Virus record (IMG/VR): IMGVR_UViG_3300027736_000002
Location: 1-54,919 of that record
DNA from: a virus
Strand: one strand, 5' to 3'
Length of the DNA: 54,919 bases
Positions 1 to 54,919 of this stretch are shown here, one piece after another. Both the position numbers and the translations under genes were made by a program. The notes below the pieces were generated by a model. It was not told the origin of the DNA and made no database searches. It saw nothing but the letters and a program-made list of their open reading frames with translations. How positions within the stretch are numbered: the first letter of the stretch is position 1; every line of letters starts with the position of its first letter.

Positions 1-127
1 ACGTCTACCACCGCTTGGTGGGTCCAGACCGATGCGCCAGACGGTTTGAAGCTGTTGATGCGTCGTGGCTTGGAGAAGTCTATGGAAGGCGACTTTGAGA
101 CTGACTCCATGCGCTACAAAGCGACAG
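1..127. repeat. 127-bp terminal direct repeat, left copy
   Basis: These 127 bases are identical to 54793-54919. The reading frame of the major capsid gene continues perfectly across the join. The simplest explanation is an assembly overlap of a circular or circularly permuted genome: 127 is a common assembler k-mer size. A real 127-bp terminal repeat is possible but less likely, because it lies inside a coding region. The unique circular length is about 54,792 bp. Confidence 0.95.
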
Positions 128-186
128 AGCGTTACGTGCTGGGTTGGACTGACCCACGCGGCGTTTTCGGAACCCCTGGGATCTAA
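1..186 (+). CDS. Major capsid protein, C-terminal part (continues from 54064)
   Basis: This is the 3' end of the major capsid gene, whose 5' part is at 54064-54919. Base 1 is the first base of codon 244 once the 127-base overlap is removed. Here 61 residues are encoded before the TAA at 184-186, giving a 304-residue protein. The tail ends in residues YVLGWTDPRGVFGTPGI. It is split only by the arbitrary cut point of the circular map. A GC-rich hairpin follows. Confidence 0.9.
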   Translation, partial: TSTTAWWVQTDAPDGLKLLMRRGLEKSMEGDFETDSMRYKATERYVLGWTDPRGVFGTPGI

Positions 187-199
187 GACTACGGGCTTT

Positions 200-226
200 A
201 ACCCTCAACTCACAAGGTTGGGGGTT
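200..226 (+). terminator. Hairpin after the major capsid gene
   Basis: AACCCTCAAC (200-209) pairs with GTTGGGGGTT (217-226) with one G-T pair, 14 bases after the capsid stop codon. There is no long U-tract, only TTTT further on at 237-240. It may be a partial terminator, or an mRNA-stabilising 3' structure for the abundant capsid message. This is inferred from base pairing only. Confidence 0.45.
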
Positions 227-239
227 ATGGAGGTAGTTT

Positions 240-293
240 TAATGCGTCTGACAGCTTAGACCTCAAGCTGACGACATGCAGACAGACGCATTA
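240..293 (+). promoter_or_regulatory. Nested inverted repeat in the leader of the next head gene
   Basis: TAATGCGTCTG (240-250) is a perfect 11-bp inverted repeat with CAGACGCATTA (283-293). Inside it CAGCTT (252-257) pairs with AAGCTG (265-270). The two nested stems make a long hairpin just before the AAGGAA ribosome binding site at 305-310. It may be an RNA processing or regulatory structure separating capsid from downstream genes. No promoter with clear -35 and -10 boxes is seen in 187-315. Confidence 0.5.
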
Positions 294-315
294 CACTTGC
301 ATGTAAGGAAACATC

Positions 316-795
316 ATGGCATCCACGACCTTTTCGGGCCCAGTAACGTCCACCAATGGATTCATTACTGGTTCAGGCTCACTCGTTCAAATCACGGCTG
401 CAACTACAGCCACTAGCGCAGCAAATGCTGGGCGCTTGAATCTGTTTAACGTAGCTGCCGGGGCAATCGTTACACTGCCTGCGGCTACTGGCAGTGGCAA
501 CCAATACAATTTTGCCGTGCAAACCACAGTCACTAGCAACAACTATGTTGTGCAAGTTGCAAACGCTACTGATGTAATGGCGGGTCGCGCCGTCATGTTG
601 CAAGACGCCGCCGATACAGTAGTCGGCTTTGAAACCGTTGCCGCATCTGACACTATTACCCTAAACGGCACCACCAAAGGCGGCACCAAGGGCGATACGA
701 TCTACATCACAGATATTGCCAGTGGATTGTTTTTGGTACATTGCAATTTGACCGGCACCGGCACAGAAGCTACACCATTCAGCGCTGCTGTTTGA
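316..795 (+). CDS. Putative head or decoration protein, 159 aa
   Basis: The protein is rich in Thr, Ala, Gly and Val with alternating polar and hydrophobic residues, as expected of a beta-rich virion protein. It has no transmembrane segment or enzyme motif. The start ATG has a good AAGGAA site 6 bases upstream. The gene lies directly after the major capsid gene and before another small structural-looking gene, so a head decoration or accessory virion role is the best guess. I do not recognise the family by name. It could instead be a minor tail protein. Confidence 0.6.
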   Translation: MASTTFSGPVTSTNGFITGSGSLVQITAATTATSAANAGRLNLFNVAAGAIVTLPAATGSGNQYNFAVQTTVTSNNYVVQVANATDVMAGRAVMLQDAADTVVGFETVAASDTITLNGTTKGGTKGDTIYITDIASGLFLVHCNLTGTGTEATPFSAAV

Positions 796-808
796 TCGGG
801 AGATCAAC

Positions 809-1219
809 ATGGCTGACGCAGTAGCATCACAAACTCTACTTGACGGCGAACGGCTGTTCATCGCCAAGTTTACAAACATATCTGACGGTACAGGTGAGAC
901 CGGCGTTGTAAAAATTGATGTCACCACTCTTGCGCGAAATTCTTTTAATTTGGCATGCAATGGTGTCAAAATCAACAAAATCTGGGCCACTACTCATGGC
1001 ATGGAAGTACGCATTCTTTGGGATGCTAGCACGGACGTATTTGCGTGGTTAGTTCCTCAGAATACAAACTACCTGATGGATTTCTCTTCTTTTGGCGGCT
1101 TGCAAAACAATGGTGGGACCGGAGTAACTGGAAACGTACTGTTTACCACTTCAGATGCTTCTAGTGGTGACATGTACACCATTGTCCTCGAATGTATCAA
1201 AACCTACGCAAGCGCGTAA
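809..1219 (+). CDS. Putative virion protein, 136 aa
   Basis: This is a beta-rich soluble protein with no signal peptide or catalytic motif. The ATG is preceded by GGGAG, and it follows the previous gene by 13 bases. It lies in the head-gene block between the capsid gene and the adaptor-like gene at 1684, which suggests a virion component. I do not recognise the family; function is inferred from position and composition only. Confidence 0.55.
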   Translation: MADAVASQTLLDGERLFIAKFTNISDGTGETGVVKIDVTTLARNSFNLACNGVKINKIWATTHGMEVRILWDASTDVFAWLVPQNTNYLMDFSSFGGLQNNGGTGVTGNVLFTTSDASSGDMYTIVLECIKTYASA

Positions 1220-1230
1220 AAGGAAATAAC

Positions 1231-1614
1231 ATGGGCTGCACTTACGTAAAAGAGTTTAGTTTCGGCGGCAAGGTTACACCCACCGTAGCCGTGCATAAGC
1301 ATGAGAAAGCTTTGCACCCTGGCAAGCCAATGACCAAAATGGCCAAGGGCGGCAAGGTGATGGAGAAGGCCACAGGTGAGGTCTACCCAAGCCGCAAGGC
1401 CATGATGATGCATGAGAAGGAGGAAACTCCTAGGATGCAACGCGAAGAGATCATGCAAAAGTCTAGCATGCGTGCACCTCGCCGCTCAGTACCCGTAGCT
1501 CCAATGGCTCCGATGATTGCCATGAACAAGGGTGGTATGCACAAGATGCCTGACGGAAAAATGATGAAGAACTCCGCCATGAAAAAAGGTGGCATGGCAA
1601 ATTCAAATTGCTAA
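1231..1614 (+). CDS. Lys/Met/Gly-rich basic small protein with KGG motifs, 127 aa
   Basis: The start was placed at the ATG at 1231 because AAAGGAA lies just upstream; an in-frame upstream start at 1192 would overlap the preceding gene. The protein is strongly basic, with many Met, Lys and His and repeated glycine-pair motifs such as MAKGGKV, NKGGMHK and KKGGMA. The same short (A/N/K)KGG motif recurs in several large virion proteins of this phage. It may bind DNA or membranes, but nothing shows this. A TATAAT element follows in the spacer at 1623. Confidence 0.6.
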   Translation: MGCTYVKEFSFGGKVTPTVAVHKHEKALHPGKPMTKMAKGGKVMEKATGEVYPSRKAMMMHEKEETPRMQREEIMQKSSMRAPRRSVPVAPMAPMIAMNKGGMHKMPDGKMMKNSAMKKGGMANSNC

Positions 1615-1622
1615 TTTGAGCT

Positions 1623-1628
1623 TATAAT
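1623..1628 (+). promoter_or_regulatory. Candidate -10 element upstream of the adaptor-like gene
   Basis: A perfect TATAAT lies in the 69-base spacer before the gene at 1684. The best -35 is TTCAAA at 1602-1607 with a 15-base gap, so the promoter is weak by consensus. Similar TATAAT or TACAAT elements precede other late genes at 8899, 42142 and 52856, which supports a promoter role. Confidence 0.4.
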
Positions 1629-1683
1629 TTAGTCTTCCGGGCGTGCTGAAACAGCGGCCACTTGACCCCAACCCGGAGCTGGT

Positions 1684-2664
1684 ATGGCGTTTTCTGGCAA
1701 TGTAAGCGGCACAACATTCAATGCGCTAAAGGTAGTCGACCATGCCTTTAGGCGTTGCCGTTTGCCTGCGCAAGCCATTACTGCTGAGATGCAGACTTAT
1801 GCACTAGAGTCACTCTACTTGCAGTTGTCTGAAATGGCAAACATCAAGACTCCTAGTTGGTGCATTGAAAAACTCATCTTGCCCTTCTACGAAAACCAGG
1901 AGATTATCCCTCTCCCTGTCGGCACGGTAGAGGTGCTCAATGCTAACTACCGAGTCATTCAGCCGGTGACTGGCACAGAAACAACAACCAGCACGTCGTA
2001 TACAGTCAACTTTGGCTCAGCCACGGTGGTAGACACGATTGGCATTGAATGGTCAGGCACCTCAGTTACTGTCACGTTTCAGGTCTCAACGAACGGCACA
2101 ACTTGGGTTACAGTCGGTAGCTCGTCGGTGGCCGCAGTTGCAGGTGAGATTGTTTGGACAGATATTTCCGGCGCTCTTGCGTACCAGTACTTCAGGATCA
2201 CCTCTGCTAGCACAATCCTTTATACGACCATTACGCTGGGCAACATGCCTCAGGAAATACCCTTTGGTGTGCTGAACAGGGATACCTACGTTGCGCAGTC
2301 AAACAAGGTTTTTCCAGGCAGGCCTAATAGCTACTGGTTTCAACGAGACATTCCAGAGCCTGTGATGCATGTGTGGCCCGCGCCATTTGCTGGCGCTGAG
2401 CAAGCCCAACTTATCGTTTGGCGTCATCGGCACATCATGGATACCGAAAACTTGCAGCAAGACGTTGAGGTGCCGCAGCGTTGGTTGGAAGCCATTGTGA
2501 ACGGGCTAGCCGCTAAGGTGGCCTCAGAAACAGCTCAAGTAGACATTAATTTGATTCCGATTCTTGAGCAGAAATATTTGGCGTCTCGTCAAACAGCTTG
2601 GGATGGCGACAATGATGGTTCGCCAATCTTTATCCAGCCTGCCATCGGTGCGTACACGCGATGA
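1684..2664 (+). CDS. Putative head-tail adaptor or tail accessory protein with inserted beta domain, 326 aa
   Basis: The N-terminal 90 residues are helical with the look of podovirus adaptor proteins: a gene of this kind usually closes the head-to-tail interface. Residues about 95-185 form a Ser/Thr-rich insert resembling a carbohydrate-binding or Ig-like beta sandwich. The C-terminal part returns to an adaptor-like pattern with several Trp and Pro residues and a helix at residues about 265-310. It starts 69 bases after the KGG protein, and its stop overlaps the next ATG by 4 bases. The gene at 8954 looks like a second adaptor without the insert. The name is a family-level inference. Confidence 0.55.
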   Translation: MAFSGNVSGTTFNALKVVDHAFRRCRLPAQAITAEMQTYALESLYLQLSEMANIKTPSWCIEKLILPFYENQEIIPLPVGTVEVLNANYRVIQPVTGTETTTSTSYTVNFGSATVVDTIGIEWSGTSVTVTFQVSTNGTTWVTVGSSSVAAVAGEIVWTDISGALAYQYFRITSASTILYTTITLGNMPQEIPFGVLNRDTYVAQSNKVFPGRPNSYWFQRDIPEPVMHVWPAPFAGAEQAQLIVWRHRHIMDTENLQQDVEVPQRWLEAIVNGLAAKVASETAQVDINLIPILEQKYLASRQTAWDGDNDGSPIFIQPAIGAYTR

Positions 2665-2960
2665 TATACCTAGACGTTTCTGGTCAGGCTACCTACGGGA
2701 TTGCCATATGCGGACGGTGTTCACGCAAGTTCTTACTTGCTGAACTGTCACCGGACCCAAATTCGCCGGGCCTTATGGTTTGCAAAGAAGACCTAGATGA
2801 CTATGATCCGTACCGACTTGCACCCCGAGCGCCTGACCAGATTGTGCTGCCTTTCACCCGCCCTGACACCCCTATCAATACGCATCCTGCAGGGTTGATA
2901 CAGGAAGCAGGTGACTTGTTCATCACTACCGAAGACGGTGATGAGTACTTGGAGATTTGA
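2661..2960 (+). CDS. Small zinc-ribbon-like phage protein, 99 aa
   Basis: A pair CGRC at residues 17-20 and a later single Cys in MVCKEDL suggest a partial zinc ribbon or a disulphide-prone knuckle. The central segment DDYDPYRLAPR is a pattern I associate with small structural-cluster proteins of bacteriophages of Proteobacteria. The ATG overlaps the previous stop by 4 bases, so it is translationally coupled to the adaptor-like gene. The next gene begins immediately at its stop codon. Function unknown. Confidence 0.6.
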   Translation: MIYLDVSGQATYGIAICGRCSRKFLLAELSPDPNSPGLMVCKEDLDDYDPYRLAPRAPDQIVLPFTRPDTPINTHPAGLIQEAGDLFITTEDGDEYLEI

Positions 2961-4715
2961 ATGTCAGTACCTAGCAACCTAATCCCAACGCGAATCACGC
3001 AGCTTCCAACAGCTCCTGTAGCTGATGATAACAGTTTGATGATGATTGTCTACCAAGGCAACAACTACAAGATTCGTGTCGGTGACTTGCTAACTGTGGC
3101 AGGGGTTCCTATAACCCGGCAAGTGATTGCCGGTACAGGTTTGACAGGCGGCGGTGCGCTTTCTAGCAATGTGACTCTCAGTGTTGCGGTTGCTGGAATA
3201 GGGGCCACCCAGCTTAATGCCACAGGTGTAACCCCTGGTGTTTATGGTGACGCCACAAACATTCCGGTTTTCACGGTTGACTCAAACGGTCGCTTGGCTA
3301 CCGCAACCACTACACCGGCTGCCGTCCCATCGGTTACCGGCACGGCCAATCAAATTACTATATCGGCTGGGCCAACGATAGCCATAGCCAACAACCCCGT
3401 AGTTCCCGGCACGGGCGGCATGATTCTGCCCGTCGGCACGACAGGTCAGCGCGGAACATCAAGCGACGGCAATCTGCGGTACAACACCACAACGGCCAGT
3501 TTTGAGGGCTACGCCAACGGTGCATGGGGTTCCATTGTCAGCGGCTCCGGCGTCAGTTCAATTTCTTTTGGTTCAACCGGCTTGACTCCATCTACAACGA
3601 GTACAGGGGTTGTCACCGTTGCAGGAACATTAGCGGTACTCAACGGAGGCACCGGCGTTACCACATCCACAGGAACGACAAATGTCGTGCTGTCCAACAG
3701 CCCAACGCTGGTAACGCCGAATCTTGGCACGCCAACTGTTTTGGTTGGCACAAACATCACGGGAACGGCCACAGCTTTTACCGCAAGCAACGTCACAACC
3801 AATGCCAATCTGACAGGTGATGTGACATCGGTAGGAAACGCAACCACGCTTGCCACAGTGGCTTCGGCAGGCTCTACAGGGTCTAGCACAGCAATCCCTG
3901 TCATCACCATCAACGCCAAGGGCTTGACGACAAGCATCAGCACGGCAGCAGTCATTGCGCCCGCAGGAACCCTGTCTGGTGCAACGCTGGCATCTGGGGT
4001 TACAGCCTCCTCGCTGACAAGTTTGGGAACGATTACAAGCCTTGTGGTGACGGCAGGAACCATTGCCACAACGCCGTCAGCGGCCACAGACATTGCCAAC
4101 AAGTCGTATGTCGATACTGTTGCACAGGGCTTGGATACCAAAGCCTCCGTGGTGGCTGGAACAACGGCAAACATCACACTGTCTGGAGCGCAGACCATTG
4201 ATGGCATCTCAATCGTTGCAACTGACCGTGTTTTGGTAAAGAACCAAACAGCGCCAGCGGAAAACGGGATTTATGTTGCGTCGGCCACAGCATGGGCAAG
4301 AGCGGCTGACATGAGTACATGGGCACAAGTTCCCGGCGCTTACGTCTTTATTGAAACAGGAACCACACTGGCCGACACAGGTTGGGTCTGCACAAGTGAC
4401 GCAGGCGGCACAATCAATGTCACCGCCATGACTTGGGCGCAGTTCTCAGGCGCTGGCTCTGGGGTGAGTTCAATCACCTTTGGCACAACAGGGCTGACAC
4501 CCGCAACCACGACGACTGGCGCGGTGACGGTTGCAGGCACTTTGGCTATTGCCAACGGCGGAACCAACTCAACTGCAACTGCAACTGCGGGTGGCTCTGC
4601 ATACGGCACTGGAACTGCATTTGCGTTCACTGCGGCAGGAACTGCTGGGCAAGTATTAACATCGGCAGGAGCCAGCGCACCAGTGTGGGCAGGCATCTCG
4701 GGCGGAACATTTTAA
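2961..4715 (+). CDS. Tail fibre-like repetitive protein, 584 aa
   Basis: The N-terminus (TRITQLPTAP) is typical of phage tail fibre proteins that begin with a short attachment segment. The rest is made of Gly/Thr/Ala/Val/Ser-rich beta-helix-like repeats such as GTGLTGG, FGTTGLTP and GTLAVLNGG, which occur more than once (around residues 195-230 and 490-525). Such repeats form trimeric fibre shafts. It ends in SGGTF, and the protein at 9586 ends in VGGTF, hinting at a shared fibre end module. It is followed by a second fibre gene after 9 bases. Confidence 0.75.
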   Translation: MSVPSNLIPTRITQLPTAPVADDNSLMMIVYQGNNYKIRVGDLLTVAGVPITRQVIAGTGLTGGGALSSNVTLSVAVAGIGATQLNATGVTPGVYGDATNIPVFTVDSNGRLATATTTPAAVPSVTGTANQITISAGPTIAIANNPVVPGTGGMILPVGTTGQRGTSSDGNLRYNTTTASFEGYANGAWGSIVSGSGVSSISFGSTGLTPSTTSTGVVTVAGTLAVLNGGTGVTTSTGTTNVVLSNSPTLVTPNLGTPTVLVGTNITGTATAFTASNVTTNANLTGDVTSVGNATTLATVASAGSTGSSTAIPVITINAKGLTTSISTAAVIAPAGTLSGATLASGVTASSLTSLGTITSLVVTAGTIATTPSAATDIANKSYVDTVAQGLDTKASVVAGTTANITLSGAQTIDGISIVATDRVLVKNQTAPAENGIYVASATAWARAADMSTWAQVPGAYVFIETGTTLADTGWVCTSDAGGTINVTAMTWAQFSGAGSGVSSITFGTTGLTPATTTTGAVTVAGTLAIANGGTNSTATATAGGSAYGTGTAFAFTAAGTAGQVLTSAGASAPVWAGISGGTF

Positions 4716-4724
4716 GGAACTCTC

Positions 4725-6518
4725 ATGGCACAAAGCGGCTACACCCCAATCTCCCTTTACTACTCGGCAACAGGCGCTGCTGTCCCGTCGGCTGGAAACC
4801 TAGTTGCTGGTGAATTGGCACTCAATACCAACGACGGCAAGCTGTACTTCAAGAACAGTTCTGGCGTAGTCACCCTGCTGGCAGGCTCAACTTCTGGCCC
4901 TGCTGGTGGCTCGACCACTCAGGTGCAGTACAACAATGCTGGCGTACTGGCAGGGATTACAGGCGCTACAAGCAACGGCACAGTACTGACCCTTGTTGCC
5001 CCTGTCCTTGGAGCAGCCACAGCCACATCACTGCAAGGCATCATTGGCAACGTCACCCCGGCTGCTGGTTCATTCACAACCCTCGGCGCATCGTCCACGG
5101 CTACGCTCAACACGCTTGTGTCAAGCGGTGCAACGCTGACGGGCGGGTCAATCAACGGCATGACTGTCGGCGCTACGACTGCGACCACGGGTGCGTTTAC
5201 TACGGTGAGTGCTACGGGTGATGTAACTCTTTCAACCCAGATTCTTTTAAACAACAATAAATATATTGGGTTTAAAAACACTACTGGTACTTATGCGGCT
5301 TCAATTTTTAACGACACATCCAATTTTTTAAATCTATATAACAGCGGCAATACAGGCACAATTTTCTATGTAAACGCTGCCGAACAAATGCGCTTGACCA
5401 GTGCAGGTCTAGCAGTCACCGGGACGCTGAGTGCTACGGGCACATTAAGCGGCGGCACAAGCGGCACAGCGTACAGCTTCTCAGGCAGTGCGCCAGCGAC
5501 CAGCTTGACGTTGGATAGCAGCGGTAACTTGGGCTTGGGGGTTACTCCGAGTGCTTGGAGTAGCGCAAGCAGACCCGCATTGCAATTAACAAATGGTGCG
5601 GCTTTGTTTAGTCGTAGTGCGGCTACTGCATTAGGTCAAAATGTTTTTTATAACAGCAGTGATGCTTCGGCATATATTGCTAATGGTTTTGCCACCTTGT
5701 ATTACCAAACAAGCGGCCAACACGCTTGGTACACGGCCCCAAGTAACTCATCTGGTGCAGGAGCAACACCTGTTTCCTTCACCCAAGCAATGACGCTGGA
5801 TGCAAGCGGTAACTTGGGTATTGGGACGAGTTCGCCTGCACAGAAACTTGGACTAAGCAGCGCGGATACTACTGGAACGGCTATAAACATCATCAACACC
5901 AGCACCGGCGGCTACAACTGGAACATATTCTCAGTTGGATCGTCGTCTGTTGTTGGCAATGTGGGCAGTCTTGCGTTTAGGGACAGCACCAATGGTGTTA
6001 CTCGCGCCGTTATCGACTCCAGCGGTAACTTGCTGGTGGGGACTACGACAGCAAGAGCGCAAATAACTACCGATTTTAATGGTTCAGCAACTAATGGTAT
6101 TGCATTAAATGATACTGCTTCAGCAAGCGGTACTGTTTTTGCTAACTTTTTTGTAAGTGGTACTAGTATTGGTTCTATTACAAGAATTGGTTCTACAAGT
6201 GCCGTTGCATTTAATACGACCTCTGACCAACGACTTAAATCAAAGATTCAAAATGCAAACCCAGTTCTTGAAAAATTGATGCAAGTCCAAGTCCGTCAAT
6301 ACGATTGGACTGTTGGTGATTTACATCAAGAGTATGGTTTTATTGCACAAGAACTTGAGCCTGTTTTGAATGGCGTAGTTACCAAAGGCAAAACTGAAAA
6401 TGATATGTGGCAACTTGACTATTCAAAGTTAACGCCACACTTAGTCAAAGCAATGCAAGAACAACAAGCCCTCATCACTCAACTCACCGCTCGTATCACT
6501 GCACTGGAGACAACATGA
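4725..6518 (+). CDS. Tail fibre with C-terminal S74 intramolecular chaperone, 597 aa
   Basis: A long repetitive shaft (repeats of the form LTLDSSGNLGLG or DASGNLGIG) is followed from residue about 498 by a peptidase S74 domain. The signature SDQRLKSKIQ at about residue 500 carries the Ser and Lys expected for self-cleavage, and it continues with YGFIAQELEPV. In the S74 family this domain drives fibre trimerisation and then removes itself. The C-terminus is a coiled coil ending at the stop, which overlaps the next ATG by 4 bases. This is probably the receptor-binding fibre or tailspike. The family call is strong; receptor specificity cannot be read from the sequence. Confidence 0.85.
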   Translation: MAQSGYTPISLYYSATGAAVPSAGNLVAGELALNTNDGKLYFKNSSGVVTLLAGSTSGPAGGSTTQVQYNNAGVLAGITGATSNGTVLTLVAPVLGAATATSLQGIIGNVTPAAGSFTTLGASSTATLNTLVSSGATLTGGSINGMTVGATTATTGAFTTVSATGDVTLSTQILLNNNKYIGFKNTTGTYAASIFNDTSNFLNLYNSGNTGTIFYVNAAEQMRLTSAGLAVTGTLSATGTLSGGTSGTAYSFSGSAPATSLTLDSSGNLGLGVTPSAWSSASRPALQLTNGAALFSRSAATALGQNVFYNSSDASAYIANGFATLYYQTSGQHAWYTAPSNSSGAGATPVSFTQAMTLDASGNLGIGTSSPAQKLGLSSADTTGTAINIINTSTGGYNWNIFSVGSSSVVGNVGSLAFRDSTNGVTRAVIDSSGNLLVGTTTARAQITTDFNGSATNGIALNDTASASGTVFANFFVSGTSIGSITRIGSTSAVAFNTTSDQRLKSKIQNANPVLEKLMQVQVRQYDWTVGDLHQEYGFIAQELEPVLNGVVTKGKTENDMWQLDYSKLTPHLVKAMQEQQALITQLTARITALETT

Positions 6519-6814
6519 CAACCACTTGGACAATCACCCAGACCAACTACGAAACCGCAACGGGTTTCATCACCACAGCCCACTGGACTGCCACAGCAGT
6601 AGATGAGGGCTACACCGCATCAATCTGGTCAACCTGTTCATGGCAACCGGGTACGCCCACCATCCCCTACGCCAGCGTCACGATGCAAGAAGTTTTGGAT
6701 TGGTGCTACGCATCAGGCGTGGACAAGGACGCAACTGAGGCAGCACTGGCACAGCAGATTGCATTGCAGAAGAACCCCGTAACCGCCACTGGCACACCTT
6801 GGACAACAGCATGA
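6515..6814 (+). CDS. Small protein after the tail fibre, 99 aa
   Basis: This is a soluble protein with an N-terminal beta-rich half (TWTITQTNYETATGFI) and a helical C-terminus. Small proteins of this pattern are commonly found directly downstream of phage tail fibre genes. It overlaps the fibre stop by 4 bases, and the next small gene overlaps its own stop by 4, so the fibre and lysis cassette are translationally linked. A fibre-assembly or capping role is a guess. Confidence 0.55.
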   Translation: MTTTWTITQTNYETATGFITTAHWTATAVDEGYTASIWSTCSWQPGTPTIPYASVTMQEVLDWCYASGVDKDATEAALAQQIALQKNPVTATGTPWTTA

Positions 6815-6957
6815 CCCTCGACCTCGACATCAACGAAATCAATTTCATCCTGCAAACCTTGGGCGAGTTGCCCAGCAAATCAGGCGTGTGGCCCTTGATT
6901 GTCAAAATCAAAGAGCAAGCCGAGGCGCAAGTAACGAAAGCAAAAGATGAACCTTGA
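6811..6957 (+). CDS. Small hypothetical protein, 48 aa
   Basis: The ATG at 6811 overlaps the previous TGA by 4 bases, and the gene ends in TGA at 6955-6957. It encodes a short helical protein (starting MTLDLDINEINFIL) with a Lys/Glu-rich C-terminus. It has no transmembrane segment. Small proteins of this style are seen upstream of phage lysis genes. The next gene starts inside its end at 6947. Confidence 0.55.
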   Translation: MTLDLDINEINFILQTLGELPSKSGVWPLIVKIKEQAEAQVTKAKDEP

Positions 6958-7111
6958 AGCACAATTCACAAGCCATGAAGCGGTCTGCGCCGAACGATAC
7001 GCGCAGATAAATGCAAGGCTAAAACGATTAGAGGGCGTGATTATGAAGACCGCCGGGGTGCTTATCGTCAGTATGTCAGCTATCGTTTATGCGTCACTCA
7101 CATTCCGTTGA
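6947..7111 (+). CDS. Small single-pass membrane protein of the lysis cassette, 54 aa
   Basis: The N-terminal half is charged and helical. Residues about 33-51 (MKTAGVLIVSMSAIVYASL) form one transmembrane helix at the C-terminus. It overlaps the previous gene by 11 bases. Its position just before other membrane proteins and the endolysin suggests a lysis or superinfection role, possibly antiholin-like or spanin-like. No lipobox is seen. Function is inferred from topology and position. Confidence 0.5.
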   Translation: MNLEAQFTSHEAVCAERYAQINARLKRLEGVIMKTAGVLIVSMSAIVYASLTFR

Positions 7112-7113
7112 TC

Positions 7114-7266
7114 ATGGAGTTTTTCGAAGCACTGGCAAAAGGTTGGCCGATGCTGTTGGCGCTGATAACGCTCATCATCGTGCTGGCGAAGATGGACATC
7201 AAAATCGCCGTGCTTGAGGAAAAAGTTAAATCGTTGTTTGAGATTTTCAACCGCAAAGACAAATGA
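7114..7266 (+). CDS. Small membrane protein, 50 aa
   Basis: A short N-terminus is followed by one hydrophobic helix (PMLLALITLIIVLAKM, residues 12-27) and a charged coiled-coil-like C-terminus ending FNRKDK. It starts 2 bases after the previous stop and overlaps the next ATG by 4. It belongs to the same lysis-region chain of small membrane genes. It could be a pinholin or lysis accessory protein. It is not recognisable as a named family. Confidence 0.5.
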   Translation: MEFFEALAKGWPMLLALITLIIVLAKMDIKIAVLEEKVKSLFEIFNRKDK

Positions 7267-7487
7267 AAGCCAAGCTCACCTTCTTCGTTACGCTCATGGT
7301 CAGCATGACCTTGTGTATTGTTGTCCTGTCAATGTCCGGTGTAATGCTGATGGGCCTGTTTGACGAAAAGGTGGACAACAATAAAATTTTTGAGTTGGTT
7401 GGCCCTGCGTTTCAAACCATCGTCGGTGGTTTCATTGGCCTACTTGCTGGCGTCAAACTGTCCCATGAGGAAGAAAAGAAATGCTGA
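7263..7487 (+). CDS. Small two-helix membrane protein, holin candidate, 74 aa
   Basis: Two hydrophobic helices are visible, at residues 5-32 and about 46-64, with a short loop and a charged tail ending EEEKKC. Size and topology fit a class II holin. It overlaps the previous and next genes by 4 and 7 bases. The next gene encodes a second holin candidate, so which one sets lysis timing cannot be decided from the sequence. Confidence 0.5.
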   Translation: MKAKLTFFVTLMVSMTLCIVVLSMSGVMLMGLFDEKVDNNKIFELVGPAFQTIVGGFIGLLAGVKLSHEEEKKC

Positions 7488-7972
7488 CCCTACTCTCAAC
7501 CCTAATCTCCTTCCTCGCTGGTGGCCTGCCCAAGCTGCTGGGTTTCTTCCAAGACCGCGCTGACAAGAAGCATGAAATGGCAATGGCCCAGTTGCAGATC
7601 GAGCGTGAGCTTGAGCTACGCAAAGCCGGGTTTGAGGCCCAGCAGCGAGTGGAGGAGATCAAAGTTGAGGGTCAAGCAATAGAAGCCGAGGCGTCAGAAC
7701 GGGCTGCGCTGTACGCGCACGACATAGCCATCGGGCAGGGTGCATCACAGTGGATGATCAATCTGCGCTCCGGTGTGCGCCCGATACTGACCTATGGGTT
7801 CTTCGGGCTGTTTGCCTTTGTCGAGATCGGCGGGTTTGTGTACGCATGGCAGCGGGACATTGCATTTGATGTGCTGATTGCCAAACTGTGGGACGCCGAC
7901 ACCCAGATCATCTTTGCGTCCATCATCAGCTTTCACTTCGGTGGACGGGCATTTAAAGGCGGCAAAGATTGA
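7481..7972 (+). CDS. Holin-like protein with amphipathic stalk, 163 aa
   Basis: A first hydrophobic helix (residues 1-22) is followed by a long charged amphipathic helix rich in Glu, Arg and Gln (residues 25-80). Then come two transmembrane segments near residues 100-122 and 138-156. This three-segment arrangement matches the 3TM holin family known from gene-transfer agents and Proteobacterial phages. The gene lies directly upstream of the endolysin and overlaps its TTG start by 4 bases, which supports a lysis role. Confidence 0.7.
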   Translation: MLTLLSTLISFLAGGLPKLLGFFQDRADKKHEMAMAQLQIERELELRKAGFEAQQRVEEIKVEGQAIEAEASERAALYAHDIAIGQGASQWMINLRSGVRPILTYGFFGLFAFVEIGGFVYAWQRDIAFDVLIAKLWDADTQIIFASIISFHFGGRAFKGGKD

Positions 7973-8445
7973 AAGTCTCCGACCGGTGCAAAGAGATGAT
8001 CAAGCACCATGAGGGAGTGCGGTACAAGCCTTACCGTTGCCCAGCAAAACTTTGGACTGTAGGAGTAGGCCATGTTTTATACCCCGCTCAAGGACGTCTT
8101 CCTCTGGATCAAAGAGACGCTTTCCCGCTGGAGCCGCATGACAACCGTACTTTTTCGAGCGACGAAGTAGATGGAACCCTTGCTTTTGATCTCCAGCGAT
8201 TTGAAACTGGGGTCGCCAGACTTTTTCCTATGGGTCTTACCACAGGTCAAAACGATGCTCTCGTCAGCTTTGCTTTTAATTTGGGTCTGGGGGGAGTACA
8301 GCGAAGCACCCTCCGTCAAAAGGTTCTTCGGGGTGAGACGCAAGAAGCTGCCGACGAGTTCTTGAAGTTTACGAGGGGCGGGGGTAAAATTCTTCCGGGT
8401 TTGGTCAAGCGTAGAAACGATGAACGAGCTTTATTTTTATCTTAA
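7969..8445 (+). CDS. Endolysin, glycoside hydrolase family 24 lysozyme, 158 aa
   Basis: This peptidoglycan hydrolase should cleave the N-acetylmuramic acid to N-acetylglucosamine bond. The catalytic triad of the family, Glu-8 residues-Asp/Cys-5 residues-Thr, is present as E15, C24 and T30 in HHEGVRY...YRCPAKLWT. The lysozyme motif LVSFAFNLGLG follows near residue 95. It starts with TTG overlapping the holin stop. There is no signal peptide, so export depends on the holin. The Cys variant of the triad is common in phage lysozymes. The size is normal for a single-domain endolysin. Confidence 0.9.
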   Translation: MKVSDRCKEMIKHHEGVRYKPYRCPAKLWTVGVGHVLYPAQGRLPLDQRDAFPLEPHDNRTFSSDEVDGTLAFDLQRFETGVARLFPMGLTTGQNDALVSFAFNLGLGGVQRSTLRQKVLRGETQEAADEFLKFTRGGGKILPGLVKRRNDERALFLS

Positions 8446-8457
8446 TGGAGAAACAAA

Positions 8458-8604
8458 ATGAAACCTGGACTTTACGCAAACATACACGCCAAGCAAGAAC
8501 GCATCAAAGCTGGAAGCAAGGAAAAGATGAACAAGGTCGGCAGCAAAGCAGCGCCTACTGCCAAAGACTTTAAAGACTCGGCAAAAACAGCAAAGAAGAA
8601 ATGA
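8458..8604 (+). CDS. Small Lys-rich protein, 48 aa
   Basis: The ATG at 8458 has GGAG 9 bases upstream. The protein starts MKPGLYANIHAKQERI and is very basic with Ala/Lys-rich repeats at the C-terminus. Proteins with this opening recur in phages and often sit beside the next gene's family. The stop overlaps the next ATG by 4 bases. It may bind nucleic acid or be packaged in the virion; function unknown. Confidence 0.6.
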   Translation: MKPGLYANIHAKQERIKAGSKEKMNKVGSKAAPTAKDFKDSAKTAKKK

Positions 8605-8876
8605 AAGAGTCTGGCAAAAATCCAAAGGGTGGCTTAAATGCCGCAGGTCGAGCTGCTTACCATGCAGAGACCGGCGGCACGTTAAGGCCGCCAGTCAAGT
8701 CTGGTGACAACCCTCGTCGTGCATCTTTTTTGGCACGAATGGGCAATATGCCAGGGCCAGAACGCAAAGATGGTGAACCCACCAGGCTGCTGCTTAGTCT
8801 CAAGGCGTGGGGTGCTAGCAGCAAGGAAGACGCACGCTCTAAAGCCAAAAGCATCTCAGCGAGAAATAAAAAATGA
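8601..8876 (+). CDS. DUF6321-like small basic protein, 91 aa
   Basis: The pattern KNPKGGLNAAGRAAYH, followed by PPV, SFLARM and a terminal WGASSKEDARSKAK, fits the DUF6321 family of phage proteins of unknown function. It is basic and lacks membrane segments. It is translationally coupled to the previous small basic gene by a 4-base overlap. It lies between the lysis cassette and the second adaptor gene. Confidence 0.65.
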   Translation: MKESGKNPKGGLNAAGRAAYHAETGGTLRPPVKSGDNPRRASFLARMGNMPGPERKDGEPTRLLLSLKAWGASSKEDARSKAKSISARNKK

Positions 8877-8898
8877 GCCTTATTTGCAAAATTGGGTT

Positions 8899-8904
8899 TA
8901 TAAT
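8899..8904 (+). promoter_or_regulatory. Candidate -10 element upstream of second adaptor gene
   Basis: A perfect TATAAT lies in the 77-base spacer 8877-8953, in the context GGTTTATAATTCG. There is no good -35 box at the normal distance. It resembles the TATAAT at 1623 and the elements at 42142 and 52856. Confidence 0.4.
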
Positions 8905-8953
8905 TCGCACCTGAGCATATGCTGCACCAGCTGCTATCATCAACGAGGCACTT

Positions 8954-9586
8954 ATGGCATATGCGATGACCTATGATAGCCTACTGGTAGATCTGCGCCG
9001 ATATTTGGAGCGCGGGTTTACAGAGGCTAGTGACCAGATTGTTTACGATCAACTGCCGAGGCTGGTAACGCTCGGAGAGCGTAGGATTTCCCGCGAACTA
9101 AAAATTCAGGGTTTTATCAGGGCAGTCACAACCCCGTTGTCTATAGGCGTTGCGGTCTACCTCAAGCCCGACCGCTGGCGTGATACGGTGTCAATGACTG
9201 TGGACGGCATCCCCATTTATGCAAGATCCTACGAATACCTGCGCAACTATTGGCCGGTAGAGGCAACAACCGGCAACCCAGCGTACTATGCTGACTATGA
9301 CTATCAGCACTGGTTAATTACGCCGACACCGGCTGCAGCCAAAACGCTAGAGATTTTGTACTACGAGCAACCTCGGTTTCTTGGTGACGATTTCCAGACC
9401 AATTGGGTCACAGAGTACATCCCAGATGTGCTGCTCTATGCCGCTTTGCTTGAGGCCACGCCTTTCCTTAAAAATGACGAGCGAATTCAGACCTGGCAAG
9501 CCATGTATGACAGAGCAGCGCAAGCGGTCAACGGCGAAGATTTGAAGCGCATTCTTGACCGCTCATCCAACCGGAGTGAAGCATAA
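8954..9586 (+). CDS. Phage head-tail adaptor (tail tubular A-like), 210 aa
   Basis: An N-terminal helical bundle (SLLVDLRRYLERG) and the segment LPRLVTLGERRISRELKIQG match podovirus adaptor proteins of the T7 gp11 type. The middle is beta-rich with aromatic residues (YYADYDYQHWLITPTP). The C-terminal helices (LLYAALLEATPFL, RIQTWQAMYDRA) are characteristic of the family. Such adaptors form the dodecameric ring between portal and tail nozzle. It overlaps the next start by 1 base. This is a confident structural call at family level. Confidence 0.7.
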   Translation: MAYAMTYDSLLVDLRRYLERGFTEASDQIVYDQLPRLVTLGERRISRELKIQGFIRAVTTPLSIGVAVYLKPDRWRDTVSMTVDGIPIYARSYEYLRNYWPVEATTGNPAYYADYDYQHWLITPTPAAAKTLEILYYEQPRFLGDDFQTNWVTEYIPDVLLYAALLEATPFLKNDERIQTWQAMYDRAAQAVNGEDLKRILDRSSNRSEA

Positions 9587-10788
9587 TGCCCATTTATAAC
9601 GATGTGTTTGGCGGCGCAAACATCTACCCAAGTGAGATCAGCTATAGCTCAGTTGCGCTAAGTGCAGACATCACACTCAGCTGGCCAACTGAGGCGTCAA
9701 CAAGCACAAACCTAGCTACTCGCATCATGGACGTTACCGCCAGTGCTGGCGGGTATTTCATCACACTTCCTGACGCCAAAAAGACCGGCACTGGCCAAAC
9801 TATCCTGTTCAACAACCAGGGGTCTTTTACCTTTGTCGTCAAAGATGCGGCAGGGGTGCAGGTAGTATCAATTGCGTCCGGTACGATCTGGCAAATCTAC
9901 TTAACTAACAACAGCACGGTTGCCGGCAGTTGGGAGACTTTGCAATTTGGGTCTACCACCTCTACAGCAAATGCCTCGGCATTAGCCGGCACTGGTATTG
10001 TGGCCGTTGGGACTGTGTTGTCACAGTCGGTACCAATCACCAACTTCAACTCAAACTATACGGCGGGCGTTACCGACCGCGCCAAAATGTTTGTGTGGAC
10101 AGGCTCTGGTGGTGGAACACTTACACTACCGTCTGCTCCTACGATGGGCGACAACTGGTTCCTCTGCTTCCGCAACGGCGGTGGCGGCTCGGTTGTAGTT
10201 GACCCATCGGGCACGCCTCTTATCAATGGTGCGGCAACCTTGAGTTTTAGTCCAGGTGATTCAGCAATTATTGCTACGGACGGCACAAATTACTTCACAA
10301 TTGGATTTGGTCAGTCTGCAACATTTGCGTTTGATTACACCTCAATTGCGGTTGCAGGGACAGGCAACTACACGCTAACCGGATCAGAATTAAATCGAAT
10401 TGCGTACAATTTTACCGGCGTATTGACCGGGAATCGCGTCATTATTGTTCCTGCAACGGTCCAGCAGTACTGGGTGAGTAACGCCACAAGTGGTGCGTAC
10501 ACACTGACCGTAAAAACATCGGCAGGTACAGGTGTGGCAGTTACAGCCGGTGCTAGAGCCATACTTTATTCTGATGGCACAAATGTGGTTGATGCAAGCA
10601 CCGACACAGTATCGGTTCCGATTTCAATTGCTGATGGCGGCACGGGGGCTACAACCGCCGCAGGTGCTCGCATTAACTTAGGTGCCTCTTCTACCGGCGA
10701 TGCCATCTTCATTGCTGCAACCCAGCAGGCAGCTTGGACAGCCCTAGGAATAGCACCAGCGGGTGTAGTTGTTGGCGGGACATTCTAA
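9586..10788 (+). CDS. Virion or tail fibre-like beta-rich protein, 400 aa
   Basis: The protein is made of Thr/Gly/Ala-rich beta segments. A repeated module (for example LATRIMDVTASAGGYFITLP and later RAKMFVWTGSGGGTLTLP) suggests two or three copies of one domain. The C-terminal 60 residues (SIADGGTGATTAAGARINLG) are the classic tail-fibre segment. It ends in VGGTF, like the fibre at 2961 (SGGTF). It sits between adaptor and stabilisation-like protein, so it is probably a nozzle-attached fibre component. Confidence 0.6.
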   Translation: MPIYNDVFGGANIYPSEISYSSVALSADITLSWPTEASTSTNLATRIMDVTASAGGYFITLPDAKKTGTGQTILFNNQGSFTFVVKDAAGVQVVSIASGTIWQIYLTNNSTVAGSWETLQFGSTTSTANASALAGTGIVAVGTVLSQSVPITNFNSNYTAGVTDRAKMFVWTGSGGGTLTLPSAPTMGDNWFLCFRNGGGGSVVVDPSGTPLINGAATLSFSPGDSAIIATDGTNYFTIGFGQSATFAFDYTSIAVAGTGNYTLTGSELNRIAYNFTGVLTGNRVIIVPATVQQYWVSNATSGAYTLTVKTSAGTGVAVTAGARAILYSDGTNVVDASTDTVSVPISIADGGTGATTAAGARINLGASSTGDAIFIAATQQAAWTALGIAPAGVVVGGTF

Positions 10789-12624
10789 ATGCCAGTACCT
10801 ACCGTAGTCTTAAAGTCTGCTCCCGGAATCAAACGGGACGGGACTAAATTTGACGGCGATTTCTACACCGACGGCCAGTGGGTGCGATTTCAGCGCGGGC
10901 TGCCTCGCAAAATTGGTGGTTATAGGTCAATCAACAAATATTTGACCCAAATATCCAGGGGCTTCACCTCGTTCACTCAACAGAGTTTGCAGTACTGTCA
11001 CTCAGGCGGCACAAGCACGCTAGAACGCTTTACGATTGACAGCAGCGGAAATAGTTCAATAATCAGTAGTCGAGCCCCCGTTGCTGTCTTTGCGACGGGC
11101 ACTGTTACTTTGTTGACCGGCGCCGCTGGATCAATAAATACGGTGACGGTCAACGGGGTTACGGTCACTTCAGGTTCTGTTGCCTACAGCACTAGTCTGG
11201 CCGTTACAGCTACGGCTCTTGCTGCAAACATCACGGCTTTCACGTCTTCGCCTAACTATAGTGCTGTAGCTGTTGGCACCACGGTCACAATTACGGCAGC
11301 GACTGCAAGCGCCTCAGTTAATGGGTTTGTGGTAGCCGTAACGCTAACCACACTTACGGCCTCAACTACCAACATGACTGGGGGCAGCGCGGCGTTAGTG
11401 AGTTCGGCGTACAACAAGTGGATGTTCCAGTACATGTACAGCTCATCCACAACCGATAACTCAATCATTGCGCACGTAGCACCCAATGGGCAATGTGTGT
11501 GCAATGACACAGGCGGCCAGATCTTTATCGGCGATGTTTTAACGACGGCAACGCTGACCGAAATTCCGTTGCCCTCAGGTGCTAATGTAACCGGCGGCAT
11601 CGTATCTCTACATCCTTACTTGTTCTACTACGGTACGGCAGGGATTGTGGGCTGGTCTGTGCCAGGAAGCCCCACTGATTTATCAGGCGCAGGCTCAGGT
11701 ATCGCCCGTGTGTGGGGGCAAAAGATTGTCAAGGGTATGCCGCTCAGGGCGGGCTCGGGCTCCGCCCCTGCCGGTTTATTCTGGGCCTATGATGCTGTAA
11801 TCCGCGCAACATTTACCGGCGGGGCCACTATATTTCAATTTGATGTGATAGCTACCGATACATCAATTATGTCCGAGGACTGTGTAGTTGACTATGACGG
11901 CGTGTTCTTTTGGGCCGGTGTTGATCGATTCTTGATGTTCAACGGCGTGGTGCGAGATGTTCCCAACACGCTCAACCAGAACTGGTTCTTCAACAATCTG
12001 AATGACAACCAGCGCAGCAAAGTGTTTGCTTTCAAAATGCCCTACTTTGGCGAGATTTGGTGGTGCTACCCACGGGATGACGCCACGGAATGTACCCATG
12101 CGGTCATCTACAACGTGCGAGAACAAACTTGGTATGACACGGCATTGCCGGAGTCAGGGCGAAGTGCTGGTGGTTTTAACAATGCTTTTGCTGCTCCTTT
12201 GCTTGTAGACGCTGTTTCTGCGTCAAGCGGCTATCGTGTCTGGATTCATGAACAGGGTACAGATGAGATTGACGGCATTACTTCATCGCCAGTTCAATCG
12301 TACTTTGAGACTGCTGACTTGTCGTCATTGGTACAGGGCAACGATGCACGACTTCGGATTACAGTCATTGAACCTGACTTTATTCAGTCTGGACCAATGA
12401 GTGTGCAGGTTACAGGCCGTGCTAACGCTCGTGCTCCGGAGGTGCTTAGTCAGCAGTGGATCTTTGAAGAAACGGCTACGCAATCCTACGAGCAAATCGT
12501 CATGATGAAGGAAATGCGCCGAGAGTTGCGTGTGCGTTTTGAGTCTAATGCCGTAGGTGGTAATTACCAGATGGGCCAAATTATTGGCCATATTGATAGC
12601 GGTGACAGGACGATGTTGGAATGA
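10789..12624 (+). CDS. Tail nozzle or DNA-stabilisation-like protein, 611 aa
   Basis: The N-terminus (SAPGIKRDGTKFDGDFYTDGQ, then WVRFQRGLPRKIGGYR) belongs to a family of podovirus virion proteins in the same role as P22 gp10 or T7 gp12, which form the tail hub below the adaptor. Blade-like beta repeats with Trp/Tyr pairs follow, as in a beta-propeller. A Thr/Val-rich Ig-like insert lies around residues 98-205. It starts directly at the preceding stop and overlaps the next gene by 4 bases. The hub role is inferred from order and pattern. Confidence 0.6.
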   Translation: MPVPTVVLKSAPGIKRDGTKFDGDFYTDGQWVRFQRGLPRKIGGYRSINKYLTQISRGFTSFTQQSLQYCHSGGTSTLERFTIDSSGNSSIISSRAPVAVFATGTVTLLTGAAGSINTVTVNGVTVTSGSVAYSTSLAVTATALAANITAFTSSPNYSAVAVGTTVTITAATASASVNGFVVAVTLTTLTASTTNMTGGSAALVSSAYNKWMFQYMYSSSTTDNSIIAHVAPNGQCVCNDTGGQIFIGDVLTTATLTEIPLPSGANVTGGIVSLHPYLFYYGTAGIVGWSVPGSPTDLSGAGSGIARVWGQKIVKGMPLRAGSGSAPAGLFWAYDAVIRATFTGGATIFQFDVIATDTSIMSEDCVVDYDGVFFWAGVDRFLMFNGVVRDVPNTLNQNWFFNNLNDNQRSKVFAFKMPYFGEIWWCYPRDDATECTHAVIYNVREQTWYDTALPESGRSAGGFNNAFAAPLLVDAVSASSGYRVWIHEQGTDEIDGITSSPVQSYFETADLSSLVQGNDARLRITVIEPDFIQSGPMSVQVTGRANARAPEVLSQQWIFEETATQSYEQIVMMKEMRRELRVRFESNAVGGNYQMGQIIGHIDSGDRTMLE

Positions 12625-12851
12625 CAACAATTACACGCCCGTCGTACATGCAGCTCAATGATTGGGCCGACCAGATTGCGCTTGATTTAGATAGTTATGG
12701 TGCCTTTGGTAGGTTGGACAAAGATGGCAACTGGCAAGACTGGGCCATGCAATTTTTGAACAATACCTCACTAGGCCATAATTTTCCAAAGCCATACGAT
12801 TTTACAGATTGGCGTGAGTGGGCAGAACGGTTTTGCCAGGCTTTGTCATAA
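12621..12851 (+). CDS. Small acidic protein, 76 aa
   Basis: A short acidic, Trp-rich soluble protein with two similar halves (LNDWADQIALDLD and FTDWREWAERFCQ). The repeated (N/D)WxxWAxxF pattern suggests a small helical adaptor. It is coupled to the previous gene by a 4-base overlap and followed after 9 bases by a large virion protein. I do not recognise the family. Confidence 0.55.
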   Translation: MTTITRPSYMQLNDWADQIALDLDSYGAFGRLDKDGNWQDWAMQFLNNTSLGHNFPKPYDFTDWREWAERFCQALS

Positions 12852-12860
12852 GGCACACAA

Positions 12861-14417
12861 ATGAATAAGCAAGAAATTTTAGAAATAGCCAAAAAAGACC
12901 CGCGATTTGCGCAGGCGATATTGACTGTTGAAAATCAAATGGGTGACACGGACATTGCTCCGGAGCAACTTGCTGAGCTGGTCAAGATGCTCGAGTTCGC
13001 CTTGAACAACCCAAATCAATATCCGCAAATTAGAGACGCAATCATCAAAGATGGATTAGCCCCAGCAGAAGATTTGCCTGAGCAATTTAACCCGGTTGTA
13101 CTAATCTCGGTTTTAGTCTTGTTGTACGGCTTGCAGGAGCGGTCTACTGCGAAAATGGCTAGGGGCGGCTTAGCCTCCGCTGCGCGACAGATGCGCATGG
13201 CCGGTCGCAATGGCGACACGATGCTGGCGCATATCAATCCACGAGAAGCCCAGATGCTTCGTCAAGCCGGTGGCAGTGGGACAATCAACCCAACCACGGG
13301 ATTGCCTGAATATTTTAGTTTTAGCGACTTGTGGAAAGTGGCTTTGCCAATTGCTTTGGACTTCATTGCGCCTGGAATCGGAACTACGCTAGGCACTGCT
13401 TTGGGTGCCTCTGCAGCATGGGCTCCTGCTTTGGGCGGCGCATTGATTGGCGCGGGCACGTCTGCCATAACCGGCGGCAACCCGTTGCAAGGCGCAATCA
13501 TGGGCGGCATGGGCGGCGGTTTAGGCGGCAACCTTGGGCAAATGTTTGCACCGGAGGCAAGCGCGGCCACACAAGGTTTGCTGGGCAGCGGTCTTGCCGG
13601 CGCTTTAGGTGGTATGGCTACAGGTCGTGGGCCGTTAGAAGGTGCCGCCCAAGGAGCTCTTGGCAACTATATCGGGAATGCTGTAGGAACCATGGGCGGT
13701 CCCGGTGCTCTTGGCACAGGCTTAGCTGCAGGTAGTGAGACTTTTAAGAACGCAATGGTTGCCGGTTACGACCCGCAAACAGCTTTGGCCGGGGGTGCAT
13801 TGTCAGGCCTAGCTGCTGGCATGCTCAAACCGTCACAGGCGGCAGTTGATACTATAAGCACAGACGCCAAACCAGCGGGTGTTTCGGCTAAACCCGGATC
13901 TAGTTTTGACAAGATGGGTGCCTTACTACCACTTGCTGGATTGCTATCTGCGCCTGCTGAAGCTCAAACAGCTGTCAAATCCATGTCGCCTGAGCAACAG
14001 GAATATTTTAACCGCCCATCCATTAAATGGGATTGGCCTAGGATGCAGCAAGATGCTGCTAAGTCTAACATGAGCCTAAGTCAGTTCATGGCGCAAAGTT
14101 GGCCACAAATTACATCAGGTACTTACAATATGCCTGTCGTCAAGAAAGCTAGGGGCGGTGCGCTGTCTCAAATTGCATACATGGCTAGGGGGAGCGGCTC
14201 TGGTCGTGACGACATGATTGACGCAAAGTTGAGCGATGGGGAGTATGTGTTTGATGCTGAAACTGTTGCTTTAATTGGCGATGGGTCTAGCAAAATGGGT
14301 GCGCAAAGATTAGATTTGATGCGCCAGCAAATTAGAAAACAGAAGGGCAAAGCATTGGCAAAGGGTAAGTTCTCGCCAGATGCAAAATCGCCATTGTCTT
14401 ATTTGAGAGGCGCATGA
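12861..14417 (+). CDS. Internal virion-type protein with Gly/Ala-rich membrane-like core, 518 aa
   Basis: The N-terminal 90 residues are an acidic helical domain. A hydrophobic stretch (NPVVLISVLVLLYG) follows at residues 77-90. Residues about 155-330 are Gly/Ala-rich and hydrophobic, as in proteins that insert into the cell envelope during DNA ejection. The C-terminus carries KARGGALS and a segment RDDMIDAKLSDGEYVFDAET that I associate with virion proteins of aquatic podoviruses. Two ARGG motifs echo the AKGG motifs elsewhere in the genome. The role as ejection protein is inferred. Confidence 0.55.
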   Translation: MNKQEILEIAKKDPRFAQAILTVENQMGDTDIAPEQLAELVKMLEFALNNPNQYPQIRDAIIKDGLAPAEDLPEQFNPVVLISVLVLLYGLQERSTAKMARGGLASAARQMRMAGRNGDTMLAHINPREAQMLRQAGGSGTINPTTGLPEYFSFSDLWKVALPIALDFIAPGIGTTLGTALGASAAWAPALGGALIGAGTSAITGGNPLQGAIMGGMGGGLGGNLGQMFAPEASAATQGLLGSGLAGALGGMATGRGPLEGAAQGALGNYIGNAVGTMGGPGALGTGLAAGSETFKNAMVAGYDPQTALAGGALSGLAAGMLKPSQAAVDTISTDAKPAGVSAKPGSSFDKMGALLPLAGLLSAPAEAQTAVKSMSPEQQEYFNRPSIKWDWPRMQQDAAKSNMSLSQFMAQSWPQITSGTYNMPVVKKARGGALSQIAYMARGSGSGRDDMIDAKLSDGEYVFDAETVALIGDGSSKMGAQRLDLMRQQIRKQKGKALAKGKFSPDAKSPLSYLRGA

Positions 14418-14418
14418 T

Positions 14419-16164
14419 ATGGGAAGTCTATTTACAGGGTCTCCACAAAGCGCCCCGTCGTATGCAACGTCTACGACTGAAACGCCAAAGTGGATGCAAG
14501 ATGCAATCTACAACCAGATTCAACTGGCGCAAAATCTTGCAAACACGCCGTACCAACCCTACAGTTTGCCTTCTGTTGCTGGACTCTCTCCTCTGCAACA
14601 ACAGGCTTACACAAACATCCAGGCAAACCAGGGCTCGTGGTCGCCACAACTTGCAGCGGCACAAACCGGCATGCAAAACATGGTTGGGTCAAATGCTAGC
14701 TACACAACAGGGCAACCGGGTCTAGCTGCTCAATCCACGTTACTGAATAAATTGCAAGGCAACCTTAACGATCCTTACAACACACTGAATACGGCTGTAA
14801 CAAGTGCCACAGGAATGAATGGGCTTACAAAAGCCCAATCCTACATAGACGATGCTAATAAAAATGCGGTAGCTGCCGGCGCTGTAAATACAACAACTGG
14901 TTTAGGCACCGCGCAAAACAAATATCTGAACGAAACGCTTGCAGGTGATGCGTCAAAATATGGTCAGGCATTATACAAATCTGCAGGTCTTCTAGATGCA
15001 GTTTCGGCAGCTGAACCATATTTAGCAGATGCTGATACTCAAACCGCAGCTGGACTAGCTGAAAAAGCATATACAAAAACTGAGCCTTACTTAACAGAAG
15101 CAAAAAAAGCCTCATACACAGACATTGCTAAATACATGTCTCCTTATCAGACAGGGGTCATGGATGTAATTGCCAAGCAAGGTGCAAGAAACTTGAGTGA
15201 GAACTTGCTACCTGCTGTGTCAGATCAATTTATTCGTGCAGGACAGTTTGGTGGTAACCGCATGGGCGAGTTTGGCTCACGGGCATTGCGCGACACGCAA
15301 GAGTCTGTGCTCAACCAACAGGCACAACTTGCCAACCAGGGCTACGGGCAGGCTCTCGGTGCTTCTCAAGCAGACCTCGCACGGCAAGCGCAATTAGCAG
15401 GCACTGTGGGTAGCATCTATGGTGCAGACCTTTCTCGCTTGTTGCAAGGTGGGGCTCAGTACGGTAACTTGGGGCAAACCGCTGCTCAGATTACTTCTGG
15501 ACAGATGCAAAATCTTACAAATGTAGGCCAAGCGCAAACCGCTGCTGGTCAGGCTCAACAGCAATTTGGGATGGGCGCAGCACAAGCCTCTCAAGCAGCT
15601 CAAGCACAAGATGCTGCACGACAATTACAGGCGGCTGGACAAATCAGCAATATTGGCCAGAATATAGGTGGATTGACTCAAGCTCAGCAACAGTTGGTGC
15701 TTTCTGGTGGCCAGGCTTTGTCCGGTGCTCAGCAGCAAGCCGTCTCGCAGGGACTTAGCGCGGCTGGTCAGTATGGAACGCTTGGCGCAACTGCTGGGCA
15801 GCTGGCCAGCACAGATGCCGCACGACAAATGTCTGCATTGAATCAAATGGCTAGCATGGCACAACAGCGGCAGGGTATGCAGACAGCGGATGCAGCAAGT
15901 CTAGAAGCCGCAGGGGCATCTCAGCAAGCCCAACAGCAGGCTCAACTCAATGCTGCTTATCAACAGTATCAGCAACAGCAGATGTATCCTAAACAGCAAG
16001 CAGATTTTCTCAGCACGCAAATCCGAGGCATGGCACCCATCACGCCACAAACGACAAACACAAGTGGGTCTACAACCACTTTTGCACCGTCACCATTGTC
16101 ACAATTGGCAACCGGACTGTATGCATACAAGGGTCTGAACGCGCTGGGTCAACCAACACAGTAA
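14419..16164 (+). CDS. Gln/Ala-rich internal virion protein candidate, 581 aa
   Basis: The N-terminal 70 residues are Pro/Gln-rich (SLPSVAGLSPLQQQAY). The body is a long run of Ala/Gln/Gly helices (around residues 300-520) compatible with an extended coiled structure. A basic segment near FGGNRMGEFGSRALRDTQ is typical of a group of phage virion proteins. There is no enzyme signature. It lies among large internal-type proteins in the late operon. An ejection or internal core role is inferred from composition and context. Confidence 0.55.
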   Translation: MGSLFTGSPQSAPSYATSTTETPKWMQDAIYNQIQLAQNLANTPYQPYSLPSVAGLSPLQQQAYTNIQANQGSWSPQLAAAQTGMQNMVGSNASYTTGQPGLAAQSTLLNKLQGNLNDPYNTLNTAVTSATGMNGLTKAQSYIDDANKNAVAAGAVNTTTGLGTAQNKYLNETLAGDASKYGQALYKSAGLLDAVSAAEPYLADADTQTAAGLAEKAYTKTEPYLTEAKKASYTDIAKYMSPYQTGVMDVIAKQGARNLSENLLPAVSDQFIRAGQFGGNRMGEFGSRALRDTQESVLNQQAQLANQGYGQALGASQADLARQAQLAGTVGSIYGADLSRLLQGGAQYGNLGQTAAQITSGQMQNLTNVGQAQTAAGQAQQQFGMGAAQASQAAQAQDAARQLQAAGQISNIGQNIGGLTQAQQQLVLSGGQALSGAQQQAVSQGLSAAGQYGTLGATAGQLASTDAARQMSALNQMASMAQQRQGMQTADAASLEAAGASQQAQQQAQLNAAYQQYQQQQMYPKQQADFLSTQIRGMAPITPQTTNTSGSTTTFAPSPLSQLATGLYAYKGLNALGQPTQ

Positions 16165-16173
16165 GGTTAAATT

Positions 16174-19100
16174 ATGGGCTATGAACTTGATCGATTGATG
16201 CAGCAGTTTGGTGTTAGTACACCAACTTTGTCCTATTCCGGCATGCCAATGCCAATGAAGCCAGATGATTTATCAACTACTGCTAGCTCAACAGATAAAG
16301 CAAACTATGATGCTTTGCTGGCCAAGTACAACGCGGATATGCCTTTGTACAACTCGAATCAAGCCATGTACAAGACTTATTCGGACGAATACAAGAATCG
16401 TTTGGCTAATACGTCTTTGTACGATGCACCGCAGTATCAAAGAGGAGCCGTGAGCAGCCCAGGCACTGGTAGCGCAATAGACCAATACTCACAGATGTAC
16501 TACGACGTGCTGGGGCGAGCGCCTGACGCCTCTGGCCTTGCGTATTGGAAAGGTAAATTTGGGGATATGATTTCTCCAGAAGAGTACGCTGAGTTTAGGC
16601 AGTCTGCGGCAGGGGAAATAGGTAGCCGACCCGTAAATAATTTGTCTACCACAGGTTTACCAGTTCTACCAGTTCTAACGGGTTTAACGGGTTTAACGGG
16701 TTTAACAGGCACAACAATCACCCCAGCCGCAGCATTGGCTCTAATGTATAGGAGCAGCACTACTGGCGCTTCAACAGCAGATTTTGACAAGTACGGCGGT
16801 TATGATAAAGTCAAAGCCGCTGCTACAGCTGCTGGGTTTAGTGCAACGCCTGAGTGGCAGCGAAGTTATGAGCAAAGTCTTAGAAATACCGGTACGGGTA
16901 CAGGTACTACAGGCTTAACAGGTACAGGTACAACGGTAGGTACAGGTACTACAGCGGGTACTACAACAGGCTTAACGGGCACAACAGGCTTAACGGGCAC
17001 AACAGGCACAACAGGTACAACAGGTACAACAGGCACGACAGGTACGACAGGTACGACAGGTACGACAGGTGCAACAGGTACGACTGGAGTTACAGGCACG
17101 ACAGGCACTACAGCTGCAACAGGTACAACTGGTGTAACGGGCACGACAGGTACAACAGGCACTACAGCTGCAACAGGCACAACAATCACCCCAGCCGCAG
17201 CATTGGCTCTAATGTACAAGTCTAGCATGAGCGGAGCACCAACAGCTGAATTTGATAAACTTGGCGGTTATGCCGCAGTTAAAGCCGCTGCTACAGCCGC
17301 TGGGTTTGACGCAACTCCTGAGTGGCAGCAGAGTTATAGGAAAAGTGTTGGTATGGCCAAAGGCGGCTACATAGACCACTACGCTGATGGCGGCGCAGTT
17401 CGCCACTATGAATATGGTGGGCCTGTTGCTGGAAGTATGGCCGAAGCCCAAGAATTGATCAAAGCCTTGGAGAGTGGAAAATTAACGGGGTACGAGCGCG
17501 AAGAGGCTTTGAGTAAAATTGCAGAAATTTATAGAAAGATTGATCAGGAGCCTTCTCAACTGGCTACTATGTCTAGGTACAGTGCGCCGCAGTTCCAAAG
17601 AAATCAAAGGGCTGTCCTGAATGAGCCTATCTACAACATGCCTACTGCGTTGCGCGTCCTTCAGACTGAGGCAAAGACTAATCCGTATGTTTTGCCATAC
17701 GATGGCGGTAATGGTAGCCCCGCTGGTGGAGAGCGTAGTTCAAACCCTGCCTGGGATGCTATGACATCTGAAGAAAAAGCTGCGTTTTATAGTGCCAATC
17801 CAATGTTTAGTGCAATTACACGAGCTGGTCAAAACATATTGGGGATTACAAGTCTTGGAACTCTGCAAAATTTATTAGTGCCCGATTTTGTGCGAGAACA
17901 ACAAGCTATTGCAAAAGGTACGGAGGCTTATTCAGGCTTTAGAAATTTTGGCAAAGAAAGCACCATTCCAAGTGGCGGTATGATTAGTCCTGGTTTATTT
18001 GATCCATATGCTGGGGATTCTGCTAAAGATACACGCGGTGTAGATTTTAGCGGTGCTGACAGTTCTGGTACGGGGTTTGCAGGCGATGTGTTTGCTTCCG
18101 GCGGCTACGTAGACAGCTACGCCCAAGGTGGTGCGGTTCGCCACTATCAAGCTGGCGGGGATGTTGTGTCAAGTATGGCTGAAGCGGAAAGATTAATTAA
18201 AGCATTGGAAGGTGGGAAATTAACAGAAAATGAGCGTGAAGACGCTATGAGCAGGGTTGCGGAAATTTATAGGAGGCTTGATGAGGAGCCTGCTCAAGCG
18301 GCCCAAATACCATCCGGCATGGATTTAATTGAGCCGATACCGGAGTCAGTACCAGTTATGGTCCAAGAGCCTGAGCAACGCACAATGTCGCAGATCCAGC
18401 AAGGTCTCACCGATACCTCACCGTTAACAGCGTTAAAAGAAGCAGTTGCCAAACCATACCCGGTTGCAGAAGCCGCGCCATTGGTCAGGCCAGTAGACCC
18501 CAGGCTCTTTGGCGAAAGCGATGAAGTTGCTACAGGCCCAGGCTACAGCCCTATGGATCCTAGGCTCTACGGTGAGAGCGATGAGGTTGCAACGGGTCGG
18601 GGTTACAGCCCTATGGACCCTAGACTTTTCGGCGAGACTAATGAGGTTGCTACAGGCCCAGGTTATTCAATGCCTGTGGCAAAACCAAAATTATTAGACT
18701 TAGCAGCAAAATACGCAAAAACCGGGTTTACCCCTACCTTTGCCGCAGGTAGCATTGACCCTGGCCCAGATCGGATGGCTTTGATATCGCAGGCCGCAAT
18801 TGCAAACAAGATTGCTAACCCTATCGTTAACATCCAACCTGAGTATGCTGACGACTCGGCAAGTCGGTTGTCTATGGATAAGCCTCAAGACACCACAATC
18901 CCAATGAGCCCAACTATGGCCATGCTGCAGAAGATGCTGTTGGCCAACCAATCCCAAACTTCACCCTATGCAGATGAGTTGCGTGTTGCTAGGGCTGCGG
19001 CCACAGCACAAACAAAAGCCTTCAACGACATGTTGGAGAAAGCAATCAAAGGCCAAGACGACAACAAGCCGTCAAACGCTGAGATGTACTTCCGTCTTGC

Positions 19101-20067
19101 CGCCGCATTTGGCGCGCCTACAAAAACAGGTAACTTTTTTGAAAGCCTGGCTGAAGTTAACAAGAGCATGGCTGAACAAGCTAAAGAGACTAGGTTGGCA
19201 GGCAAAGCTGGTCAAGCGCTCAGATTGCAACTTGGCTTAGAAGGTGCCAAGGCAGGTATGACTGCAGCTAAAGAAGATGTCACGGCATTGCGAGCATTGA
19301 CCAGCGAAGAGATGAAAGAGAAAGCGGCTTATGGGCGTGATTTGATTAAAGAATATTTCAAATCTGGCGAAGCCCAATCAACCTTTGGCAAGCAAGCACA
19401 AGACGAAGGTTTGATTCCAGGTACCGCTAAGTATCAAGCTCGCGTAGCAGCACTTTCTGATGAAGCACTTAGGAGGATGACAGCCGGGGCCGATGCTGCT
19501 GGTGCCGCTGCTCAAGCAAGTCTAGCAGCTATTGGCAGGGCTGATGAGGCCGCAAGACTTGCTAGGGAAAAGTTTGAAGCGGATCAAGCTACGAGAAAAG
19601 CAAACGCTGCCAAACTATCTGGGCCTGAGTTAAAACTTAAAACTGAGACTGAAGATTTAATTGCAAGTACAGACCAGGCACTTAAAAACTTGCAGCGGGC
19701 CTATGCGCTTAATCCAAATACTTTTGACACATCGGTTATTGACACCGTGCAACGCAAAGCTATGGAGGCTGCAGGCAGTAAAGATCCAAAAGTTCTGGCA
19801 ACTCGTGAACTTGAAAACTTGCTGAGCAAAGGTGCCATTGAGAAATTAAGGGCATCATTTGGCGGCAATCCAACTGAAGGGGAGCGCAAAATTTTGTTGA
19901 GTCTTGAGGGATTGGAAAGCAAGAGCATAGAAGAAAGAAAGCTGATTATGCTTAATGCTTACGATGCTTTAAAGATTACACAAGCTAGGCATAAAGCTAG
20001 ACTCAAAGACATTGTTTCAGGGGTCTATCGTACTACCACTCCATCAATTGCAGGGGAGACTGAATAA
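16174..20067 (+). CDS. Giant virion protein with DUF4214-like segment and collagen-like Gly-Thr-Thr repeats, 1297 aa
   Basis: Residues about 108-152 ([17 protein letters not shown]) fit a DUF4214-like domain. A roughly 55-residue domain starting [11 protein letters not shown] occurs twice, near residues 184 and 336. Between the copies residues 239-335 are a collagen-like Gly-Thr-Thr run. A second duplicated block ([18 protein letters not shown], then [17 protein letters not shown]) occurs near residues 394 and 642. A 20-residue [14 protein letters not shown] unit occurs three times near residues 775-830. The C-terminal 350 residues are charged coiled coil. It is likely an internal or tail-associated virion protein built by repeated internal duplication. 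Confidence 0.65.
16890..17190 (+). repeat. Collagen-like (Gly-Thr-Thr)n codon repeats
   Basis: The DNA is a run of imperfect 9-base units around GGTACAACA with synonymous drift, encoding Gly at nearly every third residue (G-T-T, with Leu, Val or Ala substitutions). Collagen-like G-X-Y repeats form trimeric rods in phage fibre proteins and bacterial exosporium proteins. Synonymous variation shows selection for the protein pattern. Length variation between strains is expected through slippage. Confidence 0.75.
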
Positions 20068-22091
20068 TGGGCGATAAAGTTTCAAATCTGACTCTGTCTG
20101 ATCTTGTGTTAGGGAAGAGGTCAGTTGACCCCTACCTCAACACTGCTCGTGCGGTGTTAGGTCAAGGCGTTGGCATGGGTTGGGGTGATGAAGCTGAGGC
20201 TTGGTTGCGGTCAAAGTTGGGCAGTGAGTCTTACGAGACTTTGTTGCCGCAAATACGCAGCGAGTACGGCCAATATGCTAAGCAGTATCCCATCACCCAA
20301 GGGGTGTCTGAGTTCGTTGGCGGCGCTGCCCCAGGTGTAGCTATGATGTTTGTGCCAGGCATGCAACCGGCAGGTTTAATGCGGCTAGGGGCACTAGGTG
20401 CAGCAACCGGGGCCGTATCGGGTGCAGGCTCGGCAACTGAGGACAACCGCGCAAGCGGAGCAGGCGCTGGTGCTTTAATTGGCGGTGGGCTAGGTGTTAG
20501 CCTACCATTAGCTCTACGAGCTGCTGGCGGTGCTGGTAAGTGGCTCAGAGAGCGTTTGTTCTCAACTCCGAAAGTTGTCCAAGACCGAGCGCTAGAAAAA
20601 ATAAATGAGGCTATGCGTGACGCCAAGGTTACTCCCCGGGACGTTCAAGTAAAAATGGCACAAGACAGAGCGATGGGCGTTCCGTCGGTCATGGCCAATG
20701 CAAACCCTGCGCTTAGGGATCTGGCTGAAGCAGTTGCTCAACGCACAGGGCCGGGGAGCCACGCAATTGAAAACGCACTAACAACCCAAAAACTTGGCGC
20801 ACGCGAACGAATTCAGGCACAAACAAAAGCGGCGCTAAAGCCGGTCGAATATTACAACATGGAAGACAGTCTGACTGCACAGCTAAGAAATAATGCAAAA
20901 GGTCTGTACGAAAGAGCATACGCGCACGGTGACGTTGATGACCCCAGGATTGTTGAGGTACTTAAAAACCCGCAATTCAAAGCGTTCTTTGACAAGGCTC
21001 GGTCCATAGCTGACACAGAGGCCCAGACAGCAAAGCTCAAAGGTGAAGATCCACTTAAGTTTGCATTGCCTGAGATCTATAAACCGTCCGGCCGGTTTGA
21101 TGCTAGTGGTGCTGAAATTTTAGACCTAGTCAAGTTGCCAGATGTACGGACGCTGGACTACATCAAGCGTGGGATTGATGCTACGATTGATTCTGGGTTC
21201 CGAGGCAAAGGTATGAGCACAGCAGAAGCCTCGGCACTGAGAGATTTGCGCAAGCAATTTGTCAATGCCATTGATGAAAATGTGCCTGATTACAAACTTG
21301 CTCGAAAAACTTATGCTGGCGATTTGGAGATTTTGGATGCTTTACGGATGGGCAAAGATCAATTCAAGAATCTTGACCATGAGCAAGTCAAGAAGATGGT
21401 TGACGCAATGGGCTCTGGTGAGAAAGATGCTTTTAGAACAGGTGTTGCTCGTAGCATCTATGACACCATCATGGTGCCTTCAAATAATCCAAACACAGCA
21501 CAACGGGTTATTGGTTCCCCAGACATGCAAAAGAAGTTGGCAACGCTGTTTGACAACCCCGCTGAGTTTGACTTATACAAAGCGGCTCTTATGCGTGAGT
21601 CGCAACTGTTTGGAGAATCAAACAAAATTCTTGGCAATTCGGCAACCGCCAGGCGTCAAGAACTTGGTAGGTCTTTGGACGAAGATACCGGGATGATTGA
21701 AAGTGCAGCAAAAGCAGCCACTGGCAACTTTAGCGGGGCATTGAGTAGTCTAGTCATGGGTGCAATCAGGTCTGGCCAGATGTCCAAAGCACGGGCTGAA
21801 AAAATGGCTGAGATGCTGATGGCTAAGGATCCGAATGAAGTAGCTGCCGCTGTGCAAATGATTGAAGCCTATGCGGCCAAGCAAGCACCTAAGCAGTTCA
21901 GGGCCACATTAGGGGAAGCCGGTGCAGTCACCGGTACAAGTACTGCAATTTATCCAGCACCTGCCGCTACAGCATTTGACATCATGTCACCAACCACCGA
22001 CATTGAGCGGGCGTTGCAAGATCGTGATGAAAGTCCAATTCAAGGACCAGACATTGAAGAAGCATTGAAAAACCGCGACAAAACAAAGTAG
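20067..22091 (+). CDS. Large internal virion or ejection protein candidate, 674 aa
   Basis: The N-terminal 75 residues contain a GWGDEAEAW motif. A hydrophobic Gly/Ala-rich region (residues about 88-165) follows, and then a long charged helical body. This layout, with an envelope-insertion-like segment followed by helices, is typical of podovirus internal proteins. It overlaps the previous stop by 1 base and is the last gene of the plus arm, ending 25 bases before the terminator stem. Near the C-terminus a short unit (D)IE(R/E)AL(Q/K)(D/N)RD is repeated twice. Confidence 0.6.
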   Translation: MGDKVSNLTLSDLVLGKRSVDPYLNTARAVLGQGVGMGWGDEAEAWLRSKLGSESYETLLPQIRSEYGQYAKQYPITQGVSEFVGGAAPGVAMMFVPGMQPAGLMRLGALGAATGAVSGAGSATEDNRASGAGAGALIGGGLGVSLPLALRAAGGAGKWLRERLFSTPKVVQDRALEKINEAMRDAKVTPRDVQVKMAQDRAMGVPSVMANANPALRDLAEAVAQRTGPGSHAIENALTTQKLGARERIQAQTKAALKPVEYYNMEDSLTAQLRNNAKGLYERAYAHGDVDDPRIVEVLKNPQFKAFFDKARSIADTEAQTAKLKGEDPLKFALPEIYKPSGRFDASGAEILDLVKLPDVRTLDYIKRGIDATIDSGFRGKGMSTAEASALRDLRKQFVNAIDENVPDYKLARKTYAGDLEILDALRMGKDQFKNLDHEQVKKMVDAMGSGEKDAFRTGVARSIYDTIMVPSNNPNTAQRVIGSPDMQKKLATLFDNPAEFDLYKAALMRESQLFGESNKILGNSATARRQELGRSLDEDTGMIESAAKAATGNFSGALSSLVMGAIRSGQMSKARAEKMAEMLMAKDPNEVAAAVQMIEAYAAKQAPKQFRATLGEAGAVTGTSTAIYPAPAATAFDIMSPTTDIERALQDRDESPIQGPDIEEALKNRDKTK

Positions 22092-22116
22092 AATATTGAC
22101 GCAGTTGTCAATCTTT

Positions 22117-22141
22117 AACCCCGCTTCGGCGGGGTTCTTTT
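22117..22141. terminator. Strong bidirectional terminator between the two arms
   Basis: AACCCCGC (22117-22124) pairs perfectly with GCGGGGTT (22129-22136) around a TTCG tetraloop. It is followed by CTTTTA on the plus strand and by AAAG on the far side, so U-rich RNA is made in both directions. It lies exactly between the convergent last genes of the plus and minus operons, and it is the clearest terminator in the genome. Confidence 0.9.
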
Positions 22142-22358
22142 ATGGATGCGGACAATCGTCAGGGATAAATGCTAGGCAATGTACGGCGGTGTACTTGCTT
22201 GTGGTCTTGACCCACCTATCAATGTAGGTGTCAGGCATCAAGGCCAATGACCTGCTCACGGCTGTCGGCGTTAACTTCAGCGCAAGTGCAAGTTCCAGGG
22301 CAGTCATACCATCTGGAGCCTGGGCTAGGGTTTCCCTAATTTTTTCTGAAATTACCAC
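22140..22358 (-). CDS. Small winged-helix-like DNA-binding protein, 72 aa
   Basis: The protein IRETLAQAPDGMTALELALALKLTPTAVSRSL reads as a helix-turn-helix, followed by a wing-like basic strand (DRWVKTTSKYTAVH). It begins with GTG overlapping the stop of the 31-residue gene upstream. It is the last gene of the minus arm and ends in the terminator loop region. It may be a small transcription regulator; its target is unknown. Confidence 0.65.
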   Translation of the reverse strand: MVISEKIRETLAQAPDGMTALELALALKLTPTAVSRSLALMPDTYIDRWVKTTSKYTAVHCLAFIPDDCPHP

Positions 22359-22447
22359 GGGGCATCCTCAAAGTTTTCAGGGTTAAACGGGATGGGTTTG
22401 CTTGGCTGCGCCGGAGGCAACTCGGTGGGGAAGGGCCAGTTATCCAT
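22352..22447 (-). CDS. Tiny Pro-rich protein ending in an acidic aromatic tail, 31 aa
   Basis: The ATG at 22447 is preceded by AAGGAACGC, which is also the C-terminal coding sequence of the upstream gene. The 31 residues begin MDNWPFPTEL and end ENFEDAPW. The TAA overlaps the GTG start of the next gene. Overlap at both ends in the same style as its neighbours is the main evidence that it is real. The acidic tail with a terminal aromatic residue faintly resembles SSB C-terminal tips. Function unknown. Confidence 0.55.
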   Translation of the reverse strand: MDNWPFPTELPPAQPSKPIPFNPENFEDAPW

Positions 22448-22685
22448 TGCGTTCCTTCAGCATGGCCTCGATGGCTCGGGCGTTTTTGAGTATTTGATAA
22501 GGATTGACATTTGAGTCTGATGTCCCTATTCGAGGGTCTGCGCTCCAAATTTCGTCGTCCGTCAGCCCTACCCACTCACGCTGTGGTGGGCAAATCCAAC
22601 CCTCACAATTTTCACGTTCGGTAGCCTCACAATGTATGCAAGCACCGTTTGCAAACTCGCAAGGTTTTACTTCTTGTTTGGTCAT
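22440..22685 (-). CDS. WVGLT-motif small Cys-rich protein, 81 aa
   Basis: The start is taken at 22685 because the ATG overlaps the upstream stop and has an AAAAGAG site encoded in the upstream gene's last codons. Cysteines CEFANGACIHC and later ENCEGWIC could bind zinc. REWVGLTDDEI follows at residues about 36-46, and the protein ends MLKERNG. Three neighbours share the WVGLT segment and the LKERN end. Function is unknown; the conserved segment may be a docking motif. Confidence 0.65.
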   Translation of the reverse strand: MTKQEVKPCEFANGACIHCEATERENCEGWICPPQREWVGLTDDEIWSADPRIGTSDSNVNPYQILKNARAIEAMLKERNG

Positions 22686-22924
22686 GTGTTGCGCTCTTTT
22701 AAAATGGACTCCGCACTCATTGCGGCTTGAAATTTGGTTAGGCAAGACTGATTGATTGCTGGAATGTCTTCTTCCGTCAGCCCAACCCAAGGCCGCTGAG
22801 CTTTTGTTTGCCAGTAATGCACATCACACAAGTTACCCTGGTCAATATCATCTTTGTATAAATTGAATTGATAGCTACCGCAGTTCCAAGCGCCGCACTT
22901 ATGTTCACATCTTTTTTCAGCCAT
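22682..22924 (-). CDS. WVGLT-motif small Cys/His-rich protein, 80 aa
   Basis: The N-terminal part has CEHKCGAWNCGSY and a later CDVHYW, a zinc-binding-like arrangement. Then come RPWVGLTEEDI and the end SILKERNT. It overlaps both neighbours by 4-8 bases. It is a paralogue in architecture, though not in its N-terminal half, of the genes at 22440, 22917 and 23306. Function unknown. Confidence 0.65.
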   Translation of the reverse strand: MAEKRCEHKCGAWNCGSYQFNLYKDDIDQGNLCDVHYWQTKAQRPWVGLTEEDIPAINQSCLTKFQAAMSAESILKERNT

Positions 22925-23309
22925 TGTTCTTCTCCTTTAACTTGGCTTCCAAGGCTTGTCCAAACATTACTACGTTATTTCGTACTTCGTTATCAGGCGT
23001 TGATAATTTTCCATGAGTTAGGTCATACCAAAGTTGTGCCCAAGTACCTTTAATCTCGTCCTCTGTCAGCCCTACCCACGGGCGCTGTGATGGGGCGTCT
23101 TTGATCTGCGGGTTCATTATTTTTCCATCGCTTACACGCCTTACTTGCCCTGCATTCCAAGCGCGGTAGAACTCTTCTTCAATGCCGTCTTTGTGTCTCA
23201 TTTTTTCTTGCGGTGTTTTTTCCCGCACCAACAACTCCCCGTTCTCTAGCTTGTCGATCAACCTGAAGCCGTGCTTATCAAGCGCGAATTGTATTTCTGC
23301 TATGTTCAT
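22917..23309 (-). CDS. WVGLT-motif protein, 130 aa
   Basis: The start is placed at the ATG at 23309, which overlaps the upstream stop and follows AAGGAGCGCAACAC. The N-terminal half (MNIAEIQFALDKHGFRLI) is predicted helical and strand mixed. RPWVGLTEDEI lies near residue 77, and the end is LKEKNNG. The last codons give the AAGGAG site of the following gene. Function unknown. Confidence 0.65.
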   Translation of the reverse strand: MNIAEIQFALDKHGFRLIDKLENGELLVREKTPQEKMRHKDGIEEEFYRAWNAGQVRRVSDGKIMNPQIKDAPSQRPWVGLTEDEIKGTWAQLWYDLTHGKLSTPDNEVRNNVVMFGQALEAKLKEKNNG

Positions 23310-23824
23310 GTGTTGCGCTCCTTCAGTCTTGCCTGCGCCCAAGCTACGCCTTGGTCAAACGCATCGGGCATATCTTCAATCTTGGCCCAATCCTCATCCG
23401 TCAGACCTACCCATGTGCGCTGTGCTGCTTTCCACCCCGCGACAAAGGCAATGGCGTCCAGCCCGTACTCAGCCAAGATGTTCTTGATTAACGGCCATTC
23501 GGAAGGTGCTGCGGGTGGGGCGGTGTAGAGTTTTGTGCCAACAGTCAAGTGCTGGCTAAACTCGCATTTAAATCCGTCATTGTTAACCTCTACCACTTTG
23601 CCAACAGGCTCCTGCTTTGGCAGGGGTGGGGGTTGTTGAACATCGTCAATCTCTCCGCAGTGGTAACACTGCCATGTCCAGCAACCTCTGGCATCGTGAC
23701 AAAAGCGACACGCCACCGGCTCGGCTTGCGGCACTGGTAATGCCTTCGTATCCCCGCAGTCTTTGTAATGACACGCGTCTCCGTCTTGGCAGGGACATCG
23801 TGGGTCTTTTCCTATGCATGTCAT
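23306..23824 (-). CDS. WVGLT-motif protein with zinc-finger-like Cys cluster, 172 aa
   Basis: The chosen start at 23824 overlaps the upstream stop by 4 bases. An N-terminal Cys-rich part (CIGKDPRCPCQDGDACHYKDC) and a second cluster (CRFCHDARGCWTWQCYHC) look like metal-binding knuckles. A segment ending VGTKLYTAPP is a module seen in small accessory proteins of many phages. RTWVGLTDEDW and an ARLKERNT end follow. The mosaic of modules suggests recombination among small accessory genes. Function unknown. Confidence 0.65.
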   Translation of the reverse strand: MTCIGKDPRCPCQDGDACHYKDCGDTKALPVPQAEPVACRFCHDARGCWTWQCYHCGEIDDVQQPPPLPKQEPVGKVVEVNNDGFKCEFSQHLTVGTKLYTAPPAAPSEWPLIKNILAEYGLDAIAFVAGWKAAQRTWVGLTDEDWAKIEDMPDAFDQGVAWAQARLKERNT

Positions 23825-24150
23825 GTCTTCTCCTTGATGCCGTGGGCGGCTTTGTGCTGCTCGATAACTGCAAATAAATTGTCCATGTTTTGCAAATCTG
23901 CGTCTCCCCAACCCAAGCTGCCGCAAAAACTATCCAACGAGTTTGCAGCAGCCTCCAAAACCTCCAGCGGCACAAGCACATCATCCGTCAGCGGCTTGCG
24001 CTGCACTGGCTGTGCCAAGGCTGCTTGGATGGAGGTGATGGCGTCAAGGATGTATTCAGGCGCTCCGTCTTCATCATGCTCACGATAAATGTCGCGCTCA
24101 GTTTCCAACGCCTTTAGCGCCTGTTGCGCGGCTTGTCGTAGTGTGGTCAT
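23821..24150 (-). CDS. Small helical protein, 109 aa
   Basis: The ATG at 24150 overlaps the upstream TGA as TGATG and has GGAGG upstream. The N-terminal helix LRQAAQQALKALETERDIY and the TSIQAALAQP segment form a pattern that is widespread in small phage proteins of Proteobacteria. The C-terminus ends IKEKT, whose codons provide AAGGAG for the next gene. Function unknown. Confidence 0.65.
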   Translation of the reverse strand: MTTLRQAAQQALKALETERDIYREHDEDGAPEYILDAITSIQAALAQPVQRKPLTDDVLVPLEVLEAAANSLDSFCGSLGWGDADLQNMDNLFAVIEQHKAAHGIKEKT

Positions 24151-24314
24151 CACGCATCCCTCCACTGCCAGCCAAGCAACTGCTCGGTGTTTTTGATTTG
24201 CTCCTCCGACGGCTTGTGATACATTGCAAAGGATGTGTTTAGCAATCCCTCTTTGTACAGCACCCAAAAGCCCACAGGTGAGGGCGGTAAAATAAATTTG
24301 CCGTCATCAATCAT
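24150..24314 (-). CDS. Small hypothetical protein, 54 aa
   Basis: The ATG at 24314 has AGGAG 5 bases upstream. It encodes MIDDGKFILPPSPVGFW at the start and a short helical tail, and it ends in TGA overlapping the next ATG. The strong ribosome site and the TGATG coupling make it a likely real gene despite its size. Function unknown. Confidence 0.6.
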   Translation of the reverse strand: MIDDGKFILPPSPVGFWVLYKEGLLNTSFAMYHKPSEEQIKNTEQLLGWQWRDA

Positions 24315-24323
24315 GTCAATCTC

Positions 24324-24647
24324 CTATAATCCAAAATCGGCCAGAAACTCGGCCAAGAATAAATAAAACAGTGGGTAGTCAGGCGGCGACTGTGAGTCAA
24401 AGTACACGGTAAATTCAGTAGCTGCAACCTCTGCAATCTTATTTTCCCAGCGTGTAGAGTAAACGTATTGTTCAGCCATCTCCCGCAGCGCCGTGCTGAC
24501 TGGGCCATAAGCCAAGTGAGCGTCCTCCGGGTGGATGCGGTAGTTAAATTTTGGCACCAAGTGAATACCAGAAACACCGTACCATGTTCCTTCCCACTCT
24601 GATTGCATCCTCGCGCCCCTTGCGGCAGCGTGTAACAGGCGGCTCAT
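24324..24647 (-). CDS. Hypothetical protein, 107 aa
   Basis: A soluble mixed alpha/beta protein with an N-terminal basic helix (RLLHAAARGARMQ), a Trp-rich middle and a hydrophobic C-terminus (YPLFYLFLAEFLADFGL). Its start overlaps the upstream stop by 4 bases, with AAGGAG in the upstream codons. Nine bases separate it from the next gene. I do not recognise the family. Confidence 0.6.
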   Translation of the reverse strand: MSRLLHAAARGARMQSEWEGTWYGVSGIHLVPKFNYRIHPEDAHLAYGPVSTALREMAEQYVYSTRWENKIAEVAATEFTVYFDSQSPPDYPLFYLFLAEFLADFGL

Positions 24648-24880
24648 GTTTGCTCTCCTTCTGCGTTAGCAATGGCTTCACGGGCTACATCGGTCAAACC
24701 GTAACGTGCGCCCATGTCTTTCAACGCCTTCAGCAGTTCCTGATTTACTGCATGGAGTCGGCGCAGTTCGGCGGCGGCGACAAGGTTGGCAAAGGCGAAA
24801 AGGTCATCATCGCCCGAATTATTGCCGTCGATAATTAACCCCGCCTCCCGCGCCATGCGATTGATGTCATCTTTGATCAT
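24644..24880 (-). CDS. Small helical protein, DDI-MAR family member 1, 78 aa
   Basis: It opens MIKDDINRMAREAG, like the next gene upstream (MTQDDIIKMARVAG), so the two look like paralogues. A helix-rich middle with Leu/Ala heptads (AAAELRRLHAVNQELLKAL) follows. It overlaps both neighbours by 4 bases. Such openings are common in small accessory proteins of phages infecting Burkholderiales. Function unknown. Confidence 0.6.
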   Translation of the reverse strand: MIKDDINRMAREAGLIIDGNNSGDDDLFAFANLVAAAELRRLHAVNQELLKALKDMGARYGLTDVAREAIANAEGEQT

Positions 24881-25089
24881 GTGCGCTCCTTAAGTTCGGT
24901 AATATAATCCTTAAGTTCGGTAATAAAATCCTTAAGTTCTTGAATTTTTTCCACGTAAGCCTTGCACTTGGCTAATTCGACAAGCTCGGCAAAGCGTTGG
25001 AGATATTTGTATTCACCGAACTCAAACCGATGGCCGTCATCACGGACTCCTGCAACCCGCGCCATCTTGATGATGTCGTCTTGCGTCAT
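24877..25089 (-). CDS. Small coiled-coil protein, DDI-MAR family member 2, 70 aa
   Basis: The N-terminus is a paralogue of the gene at 24644. The C-terminus has an exact heptad repeat, ITELKDF/ITELKDY, encoded by 21-base tandem repeats at about 24895-24940, ending ELKERT. The last codons carry AAGGAG for the following gene. The heptads suggest a dimeric coiled coil that can grow or shrink by slippage. Confidence 0.6.
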   Translation of the reverse strand: MTQDDIIKMARVAGVRDDGHRFEFGEYKYLQRFAELVELAKCKAYVEKIQELKDFITELKDYITELKERT

Positions 25090-25307
25090 GGTGTTCCCCT
25101 TGCTTTCAGCATGGCGTCTGCCATTATGTAAGCGTTTTTTGCGTAATATTGATCAGTAGCATCCCTGCCGTCTGGCGTACCTCTCGGGCTTGCAATCAAT
25201 GCTTGCATCGCCTTGGCAGCGAAGTAGTCCTTCAAGGTCATGCCATATGCGTGAGTAATAGGGTCATGGGTGGGGGGAAACGCTGGGCCTCCTGTGTTTG
25301 TTGTCAT
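25086..25307 (-). CDS. Conserved small phage protein (GGPAFP type), 73 aa
   Basis: The order NTGGPAFP, then GMTLKDYFAAKAMQALI, then a C-terminal YIMADAMLKAR helix, is a very widespread small protein of unknown function in prophages and phages of Proteobacteria. It overlaps the upstream and downstream genes by 4 bases. The C-terminal codons encode the AAGGGG site of the next gene. Confident as a gene, unknown in role. Confidence 0.75.
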   Translation of the reverse strand: MTTNTGGPAFPPTHDPITHAYGMTLKDYFAAKAMQALIASPRGTPDGRDATDQYYAKNAYIMADAMLKARGTP

Positions 25308-25441
25308 TTCAATATCTCCCGTTCCAGCACTGCAACCGCAGCGTCAATCTGTTCAAACAAATAGTGCGGTAATGATGTAGTCGTTGCGCCTTCGATTGCC
25401 GACAACAGCTTGAGTAGTTGAAGTAATTCTGGCTTGGTCAT
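25304..25441 (-). CDS. Small helical protein, 45 aa
   Basis: The ATG at 25441 overlaps the stop of the membrane gene upstream, and the TGA overlaps the next ATG. It encodes two helices (MTKPELLQLLKLLSAIEG and FEQIDAAVAVLEREIL). Its place in an unbroken overlap chain is the main evidence. Function unknown. Confidence 0.55.
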   Translation of the reverse strand: MTKPELLQLLKLLSAIEGATTTSLPHYLFEQIDAAVAVLEREILK

Positions 25442-25563
25442 AGCATCCCCCAGACAAACCCAGCTATGCCAGCCAAAAATGTAATTGTCATCAGCACTAA
25501 AAAGATTATTGTTACCCAGTGCATGATTTCATCGATCATGTTGTAGTCATCGTCATCGTTCAT
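25438..25563 (-). CDS. Single-pass membrane miniprotein, 41 aa
   Basis: The start at 25563 overlaps the upstream stop by 4 bases. An acidic N-terminus (MNDDDDYNMIDEIM) is followed by one long hydrophobic helix (residues 18-40) rich in Leu, Ile, Phe and Val. The acidic end is probably cytoplasmic. It could act on the host membrane or on superinfection; nothing specific is visible. Confidence 0.6.
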   Translation of the reverse strand: MNDDDDYNMIDEIMHWVTIIFLVLMTITFLAGIAGFVWGML

Positions 25564-25772
25564 AGTTGCACCTTTCTTGTCTTGAGTCCGCGATGTGTGT
25601 AGCACTGCACCGACCCATCCTCTAGCATCTTCCAGGCGGCATTCTCGCCGCACATTTTTTGAATTAGCTCCTCTGCCGTATCTATCCGTGCCTCGTGTTC
25701 GCTGGGGCCGTCTAGCAAGTATGCTGCCGACAAGACCGAGGCTACTAAGGCTGCTGCAATCCAGTTTAGCAT
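25560..25772 (-). CDS. Small protein with N-terminal signal-like helix, 70 aa
   Basis: MLNWIAAALVASVLSAAYLL is a hydrophobic segment like a signal anchor or signal peptide. It is followed by a charged helical domain with two Cys (MCGENAAW and VQCYTH) that could form a disulphide if exported. It is coupled to its neighbours by overlaps. It may be a periplasmic or membrane-anchored accessory protein. Confidence 0.6.
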   Translation of the reverse strand: MLNWIAAALVASVLSAAYLLDGPSEHEARIDTAEELIQKMCGENAAWKMLEDGSVQCYTHRGLKTRKVQL

Positions 25773-25918
25773 TCTCCTTCTCCTTTACACTTATGGCAAA
25801 TAGTGCCATCAAACTGACCTTCTCCTGAACCGGAGCAGGCTGGACAGATGCCTTCTTCTAAAACTTCTGGGCCATCGTCAGCCATATAGGCTGCTAGATC
25901 TTCTTCGTAGTCAATCAT
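25766..25918 (-). CDS. DnaJ-type CxxCxGxG zinc miniprotein, 50 aa
   Basis: An acidic N-terminal half (MIDYEEDLAAYMADDGPEVL) is followed by CPACSGSGEGQFDG and CHKCKGEGEC, the paired CxxCxGxG knuckles of DnaJ-like zinc domains. Four cysteines suit one zinc site. It overlaps the wHTH gene upstream by 8 bases and the next gene by 7 bases. Small zinc proteins of this type are common in phage accessory operons; the role is unknown. Confidence 0.65.
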   Translation of the reverse strand: MIDYEEDLAAYMADDGPEVLEEGICPACSGSGEGQFDGTICHKCKGEGEC

Positions 25919-26378
25919 TATTAGCTCCAAAGAACTTCTGTAGCTGCTTGTACAGGGTGTGCGCTTCGGAAAGGGTCATCTTTTCGATGTCGATGGTGGC
26001 TGGTTGTGGAGTTGACTGCTCCAACAACTTAGCATTAACAAGATAAGGGTTGGCGGCACGCTCAACCTTTGTGGTGGGCAAAGCCCGCAATAGTTCATAC
26101 TCTTGCCCGACAGCGGCCCATTGCGCAACGAGGCGTTTAATGCTAGTGCCGCGCGGTCCTTTTATCCGGGTCAGTTCATGCCTGGCAAGGGCAACCATGC
26201 CACGTGAGTACATTGAGTTTATTGCTGAGCTGACATTGCCACGCGGCACATGCAGCATACTTGCAAGGCAGGCTGCGGAGCGCGGCAACTTGGAGTCGTG
26301 CAACAGCTGCCAAATACGCTGCGTGAGGGGCGGAAGTTTTACACCGGCTTGAGCTAGCGCAGACGAGATTTGATTCAT
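25911..26378 (-). CDS. Winged helix-turn-helix protein heading the accessory operon, 155 aa
   Basis: Residues about 16-70 (LTQRIWQLLHDSKLPRSAA, then LASMLHVPRGNVSSAINSM and SRGMVALAR) read as a winged helix: a helix, a recognition helix and a wing. The C-terminal half is a basic then helical region (EKMTLSEAHTLYKQLQKFF). The ATG has AAGGAAAA 5 bases upstream. It is the first gene after promoter module 1 and therefore heads the chain of small accessory genes. It may regulate that operon or a host gene. Confidence 0.7.
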   Translation of the reverse strand: MNQISSALAQAGVKLPPLTQRIWQLLHDSKLPRSAACLASMLHVPRGNVSSAINSMYSRGMVALARHELTRIKGPRGTSIKRLVAQWAAVGQEYELLRALPTTKVERAANPYLVNAKLLEQSTPQPATIDIEKMTLSEAHTLYKQLQKFFGANND

Positions 26379-26392
26379 AGGTTTTCCTTATA

Positions 26393-26460
26393 ACATTGAG
26401 ACGGCGAGACTGCCGTGAGTGCATTGTACAACACTTTTTTGAGTGCCATACAATTATTTT
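26393..26460 (-). promoter_or_regulatory. Promoter/leader module copy 1 (accessory operon)
   Basis: On the minus strand TTGTAT (26453-26448) is followed after 19 bases by TACAAT (26428-26423). The leader hairpin ACGGC...GCCGT (26401-26416) and the shared CTCAATGT follow. The spacer holds an inverted repeat around CACTCAAAAAAGTG. The -35 box abuts the stop codon of the DNA polymerase gene. The module recurs at 34767, 37945 and 38428. Confidence 0.75.
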
Positions 26461-28235
26461 GTGACCCCAAGGTCATTAAGCATGGCGTGAGCTTTTTTGA
26501 TGTACCAGTCATGGTCAATGTCATCAGGCAAAGAATCCGGCAGAATCATGAGCGGCTTGGCCCCATCGGTTATAGGGACCTTGTTGCCATTCTTTTTGTA
26601 GTGTATGGCCCCTTGCTCATCTTTGGCATAGTACCAACGGACTGCTTTACCTAGATACTCATTGTTCTTGATAGCCCCTCCGGTAACAGCTCTGACCGAG
26701 ATGAACTTACGAATCTCTGTACACTCATGGATTGTGGTCTCTATCGGAATGTCAAGCTGTAAGTAGTCCACAACGGCTTGCGTACAGATCTGAGTTGTCG
26801 GTGTTTTGGACAGGTTTTCATCGGCATAAACACCTTTGACTTTATACCCGCCATTGCGCTTAAGTGCAATGTAGTTGTTGATGTCACGCGAGTAGACCGC
26901 AGAATAAGAGGTCTCTTCAGTGCTAAAGCCAGTTGTTCTTTCCCACCTGGCAACAATGGTCTCCATGGCCGCTTGGTTGCGCTTTTGGCAATAGATGATG
27001 ATGCCATCAGTATTAGCACTCACAACACTAATGCTTTGTTCTTCAAGAGCCTCAATAAGCATTAGCAAGCTGAGTTGCCCAGTCACGGTTGTTTGAATAA
27101 GTAGGTTAGGTCCATAGAGGGCTGACCACCGTGACCCAAATTTGCCAAAGCTCCCGTTGATCGTAACTTTTAAAGCCTCGTTGATGACCTTATTGCCCTC
27201 TCTTTTTGCCTTGATTCTTTTCTCCACAAGGGATCTGTAGACGGTCAAGAAGTCAGGCCCGATATGGTCAGGATAAAGCTTCTGGTTCAGGATGACGCTA
27301 GGATAGTAGCTAGTCACGTCGCGGTCAACAATGATGTGGTTGGCGTCAGCTATGTAGTGAACTTTTTTCTCGCAAGAATGAATCCCGCCAATGCCTAGTT
27401 GGTATGTGCTAGACCCGACCTTGATCTTGAGTTTGCCGACCTCCAATGGTTCAGCAACGTCACCTTTTTCATTGAGTGTGAATGGCCGCGTCTTAAAAAT
27501 GTCTAAGGCATTGCCTAACCCTGGATGCTTAAACGCAACAAACAACGGAGGAACATAGTTGAATGAAAAGTCTTTAGGCAGACTAGGTCGAGAAACCTTC
27601 TCACCCTTGATTGCCTCGATCTGTTTTTTGATGACCGACTCAGCTATTTGAGCATCTGACTTTGACCGTAACTCCAAGCCATACTCTTTGCCCATCTGTT
27701 CACGTAGCTCAATCTGTTCACTGAGCCGGCCGTATAGGTCAATCGTTGTGTCTAAGTCGTTGATGCAGTAGCTACTCAGCAAGTCTCTTTCGTTTCGCTT
27801 GATCGTTGCGTTTGGTTCTATTGGCAAGTCTTGCATGCGTTTACTGTGCAAGCGACCACCATAGATCTTTAAACTTGCCTTCCCAGGTGCAACTTCAATC
27901 AAGTCAATGTGATCGATGTACTGGCATCTTGGCAATGTGTACTTTGATTCTGCATCCCAAGCCCTAAGATCATTGACAATGATGTCATCTGACAGAGCCT
28001 TCAGCTTTTGTGAATCAAAGCCGGCAATGGATCCTTTAAGCAAAAGCAGGTCATAGCGGTTGCCATTGAACGTGATGATTGTGTACTTGGACAAAAGGCT
28101 TTTAAGTGGCTCAACGTCAAAGTCTTCCCAGTCTGAGCGTTCAAAGGTTGCAATCTTGCCATTAGCAACGGACTTGATGGCAATCAAAAAGTAGTTGACA
28201 TAGCATTCAATGTCAAGTACAGCTTTATTCCGCAT
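26454..28235 (-). CDS. Family B DNA polymerase with 3'-5' exonuclease, 593 aa
   Basis: The exonuclease motifs are visible: LDIE at residues 7-10, FNGNRYD near 53 and INDLDTT near 160. The polymerase palm follows, with motif A DRDVTSYYPS near 303, motif B KVTINGSFGKFG near 356 and motif C ANTDGIII near 404. The start at 28235 was preferred because GGAG lies 6 bases upstream; 28250 is an alternative. The length is short for family B, as in several phage replicases, and motif C reads NTDG rather than DTDS. It overlaps the dCMP deaminase gene and ends the modification operon. It is probably the replicative polymerase. Confidence 0.85.
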   Translation of the reverse strand: MRNKAVLDIECYVNYFLIAIKSVANGKIATFERSDWEDFDVEPLKSLLSKYTIITFNGNRYDLLLLKGSIAGFDSQKLKALSDDIIVNDLRAWDAESKYTLPRCQYIDHIDLIEVAPGKASLKIYGGRLHSKRMQDLPIEPNATIKRNERDLLSSYCINDLDTTIDLYGRLSEQIELREQMGKEYGLELRSKSDAQIAESVIKKQIEAIKGEKVSRPSLPKDFSFNYVPPLFVAFKHPGLGNALDIFKTRPFTLNEKGDVAEPLEVGKLKIKVGSSTYQLGIGGIHSCEKKVHYIADANHIIVDRDVTSYYPSVILNQKLYPDHIGPDFLTVYRSLVEKRIKAKREGNKVINEALKVTINGSFGKFGSRWSALYGPNLLIQTTVTGQLSLLMLIEALEEQSISVVSANTDGIIIYCQKRNQAAMETIVARWERTTGFSTEETSYSAVYSRDINNYIALKRNGGYKVKGVYADENLSKTPTTQICTQAVVDYLQLDIPIETTIHECTEIRKFISVRAVTGGAIKNNEYLGKAVRWYYAKDEQGAIHYKKNGNKVPITDGAKPLMILPDSLPDDIDHDWYIKKAHAMLNDLGVTK

Positions 28236-28653
28236 ACTGACTCCATGCACGACCTGCTAAAACCCACAATTCTTTGCCACTGGATGGGTAGTCTTTATCG
28301 GCAACGATGCGCTTTATGCTTGTGCACAATGCTAGTTTGGTGCAGCTTATGCACGGCGCTGTTGTGCAGTACAAAGTGTCGGCTTCATCGACTTGACGCA
28401 GTCTAGCTATTGCGTTTTGTTCAGCATGGGCTGACATGCAAAGATCTAAGCCTGAACCACTAGGCAGTCCGGCTCCTGCACAAGGCACATCAATGCAATG
28501 TTGCGATCCTGGGAAAGACCCGTTGTAGCCGGAAGACAAGATGTATCCGTTGCCAGTTATCACGGCACCGACTTGCCTTCTGGAACAGGTTGCTCTTTTG
28601 GCAAATGCCCTAGCAACTTGCATGTAAGTCTGATCTAGCGTTGGTCTTGTCAT
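28225..28653 (-). CDS. dCMP deaminase (zinc-dependent), 142 aa
   Basis: The zinc-binding catalytic motifs of the cytidine/deoxycytidylate deaminase family are clear: HAEQNAI with H76 and E78, and PCISC with C101 and C104. The N-terminal RRQVGAVITGNGYILSSGYNG is typical of dCMP deaminases (ComEB type). The enzyme converts dCMP to dUMP, the substrate of thymidylate synthase or dUMP hydroxymethylase. It sits between the putative modification protein (4-base overlap) and the DNA polymerase, so it likely feeds the modified-base pathway. Confidence 0.9.
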   Translation of the reverse strand: MTRPTLDQTYMQVARAFAKRATCSRRQVGAVITGNGYILSSGYNGSFPGSQHCIDVPCAGAGLPSGSGLDLCMSAHAEQNAIARLRQVDEADTLYCTTAPCISCTKLALCTSIKRIVADKDYPSSGKELWVLAGRAWSQYAE

Positions 28654-29768
28654 GATGGTTGCCGACCTTCTCTATGCTTGATGTGATTTATGTTGAATAT
28701 TTTTGAACGGTCTACGCTGTCATAGCCTCTAGGCTGGATGTATTGCTCGCAGTACCGAATCAAGTCACAACCGGGAGCAGCATCTTCAACGTCCATCGGT
28801 CTAGAGTTGAACAAGTCACAAAACATTCTTGTGCCGGTATCATAAAAGCTTTGTTTGCCCATTTTGCCTATAGGCTTAAAGACCAGCTCAAGGGCTGCTG
28901 TTGCATTTGCGCCATGATAGCAGTTTGAATTCTCATCAACGAGTTCTGGAAAGTACTCAGCAATGTCCATGACCCAGGCGGTTAGAACAAACTTGAACCT
29001 TCTCCATCCATGCAGTGTCTGCCAGTCTAAGCACCAGTCAACAGCGGATTGGATTTTTATCGGTTCTGATTGGTCAACCAACCAATTAAAAAAGTCTCGG
29101 GCAAGCTTAGGGGCTATGTCAACTAGGTACTCACGGCCTCCTTGACTATAGGCTGCCGAAGGCTTGTTAAACGAAGGTATTTGGTTGCCCATTGAACTAA
29201 ACATCGGGCCTTCAAAATCTTTGATCAACCGCCTAATTGAGTCCTCACCGTCTGCGTTCTTGCAGAGGTAAGGGACTGGCGAGTTGTACCAGCCATGCGG
29301 TGGCAGCTTAGCGTCACCGATCATGGCAAAGCTTGCACCTGAACCACAAATCCTGTGCACAAGAAAAATGTAGAACCATTCTGCATCGTTGAACTTGTCA
29401 GCGTAGCCTTCACATGCATAGCCGTGTTTGACATTCCATTTGTGTTTTGGATTGTCTTTGCCTAAAAACATTTCTTGTGGCACGTTTGAAAAGCCAGCAG
29501 CCCATCGGCTGACTGTGTCATAGATGTGAATGTTGTCTTGTAAAGGGCAGCCACTTTTAGTAGACTCAGGCAACATGCCAACGTTACGGTCTTGCAGCAA
29601 CTTAGCTCTATGGTGATACGCAACCGCTTCTAAGAAGTAGATCGACGGCTCTAGGTTGTAGTCTGAACAAAGATCCCATTCTTTGTTCAGTGCATCACGA
29701 TACGGATGCCTATCAATTTCATGCAACTCCAATGAGTGCAGTAGTTCAGGGCTATGGTTTAGCATCAT
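28650..29768 (-). CDS. Helical protein, possible amino-acid:DNA transferase relative, 372 aa
   Basis: An all-helical soluble protein with conserved-looking aromatic and Cys/His segments: HGYACEGYADKF, EWFYIFLVHRICGSGASF, GPMFSSMGNQIPSF, and a C-terminal CDLIRYCEQYIQ. The overall look and its place beside a TS-like gene, a PLP-like gene and a dCMP deaminase suggest the alpha-glutamyl/putrescinyl-thymine pyrophosphorylase (amino-acid:DNA transferase) group, proposed to decorate hydroxymethylated bases in phage DNA. I cannot confirm the family by eye. It overlaps both neighbours by 4 bases. A structural comparison would decide this. Confidence 0.45.
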   Translation of the reverse strand: MMLNHSPELLHSLELHEIDRHPYRDALNKEWDLCSDYNLEPSIYFLEAVAYHHRAKLLQDRNVGMLPESTKSGCPLQDNIHIYDTVSRWAAGFSNVPQEMFLGKDNPKHKWNVKHGYACEGYADKFNDAEWFYIFLVHRICGSGASFAMIGDAKLPPHGWYNSPVPYLCKNADGEDSIRRLIKDFEGPMFSSMGNQIPSFNKPSAAYSQGGREYLVDIAPKLARDFFNWLVDQSEPIKIQSAVDWCLDWQTLHGWRRFKFVLTAWVMDIAEYFPELVDENSNCYHGANATAALELVFKPIGKMGKQSFYDTGTRMFCDLFNSRPMDVEDAAPGCDLIRYCEQYIQPRGYDSVDRSKIFNINHIKHREGRQPS

Positions 29769-30691
29769 GGCCCACGCTCCAGGTCAGACATGTCACCCCA
29801 TTCCCGCTGGCTTTTTAAGGGTATATTTTGGACTTGTTTATACTGAGCCACTACTTTGTCATCGGTGCCAACGTTTATGAAGATTGAGTCATCTATGCCA
29901 AAATTTTCAAAGTCTTCCCAGCACTTGGCATCATAGTTTGCCGTTGACGGGAAAGGTGGCCGTTTGTTTAGTGGTACGTCTTTCAAAAACGGTTGAGATG
30001 ATGACCATAGGATTGCATTGCCAATCTCACCATCATGCATATTACGAGCAACGATCACGCCACGGCAAGCTGCTTTAGGCCAAGCTATTTGCAATGCACG
30101 AATGGCTGTTCCAGTAGACACCGACATCCAAATCTCACTAGGATCTTTACCTAGTTGTTCAGTGACAAGTCCTGCAAGATTGATGATGCCGGCTGTGACC
30201 AATGGTGTTTTGCCAAGTCCAAAAGGCAAGTACTTTGCCCCATGCTTTTCAGCCCACTTCTTAGCATAGCTGTTTAAGGTTGGCATTGCTGCAATCTTGA
30301 TAAAACGCAAGTCAGACCCATAAGACAACAGTGCTTTTTGATGCATTGAAGGTTCGCCTGATGCTGGACAAAAGAACACGCAATGTTTGCCATAGAGTTT
30401 GGCAAGGGTTGCAATTGCATCCATAGCCATACCTACGCGAGGAGCACAATAGACTAAAACGTCTTCTTTGCACTCCGCTATCAACTGCTCAGCGCCGTAG
30501 CCTTTCAAGCTGCTAGCACTAGCATCGCCTCTGAACACCCACTTTTTACCATGGGGCCGTACTACTGGGGCTGACAGCTTTGACTTAAAGCCATTGCGCA
30601 TTGCAATGTAGTAGGACCTTGCATCATGTCTGCCCCAGCCTGCCGGAATGTCCATGTTTGACTTGCTAGTTGTGCACGTGAAGATACTCAT
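29765..30691 (-). CDS. PLP-dependent enzyme-like protein (fold type II look), 308 aa
   Basis: A candidate PLP lysine lies in SLKGYGAEQL (K63). Rossmann-like segments (VLVYCAPRVGMAMDAIATLAKLYGK) and the glycine loop VSTGTAIRAL (residues 191-200), which could hold the cofactor phosphate, follow the order seen in cysteine/threonine synthase-like enzymes. PLP enzymes occur in known phage thymidine hypermodification clusters, where they tailor an amino acid attached to the base. The start at 30691 has a GGGG site upstream and overlaps the SGNH-like gene by 4 bases. The name rests on short motifs only. Confidence 0.5.
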   Translation of the reverse strand: MSIFTCTTSKSNMDIPAGWGRHDARSYYIAMRNGFKSKLSAPVVRPHGKKWVFRGDASASSLKGYGAEQLIAECKEDVLVYCAPRVGMAMDAIATLAKLYGKHCVFFCPASGEPSMHQKALLSYGSDLRFIKIAAMPTLNSYAKKWAEKHGAKYLPFGLGKTPLVTAGIINLAGLVTEQLGKDPSEIWMSVSTGTAIRALQIAWPKAACRGVIVARNMHDGEIGNAILWSSSQPFLKDVPLNKRPPFPSTANYDAKCWEDFENFGIDDSIFINVGTDDKVVAQYKQVQNIPLKSQREWGDMSDLERGP

Positions 30692-31644
30692 AGTTGACCC
30701 CAATCAAAACGACGGTAAAAAGGAGGTGCAATGTGCACCGATGAGTTGAGCTCCATGAAAATGTTTGCATACTCTTCAGGGTCTACGGAGTACCAGCTGC
30801 TTGGCGGACTGATCAAGCATTGTTGGCTCATTTTGTCCATAAACAATTCAGTCCAATACCGCCTTTGATCTACTGTACCAGTGAATGGGGTTCCTTTATA
30901 AAAACCGGTTTGAGGGATCTTGCGCTTTTCCCATTCGATCGGTACAGGGGCGGCAATTTCAACTTGAATGTCATACTCACTGTTTAAAAAGTTGGCCACA
31001 TCGGCATAGTTGCTGCATAAGTCAATGACGGCTTGTTTAGGGGCGCTCTGTCGACCGATATGATGTCGGATGTCTATTGATCCACAGACTAAAGTTACGC
31101 GCCTTGGTTTGTGAACCAAGCGGCCTATTTGCTCAACAAAATAGCCTTTTTGTAATGCCCCATGCAACGTTAGTCCGTTTGTCCGGATTACACCTGAACC
31201 GCTAGCTGCAAAGGCCGTTGAGTGGCTGTCACCGATTGCGACTACGTCGTTTTTAAGATCTTGTTGGGTCAGTGTTGTCGAGGCTTGAAGGCGCGCATCT
31301 AGATTGGCCAAAAGGGCAGACGTCAGCCTAGTTGAGCATGTGGCCTGGCCTAAGCGTTTAGACAATTGGTGTGCATAGTTTGGCATAGGCCAATCCAAGC
31401 TGACTAGTTGTCCTTTGTAGTTTGCCAATTCTTCAAGCTTGTCAACTAAGCCTTCACTGACCCCTCCGAACAAATTGAGCACTCCGCCAAAATTGACGCC
31501 ATGCTCCACGTATAGGATTGGGCAAGTTAGCGGGTCAGTTGGCCCAGCAACAGGCACGCCAAGACATTCTGCCCAATGCATGGCCCAGCCACGCACATGG
31601 CTTTTTGGACGGACAGGTATGTTTTGAAATGGGTTGTAAATCAT
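30688..31644 (-). CDS. SGNH/GDSL-like protein in the modification operon, 318 aa
   Basis: The N-terminal 130 residues are of unknown type. From residue about 134 the order IGDSHS (138-140 GDS), CGSIDIRHH (187-195) and a final VHIAPP (H304) follows blocks I, III and V of SGNH hydrolases. The usual Asp three residues before the last His is Ser here, so the catalytic triad may be altered. Hydrolases of this fold usually remove acyl or acetyl groups. Its presence between the TS-like and PLP-like genes with 4-base overlaps suggests a step in base modification. Confidence 0.5.
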   Translation of the reverse strand: MIYNPFQNIPVRPKSHVRGWAMHWAECLGVPVAGPTDPLTCPILYVEHGVNFGGVLNLFGGVSEGLVDKLEELANYKGQLVSLDWPMPNYAHQLSKRLGQATCSTRLTSALLANLDARLQASTTLTQQDLKNDVVAIGDSHSTAFAASGSGVIRTNGLTLHGALQKGYFVEQIGRLVHKPRRVTLVCGSIDIRHHIGRQSAPKQAVIDLCSNYADVANFLNSEYDIQVEIAAPVPIEWEKRKIPQTGFYKGTPFTGTVDQRRYWTELFMDKMSQQCLISPPSSWYSVDPEEYANIFMELNSSVHIAPPFYRRFDWGQL

Positions 31645-32378
31645 TTTACAAGCCCGATGTGCCGTGGATAGATGTGCAAAGATCCTGCATTCCAGTACAT
31701 GTTGCCTTTGACTAAGTCAGGATAGGTTTGTTGCAGCCTGATCAAAGCAAAGTCGTGGACAGTATTTTGCCAAAAGTAGTCACCTTTATACCCATAGACT
31801 GCATCATTAGAACGCATGTTGACGATGTGGTTCAGCTGGCCGTCACGGATAAGTAGCTGAGTGCTGTACGTGCACATGAAGTCACGCATGCCGTCGATGA
31901 CCGAGTCTTCATGCATCGAGGGTCGAATGTAAATGATCACGGCTTGCCGGCTCTCTTTGTTTAAGACAAGGGAGTCAATTGCCTTATGGAATTGATAGCC
32001 GTTCTCAGCGCTAAAGACACACCATCCATAGTTTGAGTTGATCCGACCCTTCTTGCTTGCAACTTGTTGCCAGACCGCAGGCACAGGCGGAGCAATGTCA
32101 TTAGTGTTCAACGACTGGCTCATGTACCAACGCAGCTCACGAGCATTCCATTCGGCATTCACTTCACCAAAAATGGAAGGCTCATCGGCTATGAATGATG
32201 CATTGACAATCTCCAACATTCCAGATTCGTTTGGCTTCATAGCCTTGAACTGGTCTCGGATGCCTTGGACTGCTGTAAAGTAAGGTTTAACTGGTTTGAG
32301 CCTCGTTATCTGATCAAACAGTTTCTTTCCACGGTTGTAGAATTCTTTGTCTTTTCCTGTGCTGTTATCCTTACTCAT
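31641..32378 (-). CDS. Thymidylate synthase-family pyrimidine hydroxymethylase candidate, 245 aa
   Basis: Aligning by eye and without gaps from the catalytic Cys to E. coli ThyA: C169 matches Cys146, R189-S190 match Arg166-Ser167, D192 matches Asp169, and H235/Y237 match the HxY substrate motif. At the position of Asn177, which selects dUMP, this protein has D200. Asp at that site is the hallmark of T4-type dCMP hydroxymethylase. The canonical CH pair is CT. The enzyme therefore probably makes 5-hydroxymethyl-dCMP (or dUMP) with methylene-tetrahydrofolate. It overlaps the MazG-fusion stop by 1 base. Family confidence is high; substrate is inferred. Confidence 0.75.
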   Translation of the reverse strand: MSKDNSTGKDKEFYNRGKKLFDQITRLKPVKPYFTAVQGIRDQFKAMKPNESGMLEIVNASFIADEPSIFGEVNAEWNARELRWYMSQSLNTNDIAPPVPAVWQQVASKKGRINSNYGWCVFSAENGYQFHKAIDSLVLNKESRQAVIIYIRPSMHEDSVIDGMRDFMCTYSTQLLIRDGQLNHIVNMRSNDAVYGYKGDYFWQNTVHDFALIRLQQTYPDLVKGNMYWNAGSLHIYPRHIGLVK

Positions 32379-33127
32379 TACTTGCTCCCTACAAAGCGGT
32401 CATCTTTATCTTTGTTGTGGGCTGTATGCTCCATCAGAATAAAGAGTTGGGTTCCAGCATGGGCAAGGTGGGGCAGCCCTGATTCTGGATCAGTGTCTTC
32501 ACCTTGCCAGAAAGCAAAAAGATGCCGTATGATGGAGCCATAGGTACGTGACCAAGCAACAGTCTCGCCTTGACGGTACGAGTTGGCAAAGTACTTCTTG
32601 GCACCAAAGCCAAACACATTGGCAACTTGCATCATTGGGTCTATTGGTAGCAGATCTACTCGCACCTTTGTTGCGTCAAACTTAGGTGCAAAGCCAGGTT
32701 GGATTGTGCCATCTGAGCTAGGTGCAATTGGGGATAGTGCAGGAACTCGGTCAATGATTTGTTCAAGTTCTGCTTCAGGGCCAATCCAACCTTTAGGTTT
32801 GACTAGGTCACGCTTGAAGCCACCACGCTTATCACCATTTTGGCCAACTTCTTTGGCCATGTTTGCCTTCATGACCTTCTCAAAGCCTTCAAGCAAAGGC
32901 AGCCCTTGTCTGTCAAGAGTGCCAACAGCAAACACGATCAGATCGAGAAGGGCGTCGTACTCATCGACCAATGTAGTTGCGGCGTTGTACTCATCAAGTT
33001 CCTCTTGCAAAGCTTTGACTCGAAAGGCTTTTTCATGAGGATCAAGATGCCAAGGCACGCCAATGCTTGATGTCAAACCAAATTTTTTGTGCATGGCCTT
33101 GACAAGGCCCATAATCCTGCTTTCCAT
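32378..33127 (-). CDS. MazG-like plus DUF5664 (dATP/dGTP diphosphohydrolase-type) fusion, 249 aa
   Basis: Residues about 7-95 are an all-alpha NTP pyrophosphohydrolase of the MazG type, with the metal-binding series QEELDE (E42, E43, E46) and DEYDALLD (E56 to D62). Residues about 150-249 (KVRVDLLPIDPMMQVANVFG, then AKKYFANSYRQGE and HLFAFWQGEDTDPESGLPHL) match the dATP/dGTP diphosphohydrolase N-terminal family (DUF5664). Both parts would hydrolyse dNTPs. In phages with modified DNA such enzymes deplete the unmodified nucleotide. The start has GAAGGAG 7 bases upstream. It lies one base from the TS-like gene. Confidence 0.75.
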   Translation of the reverse strand: MESRIMGLVKAMHKKFGLTSSIGVPWHLDPHEKAFRVKALQEELDEYNAATTLVDEYDALLDLIVFAVGTLDRQGLPLLEGFEKVMKANMAKEVGQNGDKRGGFKRDLVKPKGWIGPEAELEQIIDRVPALSPIAPSSDGTIQPGFAPKFDATKVRVDLLPIDPMMQVANVFGFGAKKYFANSYRQGETVAWSRTYGSIIRHLFAFWQGEDTDPESGLPHLAHAGTQLFILMEHTAHNKDKDDRFVGSK

Positions 33128-33152
33128 AACTAACTCCTTCGTATTGATTAAA

Positions 33153-33167
33153 CGGGCTTTTCACCCG
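33153..33167 (-). terminator. Weak hairpin between SSB and MazG-fusion genes
   Basis: On the minus strand CGGGTGAAAAGCCCG folds into a 4-bp stem and is followed by TTTAATC. It lies in the 72-base gap after the SSB gene. The stem is short, so it would at most attenuate transcription into the modification genes. Evidence is base pairing only. Confidence 0.35.
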
Positions 33168-33199
33168 ATCGACGCATTGACCTGCGCTAAGGTTTGTTT

Positions 33200-33724
33200 T
33201 TAGCCGAGCAAGTCGGCATCTTCTTTGGCAAAGTTGGCAAAGTCATCAGAAGCTTCAGTGCGACCACTAAAGGCCTCACCGTCTTTGACTTTCATGATGT
33301 TGTCCAAAGCAATCGACACGCCTTTGCCACCAGTAGGATGCTCCCAAGCATAAGCTCGGATTGACGCCCTGTAGTAAGCACCGCTATAGATCTCATTGGC
33401 ATCCATGATGGGTTTCAGAGAGGCATCAACAATGCCTGGCTTGTTGTTTGACGTGGCTTGCACGCTGTAGCAGCCCGCAAACTCAGGCCTTTCTTCTTCA
33501 TCACCATCTTTGACAGGCGACTTCATCTTTGGAGGGATTTTGCCCCATTTTGCTTTGGCTGTCTCATCAACCATTTTGTTGAGATCAGTCCAGAACGAAC
33601 TCTTTTTAGGCAGTGGGATGGTGATTTGGTAACGAGGCTTTGCACCTTCAACGCCTTTAATGGCATGCGGTTCAAGTACGTGCACAAAAGATCCACGGAA
33701 CTCAGGGGTAACAAGCTTTGACAT
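33200..33724 (-). CDS. DUF2815-type single-stranded DNA-binding protein, 174 aa
   Basis: The protein begins MSKLVTPEFRGSFVHVLEPH and has the DUF2815 pattern: RYQITIPLPKKSSFW, a central GCYSVQATSNNKPGIVD, YSGAYYRASIRAYAW and a final GVSIALDNIMKVKDG. DUF2815 proteins include the Enc34-type phage SSBs with an OB fold. It ends in an acidic tail (EDADLLG), as SSBs often do. It lies between the DUF932 gene and the nucleotide genes, so it belongs to the replication block. Confidence 0.8.
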   Translation of the reverse strand: MSKLVTPEFRGSFVHVLEPHAIKGVEGAKPRYQITIPLPKKSSFWTDLNKMVDETAKAKWGKIPPKMKSPVKDGDEEERPEFAGCYSVQATSNNKPGIVDASLKPIMDANEIYSGAYYRASIRAYAWEHPTGGKGVSIALDNIMKVKDGEAFSGRTEASDDFANFAKEDADLLG

Positions 33725-33752
33725 TTTTAGTCCTTAAAACATTGATGAAAAT

Positions 33753-33768
33753 GGGAGTCTTTCCTCCC
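33753..33768 (-). terminator. Hairpin between DUF932 and SSB genes
   Basis: On the minus strand GGGAG (33768-33764) pairs with CTCCC (33757-33753) around GAAAGA, then ATTTTCAT follows. It sits 14 bases after the DUF932 stop and before the SSB start. It could lower expression of downstream genes relative to DUF932. The U-tract is weak. Confidence 0.4.
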
Positions 33769-33781
33769 TGTCATTTGGTCG

Positions 33782-34753
33782 TTAGACCACATCCATTAGC
33801 AACTCACGTGCTTTGTTCTTGAGAGTGTTGCCGTAACCAAACCATGCTGCATTCTGGTTAAGGCCATGATCAACGTGCTCAGTCACAGCATTGAGCAATC
33901 CCCAAGCTGTGCCTTCTGCTTCTGGCAGCTCATTGCCGATGGCTTGTCCATTGAACAAAGCCATGATAGACTGGAAAGCCTTTGTTTTTTCTACTGGCAC
34001 AACTTCCATCTTTTTGATGCCATCAACAAACTTAGTTGACATCGATGTAGGCAACAGCTTTTTAAGGAACTCAACCGCAAAGGTTGCATTGATTTGCTGT
34101 TTTGCAAGACGGCGTGAGTCGATCAAGAACTTTTCAAAGCCATTCAAAGCAATGCCAAGATCTAGTGCTGTGTCTTTTGCGCTGAACTCTTTTGAATGAT
34201 TGATACGGACCGTGTCACCAGACTCAGCTGAAGCATAACCGAGAGTGTTGCTGCACACAACACGGACTGAGGTAAATCGCGCCGTGGTTGCAAGAGTACC
34301 GTCATATGATGTTGCCAACAGGACATATGGTTTGACAACATCCTGGCCAATTATGGTAGCTCCATCATTGACTTTGGCCATTGCCCAGATACGCTTGCCA
34401 CCTGAGAGTGCGCCTGCTGATTCCAGTTCAAAGTGATTGTTCTCGGCAAGCTTGGCAAAAAAGTCCAACACATCTGCTGGTTGAACGATGTTGTAGTCAT
34501 TGCTGACAACACCGAGAGGGGCAAACGTGTCTGACCGATAGAGAACATCTTTGTTTGGGTACGCGGCAAACGAACCCTCGCTGTCTTGATACTGAACCGT
34601 TGAGCGGTTAACCGTGTGCGTCAAGCCTGCAGCTTTTGCCCACACGCCGATAGGCTGACCGGCTTCAAGAATCTGACCGAGACCATGCCATGCACCTTTT
34701 TTAGCAAGTGCAACGTTTGCTTGACCATTTGAGAAATCTAGTTCGTGTGCCAT
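33782..34753 (-). CDS. DUF932 protein, 323 aa
   Basis: The start at 34753 (MAHELDFSNGQANVA) was chosen because it opens the conserved part; a longer in-frame start at 34798 lies inside the promoter module. The pattern KKGAWHGLGQ, VNRSTVQYQD and LYRSDTFAPLGVVSNDYNIVQP is the phage/plasmid DUF932 family (TIGR03299-like). Its function is unknown, though it often travels with replication and recombination genes. It is the first gene after promoter module 2. Confidence 0.8.
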   Translation of the reverse strand: MAHELDFSNGQANVALAKKGAWHGLGQILEAGQPIGVWAKAAGLTHTVNRSTVQYQDSEGSFAAYPNKDVLYRSDTFAPLGVVSNDYNIVQPADVLDFFAKLAENNHFELESAGALSGGKRIWAMAKVNDGATIIGQDVVKPYVLLATSYDGTLATTARFTSVRVVCSNTLGYASAESGDTVRINHSKEFSAKDTALDLGIALNGFEKFLIDSRRLAKQQINATFAVEFLKKLLPTSMSTKFVDGIKKMEVVPVEKTKAFQSIMALFNGQAIGNELPEAEGTAWGLLNAVTEHVDHGLNQNAAWFGYGNTLKNKARELLMDVV

Positions 34754-34766
34754 TTTAGACCTTTTA

Positions 34767-34835
34767 ACATTGAGACGGCGACATTGCCGTGATTGCATTG
34801 TACAACACTTTTAGGCCTGTACACAACTATTTTGA
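34767..34835 (-). promoter_or_regulatory. Promoter/leader module copy 2 (replication and modification operon)
   Basis: On the minus strand TTGTGT (34826-34821) is followed after 18 bases by TACAAT (34802-34797), then the ACGGC...GCCGT leader hairpin and CTCAATGT. One arm of the spacer palindrome present in copies 3 and 4 is changed here (ACAGGCC instead of GCAACAC), so this copy may escape a repressor that binds the others. The -35 abuts the stop of the DUF2800 gene. Confidence 0.75.
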
Positions 34836-35936
34836 GCTTTTTGCAAAATCTTTTTTTGCGGACTGAGTCTTGTCCACGGATGACCGCTTGTCTTTCTCAG
34901 GAGCAATGGTTGGTTGGCCAACGTCTACCTTGATCAAGGCGCTCATGTCTAGGCTTTCAGCTTTAAGAGCAATCTCCATTTGAGCCACGCTAAGCAAGAC
35001 TGACTTTGTATAGATCTGGTCATAGCCTTGTTTTTTCAACCATAACTCGGTTTTTGGCACGTCTTGCCATGACCTAGTCTTACGGCCTTCAACAACTTTC
35101 CAGCCAGGGATCAAGCCTCCGGTCAGTAAGATGTCTTTTGCTTTGGCTTCTACTGCTTCGACAAACGCGCTGAGCACCGACAACTTAGGCAACCATTCCT
35201 CTATAAGGTCCATTCCAACTGGCTTAGTCTTGAAGTCAATGGCTGCAGCCTCATTGGCTAAGCGGTTCATCTCTGGGCATTTGGCTTTTGCACGACACCA
35301 TTTGCAGGCTTTCTCGCTAGCCACAAACTTGTTAGGTTCGTTTTGAATGGCTGCGTAAGAACGCTTTAGTTCTTCAGCAAATGCTAAGAGTTCCTTTAGT
35401 TCAATGGTCCAGCTGTCAATACTGTTCATCGGTGGTTGAACGATAGTCATCATGATCGTGTCTACGTCGTACACAAGGCCGTATTTAAGGTAAGCACCCA
35501 ATGCATAGCAGAGCAACTGCGTGTTGCCTTCAGCCTCTACGCGCACACCGCTGCCGGTTTTAAGATCAATGACACGCATCAATGAACCATCAATGACGAT
35601 GGCGTCTGCGGTACCCCAGCAATCATTAATGACTTCTGCAAGTGTGACCTTTTCTTCGTAAAACTTTTGGCCGTTGAGGGCTTGGATGTAGTTGACATAG
35701 ACTTGAACAAGCTCAGCCATTTCATGCGTGATGATGTGGCCATTGATCGTCTTGCCAACAAACATGGTTGGTTCAAGGCCTTTAGTCAGACAAAGGTCAG
35801 ACACTGTGTGCATTGCAGTGCCTTTCTCTGCATAGATGCTTGAGTCGCCACCTTTGATGTCAGGTTCCAGATGGACGCTGCCTGGGCAAGTCATCCATCT
35901 AGAGCTAGCACTCGGTGAGAGCTTAGCGTGCTTCAT
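34827..35936 (-). CDS. DUF2800 PD-(D/E)XK nuclease (RecB/Cas4-like), 369 aa
   Basis: The ATG at 35936 was chosen because MKHAKLSPSASSRWMTCPGS is the conserved opening; an upstream in-frame start at 36044 would lie deep in the helicase gene. The nuclease core is visible as GTADAIVID and VIDLKTGSG with a later QLLCYALGAY, matching the G-D-(D/E)xK-QxxxY order of Cas4/RecB-type enzymes. A Cys cluster (CPGS near the N-terminus and KACKWCRAKAKC) could hold an iron-sulphur cluster. It overlaps the helicase gene by 14 bases; together they may process DNA ends. Confidence 0.8.
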   Translation of the reverse strand: MKHAKLSPSASSRWMTCPGSVHLEPDIKGGDSSIYAEKGTAMHTVSDLCLTKGLEPTMFVGKTINGHIITHEMAELVQVYVNYIQALNGQKFYEEKVTLAEVINDCWGTADAIVIDGSLMRVIDLKTGSGVRVEAEGNTQLLCYALGAYLKYGLVYDVDTIMMTIVQPPMNSIDSWTIELKELLAFAEELKRSYAAIQNEPNKFVASEKACKWCRAKAKCPEMNRLANEAAAIDFKTKPVGMDLIEEWLPKLSVLSAFVEAVEAKAKDILLTGGLIPGWKVVEGRKTRSWQDVPKTELWLKKQGYDQIYTKSVLLSVAQMEIALKAESLDMSALIKVDVGQPTIAPEKDKRSSVDKTQSAKKDFAKSSK

Positions 35937-37464
35937 TGACCAATTCCATAGTTTGTTGGAATTGCTCTTCACCGATCTCGCTGACCTTTTTGACTCCAAG
36001 TTCAGCCAGGATGGCAAGAGCTTGTTCACGCTTGCCTGCGCCAATCAGTTTGGCCATTGCTTGGCGAATGTGGTCAAGCGTAAGTGGCTCAATCTCCACT
36101 TGTTTGGCTGGCTTTTTAGGGGTTGACACCTCTTGCTCAACAGCCTTAGGTTCCTCTTGTTCAACGGCCTTGGGTGTTGGTGCCTCTTCAGCCAAATCAA
36201 ACAATTCGGCCAACTCACGCAGCTTGGCTGCAATCAATTTTTCATTCATGTCCGTAGACTCCTTAATGACACTATCAATGACATCCATCTTGGTCAATAT
36301 CTTGTGTAAGATAATTTCATCGATGGACCCGGTTATCGTCAACAAGTCAATAGTGACATTGTCTTGTTGACCGATTCTGTGGCAGCGGTCTGCTGCCTGT
36401 TGAAGGTCTGAGGGAGACCATGGTGCTTCAACAAATACGACATGGCTTGCTGCTGTCAGGGTCAGACCTACTCCAGCAGCTTTGATGTTGCCTACAAAGA
36501 CCCTGCACTTGGCGTTGTTTTGAAATGTTTGAACTGCAGCATGCCTGTCTTCATTCTTGACTGCGCCGGTAACCATGACCGGTTCATAGTCCTTAAAGGC
36601 GGTCATGAGCCCGTCAATGATGTGAGTGTGATGAGCAAAGACTACAACCTTGTCTGTCTGTTCAAGACAGTCTTTGATGTAGCTTATAGATTGGTCTAGC
36701 TTGCGCTCTGCATTGAGGCGTCTGATGTCACTGATGGCTTCAAACGGAATCGAATCAGGCTTGTCAATCTCGTCAGCTGTAAATTGCTTCTCGCGCTTGT
36801 CAACTGGCAAATCAAGGGCAATGACTCGATAGGTTTTTGATGGCAAGTCAATGCACTCAGCTTTTGTCATCCGCAGCATGAACGGTTCTAACACTTTAAT
36901 CAGTTCACTTTTACGGCTTGAACCGCTGAAGTCGTAGGTGTCCCAGGGTGTTTTCCATCCTGCACAGAACCTCATACCAAACTCAAAGTAACCTAGCTTT
37001 GTGGCTCCAATCGAATAGAGTAAAGTCCACAGCTCGATAGGTCGATTGACTATAGGTGTGCCTGTCAACAGGCTGACATTGGTTGTGGTCTTGATCAGAC
37101 TCATTAACAGCTTTGTACGCTTGGCTTTGTAGTTCTTGATGTAGTGAGCTTCATCCACTATCAAAGTGACCGGTTTAGGTAGGTCAAGCTTGCCTAGTAT
37201 GTCGTAGTTGACAATGGTGACGTCAAGGCCTTTGATTGGATCCTTGGGGCTGCGAACAACCTGCACGCTAAGTTCAGGCCGCCACATCTTGAGCTCGGCT
37301 TGCCAGTTGAGTTTGAGTGATGCAGGACACACGACCAATGCAGGCACAGACAAGTCTAGGCTAGACACACCTGTCTTGCCTAGACCCATGTCAAGCGCAA
37401 GAATAGCCTTAGGTCGTTGACCTAGCCACTTGACGGCTTGGACTTGATGAGGGTACAGGTTCAT
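35923..37464 (-). CDS. SNF2/SF2-type DNA helicase, 513 aa
   Basis: Motifs in order: Q-like LYPHQVQAV at residues 3-11, Walker A LDMGLGKT near 25-32, DEAH in VDEAHYIKN near 102, SLLTGTP near 135, and motif VI QAADRCHRIGQQDN near 355. The spacing and the HRIGQ box identify the SNF2-like branch of superfamily 2, as in many phage helicases. The C-terminal 100 residues are acidic and linker-like, then helical. The start at 37464 overlaps the preceding gene's stop by 4 bases. The role in replication or repair is likely. Confidence 0.9.
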   Translation of the reverse strand: MNLYPHQVQAVKWLGQRPKAILALDMGLGKTGVSSLDLSVPALVVCPASLKLNWQAELKMWRPELSVQVVRSPKDPIKGLDVTIVNYDILGKLDLPKPVTLIVDEAHYIKNYKAKRTKLLMSLIKTTTNVSLLTGTPIVNRPIELWTLLYSIGATKLGYFEFGMRFCAGWKTPWDTYDFSGSSRKSELIKVLEPFMLRMTKAECIDLPSKTYRVIALDLPVDKREKQFTADEIDKPDSIPFEAISDIRRLNAERKLDQSISYIKDCLEQTDKVVVFAHHTHIIDGLMTAFKDYEPVMVTGAVKNEDRHAAVQTFQNNAKCRVFVGNIKAAGVGLTLTAASHVVFVEAPWSPSDLQQAADRCHRIGQQDNVTIDLLTITGSIDEIILHKILTKMDVIDSVIKESTDMNEKLIAAKLRELAELFDLAEEAPTPKAVEQEEPKAVEQEVSTPKKPAKQVEIEPLTLDHIRQAMAKLIGAGKREQALAILAELGVKKVSEIGEEQFQQTMELVNEAR

Positions 37465-37574
37465 TTGGCAATGGCCCAATACCAAATGCGACTGATGAGC
37501 ACACTTGCTGCCATGCCTAATAAAAGGAATGGCACTAAGATTGCCATAACAAAGAGTGCCAAGAAGACTTTCAT
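37461..37574 (-). CDS. Membrane miniprotein, 37 aa
   Basis: The ATG at 37574 and the TGA at 37461-37463 overlap both neighbours by 4 bases. Nearly the whole peptide is one hydrophobic helix (MKVFLALFVMAILVPFLLLG onward), with a short Lys at each end. It is translationally coupled to the helicase gene. Its function is unknown. Confidence 0.6.
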   Translation of the reverse strand: MKVFLALFVMAILVPFLLLGMAASVLISRIWYWAIAK

Positions 37575-37732
37575 TTGATCAAGTCCAGACATTCTTTTGC
37601 ACACTGCTTGAGCTCACGAGTCGAGCTGCTGCCAAATGAAATGCCTGTTTCCATCATCTTGTATTGCACATCAAGTGCAAGCTCAAGACTGATGTTGAGC
37701 CACTTCATGATGTCTCTAGTAAGGGCGTTCAT
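37571..37732 (-). CDS. Small helical protein, 53 aa
   Basis: The chosen ATG at 37732 overlaps the upstream stop by 4 bases. The protein MNALTRDIMKWLNISLELAL and its Lys/Cys-rich end (ELKQCAKECLDLIK) are helical. A longer upstream reading frame is an overlap shadow of the neighbouring gene. Function unknown. Confidence 0.6.
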   Translation of the reverse strand: MNALTRDIMKWLNISLELALDVQYKMMETGISFGSSSTRELKQCAKECLDLIK

Positions 37733-37932
37733 GCAAGCTCCAAGGCAGTTTGCTTGACTTCGATCTTGTAGCCGAGGGCTTGAGCAAGCTTGAGTGTGTC
37801 GCGGCTCAAAGTATGTTGCCGTGCAATGTCGGCAAAGATTTGAGCAACAGAGTTGGCAGGATAGATCATCTCTTTTCCATAGACATTTTTGATGGTGACG
37901 ATGAGTGGGTTGTTGGCTGTGAGGACGGTCAT
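37729..37932 (-). CDS. Small protein after promoter module 3, 67 aa
   Basis: The start at 37932 (MTVLTANNPLIVTIKNVYGK) lies 13 bases after the module's leader sequence. The middle has a helix-turn-helix-like run (SVAQIFADIARQHTLSRDTLKLAQALG). It heads the unit of small genes leading into the helicase gene. It may be a regulator or an accessory factor. Confidence 0.6.
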   Translation of the reverse strand: MTVLTANNPLIVTIKNVYGKEMIYPANSVAQIFADIARQHTLSRDTLKLAQALGYKIEVKQTALELA

Positions 37933-37944
37933 GATAGGCTTTCG

Positions 37945-38017
37945 ACATTGAGACGGCGAGACTGCCGTGAGTGCATTGTACAACACTTTTTGAGTGTTGC
38001 ACAACTATTTTGCAACT
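37945..38017 (-). promoter_or_regulatory. Promoter/leader module copy 3
   Basis: On the minus strand TTGTGC (38004-37999) and TACAAT (37980-37975) are 18 bases apart, with the near-perfect inverted repeat TTGTGCAACACT / AGTGTTGTACAA between and over them. The ACGGC...GCCGT hairpin (37954-37969) and CTCAATGT follow. It is almost identical to copy 4 over about 70 bases. Confidence 0.8.
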
Positions 38018-38020
38018 ATT

Positions 38021-38413
38021 TTACTGCTTGGCCCAGTAGCCATAGACCATTTTGTGGGTGCAGTCCCAGGTGTCGTTTGCCACACTGTCAATCACTGCTA
38101 CAAGATGATGGGCTTGCTTGGCAATCACACTGCCTTTTGGCATATCACTGCAGCGAGCCTTACGGCCTATAAACTGAGGGGCCTTGTGCCATGCCCACCC
38201 ATAACGCTTGAGCACTACTGTGTAAATGTCTTTCATGATGCCATTGCGTGCTGACCTTGAACGACCGTTGTCACAGTTTGCTTGTGATAGTTCCTTGTAC
38301 ACGGCTTTGTAGTCAAGCTGCAAAGCTATTGCCATTGCCCGAGCTCCGCAGTCACCTGCTGTGCCCTTGAAGCCTGCAGCTTGACGGCCGCCGTCATTGA
38401 ATTTATATTCCAT
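38021..38413 (-). CDS. Papain-like cysteine peptidase-fold protein, 130 aa
   Basis: The pattern GDCGARAMAIALQ near residue 20 (candidate nucleophile Cys) and a later HLVAVIDSVANDTWDC (candidate His and Asp/Asn) matches the order of a small papain-like or C39-like protein family found in phages. It is alone between two promoter modules, so it has its own promoter (module 4) and may be highly expressed early. It could cleave host proteins or process phage proteins. This is an inference from motif order. Confidence 0.6.
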   Translation of the reverse strand: MEYKFNDGGRQAAGFKGTAGDCGARAMAIALQLDYKAVYKELSQANCDNGRSRSARNGIMKDIYTVVLKRYGWAWHKAPQFIGRKARCSDMPKGSVIAKQAHHLVAVIDSVANDTWDCTHKMVYGYWAKQ

Positions 38414-38427
38414 GATGATCCTTTACA

Positions 38428-38503
38428 ACATTGAGACGGCGAGGTTGCCGTGATTGCATTGTACAACACTTTTTGAGTGTTGCACAACTATTTTGCAACT
38501 ATT
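38428..38503 (-). promoter_or_regulatory. Promoter/leader module copy 4
   Basis: On the minus strand TTGTGC (38487-38482) and TACAAT (38463-38458) are 18 bases apart over the same inverted repeat as in copy 3. The ACGGC...GCCGT leader hairpin and CTCAATGT follow, then the start of the papain-like gene. It lies right behind the stop of the HTH gene. Confidence 0.8.
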
Positions 38504-38756
38504 TGCGTTTATACATAGGGGTCCAGTCCTTGATGTCTGGTCTGAGCTGCTCTTTTGTGAATGGTATGGCCTTCATCGAGCCAAATTTTCTGGCCGCAAC
38601 ACGGCCGATCTGTCCTCGTGTGAACCAGTAGGAAACGGTGTTCCGGCTCATCTTTGCTTGCCGAGCCATCTCAGCCTTTGTACCCATGTGGACTAGGAGG
38701 AGGTCTAGGGCCTCTTGACAATCGGCTTTAAAAGGTTTGGGTTTTTTTTCAATCAT
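38499..38756 (-). CDS. Cro/CI-like helix-turn-helix regulator, 85 aa
   Basis: Residues about 25-48 (GTKAEMARQAKMSRNTVSYW) form a helix-turn-helix of the Cro/YdaS type, and the C-terminal part is basic. No Shine-Dalgarno precedes the ATG at 38756. A TACAAT box lies 5 bases upstream of it, so the message would be nearly leaderless. A perfect palindrome covers the start region, suggesting self-repression. It is the first minus-arm gene and is divergent from the primase arm, so it probably switches early genes. Confidence 0.8.
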   Translation of the reverse strand: MIEKKPKPFKADCQEALDLLLVHMGTKAEMARQAKMSRNTVSYWFTRGQIGRVAARKFGSMKAIPFTKEQLRPDIKDWTPMYKRK

Positions 38757-38793
38757 GATGTATTGTACATCAGTTTTTTGATGTATGATGTCA
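38756..38793. promoter_or_regulatory. Operator region with TGATGTA half-sites
   Basis: TGATGTA (38756-38762), TTG, then TACATCA (38766-38772) is a perfect inverted repeat ending at the first base of the HTH start codon. A further TGATGTA (38779-38785) and TGATGTC (38786-38792) follow. On the minus strand a TTGACA (38794-38789) lies 21 bases from a TACAAT (38767-38762). This looks like the operator/promoter of the HTH gene and may also cover the plus arm. Confidence 0.7.
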
Positions 38794-38828
38794 ATGGGCT
38801 TGGGACGAATTAGCTACTCGACCGACAA

Positions 38829-38854
38829 GGATGCTTTCCCCTTTCACAGCATCC
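38829..38854 (+). promoter_or_regulatory. Leader hairpin of the plus arm
   Basis: GGATGCT (38829-38835) pairs perfectly with AGCATCC (38848-38854) around a 12-base loop. It lies about 40 bases before the first plus-arm gene. It may be an RNA regulatory structure or an operator. No good plus-strand promoter is visible in 38794-38893. Confidence 0.4.
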
Positions 38855-38893
38855 GCCCAACCTACACTTGTGAATGGGCATTGAAAGAAAAAC

Positions 38894-39097
38894 ATGGACT
38901 CTCCGCAGCCAACCTCTTCAATAGAGGGTCGCGTTTATGACAGCTGTGACGCAACCCGCATCTATCTCTCTGAAGCCATAAAGGCCACATCCAATTTGCC
39001 AAAAGGTATGAACAGAACGGCTTTGATCGTTGCGTTCATGGAGATTGGCGTGGCGGCACTCCTTGCCGACCAAGCAAGGGGAAGCCATGCAAACTAA
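38894..39097 (+). CDS. Small first gene of the plus arm, 67 aa
   Basis: The protein has a disordered N-terminus and then IYLSEAIKATSNLPKGMNRTALIVAFMEIGVAALLADQ, resembling a ribbon-helix-helix or small helical DNA-binding protein. The ATG has GAAAGAAAA upstream. Its end overlaps the primase start by 11 bases. It may be a small early regulator. No firm family is recognised. Confidence 0.55.
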   Translation: MDSPQPTSSIEGRVYDSCDATRIYLSEAIKATSNLPKGMNRTALIVAFMEIGVAALLADQARGSHAN

Positions 39098-41459
39098 ACC
39101 TACAGTCTTAGCAGTTTTACCAGAATTTATCCCTCAAGCTCTCAAGGCCATCCCAAGATGGGTCGTTTGGAAGCTAGTGCTTGACGGGAAAAAGTGGAAA
39201 AAAATACCGTATCAAACAAACGGTCGAATGGCAAAGAGTACAGACCCTAGTACATGGTCAACGTATGAAGATGCACTAGATGCCTATTTTGTCGATGGTT
39301 TTGATGGCATAGGCATAACAATCGATGGCTCTGGTGACTTTCAGGGCATTGATCTAGATGACTGCATCATTGATGGCAAAATGAACCATGTGGCCAATGA
39401 GCTGCTAGACCGGGTTGATGGCTATGCAGAGACCAGCCCTTCAGGTACAGGCATCAAACTATTCACTAGATCAAATTTAGCCAAGTCAGGCAAAGTTGGT
39501 GACATTGAGGTCTATAAAGAGGGCCGCTACTTTACAGTGACGGGCCATACCTTAAATGGTCACGGCCTTTTGCCCGACACTATCCAAGATGTAGACTGGT
39601 TTGTTGAACGACATTTTGGAACAAATGAGGCCCTTGGCCTTGAGTCTTATAAGCCGCCGCTCAATGATTGGGATCTTGAGCGGGTAGAGATTGAACTGCT
39701 GCCATTCATAGGTGACCTTGAGCCGTACGACCTATGGCTCCAACTTGGTATGGCTTTGCATCATCAAGGTCGAGGCGGTGAGGAATGGATGGAGCTTTGG
39801 GATCAAGCCAGTCGTCAGACTGGTTCATACGACCGCCGTGAGTTGGAATCCAAGTGGGACTCTTTTAGTGAACAACACGGCTCAGGGGGCGGGGCCATAA
39901 CCCTTGCCTCGATCATCAAAAAGGTCATTGAGTTCAAGAAGGCTGAGCAGACCAGGACTTTTGATCGTTGTAAGGCTTTGATTGTTGACGAGACTGACCT
40001 TGAGCAGCTTAAGACCGTGGTAGTTGAGGCAATCAAAGCTGAGCTTGGCCTTGACCACATCAGTCGCAATGTTTTGGCAGGCATTCTCAAGACCAAGTTC
40101 AAGGATCTAAACTTCCCCATCTCAATCAATGATGCCAAGAACCTGATCAAGCCAAAGATTCATGAGGGTGTACCAGAATGGTTAGGTGATTGGGTTTATG
40201 TCACTCACGAAGACAAGTTTTTCAATGTCAATAGCAAAAGGAAAGTCTCGCAACAGGGTTTTGGTGCAATGTTCAACCGGTTTTGTGGCGATGACTCAGC
40301 AGCTACATTGTCCTTAGATCTGTTTAGGATTCCTACTCCTGACAAGATCATCTACTTGCCTGCTGCTGAGGATCTGTTTGAGCTAAATGGGATTGAATGT
40401 GTCAATGAATACAACAAGAACAGCCCGCCAGATGTGCCTGCTTCTTTAAGTGCCGGCGACCTTAAAGCCATTGAAGTTGTGCAAGCCCATCTGTCAATGA
40501 TCTTAGTTGAACAACACGCTGTAGAGATCATGCTCAGTTGGATGGCTTACTGCGTTCAGAATCCAGGGTCTAAAATTCGGTGGGCTCCGTTGATCAAAGG
40601 CATTGAGGGCGACGGCAAGTCGGTGCTAGGCAACTTGATGATGGGTGTGATGGGTATGGCCAACGTAGGCATTGTGTCACCTAGCGTATTGGCAACCGGC
40701 TTTACGAGTTGGGCAGCAGGCAGGTGTGTCAATGTGCTTGAGGAGATTCGCATGGTTGGTCACAACCGCCATGATGTGCTGAATACCATAAAGCCGTATA
40801 TTACCAACGATCAGGTCACAATACACCCCAAAGGTATCAACGAGTATGTAGCACCAAACACGGTCAACTACATTGCATTCACAAACCACCACGATGCCCT
40901 CCCACTTGAGGACACGGATCGCCGATGGTGGGTTCAATTTACACCTTTTAACAATCAAGGTGAGTTGCTCAAAGTAGCCAATTCGGACTACTTCAGCAAC
41001 TTGTTCAATGCCATTCGTGATCATTCACCTGGGCTTAGGAAGTGGTTGCTTGAGTACCAACTCAACCCATTGTTCAATCCAAAAGGCCAAGCACCATCAT
41101 CTTTGGCTAAAGACCAGATGGTCAGTTTAAACGTAAGTGAGGATTTTGGTGTTGTAAAAGAATTGCTATCAGAAGGTGGATTCGGCTTCAATGATCAAAT
41201 TTTGTCTAGCCGCCACTTCACAACAGCGCTAAGTTTTATTGAAAATATCGAGGTACCAAAGACCATTTCGTTGAACAAAATCTTCATGAAACTTGGCTAT
41301 TCTGCGCTTGGACACCCCGTAAAATGGGAAGGTAAGGCTTGCACAATATGGCTAAAAGGTTCGTACTTGAAAACGTTTAAAGGAATGGAAAAATCTGAAG
41401 TGAACGAACAAATTAGAAATTTATTGGAAAAAACGCAAGGTAAAGACCTTTTAAGCTGA
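39087..41459 (+). CDS. Primase-helicase (prim-pol, PriCT, SF3-type helicase), 790 aa
   Basis: The start at 39087 has AAGGGGAAG upstream; a start at 39030 would overlap the previous gene further. N-terminal prim-pol features are GIDLDDC near residue 88, SPSGTGIK near 117 and EGRYFTVTGHT near 145. A PriCT-like linker follows near residues 215-280. The helicase has Walker A GIEGDGKS near residue 505, an acidic VLEEIR box and sensor TNHHDALPLEDTDRR near 597, as in DUF5906/D5-like SF3 helicases. It should prime and unwind phage DNA. It precedes the iteron spacer, a common origin arrangement. Confidence 0.85.
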   Translation: MQTKPTVLAVLPEFIPQALKAIPRWVVWKLVLDGKKWKKIPYQTNGRMAKSTDPSTWSTYEDALDAYFVDGFDGIGITIDGSGDFQGIDLDDCIIDGKMNHVANELLDRVDGYAETSPSGTGIKLFTRSNLAKSGKVGDIEVYKEGRYFTVTGHTLNGHGLLPDTIQDVDWFVERHFGTNEALGLESYKPPLNDWDLERVEIELLPFIGDLEPYDLWLQLGMALHHQGRGGEEWMELWDQASRQTGSYDRRELESKWDSFSEQHGSGGGAITLASIIKKVIEFKKAEQTRTFDRCKALIVDETDLEQLKTVVVEAIKAELGLDHISRNVLAGILKTKFKDLNFPISINDAKNLIKPKIHEGVPEWLGDWVYVTHEDKFFNVNSKRKVSQQGFGAMFNRFCGDDSAATLSLDLFRIPTPDKIIYLPAAEDLFELNGIECVNEYNKNSPPDVPASLSAGDLKAIEVVQAHLSMILVEQHAVEIMLSWMAYCVQNPGSKIRWAPLIKGIEGDGKSVLGNLMMGVMGMANVGIVSPSVLATGFTSWAAGRCVNVLEEIRMVGHNRHDVLNTIKPYITNDQVTIHPKGINEYVAPNTVNYIAFTNHHDALPLEDTDRRWWVQFTPFNNQGELLKVANSDYFSNLFNAIRDHSPGLRKWLLEYQLNPLFNPKGQAPSSLAKDQMVSLNVSEDFGVVKELLSEGGFGFNDQILSSRHFTTALSFIENIEVPKTISLNKIFMKLGYSALGHPVKWEGKACTIWLKGSYLKTFKGMEKSEVNEQIRNLLEKTQGKDLLS

Positions 41460-41701
41460 ATGTCCCGAACTAAAGCTATCTCGAACCTCAATTCGAACCT
41501 CGATTCGAACTAGCTTAAGCTATTGATTTTTATACATATTTTACTTAAAAGGTTCGAAGTTCGAAATAATACTATAAAGTTGACAGCCGGCAGGAATGTA
41601 TATATGAACAAAAAATAGTATATATATCTGCCGGTGGGGATGGACTTCAATAAACCTCGAACCCCGAACCCCGAACCTGGAAGTTTAGTGACGGAAAATA
41701 A
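41460..41701. other. AT-rich iteron spacer, candidate replication origin
   Basis: TCGAAC is repeated at 12-base spacing (41481, 41493, 41505), an inverted copy GGTTCGA is at 41551, and a 7-base tandem (TCGAACC, CCGAACC, CCGAACC) is at 41657-41677. CCGGCAG (41587-41593) pairs with CTGCCGG (41628-41634) around an AT-rich loop. This combination after the primase-helicase gene suits an origin. A function in transcription control is also possible. Confidence 0.55.
41580..41608 (+). promoter_or_regulatory. Candidate sigma70-type promoter before the late plus-arm genes
   Basis: A perfect TTGACA (41580-41585) is followed after 17 bases by TATGAA (41603-41608), four of six matches to TATAAT. The spacer overlaps the left arm of the CCGGCAG inverted repeat, which could be an operator. 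It would transcribe the nuclease and terminase genes. Confidence 0.5.
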
Positions 41702-42139
41702 ATGGTTGTATACAAACAAGTTAAGTCTAAGTCAGAGTCTAGCGAGCAAACGACTCTAGTTGCCAGGGTGCGCAACTTCCATCCTGACCTGGTTTTTATG
41801 AGCATCCCGAACGGAGGCAAAAGGGATCCACGAGTAGCTGCGCAGATGAAGCGTGAAGGCGTTTTGGCCGGCGTGCCTGATCTCTTTCTGGCAGAACCGA
41901 GGCAAGGGTCACATGGTTTGTTCATCGAGATGAAGAAGGTTGGTGGCCGGACAAGCAATAATCAGGATTCGATCATCGACAAGTTGAAAGAGAAAGGGTA
42001 TCACGTCGTAGTGTGCGAGGGAGCAGACGAGGCTTACAGTGAGTTTCTGCGCTATGTCTATGGTGATCAACCTCCTGCGTGGCTTAAGCGCTTTGTGGAT
42101 CATCCTGGTAAGACCACGATGCCAATTAAAAATAAATAG
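41702..42139 (+). CDS. VRR-NUC family nuclease, 145 aa
   Basis: The pattern NGGKRDPRVAAQMKREGVLAG, GVPDLFLAEP, GLFIEMKKVGG and GYHVVVCEGADEA is the VRR-NUC fold, with D in GVPDL and ExK in IEMK as the PD-(D/E)XK metal site. Such phage nucleases act on branched or replicating DNA, like a Holliday resolvase. It follows the candidate origin and precedes the small terminase gene. The start ATG at 41702 has GGAAAATAA upstream. Confidence 0.85.
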   Translation: MVVYKQVKSKSESSEQTTLVARVRNFHPDLVFMSIPNGGKRDPRVAAQMKREGVLAGVPDLFLAEPRQGSHGLFIEMKKVGGRTSNNQDSIIDKLKEKGYHVVVCEGADEAYSEFLRYVYGDQPPAWLKRFVDHPGKTTMPIKNK

Positions 42140-42141
42140 GG

Positions 42142-42147
42142 TACAAT
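42142..42147 (+). promoter_or_regulatory. Candidate -10 element before the terminase genes
   Basis: TACAAT in the context GGGTACAATCC lies 34 bases before the small-terminase ATG. The same GGTAYAATCC context occurs at 52854-52863 and inside the large-terminase gene near 43930. No clear -35 box is present. Confidence 0.4.
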
Positions 42148-42180
42148 CCGTAGAAGACAATCTGACCGAAAGGGTTGATT

Positions 42181-42657
42181 ATGCAATTACGAACCCCTGC
42201 TCCAAAGCGAACCGGCGGCGCATTGCCCGGGTCGAACAATGGCGGCGGTGCTAAACCTGGCAGCGTACGACCGGTTGGTTCTGGCCGGCAACCCGGTACT
42301 CCTAACAAAGTTACGCTGACTGCAAAGTTGGCGATTGCTGAGTTTGTCGACGGCAATGCGCATCGATTGACCGGCTGGCTTGATGCCGTGGCTGAAGGCA
42401 CACCAATGCTTGATCTTGACGGTAAACAAATTTACGATCAAGACGGCAACAAAGTCTACGTGACTCGGCCAAACCCTGAACGTGCTTTCAATCTGTTTCA
42501 AAGCGTGGTCGAGTATCATGTGCCTAAGTTGGCTCGCAGTGAAATCAGCGGACCAAATGGCAGTGCAATACCGATTGCTGCTGTCGATCTAAAGGGACTG
42601 AGTGACGTAGAGCTTGACACGATGCAGAGATTGATGAGCAAAGCAGCAGGCCAATGA
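42181..42657 (+). CDS. Small terminase subunit candidate (DUF5681-like), 158 aa
   Basis: A basic glycine-rich N-terminus contains GSGRQPGTPNKVTLTAKLAIAEF, the DUF5681-type opening followed by a helical segment. A central acidic beta hairpin and a C-terminal helix (SDVELDTMQRLMSKAA) follow. It overlaps the large terminase gene by 4 bases, which strongly suggests the DNA-recognition small subunit. The ATG at 42181 (AAAGGG upstream) was preferred over TTG at 42175. Confidence 0.65.
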   Translation: MQLRTPAPKRTGGALPGSNNGGGAKPGSVRPVGSGRQPGTPNKVTLTAKLAIAEFVDGNAHRLTGWLDAVAEGTPMLDLDGKQIYDQDGNKVYVTRPNPERAFNLFQSVVEYHVPKLARSEISGPNGSAIPIAAVDLKGLSDVELDTMQRLMSKAAGQ

Positions 42658-44231
42658 ACGCACCACTCAGCCCGGTTGCAATGCTTGACATGATCAAGCA
42701 TGAGCGAGACCGTCGCCGAGCTGAGGGTTGCTTGTATGACTTTGTCAAGCAAAGCTGGCATGTCGTAGAGCCTGGCATACCATTTATCCAGAGCTGGCAC
42801 ATCCAAGAGATCTGCGAACACCTTGAGGCCATCTCATGCGGTGACATTCGGCGGCTGCTCATCAACATACCGCCAAGGCACTCCAAGTCAACCATTGTGT
42901 CGGTCATGTGGCCGATGTGGGAATGGCTGACAACGCCTGAGCAGAAGTTCTTGTGTGCCAGCTACGCAGGCAACCTGAGCATTCGTGACAACTTGAAGGC
43001 ACGGCGCTTAGTGCAGTCGCCTTGGTATCAAGAACGTTGGGGCGGTTTGTTTGAACTGTCGGGCGACCAGAATGCCAAGCAACGGTTCGAGAACAGCAAG
43101 ACCGGCTACCGCATAGCCACGTCACCTGGCGGCACGGCTACAGGCGAAGGCGGCTCTCGATTGGTGCTTGACGATCCACACGGTGCACAAGAAGCCCAGT
43201 CAGACGCCATGCGTGAGAGTACGTTGGACTGGTTTGACATGGTCTGGTCAACGCGGCTGAACAACCCCAAGACCGACGCAATGGTAGTTGTGATGCAGCG
43301 GCTGCATGAGCGCGACATCAGCGGACACATACTCGATGACATCAAAGGCTGGGAGCACATTTGTATCCCTGCCGAGTGGGACGGCAAGGTGCGCAAGACA
43401 GTGCTCGGTCCATACGACCCACGCACCAAGAAAGGTGAACTCATCTGCCCTGAGCGCTTCGGGCCGATAGAGATCACGGCCTTAAAGCAGCTACTCGGTT
43501 CGTACGGCACAAGCGGTCAACTGCAGCAAGATCCTGTGCCGAGTACCGGCGGCTTGCTCAAGACTGCGTTCTTCCAGCAATGGCCACACAATGAACGGCT
43601 GCCGCAGTACGAGTACATACTGCAGAGCTACGACTGTGCATTCACCGAGAAGACTACAGGCGACCCTACGGCCTGCACGGTATGGGGAATGTTCACGCAC
43701 AAAGGCGAGCGGAACTGCATGCTGCTTGATGCTTGGGACGAACACCTCAGCTATCCTGACTTAAGAACCAAAGCCGTTAAGGATTGGACGACCGAGTATG
43801 GTGGCGACAACAATAATGGGGCAGGCATGCCTACTCGGGCTCGACGGCCTGATCGCATCTTGGTAGAAGCCAAGGCCAGTGGTCAATCGCTGCTTCAAGA
43901 CTTGCGTTTGGCCAGAGTGCCTGCAGTAGGGTATAATCCGGGAAACGCCGACAAAGTAAGCCGTGCACATCAAGCAGCACCCACCTTGGAGCTTGGACTA
44001 TTGTGGATACCCGAGTCAAAGCGCAACCCTGGACAGCCTGTCAGCTGGGCAGCGGCGTTCATCAAACAGCTTACCAAGTTCCCACTGGCCGAGCATGACG
44101 ACTATGTGGATACGTTTACGCAAGCCATCATCTACCTCAAGGATGATGGTTGGTTTGAGCTGCCGCAAGCCAAGGACGTTGACGAACCACGGCCTAAGAG
44201 CAAAGACAAGGTGAACCCATATGCCGCTTGA
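42654..44231 (+). CDS. Terminase large subunit, 525 aa
   Basis: The ATPase domain has the deviant Walker A IPPRHSKST near residue 72 and Walker B RLVLDDPH near 169. The nuclease domain has its first Asp in SYDCAFTEKTTGDPTACT near 323 and later Asp residues in HDDYVDTFTQAI near 481. This order is that of TerL motors, which translocate and cut DNA into the prohead. It overlaps the previous and next genes by 4 and 11 bases. Length fits the family. Confidence 0.9.
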   Translation: MNAPLSPVAMLDMIKHERDRRRAEGCLYDFVKQSWHVVEPGIPFIQSWHIQEICEHLEAISCGDIRRLLINIPPRHSKSTIVSVMWPMWEWLTTPEQKFLCASYAGNLSIRDNLKARRLVQSPWYQERWGGLFELSGDQNAKQRFENSKTGYRIATSPGGTATGEGGSRLVLDDPHGAQEAQSDAMRESTLDWFDMVWSTRLNNPKTDAMVVVMQRLHERDISGHILDDIKGWEHICIPAEWDGKVRKTVLGPYDPRTKKGELICPERFGPIEITALKQLLGSYGTSGQLQQDPVPSTGGLLKTAFFQQWPHNERLPQYEYILQSYDCAFTEKTTGDPTACTVWGMFTHKGERNCMLLDAWDEHLSYPDLRTKAVKDWTTEYGGDNNNGAGMPTRARRPDRILVEAKASGQSLLQDLRLARVPAVGYNPGNADKVSRAHQAAPTLELGLLWIPESKRNPGQPVSWAAAFIKQLTKFPLAEHDDYVDTFTQAIIYLKDDGWFELPQAKDVDEPRPKSKDKVNPYAA

Positions 44232-47200
44232 CCCTCTTGACGAGTTCTTGCCTCCACGCTATCGGTCTGCTGGTCGTAGGCCTGAGGCCAACAACGACAG
44301 AACCGCTTCTGCTAATGCGCCATTGTCAGCGTTGAGGGGTTGGGCAGCAGGCACAGCAGGGTTAGCAGGAGATATAGAAGGCTTAGCCCGTGCAGGTATC
44401 TCCCAACTGCCGCCACAACTGCTGACAGCCTTTCCTGCACTTCGTGCATTTGGCATAGGCAGTCGCGCAGATCCCACGCCGCAAATGCCAACAACCGAGT
44501 TCTACAACGAATACCTACCCGGTGCTCAGTTGAATCAAACTCCAACAGGCAAAGCATTCACTACTTCAGGCAACTTGTTTGGCGGCACAGGAACTACGAC
44601 ACTTGCTAAGTATGGTATTAAGAGTGCAAAGGCAACGGGCCAAGCACTAGGGCCAACCGCTGTGCGGATAGGCGAGGACTATTTGCAGCGGCAAGGTTTG
44701 ATGCCCGGCGTTATTAAGCCCAAAGGTGGTAACCAATTGGCCGGTAGTTTTGAGAATTCATTGAAAGGGTTAAAAACCGACGTGCCTGCGTTTGACTTTT
44801 CTGAAGGCAGAAATATGAAACAAACGGACGCCAACTTTATCGAACAAAACTTTCCGGGAATCACTCAGGAATATTCGGACGCTTTTCGTGCTTCTGGGAT
44901 GCACTCAATGGACTACGCAAAAAAGCAAATTCCATGGTTGAAACAAAATCATCCGGAAATCATAGATTCGTTGTTGACAGGCAAAACAAAAGATCAGGCA
45001 CTCAATACCTGGATTGACAAACAACTGACCAATTATATTAAGAATGACATGGCCACCCCCGGAGACCCAATCCGGGCCTTAGCTGAGCGGGGTATAACCT
45101 ATGCTGAAATGGCGCCGCTTAATACTTATTTGAGTGACGTACTAGGTCGTCGTCGAGAATCTGTTGGCTTTCCTGCTAAGGGTTTTGGGCAATCAGAAGC
45201 AGCTCAACGTTGGGAAGCAGCTGCTGACGAGGCTATTCATAATGCCCCTGCTAGGGAACGGCTCAATACTACTATTTCAGCATCAGAAAAAAACCTATTG
45301 GAAAACCCATGGCTAGCTAAAGTTCCACCAGAGACAATGACGTATGGTGCTTACGCTAACTCGGGACAACAGCTAGGTTTTGACCACATCGTTGACGAAC
45401 TTCGTAATGCTACAGACTTAGCCAGTAGTCTGCCACCTAATTTACGTTTAAAGTCTAGTAGTTTACCACAATTAAGTGTACCTCAAGCTGTTGAGCGTGT
45501 CAGCCAGATCAATGCTTGGCGTGCTGCAGAAGCTATTAAAGCTGAAAAAGCAGGCATGATGGGCAACCTTAATGCTAATTCACGTCTTGAAGATCCAACA
45601 ACACAACTATCGTTTGTTGACAAGCCTGGAATGAAATGGGTTGACATCCCCGAGACAACCGACAAGATTGGGTTGAACCTTTGCACTACCATTGGTAAGC
45701 AAGGTGGTTGGTGTACTCAAGGCGAAGGGTTAGCTAAGAGTTATGGCTCTGGGCCAAATCGGCTTACTACTTTGATAGATGCCGATGGCCGCCCTCATGC
45801 ACAAGCAAAGATTACATCTATCCCCTATTCCGGGGACATCATGGATGACGTTGACGACATAATGCAAACAATGTCTGCAGCAGAACAGCGCAAATTCAAT
45901 AGGTATATAGGCTCTAACGAATTTGCACCGCATGGTGACGTTGACACGGAAGAAGTATTGGCATGGTTGCAAAGCAATATGCCTAAATCTTACAAGCGCT
46001 ACCTTGCATCAATCAGCGGCCCATCCAATATCACAGAGATTAAACCTGTTAGCAATGACTTCTCCAGTGCCCGTGCACTGGAGTACAAGAGTCGCGACCC
46101 ACAGTATCAGAACAAGATCACAGACTCAACGTTAAAGTTCCTTAACTCTAGTGAATGGGGTACGGTAACCGATTTGGACCACTTCAACATTGTTGATTTA
46201 AAGGATACCCATAGCGTTCAGAGGGCTTTAAGAGAAGTTTTAGATAGGGACTTGCCAAAAGATCGGATTGACAAGTTTAACTACGCGGTCAATTTTAATC
46301 CTGAAGCAAATCGGTTTATGTCAACCAGACAATTTTCTGATTTTCTTGAGCCGCCAGAAGGCTTTGCCAAGGGCGGCGCAGTCCACTTTGACGAAGGCGG
46401 TGCAGCCTTTGGCGTATTCCCGCAGATGAAGCCACGCCGGGCACTGCAAGACCGTGAGGCTGCGGCCAATGCACCACTATCTGCACTCCGAGGCTACGCA
46501 GCGGGTACTGCCGGATTGCCAGGAGACATTGAGGGGTTGGCCCGTGCAGGCATCTCTCAACTGCCGCCGCAAGTGTTGGCAGCTTTCCCTGCACTACGTG
46601 CATTTGGCATAGGCAGCCGTGCAGACCCTACTCCACAGCTACCAACCACTGAGTTCTATAACGAGTATCTGCCGGGTGCTCAGTTGAATCAAACTCCAAC
46701 AGGTAAAGCATTTACCGCTGCAGGCAACTTGCTTGGCGGTGCAGGCTCCACGACACTTGCTCGGTATGGCATCAAGAGTGCAAAGGCAACGGCCAAAGCA
46801 ATTGCTGAAGCTGCCCCCGGACCTGCTTCTGGCAGCCGTGCAGCCCAACTTGGTGTCATCAAAATGCCTGGCGGCAACTGGTTGTCCGGCTCGGTGGAAG
46901 AATCTGTGAGTCCAATGAAACGGCGTGGAACTCCTTCAATTGCATTTAGCCAAGAAGAAGCTGATGACTTTATTGCAAGAGGTTTTGTTAGAGATAAGTC
47001 AGGAGGAGATGGTTATTATTTACCGCCTGACCCGGTCAACAACTTCATTGACAAGAAGATTGCACCGTACATCCGCGATGAAATGGCCACACCTAATGAT
47101 CCGTTGCGAGCAATGGCTGAGAAGTATGCTGTGGACAAACCAGTTAGGCTGGCTGAGGTGCAAGGTCGGATTGATGCCTTTGCTGCCAAGATGGAACAAA

Positions 47201-48591
47201 CGGCTAGAAAGCGTGGCGTGCCTGTTGAGATGCTGACCTCAATGCGCCAGCAGATGATTGGCCTAGAGAAAGAGAGAGACCTGTTGCAAGTTAGGGAGGC
47301 ACTTCATGCAGAAATTTTACCAACCACATACGACATGGGACGTAAACGCAAAGAGAGAGGTTTCCCAGAAGAGGGTATGGGTGTATCTCCACAAGCCAAG
47401 GCATGGGAAAGCAAGTCTGACTCATTTATCAATAGCCTTAAAGCATCTGACCTGACCACCGGGGACTACCAAGGGGTTCAAATAAAAAATCCTTGGCTTT
47501 TTAAAGTTCCTTCGGAAACACCAGTTTATAACTTATATAACGGTTTAAATAGTGACCTTGGCTTTGACCACCTCGTTGATGAACTTCGCAATGCCACTAA
47601 TCCTGCATCTGGTTTGCCTAAAAACTTGCTCATTGACCCTGCCGACTTAGGCAAGCTCACAATGACTCAAGCGGTTGACCGTGTGGCTGACATCAATGCT
47701 TGGCGTGCCACACAGAAGATAGAAGCCAACCAATTGATTGCCAACAATGCAGCTACATTCCTGCACAAAGAGTATCCAACTATTCCCGGATTAGATACCC
47801 CTAATAAGCTTGGTTTAAAGTGGGTGCAAATTAGACATGACCCAACTCTTGATATTTTACCTAAAAGTCTTAAAGGTAAACAAGAAGGTGACGAATACGT
47901 TATTCGAAATTCTAAAGGTGAATTGCTGGTTTCGCACGACAATTATACTTACGCTTTTGATGATCTTAGGGAAAATTATCCTCAGTATTTTAAGAATGAC
48001 CCGCTTAAAAAGGCCTTAAAGTATGAAGGCGACGTCATGGGCCACTCTGTCGGCGGGTATGGCATTCAAGGTAACTATGGCGCAGGAGGCATAACCGCCA
48101 TTCGAGAAGGTGAAGCTAGCATTTATTCACTACGTGATGCAAAAGGTCAACCACAGGTGACAATTGAAACTAGACCTGGGTACACCACCTTTGACGCATG
48201 GAAACGTGATGATAAGTCTGGACCTGAAAGAATCATTCAAATCAAAGGCTTCAGGAACAAAAAACCTGCTGATGAGTACCTACCATTCGTGCAGGACTTT
48301 GTCAAGAGTGGCAATTGGTCTGAAGTTAATGACTTGGCGAATGCAGGGCTACATGATGCCCGCGCTGCTGGTAAGGCTATAGAAGGCCGACCCGCGTTCA
48401 TGACTGATGAGGAGCTCGAGGCATTTAAAGCTGAGTTTGCTCCTAAACCCGAAGGCATGGCCCACGGCGGCTTAGTCTCAACCAATTTTGACCCAATTAA
48501 AATTCAACAAATCATTGCTGGCTTAGATGATGAGTATGATCCTGAACGCATCCAGCAAATAGTTGCGCAACGTGAAAGTGCATATGCCTAA
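44221..48591 (+). CDS. Giant tandemly duplicated protein between terminase and portal, 1456 aa
   Basis: Two related halves are present. Segment NAPLSALRGWAAGTAGLAGD to TTTLAKYGIKSAKATG (about residues 31-145) recurs from about residue 747. LGFDHIVDELRNA near residue 386 recurs near residue 1116. Each half ends in a glycine-pair motif (FAKGGAV near 716, MAHGGLV near 1417). The middles differ: the first has KQGGWCTQGEGLAKSYG, the second GNYGAGGITAIREGEASIYSL. No known enzyme family is certain. Its place and the motif shared with virion proteins suggest a virion or packaged effector protein. Confidence 0.65.
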   Translation: MPLDPLDEFLPPRYRSAGRRPEANNDRTASANAPLSALRGWAAGTAGLAGDIEGLARAGISQLPPQLLTAFPALRAFGIGSRADPTPQMPTTEFYNEYLPGAQLNQTPTGKAFTTSGNLFGGTGTTTLAKYGIKSAKATGQALGPTAVRIGEDYLQRQGLMPGVIKPKGGNQLAGSFENSLKGLKTDVPAFDFSEGRNMKQTDANFIEQNFPGITQEYSDAFRASGMHSMDYAKKQIPWLKQNHPEIIDSLLTGKTKDQALNTWIDKQLTNYIKNDMATPGDPIRALAERGITYAEMAPLNTYLSDVLGRRRESVGFPAKGFGQSEAAQRWEAAADEAIHNAPARERLNTTISASEKNLLENPWLAKVPPETMTYGAYANSGQQLGFDHIVDELRNATDLASSLPPNLRLKSSSLPQLSVPQAVERVSQINAWRAAEAIKAEKAGMMGNLNANSRLEDPTTQLSFVDKPGMKWVDIPETTDKIGLNLCTTIGKQGGWCTQGEGLAKSYGSGPNRLTTLIDADGRPHAQAKITSIPYSGDIMDDVDDIMQTMSAAEQRKFNRYIGSNEFAPHGDVDTEEVLAWLQSNMPKSYKRYLASISGPSNITEIKPVSNDFSSARALEYKSRDPQYQNKITDSTLKFLNSSEWGTVTDLDHFNIVDLKDTHSVQRALREVLDRDLPKDRIDKFNYAVNFNPEANRFMSTRQFSDFLEPPEGFAKGGAVHFDEGGAAFGVFPQMKPRRALQDREAAANAPLSALRGYAAGTAGLPGDIEGLARAGISQLPPQVLAAFPALRAFGIGSRADPTPQLPTTEFYNEYLPGAQLNQTPTGKAFTAAGNLLGGAGSTTLARYGIKSAKATAKAIAEAAPGPASGSRAAQLGVIKMPGGNWLSGSVEESVSPMKRRGTPSIAFSQEEADDFIARGFVRDKSGGDGYYLPPDPVNNFIDKKIAPYIRDEMATPNDPLRAMAEKYAVDKPVRLAEVQGRIDAFAAKMEQTARKRGVPVEMLTSMRQQMIGLEKERDLLQVREALHAEILPTTYDMGRKRKERGFPEEGMGVSPQAKAWESKSDSFINSLKASDLTTGDYQGVQIKNPWLFKVPSETPVYNLYNGLNSDLGFDHLVDELRNATNPASGLPKNLLIDPADLGKLTMTQAVDRVADINAWRATQKIEANQLIANNAATFLHKEYPTIPGLDTPNKLGLKWVQIRHDPTLDILPKSLKGKQEGDEYVIRNSKGELLVSHDNYTYAFDDLRENYPQYFKNDPLKKALKYEGDVMGHSVGGYGIQGNYGAGGITAIREGEASIYSLRDAKGQPQVTIETRPGYTTFDAWKRDDKSGPERIIQIKGFRNKKPADEYLPFVQDFVKSGNWSEVNDLANAGLHDARAAGKAIEGRPAFMTDEELEAFKAEFAPKPEGMAHGGLVSTNFDPIKIQQIIAGLDDEYDPERIQQIVAQRESAYA

Positions 48592-51172
48592 AAATACAGA
48601 CCTGACCATTGAAGAAGACGAAATCGTTGAGGTAGATGATGACGAGTCAGACACCGAGGATACTGATGACGGCGGCGCAATGGTCAAACTCAAGAACGAG
48701 GACGACCAACGCCAAAAGCAAGCGCACTTTGCCAACATTGTTGACGAGGTTGACCAAGCCGACTTGCAAGACGCCGTCACCGACCTGCTAGACAAGGTTG
48801 CCAAGGACAAAGACGCACGGCAGAAGCGAGACAAGCTCTACGAGGAAGGCTTGCGCCGTACTGGCTTAGGTGACGATGCACCGGGCGGTGCGCAGTTCAC
48901 CGGCTCAACAAAGGTTGTCCACCCCATGCTGGTGGAAGCCTGCGTGGACTTCTCTAGCCGAGTGATGAAGGAGATCTTCCCTCCTGGCGGCCCAGTCAAG
49001 AGCAAGATCCTAGGCGAGAAGGAGAAGGACAAGGTCGCCAAGGCCGAGCGCAAGACTGACTACATGAACTGGCAGGCTACTGAGCAGATGGTTGAGTTCC
49101 GTGGTGAGTTAGAGCAGCTCAGTACCCAACTGCCCTTGGGCGGTGCTCAGTACCTCAAAATGATGTGGAGCGCCCAATACCTGCGCCCTTGCGCTGAGTT
49201 CATCCCCATCGATGATGTGTATTTGCCCTTTGCGGCTACCAACTTCTACAGCGCTGAGCGCAAGACCCACGTCCAGTATGTGACTAAGATGGAGTACCAG
49301 CGTCGGGTCAAATGTGAGATGTACATTGACGTTGACCTTGGTTCGCCAGAAGTGCCTGACTTCAGCAAGGCGTCGATTGCCAATGACAAAATTGAAGGGC
49401 GCAAGGACACCTCCTACAATGAAGACGGTCTGCGCACCATTTTCGAGATCTACACCCACTTAGACTTTGGTGATGGGGTTGAGCCGTACATCATCAGCAT
49501 TGACAAGACCAGCAGCAAGGCCGTGGCGCTGTACCGCAACTGGGAACCTGAAGACGAGCGCCGTGTAGAACTTGACTGGATTGTGGAATTCCCCTTTGTG
49601 CCATGGCGGGGTGCTTACCCCATCGGCCTGACCCACATGATTGGCGGCTTGTCAGGGGCAGCTACAGGTGCCTTACGCGCCCTGCTGGACTCCGCCCACA
49701 TTCAGAACATCCCAACCCTGCTCAAGCTAAAAGGCGGTCCTGGTGGCCAGACGCTCAACGTCCAACCCACCGAGGTTGTGGAACTTGAAGGCGGAGCGCT
49801 CATCGATGATGTGCGCAAACTGGCCATGCCGCTGCCGTTCAATGGTCCTAGCCCTGTACTGTTTCAGCTACTAGGCTTTGTGGTTGACGCAGGCAAGGGC
49901 GTTGTGCAGACCAGCTTTGAGAAGCTGAGCGATGCCAACCAAGCACAGCCGGTTGGTACCACGATGGCCCTGATTGAGCAGGGTATGGTGGTCTTCTCTA
50001 GCATTCACTCGCGCATCCATAGCTCAATGAGCCGTGTGTTTAAGATTCTGCACCGGATCAACAGCGCCTACCTGACCATTGAAGACATTGAAGCGCAGGC
50101 ATCTGGTTTGGATGTCAAGCCAGAAGACTTTGACGGTCCAATGGACGTTGTGCCGGTAAGTGACCCAGCAATCTTCAGCGAGACGCAACGCTTTGCTCAG
50201 ACTCAAGCGCTCATGCAACGCTCGGCCACCATGCCGCAGATGTATGACCAGCGCAAAATTGAGCAATTGTTTTTGCGCACGCTGAAGATCAGCGCTGACG
50301 ATGTACTACAACCCGCGCCAGGCACCGAGGACATTGACCCGGTGAGCGAGAACGTGGCTGCAGTTATGGGAACTCCTGTTTATGTTCTGCCGCAGCAAGA
50401 CCACATTGCTCACCTCAAAACACACTTGGCGTTTCTGAAGTCGCCGCTGTTTGGCCAGAACCCGGCCATCGTTAAAACCTACATGTTCCCGATGGCCACT
50501 CACCTGCGCGACCACTTGCTGAACTACTATCTGACTGAGGCTCATGAGGCAGTGGACGTTGCGCAGAAGAAGGACTTGATTGAGAAAGAAGCAGAGCAAC
50601 AGGTCAAGGTGATTCTCAAGGTGCAAGAAATCATTGAGCAACAGCTTAGCGGCTTTGCCCAAGAGTTGGCACAGATTGACCAAGCTGCTCAGCAGTTTAA
50701 ACCTCAACCGCCTATGCCGCCAGACAGCAGCATGCAAGTAGCACAACTCAATGCGCAGTTGCAAGGCCAAGCACTACAGCAACGCACACAACTTGATCAG
50801 GCAAAAATGCAGCAAACCGCTCAACTTGAGCAAGCAAAAATGCAGCAAACCGCTCAACTTGAGCAAGCAAAAATGCAGCAAGCTATACAGGCTGAACAAG
50901 TTAATATGCAACTTGAGCAAGCTAAGCTACAACTTGAGCAAGTCAAAGTGCAGCAAGATGCACAGCAAAATGCACAAAAGATGGCAGAAGACGCTCAGCA
51001 AACAATCCTCAAAGAGCAATCAGCGAACGAGCGCACAAAGATCGAACTGCAAACCCGCTATCAAATGAACACCGACGACAACAACACAGCCCTACGCTTA
51101 GCTGCAACCGAGTTAGCTACGGGCGAGAAGTTTGCCGTCTCAACAGGTACAGGCGTCAATCCCGGCACTTGA
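48584..51172 (+). CDS. Portal protein with long C-terminal coiled coil, 862 aa
   Basis: The ATG at 48584 overlaps the previous stop; an upstream TTG at 48563 is less likely. An acidic N-terminus is followed by a portal-like body with AQFTGSTKVVHPMLVEACVDFSSRVMKE, then WRGAYPIGLTHMIGGLSGAATGALRALLDSAH. A long C-terminal helical barrel follows with 11-residue and then 7-residue Gln-rich repeats (about residues 725-800). Size and order between terminase and capsid genes support a podovirus portal of the P22 kind. It would form the dodecameric DNA gate. Confidence 0.8.
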   Translation: MPKNTDLTIEEDEIVEVDDDESDTEDTDDGGAMVKLKNEDDQRQKQAHFANIVDEVDQADLQDAVTDLLDKVAKDKDARQKRDKLYEEGLRRTGLGDDAPGGAQFTGSTKVVHPMLVEACVDFSSRVMKEIFPPGGPVKSKILGEKEKDKVAKAERKTDYMNWQATEQMVEFRGELEQLSTQLPLGGAQYLKMMWSAQYLRPCAEFIPIDDVYLPFAATNFYSAERKTHVQYVTKMEYQRRVKCEMYIDVDLGSPEVPDFSKASIANDKIEGRKDTSYNEDGLRTIFEIYTHLDFGDGVEPYIISIDKTSSKAVALYRNWEPEDERRVELDWIVEFPFVPWRGAYPIGLTHMIGGLSGAATGALRALLDSAHIQNIPTLLKLKGGPGGQTLNVQPTEVVELEGGALIDDVRKLAMPLPFNGPSPVLFQLLGFVVDAGKGVVQTSFEKLSDANQAQPVGTTMALIEQGMVVFSSIHSRIHSSMSRVFKILHRINSAYLTIEDIEAQASGLDVKPEDFDGPMDVVPVSDPAIFSETQRFAQTQALMQRSATMPQMYDQRKIEQLFLRTLKISADDVLQPAPGTEDIDPVSENVAAVMGTPVYVLPQQDHIAHLKTHLAFLKSPLFGQNPAIVKTYMFPMATHLRDHLLNYYLTEAHEAVDVAQKKDLIEKEAEQQVKVILKVQEIIEQQLSGFAQELAQIDQAAQQFKPQPPMPPDSSMQVAQLNAQLQGQALQQRTQLDQAKMQQTAQLEQAKMQQTAQLEQAKMQQAIQAEQVNMQLEQAKLQLEQVKVQQDAQQNAQKMAEDAQQTILKEQSANERTKIELQTRYQMNTDDNNTALRLAATELATGEKFAVSTGTGVNPGT
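50790..50900 (+). repeat. 33-base tandem repeat coding an 11-residue coiled-coil unit
   Basis: Three nearly identical 33-base units encode QLEQAKMQQTA-type undecads in the portal C-terminus, followed by seven-residue units (MQLEQAK, LQLEQVK). This is a hendecad to heptad transition. Almost identical codons in two units suggest recent expansion by slippage. Confidence 0.8.
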
Positions 51173-51190
51173 CACACAGGAGAAACCACG

Positions 51191-51319
51191 ATGAACAATA
51201 CCCCCGCAGTCCCAATGAATAACGGCGCGGTCAAGCAACACCACCGCATGGCGGCAGGAGAGCCCGTAACTGGCCAGACCCTGCCCGCAGCGCCCGCAAT
51301 GCCAAAGACGCCTGCGTGA
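51191..51319 (+). CDS. Small hypothetical protein, 42 aa
   Basis: The ATG at 51191 has AGGAGAAACCACG upstream. The protein is Pro/Ala-rich and probably disordered (MNNTPAVPMNNGAVKQHHRM). The TGA overlaps the GTG of the next gene. It could be a small head-assembly peptide. Function unknown. Confidence 0.5.
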   Translation: MNNTPAVPMNNGAVKQHHRMAAGEPVTGQTLPAAPAMPKTPA

Positions 51320-51513
51320 GAATAGAAGACGTTTTGTTGCATCGGCTAAAAGCCGCGCAAGCAAGTTTTGCGCTTGAATCACTCAAGCGTCCTCAAAACC
51401 GCGATGCCTTTGAGTACGGCTATCGCGTGGGCGTTGTATCAGGTTACGACGCAGCGTTAGATGTACTTTTTACCATTTTGGAAGAGGAGAAAAACAGTGG
51501 CAATGACTTATGA
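51316..51513 (+). CDS. Small helical protein, 65 aa
   Basis: It starts with GTG overlapping the previous stop by 4 bases. The protein RIEDVLLHRLKAAQASFALES and a C-terminal helix (SGYDAALDVLFTILEEEKN) are helical. The C-terminal codons contain the AGGAG site of the GroES-like gene. Common in head-gene regions of related phages; function unknown. Confidence 0.6.
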   Translation: MRIEDVLLHRLKAAQASFALESLKRPQNRDAFEYGYRVGVVSGYDAALDVLFTILEEEKNSGNDL

Positions 51514-51904
51514 GGACGCAATGGCAGAGGCTTTTCCGGCTGCAGAAGCCGGCATTCAGCCTTTTGGGAGCCGTGTTCTGGTACAAATTCGCAGTCCCAA
51601 ACAACGCACCGCTTCGGGCATAATTTTAGATGTGGGCTCCCGAGACACTGAAAAGTGGAATACTCAGGTAGCCAAAGTCATCTCAATTGGCCCCTTGGCA
51701 TTCAAGAATCGCAACACGATGGCCAGTTGGCCCGAGGGTTCTTGGTGCGAGGAGGGTGAGTATGTGCGAGTTGCCAAGTATGGTGGCGATAGGTGGGAGG
51801 TTCCCATGTCAAACGGCGAATCGGCGCTGTTTGTAATCTTTAACGACTTGGACATCATCGGGCGAGTTAACGTCGATCCGCTGTCCATTCGTGCATTCAT
51901 CTGA
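51497..51904 (+). CDS. GroES-like co-chaperonin, 135 aa
   Basis: PFGSRVLVQIRSPKQRTASG, then ILDVGS, AKVISIGPLAF and a final FNDLDIIGRV follow the GroES beta-barrel order. The region WCEEGEYVRVAKYGGDRWEV replaces the mobile-loop side typical of host GroES. Phage co-chaperonins such as T4 gp31 help GroEL fold the major capsid protein, and here the gene lies in the capsid block. The GTG at 51497 is preferred because AGGAG lies 7 bases upstream. No GroEL gene is present, so the host one would be used. Confidence 0.8.
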   Translation: MAMTYEDAMAEAFPAAEAGIQPFGSRVLVQIRSPKQRTASGIILDVGSRDTEKWNTQVAKVISIGPLAFKNRNTMASWPEGSWCEEGEYVRVAKYGGDRWEVPMSNGESALFVIFNDLDIIGRVNVDPLSIRAFI

Positions 51905-51917
51905 AAGGAGATGAGAA

Positions 51918-52829
51918 ATGGCTGAAACCCTGAACGAGAACGACGAGGACAAAAAGCCTCTAGAAGACCTTGTCATTTTGGAAGACAAACCGCCTCAAGA
52001 CGATGAGGATGATGATCGAATTAAGGCTGACGAAGACAGCGGCACTGACTCTGAGCGGGAAGCAATCCGTGAACGGCGTCGGTTAGAGAAAGTTGAGCGC
52101 CGTGACCGCAAAGACAAGGCAATCACTCGCGACAAAACAGAACTAGACTTCCTGCGCAAGCGCAATGACGAGCTAGAACGTCGCATGGGGGCGCAGGAGC
52201 AGCGCGCTCACCAGACGGACTTGCAGAACATTGACGCGCACATCCGTCGTGCGCAAGAAGAGGCTGAAATGTCAGACCGGGTCATCGCTAAAGCCATTGA
52301 GTCAAGCAACGGTGCTGACGTGGCGCAGGCGTTGAAGTACCGAGACCAGGCGTTGGCCAAAATCAATCAACTCCATGCTATTAAAGCGCAGGCTTCACAA
52401 GCGCCGGTAAAGCCGCAACAGCAAGTTGATGAAGCTACCCTGAACCACGCCAGGGACTTCATGGCTGACCACCCTTGGTATGACGTCAATGGGCGTGACG
52501 AGGATAGCGCAATTGTTCTAGCAATTGACCAATCGCTAAATAGGGACGGCTACGACTCTAAGTCTGACGAATATTGGGCAGAACTCAAACGTCGTGCCGC
52601 TCGCCGCCTGCCGGAGCGGTTTAAGACCGAAACACGGGTTGCACGAGGCGGTCCTGTCGTTGGTTCTGGCCGAGAACACGCGCCAACCTCAACTCGCAAT
52701 GAAGTCTACATCAATCCAGAACGAAAGCAAGCTCTGATTGAGGCAGGGGTGTGGGATGACCCTATTTTGCGCAAGAAATACGCTGCTCGATACGCAGAAT
52801 ACGACCGCAATCAACGCAATCAAGCATAA
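51918..52829 (+). CDS. Scaffold candidate, acidic coiled-coil protein, 303 aa
   Basis: A very acidic disordered N-terminus (residues 1-45) is followed by a highly charged coiled coil (RRRLEKVERRDRKDKAITRD to RAQEEAEMSDRV). A C-terminal helical part ends in a basic segment (RKKYAARYAEYDRNQRNQ). This layout, directly before the capsid genes, is typical of phage internal scaffolding proteins, whose basic C-terminus contacts the coat. There is no protease motif. The start has AAAGGAG upstream. Confidence 0.7.
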   Translation: MAETLNENDEDKKPLEDLVILEDKPPQDDEDDDRIKADEDSGTDSEREAIRERRRLEKVERRDRKDKAITRDKTELDFLRKRNDELERRMGAQEQRAHQTDLQNIDAHIRRAQEEAEMSDRVIAKAIESSNGADVAQALKYRDQALAKINQLHAIKAQASQAPVKPQQQVDEATLNHARDFMADHPWYDVNGRDEDSAIVLAIDQSLNRDGYDSKSDEYWAELKRRAARRLPERFKTETRVARGGPVVGSGREHAPTSTRNEVYINPERKQALIEAGVWDDPILRKKYAARYAEYDRNQRNQA

Positions 52830-52849
52830 AAAACTTTATTTTTCAAAAA

Positions 52850-52867
52850 TTGAGGTATAATCCTCAA
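52850..52867 (+). promoter_or_regulatory. Palindromic TATAAT promoter/operator element
   Basis: TTGAGG-TATAAT-CCTCAA is an inverted repeat with a perfect -10 box as its loop, in the 61-base spacer before the gene at 52891. The context GGTATAATCC matches 42140-42149. It may promote the capsid genes, with the arms forming a repressor site or hairpin. Confidence 0.55.
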
Positions 52868-52890
52868 CAATCGCTGAAAGGAGCGAGAAT

Positions 52891-53421
52891 ATGTCCGACG
52901 AACGCTTAAAGAAATCCGCTGGTGACAATCGCGAGCAACGCGCTGTGCAAGACCGCACGGCGACTGAGAATCGTGAGTTGTCCGATGATGAGCGAGTTGA
53001 AATGTTCCGTCAACAGTTTTTCCAGTCCTCGTTACCTGACTTACCAAAGCTGCCCGGCTGGCATCCTTGCTGGCTAACAACGACGAACCCACGTGACTCT
53101 ATCCAAACTCGTATCCGCTTGGGCTATCAGCCCATCAAGCCAGAAGATGTTCCTGGCTGGGAATACGCCACCCTTAAAACAGGTGATTGGTCCGGATTCA
53201 TTGGGGTCAATGAGATGCTTGCGTTTAAGTTGCCCATGAGTTTGTACGAAAAGTACATGCGCGAAGCCCATCACGATGCCCCTCTGCGCGAAGAGGAAAA
53301 GCTCACCGATACGGCTGACTTCCTTGAGCAACAAGCACGATCATCTAAATCGAAGTTGACGCTGGGCGATGGTAATACAGAATTGGGACAAAAGCGGCAA
53401 GCTCAGTTTGATCTTGCTTGA
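52891..53421 (+). CDS. Head-region protein, 176 aa
   Basis: A charged N-terminus (MSDERLKKSAGDNREQRAVQ) precedes a domain with LPKLPGWHPCWLTTTNPRDSI and GYQPIKPEDVPGWEY, then a Glu-rich helix. Such proteins commonly lie just before the coat gene in podoviruses of this type. It may assist capsid assembly. The family is not firmly named. GAAAGGAG precedes the ATG by 9 bases. Confidence 0.6.
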   Translation: MSDERLKKSAGDNREQRAVQDRTATENRELSDDERVEMFRQQFFQSSLPDLPKLPGWHPCWLTTTNPRDSIQTRIRLGYQPIKPEDVPGWEYATLKTGDWSGFIGVNEMLAFKLPMSLYEKYMREAHHDAPLREEEKLTDTADFLEQQARSSKSKLTLGDGNTELGQKRQAQFDLA

Positions 53422-53450
53422 CAGACTTTTAACCCCTTAGGAGAAAGCTA

Positions 53451-54050
53451 ATGTCCTCGACTAGCGCACCCTTTGGTTTTAGGGCAAGTTTCCACAACAG
53501 TGGACAGATGCGCCCTAAAGCCTACACAATCGCCAGCACTTACGCTGCCAACATTTTCGAGGGAGACCCCGTAAAGTTGGTGGATGCAGGTACTGTTCAA
53601 CTCGGCACATCTGACGGCACTCGCTCAGGAACTGTTGCTGGTATTTTGCTGCTCGGCATCTTTGCCGGCTGCCAATATACCGATGCATTGGGCAAGCCAA
53701 CCCTATCATCGTACTGGCCTTCTGGAGTAACCGCAACGGATATTACGGCTTGGGTCTATGACGATCCGGAAACTCTGTTCAACGTGCAGTACTCTAATCC
53801 GGGTACACCTGGCACCACGACTATGCAAACTGCCGTTGGTGAACAGATGGATTGGGTTGTGGCCTCGCCTGGCGGTTCCACCTCAACAGGGTTGTCAAAC
53901 ACCCAAATCGGCGTCATCGAAACCACATCTGGTCAATTCCAGTTGACTGGCTTTGCGGGCGAAATCAACGACTCCATAACAGACGCATACATTGTAGCCA
54001 TTGTTCGTATCAACGAGCATATCTACAAAGCTGCTGTTAACTCAATCTAA
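53451..54050 (+). CDS. Head decoration-like protein, 199 aa
   Basis: A beta-rich protein opening SAPFGFRASFHNSGQMRPKA with Thr/Gly-rich strands and few charges. It lies 13 bases before the major capsid gene and follows AGGAGAAAGC. Its composition and place fit a capsid decoration or minor head protein. No membrane or enzyme motif is seen. Confidence 0.6.
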   Translation: MSSTSAPFGFRASFHNSGQMRPKAYTIASTYAANIFEGDPVKLVDAGTVQLGTSDGTRSGTVAGILLLGIFAGCQYTDALGKPTLSSYWPSGVTATDITAWVYDDPETLFNVQYSNPGTPGTTTMQTAVGEQMDWVVASPGGSTSTGLSNTQIGVIETTSGQFQLTGFAGEINDSITDAYIVAIVRINEHIYKAAVNSI

Positions 54051-54063
54051 GGAGGGCTGACAA

Positions 54064-54919
54064 ATGGCTACCCCAATGCGCAGTACCGACTTTAGGTCGG
54101 TTGTTGAGCCGATTATGAACGAGGTGTTCGACGGCGTTTATGAGCAACGTGCTGACGAATGGAAGATGGTCTTCCGTGAGCAAAAAGGCATTCCTCGGAA
54201 TTACCACGAAGAGCCCGTCTTGTACGGTTTCGGCGCGGCTCCTGAGTTGCCTGACGGCATGGCTGTGACCTACCAAAGCGGTGGTGTGCTCTTTATTCAG
54301 CGTTACCTTTACAAAGTGTTTGGCTTGGCCTTCGCGTTGACCAAGGTGCTCGTTGAAGACGGTGACCACATCCGCATCGGTCAGACTTACGCCAAGCACT
54401 TGGCTCAGTCGCTGATTGAGACTAAGGAAACCCTGGCTGCCAACATCCTGAACCGTGCCTTCAACAGCGCGTATCTGGGTGGTGACGGTGTTTCTTTGGT
54501 GTCTACAGCCCACCCGATTGTCAGTGGTACGTTTAGCAACCAGCTAACTACCGCTGCCGCTCTGTCGCAAACATCGCTTGAGCAGATTTTGGTTCAGATT
54601 CGCAACGCTGTTGACAACAACGGCAAGCGTATTCGTCTGGTGCCAAAGAAAATCGTTTCTGGACCCAGCAATGTGTTCCAGGCCGAAGTGCTACTCAAGT
54701 CTGTACTGCGCAGCGGCACTGCTGACAATGACATCAACCCGGTCAAGTCTATGGGCTTGCTGGCTGAAGGTCAGGGCAATCTGTCGCGTATCACGTCTAC
54801 CACCGCTTGGTGGGTCCAGACCGATGCGCCAGACGGTTTGAAGCTGTTGATGCGTCGTGGCTTGGAGAAGTCTATGGAAGGCGACTTTGAGACTGACTCC
54901 ATGCGCTACAAAGCGACAG
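54064..54919 (+). CDS. Major capsid protein, N-terminal part (continues at 1-186)
   Basis: The ATG at 54064 has AAGGAGG upstream, the strongest ribosome site of the region, as expected of the most abundant protein. The sequence (FRSVVEPIMNEVFDGVY, QKGIPRNYHEEPVLYGFG, AFALTKVLVEDGDHIRIG, then SLVSTAHPIVSGTF) matches phage major head proteins of the HK97-like fold, close to the Mu gpT group. The frame stays open to the window end and is completed by bases 1-186, giving 304 residues. The gene is intact in the circular map. Confidence 0.85.
   Translation, partial: MATPMRSTDFRSVVEPIMNEVFDGVYEQRADEWKMVFREQKGIPRNYHEEPVLYGFGAAPELPDGMAVTYQSGGVLFIQRYLYKVFGLAFALTKVLVEDGDHIRIGQTYAKHLAQSLIETKETLAANILNRAFNSAYLGGDGVSLVSTAHPIVSGTFSNQLTTAAALSQTSLEQILVQIRNAVDNNGKRIRLVPKKIVSGPSNVFQAEVLLKSVLRSGTADNDINPVKSMGLLAEGQGNLSRITSTTAWWVQTDAPDGLKLLMRRGLEKSMEGDFETDSMRYKAT
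54793..54919. repeat. 127-bp terminal direct repeat, right copy
   Basis: This stretch is identical to bases 1-127. It marks the assembly overlap of a circular map, and the unique genome ends at 54792. Confidence 0.95.

Follow-up and report, generated by a model that had tools for sequence, protein, structure and literature searches.

The recurring C-terminal peptides in a chain of overlapping minus-strand genes of a freshwater phage (virus record IMGVR_UViG_3300027736_000002, 54,919 nucleotides, termed the window) very probably serve two purposes, in that their DNA provides the following gene with its Shine-Dalgarno (SD) site and spacer and, in four of the proteins, also encodes the end of a protein module, with genes exchanged at the ATGA junctions. 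The presence of SD sites inside the ends of upstream genes is textbook knowledge. Comparison shows that the final 4-6 codons of an upstream gene hold the SD and spacer of its successor, the start of which overlaps the stop, mostly as ATGA. Selection on SD function fixes AAG GAG (or AGG AGC, GGA GAG and GCG AGG elsewhere), and the position of the ATG fixes the residues behind the SD, with NT before ATGA and NNG or NHG before ATGG. In the four LKER/LKEKN proteins, the SD DNA doubles as the end of the two-helix WVGLT module. Ribosomes finishing one gene may restart at the next by termination-reinitiation, in which case the chain of small genes would be co-translated.

Open reading frames of the chain and of its homologues were called mechanically, and SD sites and coupling are predicted from sequence. 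The features of the chain are as follows, the module copies being numbered in window order.

22352..22447, minus: 31-aa ORF MDNWPFPTELPPAQPSKPIPFNPENFEDAPW, the end of which (GAGGA) precedes a GTG start at 22358
22440..22685, minus: 81-aa protein with WVGLT module, ending LKERNG; 8-nt overlap with the next start
22440..22574, minus: WVGLT module copy 1
22452..22457, minus: SD-like AAGGAA in the LKERNG codons, 4 nt 5' of the ATG at 22447
22682..22924, minus: 80-aa protein with WVGLT module, ending LKERNT; ATGA overlap; AF2 model
22682..22789, minus: WVGLT module copy 2; AF2 model
22694..22699, minus: weak SD AAAGAG in the LKERNT codons, 8 nt 5' of the ATG at 22685
22917..23309, minus: 130-aa protein with WVGLT module, ending LKEKNNG; 8-nt overlap with the next gene
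22917..23078, minus: WVGLT module copy 3
22932..22937, minus: SD AAGGAG in the LKEKNNG codons, 7 nt 5' of the ATG at 22924
23306..23824, minus: 172-aa protein with WVGLT module, ending LKERNT; ATGA overlap
23306..23413, minus: WVGLT module copy 4
23318..23323, minus: SD AAGGAG in the LKERNT codons, 8 nt 5' of the ATG at 23309
23821..24150, minus: 109-aa protein, ending IKEKT, with probable sister module (RKPLTDD...IEQHKAAHGIKEKT); ATGA overlap
23830..23835, minus: SD AAGGAG in the IKEKT codons, 5 nt 5' of the ATG at 23824
24150..24314, minus: 54-aa protein; TGATG junction with the next gene
24324..24647, minus: 107-aa protein; the next SD (AGGAG) spans its TAG stop, not its codons
24644..24880, minus: 78-aa protein, ending AEGEQT; SD in another frame (GCA GAA GGA GAG)
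24655..24660, minus: SD AAGGAG in the AEGEQT codons, 7 nt 5' of the ATG at 24647
24877..25089, minus: 70-aa protein, ending ELKDFITELKDYITELKERT (21-nt repeat units), with LKERT tail; ATGA overlap
24886..24891, minus: SD AAGGAG (TAAGGAG) in the LKERT codons, 5 nt 5' of the ATG at 24880
25086..25307, minus: 73-aa protein of the ADAMLKAR family (phrog_2201), ending MLKARGTP
25096..25101, minus: SD-like AAGGGG in the KARG codons, 6 nt 5' of the ATG at 25089

Within the codons for the tails LKERNT, LKERNG, LKEKNNG, LKERT, IKEKT and AEGEQT lie AAGGAG-like sites, 4-8 nt 5' of the following start codon, with an AAGGAG-to-ATG spacing of mostly 8, 7 or 5 nt. Complements of the anti-SD were found 4-10 nt 5' of the start and within upstream codons, at junctions (ATGA, ATGG or TGATG) where the stop of one gene overlaps or adjoins the start of the next. 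Of 16 minus-strand starts (22358-26378), 10 are preceded by an SD match of 5 nt or longer, versus 10 of 275 other minus-strand ATGs (p=1.2e-9). An earlier note on this DNA had reported the tails LKERNT, LKERNG, LKERT, IKEKT and AEGEQT, all of which are present on the minus strand; the LKEKNNG tail (22917-23309) was absent from its list. The codon string given for them, AAG GAG CGC AAC ACA TGA, occurs literally in the gene at 23306-23824 but in none of the other tails. That of 22682-22924 reads AAA GAG CGC AAC ACA TGA, a weak SD, and that of 22440-22685 reads AAG GAA CGC AAT GGA TAA, with an 8-nt overlap. The frame switch described for AEGEQT was confirmed (GCA GAA GGA GAG CAA ACA TGA).

Common to the four LKER/LKEKN proteins is a C-terminal module that reads WVGLT(D/E)(D/E)...(A)IEAKLKEKN in a 62-member alignment. 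The layout, found in four proteins of the chain, comprises W-V-G-L-T near the start, a variable interior and the end [IV]EAKLKxKN. Hundreds of related phage genes carry the module, and of 312 unique copies analysed, 290 have ends that overlap an ATG, GTG or TTG. The Asn of the tail was required by the search motif and its constancy is therefore not informative. The WVGLT sequence is a two-helix C-terminal module, the tail of which forms the ordered end of the last helix with pLDDT >90 through the stretch in the AF2 model of 22682..22924. It is uncatalogued and undescribed so far. The module has no Pfam, PHROG or NCBIfam model, profile matches being only scattered and weak in one to three members, a Foldseek search of the PDB returned no fold match for the small module model, and a literature search found no publication describing the module or its role at junctions.

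A whole-region DNA search of sequenced phages returned matches to DNA polymerase only, and a plasmid search gave no match. Chance matches aside, short protein queries found nothing beyond the Dishui Lake phages DSL-LC04 and DSL-LC05. Matches to WVGLTDEE DNA in genome contigs were mostly to other proteins, the scan being swamped by the WVGLTEDEAK...FPWAASGRAI type, which we take to be dihydrolipoamide dehydrogenase-like. Genuine-looking module genes turned up at only two loci in that scan, L306 and L307, both in MAGs of Betaproteobacteria or Burkholderiaceae.

The tail of the module persists as LKEKNT, LKAKNT, LKDKN or LREKN in homologues without an overlapping gene. Since the module is shared and the tail persists without coupling, the likeness of the four LKER/LKEKN tails also derives from homology. 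The earlier note had ascribed all of the tails to coupling and none to protein function, as convergent ends that arise only from encoding an SD and an overlapping ATG. That explanation accommodates the LKERT, AEGEQT and MLKARGTP ends, and also the non-module families, in which bodies are conserved and SD-encoding ends are interchangeable. The IKEKT tail probably sits on a sister module of WVGLT, with the pattern KPLTDEE...FARAIEAAHGIKE; in homologues the tail is IKEGT, encoded as AAGGAGGGGACATGA. The note's denial of protein function is unsupported for the four LKER/LKEKN proteins, which have the whole module in common, an ordered helix end and a peptide that persists uncoupled. In addition, the terminal Thr is ACA in 105 of 140 module -4 overlaps versus 125 of 990 other -4 overlaps, although any NNA would serve. 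Coupling alone is therefore already contradicted as the sole explanation for the module genes, and is improbable as an account of the chain. The note had also expected homologues without an overlapping gene to lack the tail, which proved wrong for the peptide and right for the codons, AAGGAG being mostly decayed where an LKEKNT-type peptide is kept. These homologues may, however, have kept the peptide only because their coupling was lost recently, and not through selection on the protein.

Codon choice in the tails is clearly governed by translational coupling. In 265 module ends, the Lys of the SD (K2) is AAG in 92% versus 31% for the upstream Lys (K1) of the same genes, and the Glu of the SD, E(+2), is GAG in 81% versus 13% for the upstream E(-3); the paired comparisons were 115:5 for Lys and 140:10 for Glu. 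With the peptide fixed as LKEKNT, AAGGAG is present in 131 of 144 ATGA-coupled versus 2 of 10 uncoupled ends (p=1e-6), and in the ADAMLKAR family AGG is present in 54 of 76 coupled versus 0 of 4 uncoupled ends (19 of 189 for other Arg codons), the uncoupled sets being small (10, 4 and about 15 ends) and the p-values overstating independence since the sequences are related and many are from similar habitats. Uncoupled LKEKNT ends were defined as having no ATG at SD distance, and TAATG junctions, in which AAGGAG is present in 5 of 6 ends, were classed as coupled by inspection. The same SD is encoded in another frame by LRSKN ends, through the rare AGG followed by AGC or AGT, and ALEQ...QEVK ends encode AGGAGG, likewise in another frame. 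In extended proteins (LKQKNGYAEEKNT, LKHKNTRGQE) the SD is gone at the motif, and most regain one 5' of the relocated ATG. The non-module families combine conserved bodies with swapped tails (FKEPQ, IKENA, LKENT, LKEKNT), each of which encodes an SD. These synonymous codons, SDs in other frames, relocated SDs and swapped tails bear out the part of the earlier reading that concerns coupling. Poor SDs occur at some coupled ends (AAAGAG at 22694-22699; LKNKNT and LKQKNT elsewhere), indicating that a strong SD is not obligatory.

The codon data bear equally on the explanation that LKEKN(T) is purely a conserved C-terminal motif, a helix end or interaction tag, with only an accidental likeness to an SD. 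The recurrence of Leu, Lys, Lys and Asn in ends without an SD (LKQKN, LKHKN, LKAKN) and the last helix, predicted with pLDDT >90 through the tail, are consistent with such a motif. However, synonymous codons follow coupling, the residue at the SD core varies freely (Q, H, A, D) once the SD is unneeded, and LRSKN retains the SD while losing the KE residues. The codon data already reject this explanation as sole cause, and we consider it highly improbable. Equally improbable is a general bias to charged C-terminal residues that aids expression or termination and yields Lys/Glu-rich tails. Lys-rich ends are common, and PMC7246954 reports C-terminal biases across bacteria in 1,582 genomes. Such a bias leaves unexplained the synonymous codons, the SDs in shifted frames and the contrast of coupled with uncoupled ends; it is rejected as the main cause by the codon data and may add to the SD explanation.

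Near-identical DNA between phage contigs stops 14-18 times as often at junction ATGA as at ATGA elsewhere (rate ratios 17.6 and 14.1), indicating that mosaic joints coincide with gene boundaries. The upstream gene is shared up to the ATGA in 129 locus pairs, 128 of which then differ downstream. Of 64 pairs that share the downstream side, 25 have a shared segment that starts at the A of ATG and 12 have one that starts at the first A of AAGGAG. Breakpoints are concentrated at ATGA junctions and therefore the tail serves whichever gene comes next. The pattern suggests that genes of the phage pool are swapped singly with the ATGA junction as breakpoint, and a tail with a built-in ribosome site would translate any gene landing behind it. 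In addition to its role as SD, the block AAGGAGAAGAACACATGA might provide short homology for recombinase-driven cassette swaps, leaving EKNT ends on unrelated proteins. The enrichment of breakpoints and the 12 pairs that begin with AAGGAG are consistent with this proposal, as is the exact spacer AAGAACAC, found 13 times versus 0.15 expected from base composition among 93 unrelated -4 junctions of the form GGAG-N8-ATGA. On the other hand, the many joints that share only ATGA, as in the 25 pairs, indicate that the longer block is often dispensable, and illegitimate recombination with selection for intact genes, as argued for mycobacteriophages (PMC3233612, PMC3029335), gives the same picture; we regard a recombinogenic role of the block as possible but rather unlikely. 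Tentatively, the dual role of the tails may extend to a freshwater phage pool with standardised junctions, in which a portable module or only the last codons carry ribosome site, spacer and stop/start, genes swapped at ATGA are translated at once, and the EKNT ends of unrelated proteins are scars of such swaps.

The arrangement resembles short-overlap coupling, in which the 3' codons of the upstream gene contain, and are constrained by, the downstream SD and -4 ATGA overlaps dominate; here, however, that constraint shows up as C-terminal peptides that recur throughout a phage gene pool, and matched coupled and uncoupled ends set it apart from homology. Overlapping stop and start, an SD for the second gene and chains of small genes are features in common with termination-reinitiation coupling (PMC6728339; reviewed in PMC12548453), of which only the sequence signature is presented here. 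Conserved boundary sequences in mosaic phage genomes have been modelled (PMC3233612), and a shared C-terminal stretch of 18 residues is known in such genomes (PMC3029335). Exchange joints at gene boundaries and C-terminal coding DNA common to neighbouring genes are found in both cases, but here the ribosome-binding region is itself the recurring block, and ATGA is all that many joints have in common. The ADAMLKAR family (phrog_2201) likewise has a body and an end that are conserved, with 1-4 variable residues behind them, and an Arg codon AGG that makes the SD when coupled; it differs in its SD, GAGG rather than AAGGAG, and as far as tested has no relation to the WVGLT module. The results tell apart two reasons why a protein ending is conserved, namely common descent of a module and the presence of the following gene's ribosome site, and caution that in arrays of small phage genes a C-terminal "motif" can be a signal for translation. 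They also offer a testable case of gene-by-gene mosaic exchange with translation kept intact.

At the downstream end of the chain, the GTG start of the next gene (22358) falls inside the 31-aa ORF at 22352..22447. Ends related to that of this ORF, FNPDNYEDAPR and FNPNNFEDAPL, are present in loci L202 and L213.

In the window, a 54,919-base IMG/VR virus record, the minus strand carries, from ~26.4 kb to 22.1 kb, a chain of small genes in which stops overlap starts, and every tail named in the earlier note was found there. The Shine-Dalgarno (SD) sequence AAGGAG, described as lying about 8 bases before the next ATG, occupies that position at start 23309; at other starts the distance is 7 or 5 nt or the site is weaker.

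SD sites ahead of minus-strand starts in the window
23309 (-): AAGGAG, 8 nt ahead of ATG
22924 and 24647 (-): AAGGAG, 7 nt ahead of ATG
23824 and 24880 (-): AAGGAG, 5 nt ahead of ATG
22685 (-): weaker SD, AAAGAG
22447 (-): weaker SD, AAGGAA

Of the 16 minus-strand starts, 10 are preceded by an SD match of 5 nt or more, versus 10 of 275 other ATGs. From the anatomy of the overlaps we infer termination-reinitiation along the chain. The protein at 24877-25089 ends in 21-nt repeat units (ITELKDF, ITELKDY, ITELKER), and its relative at locus L436 has fewer (ELEDFITELQERT), which suggests repeat slippage beside the ribosome site. On the plus strand, 16174-20067 encodes a 1,297-residue protein in which a long low-complexity stretch (GTTGTTG/GLTGTTG) separates repeated 19-letter protein segments.

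The tails had been attributed to coupling and not to protein function, an explanation that held for the codons but is not supported for the peptide in the four window proteins ending LKERNT, LKERNG or LKEKNNG. These share a module beyond the tail: QR-x-WVGLT(D/E)(D/E)(D/E) and a last helix that closes with LKE(R/K)N. When IMG/VR was scanned for DNA encoding WVGLTDEE, a pattern independent of the tail, at least 312 unique module ends with sufficient downstream sequence were obtained. Among the matches listed, N-terminal parts were highly diverse (113 clusters in 267) and 33 of 47 multi-member interior clusters placed like interiors behind differing N-termini, indicating that the module is shuffled among proteins. 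Pfam, PHROGs and NCBIfam hold no model for it. AlphaFold2 predicted, for the 80-residue window protein, a short helix (51-57) and a terminal helix (64-79; block pLDDT 84-96) with LKERN at the end of the latter, confident helix; a PDB structure search with this model found no match. At L082, L136 and L019, a single reading frame encodes at least two WVGLT-type modules in tandem, an arrangement that seems to have arisen by fusion or unequal exchange. At L431, from 1501, an N-terminal part matching window 23821-24150 at 94% identity is followed by a WVGLT module ending LRSKNT, not IKEKT, a domain swap between C-terminal modules that are probably sisters.

Three tests agree in indicating that SD-codon choice in the tails is set by the next gene. 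Within the same module genes, Lys at the SD position is AAG in 92% versus 31% for Lys two codons earlier, and Glu is GAG in 81% versus 13% five codons earlier; discordant pairs favour the SD position 115:5 and 140:10, respectively. With the peptide held at LKEKNT, AAGGAG occurred in 131/144 ends coupled via ATGA and 5/6 via TAATG versus 2/10 without an ATG at SD distance (p=1e-6; 2/8 and p=4e-5 with two near relatives removed), p-values that are indicative only, given the relatedness and uneven sampling of the contigs. In L564, one of the two exceptions, a TTG start comes just after the stop. LRSKN in 16 coupled ends is mostly encoded with AGG AGC or AGG AGT, the same SD shifted one base. Where proteins run past the motif (LKQKNG(Y/F)AEEKNT, LKHKNTRGQE, LKAKNERKEKNA), the SD is gone there and usually present close to the new end. 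At L153 the junction is altered to ACATGG and the upstream frame runs through LKEKNT into WQDGDCKHCVNGCPAC, likely a gene fusion.

The tail was expected to be lost without an overlapping gene. Instead, L-(K/R)-x-K-N was retained in nearly all of 15 module ends without a nearby start, in a search requiring the Asn, which argues against coupling as the only explanation; in seven of them Q, H, A, D or S fills the SD-core position. Such persistence falls short of proof that the protein itself is under selection: coupling may have been lost recently, and the search required Asn. Module genes with -4 overlaps also end in Thr (ACA) far more often (105/140) than other genes with such overlaps (125/990), an excess beyond coupling's needs that inheritance or protein constraint would explain.

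The contigs analysed, with ORFs called mechanically, also contain 1,755 coupled pairs whose tail is not module-like; in these the SD falls in all three upstream frames, the KE frame being commonest (359 versus 145 and 134). In families with a conserved body, the tail alone varies.

Interchangeable tails on conserved bodies
...VFKDY-: EFKEPQ, FLKENT, AIKEQE, QFKENT, QLKEKNT
...CI(D/E)TF-: SKEEKNT or PPKEKNT; relatives end FKDKNT or FKEKP
...FxTDP-: IKLKENT, AKLKETT or LKEKNT
Single pair: ALNQLKEKNT versus ALEQAPRGKHSLPQEVK, in which the SD becomes AGGAGG

In homologues of window genes, IKEKT becomes IKEGT (AAGGAGGGGACATGA), and LKERT becomes LQERT (CAGGAG) or wholly other ends (AIRARGNT, AIRAREQA, AIRARGETK). 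The ADAMLKAR family (phrog_2201; window 25086-25307) retains its peptide, with Arg as AGG in 54/76 coupled ends versus 0/4 uncoupled ends and 19/189 other Arg codons of these ORFs. Further recurrent ends with embedded SD, ...DPxTGxxVINHKEPQ and ...FKDYEFKEPQ (AAGGAGCCRCAATGA), occur at L215, L246 and L128.

The exact spacer AAGAACAC was found at 13/93 unrelated GGAG-N8-ATGA junctions versus 0.15 expected; the junction DNA of some unrelated proteins thus seems to be shared by descent. When contigs were BLASTed all-against-all, ends of stretches with at least 88% identity were enriched at the ATGA junction relative to other ATGA sites, 17.6-fold where the upstream gene was shared and 14.1-fold where the downstream one was. 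The upstream gene was common up to ATGA in 129 locus pairs, and the subsequent genes differ in 128; L202 and L211, for example, share ...CIETFPPKEKNT followed by unrelated genes. Any given tail is thus not tuned to one downstream partner. Published explanations of mosaic joints (PMC3233612, PMC3029335) include recombination at boundary sequences as well as illegitimate exchange followed by selective filtering. Many joints have only ATGA in common, and 12 of 64 downstream-shared pairs begin at AAGGAG; targeted recombination at the junction block may therefore play a part.

An SD within an upstream gene is reported to constrain that gene's 3' end in E. coli (Eyre-Walker 1996, as cited in PMC2784483), and coupling via ATGA overlaps has been amply described (PMC6728339, PMC12548453); on the translational side the pattern is therefore a familiar one. 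In the literature searched and in the three family databases, no description was found of the module, of how very widely it is used, or of its end serving as an interchangeable junction. In a cellular-genome scan the only two genuine-looking module genes (RFYV01000043.1, VERI01000052.1) belong to MAGs of betaproteobacteria or Burkholderiaceae, a hint that the phages infect hosts of this kind.

Follow-up and report, generated by a model that had tools for sequence, protein, structure and literature searches.

Does the compact gene cluster that lies between the single-stranded DNA-binding protein (SSB) and DNA polymerase genes of an uncultivated phage encode a DNA base modification pathway and, if so, which base would be modified and with what group? 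The window analyzed here, a 54,919-nt stretch of phage DNA, contains six overlapping genes (28225-33127, - strand) that a first-pass annotation had interpreted as a hydroxymethylation and hypermodification operon. All six are present at this location on the minus strand (Table 1). The cassette probably makes hydroxymethylated and further decorated cytosine in DNA, a reading that has no chemical evidence behind it, the phages being uncultivated.

Table 1. Features of the cassette and its surroundings in the window.
Feature	Position	Strand	Evidence
MazG/PRA-PH + dATP/dGTP-diphosphohydrolase N-terminal domain fusion; putative dNTP pyrophosphatase	32378..33127	-	Pfam PF01503 (3e-6), PF18909 (7e-28); phrog_801
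dCMP hydroxymethylase (predicted), thymidylate synthase fold (TS), catalytic Cys + dCMP-type Asp	31641..32378	-	closest solved structure 1b49; PF00303
SGNH-fold protein	30688..31644	-	AlphaFold, Foldseek, phrog_13881
PLP-dependent fold-type-II (PALP) enzyme	29765..30703	-	profile match to M6 gp52 family; phrog_7093
HEL, all-helical protein, proposed DNA-base transferase	28650..29768	-	structure model; BFVD matches; SGNH co-occurrence
dCMP deaminase (dCD)	28225..28653	-	PF00383 2.9e-20; phrog_174 3e-36
Family-B DNA polymerase, directly downstream of cassette (context)	26454..28250	-	phrog_1252 1.4e-198
Enc34-type ssDNA-binding protein (SSB), upstream of cassette (context)	33200..33724	-	PF10991, 149 bits, 1e-43
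82-nt intergenic repeat, candidate regulatory element, upstream end of DUF932-SSB-cassette-polymerase transcription unit	34762..34843	.	direct-repeat family D1
82-nt intergenic repeat, downstream boundary of the same transcription unit	26388..26469	.	direct-repeat family D1

Overlaps of 1-4 bases had been reported for the cassette. These hold for its genes with the exception of the PLP gene, whose overlap is 16 bases if the TTG start at 30703 is taken. Translation more likely starts at an in-frame ATG at 30691, with which the overlap takes the usual ATGA form. The PRA-PH/MazG, dGTP_diPhyd_N (PF18909, equivalent to DUF5664), TS (PF00303), PALP and dCMP deaminase domains were all detected by Pfam or PHROGs, and the proposed MazG-DUF5664 fusion matched both of its constituent families. 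The window gave no hits in an Rfam scan, and no tRNAs were detected.

The identity of the target base is predicted from the TS-fold protein. Its closest solved structure is the T4 dCMP hydroxymethylase (1b49, E 1e-58), and the dCMP-type Asp noted previously aligns with D179 of T4 gp42. This position is Asp in 96/97 aligned sequences (94 of 94 cassette TS, T4 and 44RR) and Asn in the M6 enzyme, while the catalytic Cys is conserved in 97/97. The window protein is strongly inferred from its sequence to be of the dCMP hydroxymethylase type, forming 5-hmdCMP from dCMP, and the base predicted to be modified is cytosine, not thymine. The operon proposed in the first-pass annotation, upheld by this enzyme and by the homology of the PALP protein, is refined in this respect. 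Similar evidence comes from MetaGPA, where enzymatic selection for modified cytosine yielded phage contigs whose TS mostly have Asp177 and co-occur with PRA-PH, dCMP deaminase and MafB19-like deaminase domains (PMC8670742). These co-occurring Pfam families are those detected in the window operon. The cassette also resembles the 5-carbamoyloxymethylcytosine pathway (MetaGPA, PMC8670742) in combining an Asp177 dCMP-hydroxymethylase-type TS with PRA-PH and dCMP deaminase, and in the proposed decoration of 5-hmC. Unlike that pathway, the window has no carbamoyltransferase (PF16861) and contains SGNH, HEL and PALP instead.

Thymidine hypermodification yields 5-NedU in Pseudomonas phage M6 and 5-NeOmdU in Salmonella phage ViI. 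The PLP enzyme of the cassette links it to these systems. Its profile matches the M6 gp52 family by hhalign (E 8e-34, prob 99.9), an M6-type HMM finds the window enzyme at 5e-11, Lys67 is present in 62/62 sequences, and a YDxKxW motif is common to cassette PALP and M6 gp52. The protein described initially as merely PLP-enzyme-like is, by this homology, a relative of the PALP proteins of thymidine hypermodification phages. M6 gp52, a PALP protein of the 5-NedU pathway, adjoins the amino-acid:DNA transferase gene gp51 in the M6 genome. The cassette further shares with M6 and ViI a TS-family hydroxymethylase and helical proteins and, as proposed here, an amino-acid-derived group on a 5-hydroxymethyl-pyrimidine in DNA. 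A thymidine pathway like that of M6 and ViI, in which the TS makes 5-hmdUMP, could accommodate the PALP family, which is shared with M6 and, at greater distance, with ViI. It is nevertheless very improbable, as all cassette TS have Asp rather than the dUMP-type Asn of M6 and match dCMP hydroxymethylase best; thymidine was rejected as the target because of this Asp.

The cassette also differs from M6 and ViI in what it lacks by sequence. The window record has no match to radical SAM or PF16861, and none to PF18723 (the 5-hmdU-kinase helical domain), PF18724 or the thymidylate kinase family PF02223. The last three absences argue further against thymidine, and those of PF18723 and PF02223 bear out the claim that no hydroxymethyl-base kinase is recognizable. 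A P-loop motif scan of the window retrieved two ORFs only, a putative primase-helicase and one of tail type. No hmdCMP kinase was recognized in the window either, and host or unrecognized kinases would therefore be needed. The cassette differs, in addition, by its SGNH-fold partner; we know of no such partner in the characterized thymidine hypermodification pathways.

The SGNH fold, suggested at first only by resemblance, is confirmed by an AlphaFold model (pLDDT 90) that matches SGNH esterases (3mil etc.) in Foldseek with prob 1.00 and E 3e-5, whereas Pfam, NCBIfam and PADLOC scans of the protein returned nothing. Its motifs are GDSH, GxID and SVH, together with a family-specific PxE.E.RxxPxTGxYKGxPF, and GDSH, R241, G247 and H304 are invariant in the family (59/59). 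SGNH enzymes usually catalyze acyl hydrolysis or acyl transfer, which counts against the activating role proposed below. The window protein fails the criterion of a canonical active site, namely a block III Asn and a block V Asp. Its activity may be atypical, judging from the sequence, because block III reads GSID (GNID in 43/59 relatives) and Asp is absent three positions ahead of His304.

HEL, a phage-only protein, had been said to resemble the amino-acid:DNA transferase (ADDT) group, and this holds, weakly, for its predicted fold but not for its sequence. The model is all-alpha (pLDDT 79, pTM 0.82), and its BFVD matches are named ADDT domain, aGPT-pyrophosphorylase clade 1 and SP10 5-hmdU DNA kinase. 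The predicted-fold match to the ADDT-named protein has E 1.9e-4 and prob 1.00, but there is no sequence match to PF18724. A Foldseek search of the PDB gave nothing significant, though ADDT structures are deposited; the weak matches include a DNA glycosylase. A Pfam scan of 29 HEL members found no meaningful match, and NCBIfam and PADLOC scans were empty. Comparisons of HEL with ADDT and PF18723 profiles (20 and 35 members) gave E values of about 0.04-0.23, not above noise, and a colinear alignment with PF18723 over 160 columns is suggestive only. The name of the BFVD relative ("Amino acid:DNA transferase domain-containing") was not accepted as proof because none of the 29 members matches PF18724. 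Consequently, kinship of HEL to amino-acid:DNA transferases is weakly supported, by predicted fold alone.

Alternatively, the cassette might make 5-hmC and add a sugar, an acyl group or another non-amino-acid moiety, with SGNH acting as an O-acyltransferase or esterase on the 5-hydroxymethyl or a glycosyl group, HEL as a DNA-binding or glycosylase-like helper (compare its weak PDB match), and PALP making a small-molecule precursor. The SGNH fold is indeed one commonly seen in esterases and in O-acetyltransferases, for example PatB. Moreover, SGNH homologues adjoin a UDP-galactopyranose mutase in Aeromonas phage 25, because of which the added group could be a sugar, and an SSF symporter in 44RR. 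The glucosyl-hmC of T4 and arabinosyl-hmC of RB69 arise by a dCMP hydroxymethylase followed by post-replicative decoration, an order also proposed for the window. In contrast to T4 and RB69, no glycosyltransferase or sugar-donor gene was recognized in the window cassette by Pfam or PHROGs, the PALP protein belongs with the gp52 family of 5-NedU phages, and the BFVD fold matches of HEL are amino-acid/pyrophosphorylase modification enzymes. A non-amino-acid group is thus unlikely, without being negligible. Attachment of an amino acid remains the preferred reading, and Aeromonas phages offer a partial parallel to it. ORF233c of 44RR2.8t contains an SGNH domain (32% identity), and this phage also has a gp42 dCMP hydroxymethylase; in 44RR and AS4, the protein is a fusion of SGNH with a C-terminal region whose match to PF18723 is weak. 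Unlike the window phage, 44RR2.8t has no PALP match, and the C-terminal region of ORF233c is not detectably homologous to HEL.

The association of the cassette genes is beyond chance because dozens of divergent phage loci contain TS, SGNH, PLP and HEL together, in differing orders (six orders in all). Among 26 dereplicated SGNH loci, HEL is present in 26, TS and dCD in 23 each, PALP in 22 (absent from 4/26) and MazG-type genes in 17; the 21 dereplicated HEL loci contain SGNH (21/21), PALP (20/21), TS (17/21) and MazG-type genes (11/21). P-loop kinases are rare in cassette loci. Profile searches of IMG/VR with HEL and SGNH gave more than 540 confirmed relatives each among the matches listed, although no HEL relatives were found in 50,697 phage records with the two queries used. 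The cassette is widespread and common to many unrelated uncultivated phages rather than peculiar to the window phage. MazG, TS and dCMP deaminase are, as general knowledge has it, frequent phage nucleotide-metabolism genes, and the cassette could in principle only recycle pyrimidine nucleotides and amino acids, leaving DNA unmodified. This explanation is hardly tenable given the tight coupling to SGNH, HEL and PALP, the Asp-type TS, and the ties of the PALP family elsewhere to DNA-modification proteins, including its insertion in a ParB-methyltransferase-like fusion in Erythrobacter phages.

A cytosine pathway consistent with these observations would begin with conversion of dCMP to 5-hydroxymethyl-dCMP by the TS-fold enzyme, an inference strongly supported by homology and by the invariant Asp. 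The dCMP deaminase and MazG-type pyrophosphatase would tune nucleotide pools, a role strongly inferred from homology; the MazG-type substrate is undetermined, and dCTP depletion is a guess. The phage polymerase is inferred to incorporate 5-hmdCTP. On DNA, the SGNH and HEL pair would then activate the 5-hydroxymethyl group and add to it a small group that is most likely an amino acid, the SGNH-fold enzyme occupying the place of the P-loop 5-hmdU kinase of thymidine pathways. This pairing is inferred from near-obligate co-occurrence, the 44RR fusion of SGNH to a kinase-helical-domain-like region and the predicted HEL fold; we know of no precedent for SGNH-mediated activation of a hydroxymethyl base. 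Finally, the PLP enzyme is inferred to tailor this amino acid; the simplest such reaction is a decarboxylation that leaves an amine linked to the base. Given that decarboxylation by a PLP enzyme requires a free alpha-amine, and that no match to a radical SAM isomerase turned up, the expected product would be of the 5-(2-aminoethoxy)methyl-cytosine type or another aminated 5-methylene-cytosine. Phage DNA would thereby be shielded from host nucleases.

This full scheme, a widespread kinase-independent pathway in which SGNH and HEL put an amino acid on 5-hmC and PLP decarboxylation yields a positively charged cytosine, has no demonstrated chemistry and can be held only tentatively, somewhat short of even confidence. 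The broader idea of an SGNH-containing, kinase-less hypermodification operon survived all sequence and structure tests run, while chemical proof of the modification is lacking. To our knowledge, amino-acid-derived DNA hypermodification is known on thymidine only, via a 5-hydroxymethyl-base kinase, and a literature search found no amino-acid cytosine version and no dCMP hydroxymethylase with GDSL. If true, the pathway would extend such modification to cytosine and put an SGNH-fold enzyme at the activating step, so that both the base chemistry and the mode of activation would be new; being common, it would also be a source of enzymes for amine-tagging 5-hmC.

The position of the cassette has a counterpart in cultured phages. 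The window polymerase shares at most 49% identity with cultured-phage polymerases (46-47% with Queuovirinae), and Queuovirinae NP1 and R7M likewise have a DNA-modification cassette just upstream of the related polymerase gene. In contrast to the proposed hypermodification genes of the window, this polymerase-proximal slot holds an entirely different set of genes in Queuovirinae, a 7-deazaguanine cassette whose target base is G. Direct-repeat family D1, two members of which bound the transcription unit in the window, comprises four copies, and its core pattern was found in 44 related loci.

The first-pass annotation read six overlapping genes as a candidate base hydroxymethylation and hypermodification operon, and this reading is supported, with cytosine as the target. 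In the 54,919-base IMG/VR virus record, the genes lie as described, on the minus strand with overlaps of 1-4 bases, with the Enc34-type SSB gene on one side and the gene for a family-B DNA polymerase on the other. The PLP gene as listed starts at TTG (30703); starting instead at the ATG at 30691, it would overlap the SGNH gene by the usual ATGA. Copies of a repeated 82-nt intergenic element bracket the entire transcription unit, which runs from DUF932 through the polymerase gene. The core of this element, GACGGCGAnnnTGCCGTGA followed by TGCATTGTACAACACTTTT, is also found in 44 related loci, and the element is a candidate phage promoter or regulator-binding site.

Coordinates of the cassette genes, repeats and related features
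Feature	Location	Coordinates	Strand
dCMP deaminase	window	28225-28653	-
All-helical protein (HEL)	window	28650-29768	-
Fold-type-II PLP enzyme (PALP)	window	29765-30703	-
SGNH protein	window	30688-31644	-
Thymidylate-synthase-fold protein (TS)	window	31641-32378	-
MazG fusion	window	32378-33127	-
82-nt repeat, four copies	window	26388-26469, 34762-34843, 37940-38021, 38423-38504	
1456-residue ORF	window	44221-48591	
Nine-base tandem array	window	16919-17199	
PLP relatives in fusions, Erythrobacter phages R6L, ZS04	L015, L018	10771-13203, 2317-4764	
PLP relative, Microcystis phage Mae-JY30	L016	8114-9705	
Exchanged HEL, window's phage group	L025, L026	8936-10069, 2584-3717	
SGNH homologue and neighbouring genes, Aeromonas phage 25	L220	767-4038	

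The choice of cytosine is reflected in the TS: among solved structures, T4 dCMP hydroxymethylase comes closest (1b49, E 1e-58), with thymidylate synthases far behind (E 4e-8 or worse). The TS carries the proposed dCMP-type residue, Asp at T4 position 179, which 94/94 TS proteins encoded in cassette loci share with the enzymes of T4 and 44RR, whereas the enzyme of M6, a thymidine hypermodification phage, has Asn. T4 position 179 corresponds to E. coli position 177, where a switch between Asn and Asp is documented to decide between dUMP and dCMP use, and when phage contigs are selected enzymatically for modified cytosine, Asp predominates among them (PMC8670742). Synthesis of 5-hmdCMP is thus strongly inferred. 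The first gene indeed encodes a fusion of MazG/PRA-PH with the N-terminal domain of dATP/dGTP diphosphohydrolases, and the sixth a dCMP deaminase.

Searches of IMG/VR with HEL and SGNH profiles each gave more than 540 confirmed relatives among the matches listed. Dereplicated locus sets were drawn from the best 80 matches per search and consequently sample nearer relatives. The 21 loci fetched by HEL alone contain SGNH (21/21), PALP (20/21), TS (17/21), dCMP deaminase (14/21) and MazG (11/21); reciprocally, the 26 fetched by SGNH contain HEL (26/26), TS (23/26), dCMP deaminase (23/26), PALP (22/26) and MazG (17/26). Six gene orders occur among 19 loci of a third dereplicated set, some fetched by PALP or SGNH. 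The genes form a module, not an accidental neighbourhood. Its constant core is SGNH plus HEL, whereas PALP is more dispensable, as expected for a tailoring enzyme.

Homology confirms the PLP-like protein as a fold-type-II PLP enzyme. Its PLP lysine is invariant (62/62), and its family matches that of M6 gp52 (profile comparison, E 8e-34 across 233 columns), sharing a C-terminal PFP...YDxKxW motif. We take gp52 to be a decarboxylase acting on a DNA-bound amino acid. In phage ViI, the amine is joined to the base via a side-chain atom. With a PLP decarboxylase and without an isomerase, the simplest product would by analogy be a ViI-like, side-chain-atom-linked amine; this is a prediction, not a result. 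Relatives in Erythrobacter phages lie within ParB-methyltransferase-like fusions, and that of Mae-JY30 adjoins such a gene, a second DNA-modification setting for this family.

The SGNH assignment is upheld by the predicted model (pLDDT 90), which Foldseek matches to SGNH esterases with prob 1.00. GDSH and His304 are invariant in 59 relatives, and one further conserved motif is family-specific. The window protein lacks the canonical block V Asp and has GSID as its block III, so its activity may be atypical. Aeromonas phages 44RR2.8t and AS4 carry the SGNH domain at the N-terminal end of a larger protein (about 800 residues). The C-terminal part of that protein weakly matches PF18723, the 5-hmdU-kinase helical domain (17 bits, below cut-off), and includes a GMGPYYCYHF...AGPGA stretch aligning with M6 gp55; 44RR also encodes gp42 dCMP hydroxymethylase and gp56 dCTPase. 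In Aeromonas phage 25, a stand-alone homologue adjoins UDP-galactopyranose mutase and another unidentified protein, and galactofuranosyl decoration could occur there.

HEL is all-helical, without a meaningful match in Pfam, PHROG, NCBIfam or PADLOC. Its supposed resemblance to amino-acid:DNA transferases (ADDT) has weak support from predicted fold and none from sequence profiles, where matches to ADDT and the PF18723 helical domain remain at noise level. Among viral predicted structures, its model retrieves close homologues, then an ADDT-named protein (12% identity, E 1.9e-4, prob 1.00), an aGPT-pyrophosphorylase clade 1 protein (E 0.04, prob 0.96) and SP10 5-hmdU DNA kinase (E 0.09, prob 0.90), placing it putatively, by fold only, in the neighbourhood of these helical enzymes. 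In two loci of the window's own phage group, HEL has been replaced: it is 32% identical to the window's HEL, against about 90% for the flanking cassette genes and the polymerase, so HEL is exchangeable on its own. This suggests exchange of the proposed transferase; on one reading, HEL determines which group is attached. A further cassette locus (L267) has two HEL-matching ORFs, which could either encode distinct transferases or be pieces of one split gene.

In the inferred pathway, the 5-hydroxymethylated cytosine nucleotide would be incorporated into DNA, SGNH and HEL would activate it and attach a group, and the PLP enzyme would tailor that group. In thymidine pathways, a 5-hmdU kinase phosphorylates 5-hmdU in DNA ahead of the transferases (PMC6449724). 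The window, possibly an incomplete record, has no match to PF18723, PF18724 (the ADDT family), thymidylate kinase, radical SAM or carbamoyltransferase, and a P-loop kinase-like ORF occurs in 2/26 SGNH-fetched loci. The reported lack of a recognisable hydroxymethyl-base kinase stands to this extent, but the host or a different kinase family could still supply one. The cassette is best read as a variant of phage base hypermodification whose activation step is unproven and possibly novel. It occupies the place where Queuovirinae with a related polymerase (46-47% identity) carry 7-deazaguanine modification genes, just upstream of polymerase and processivity factor.

Elsewhere in the window, the 1456-residue ORF seemingly comprises two diverged tandem copies of one long module, with NAPLSALRGWAAGTAG...GIGSRADPTPQ... 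found twice in its translation. The nine-base array, about 25 copies of TACAACAGG units, encodes a Thr-Gly-rich stretch inside a 1297-residue ORF.
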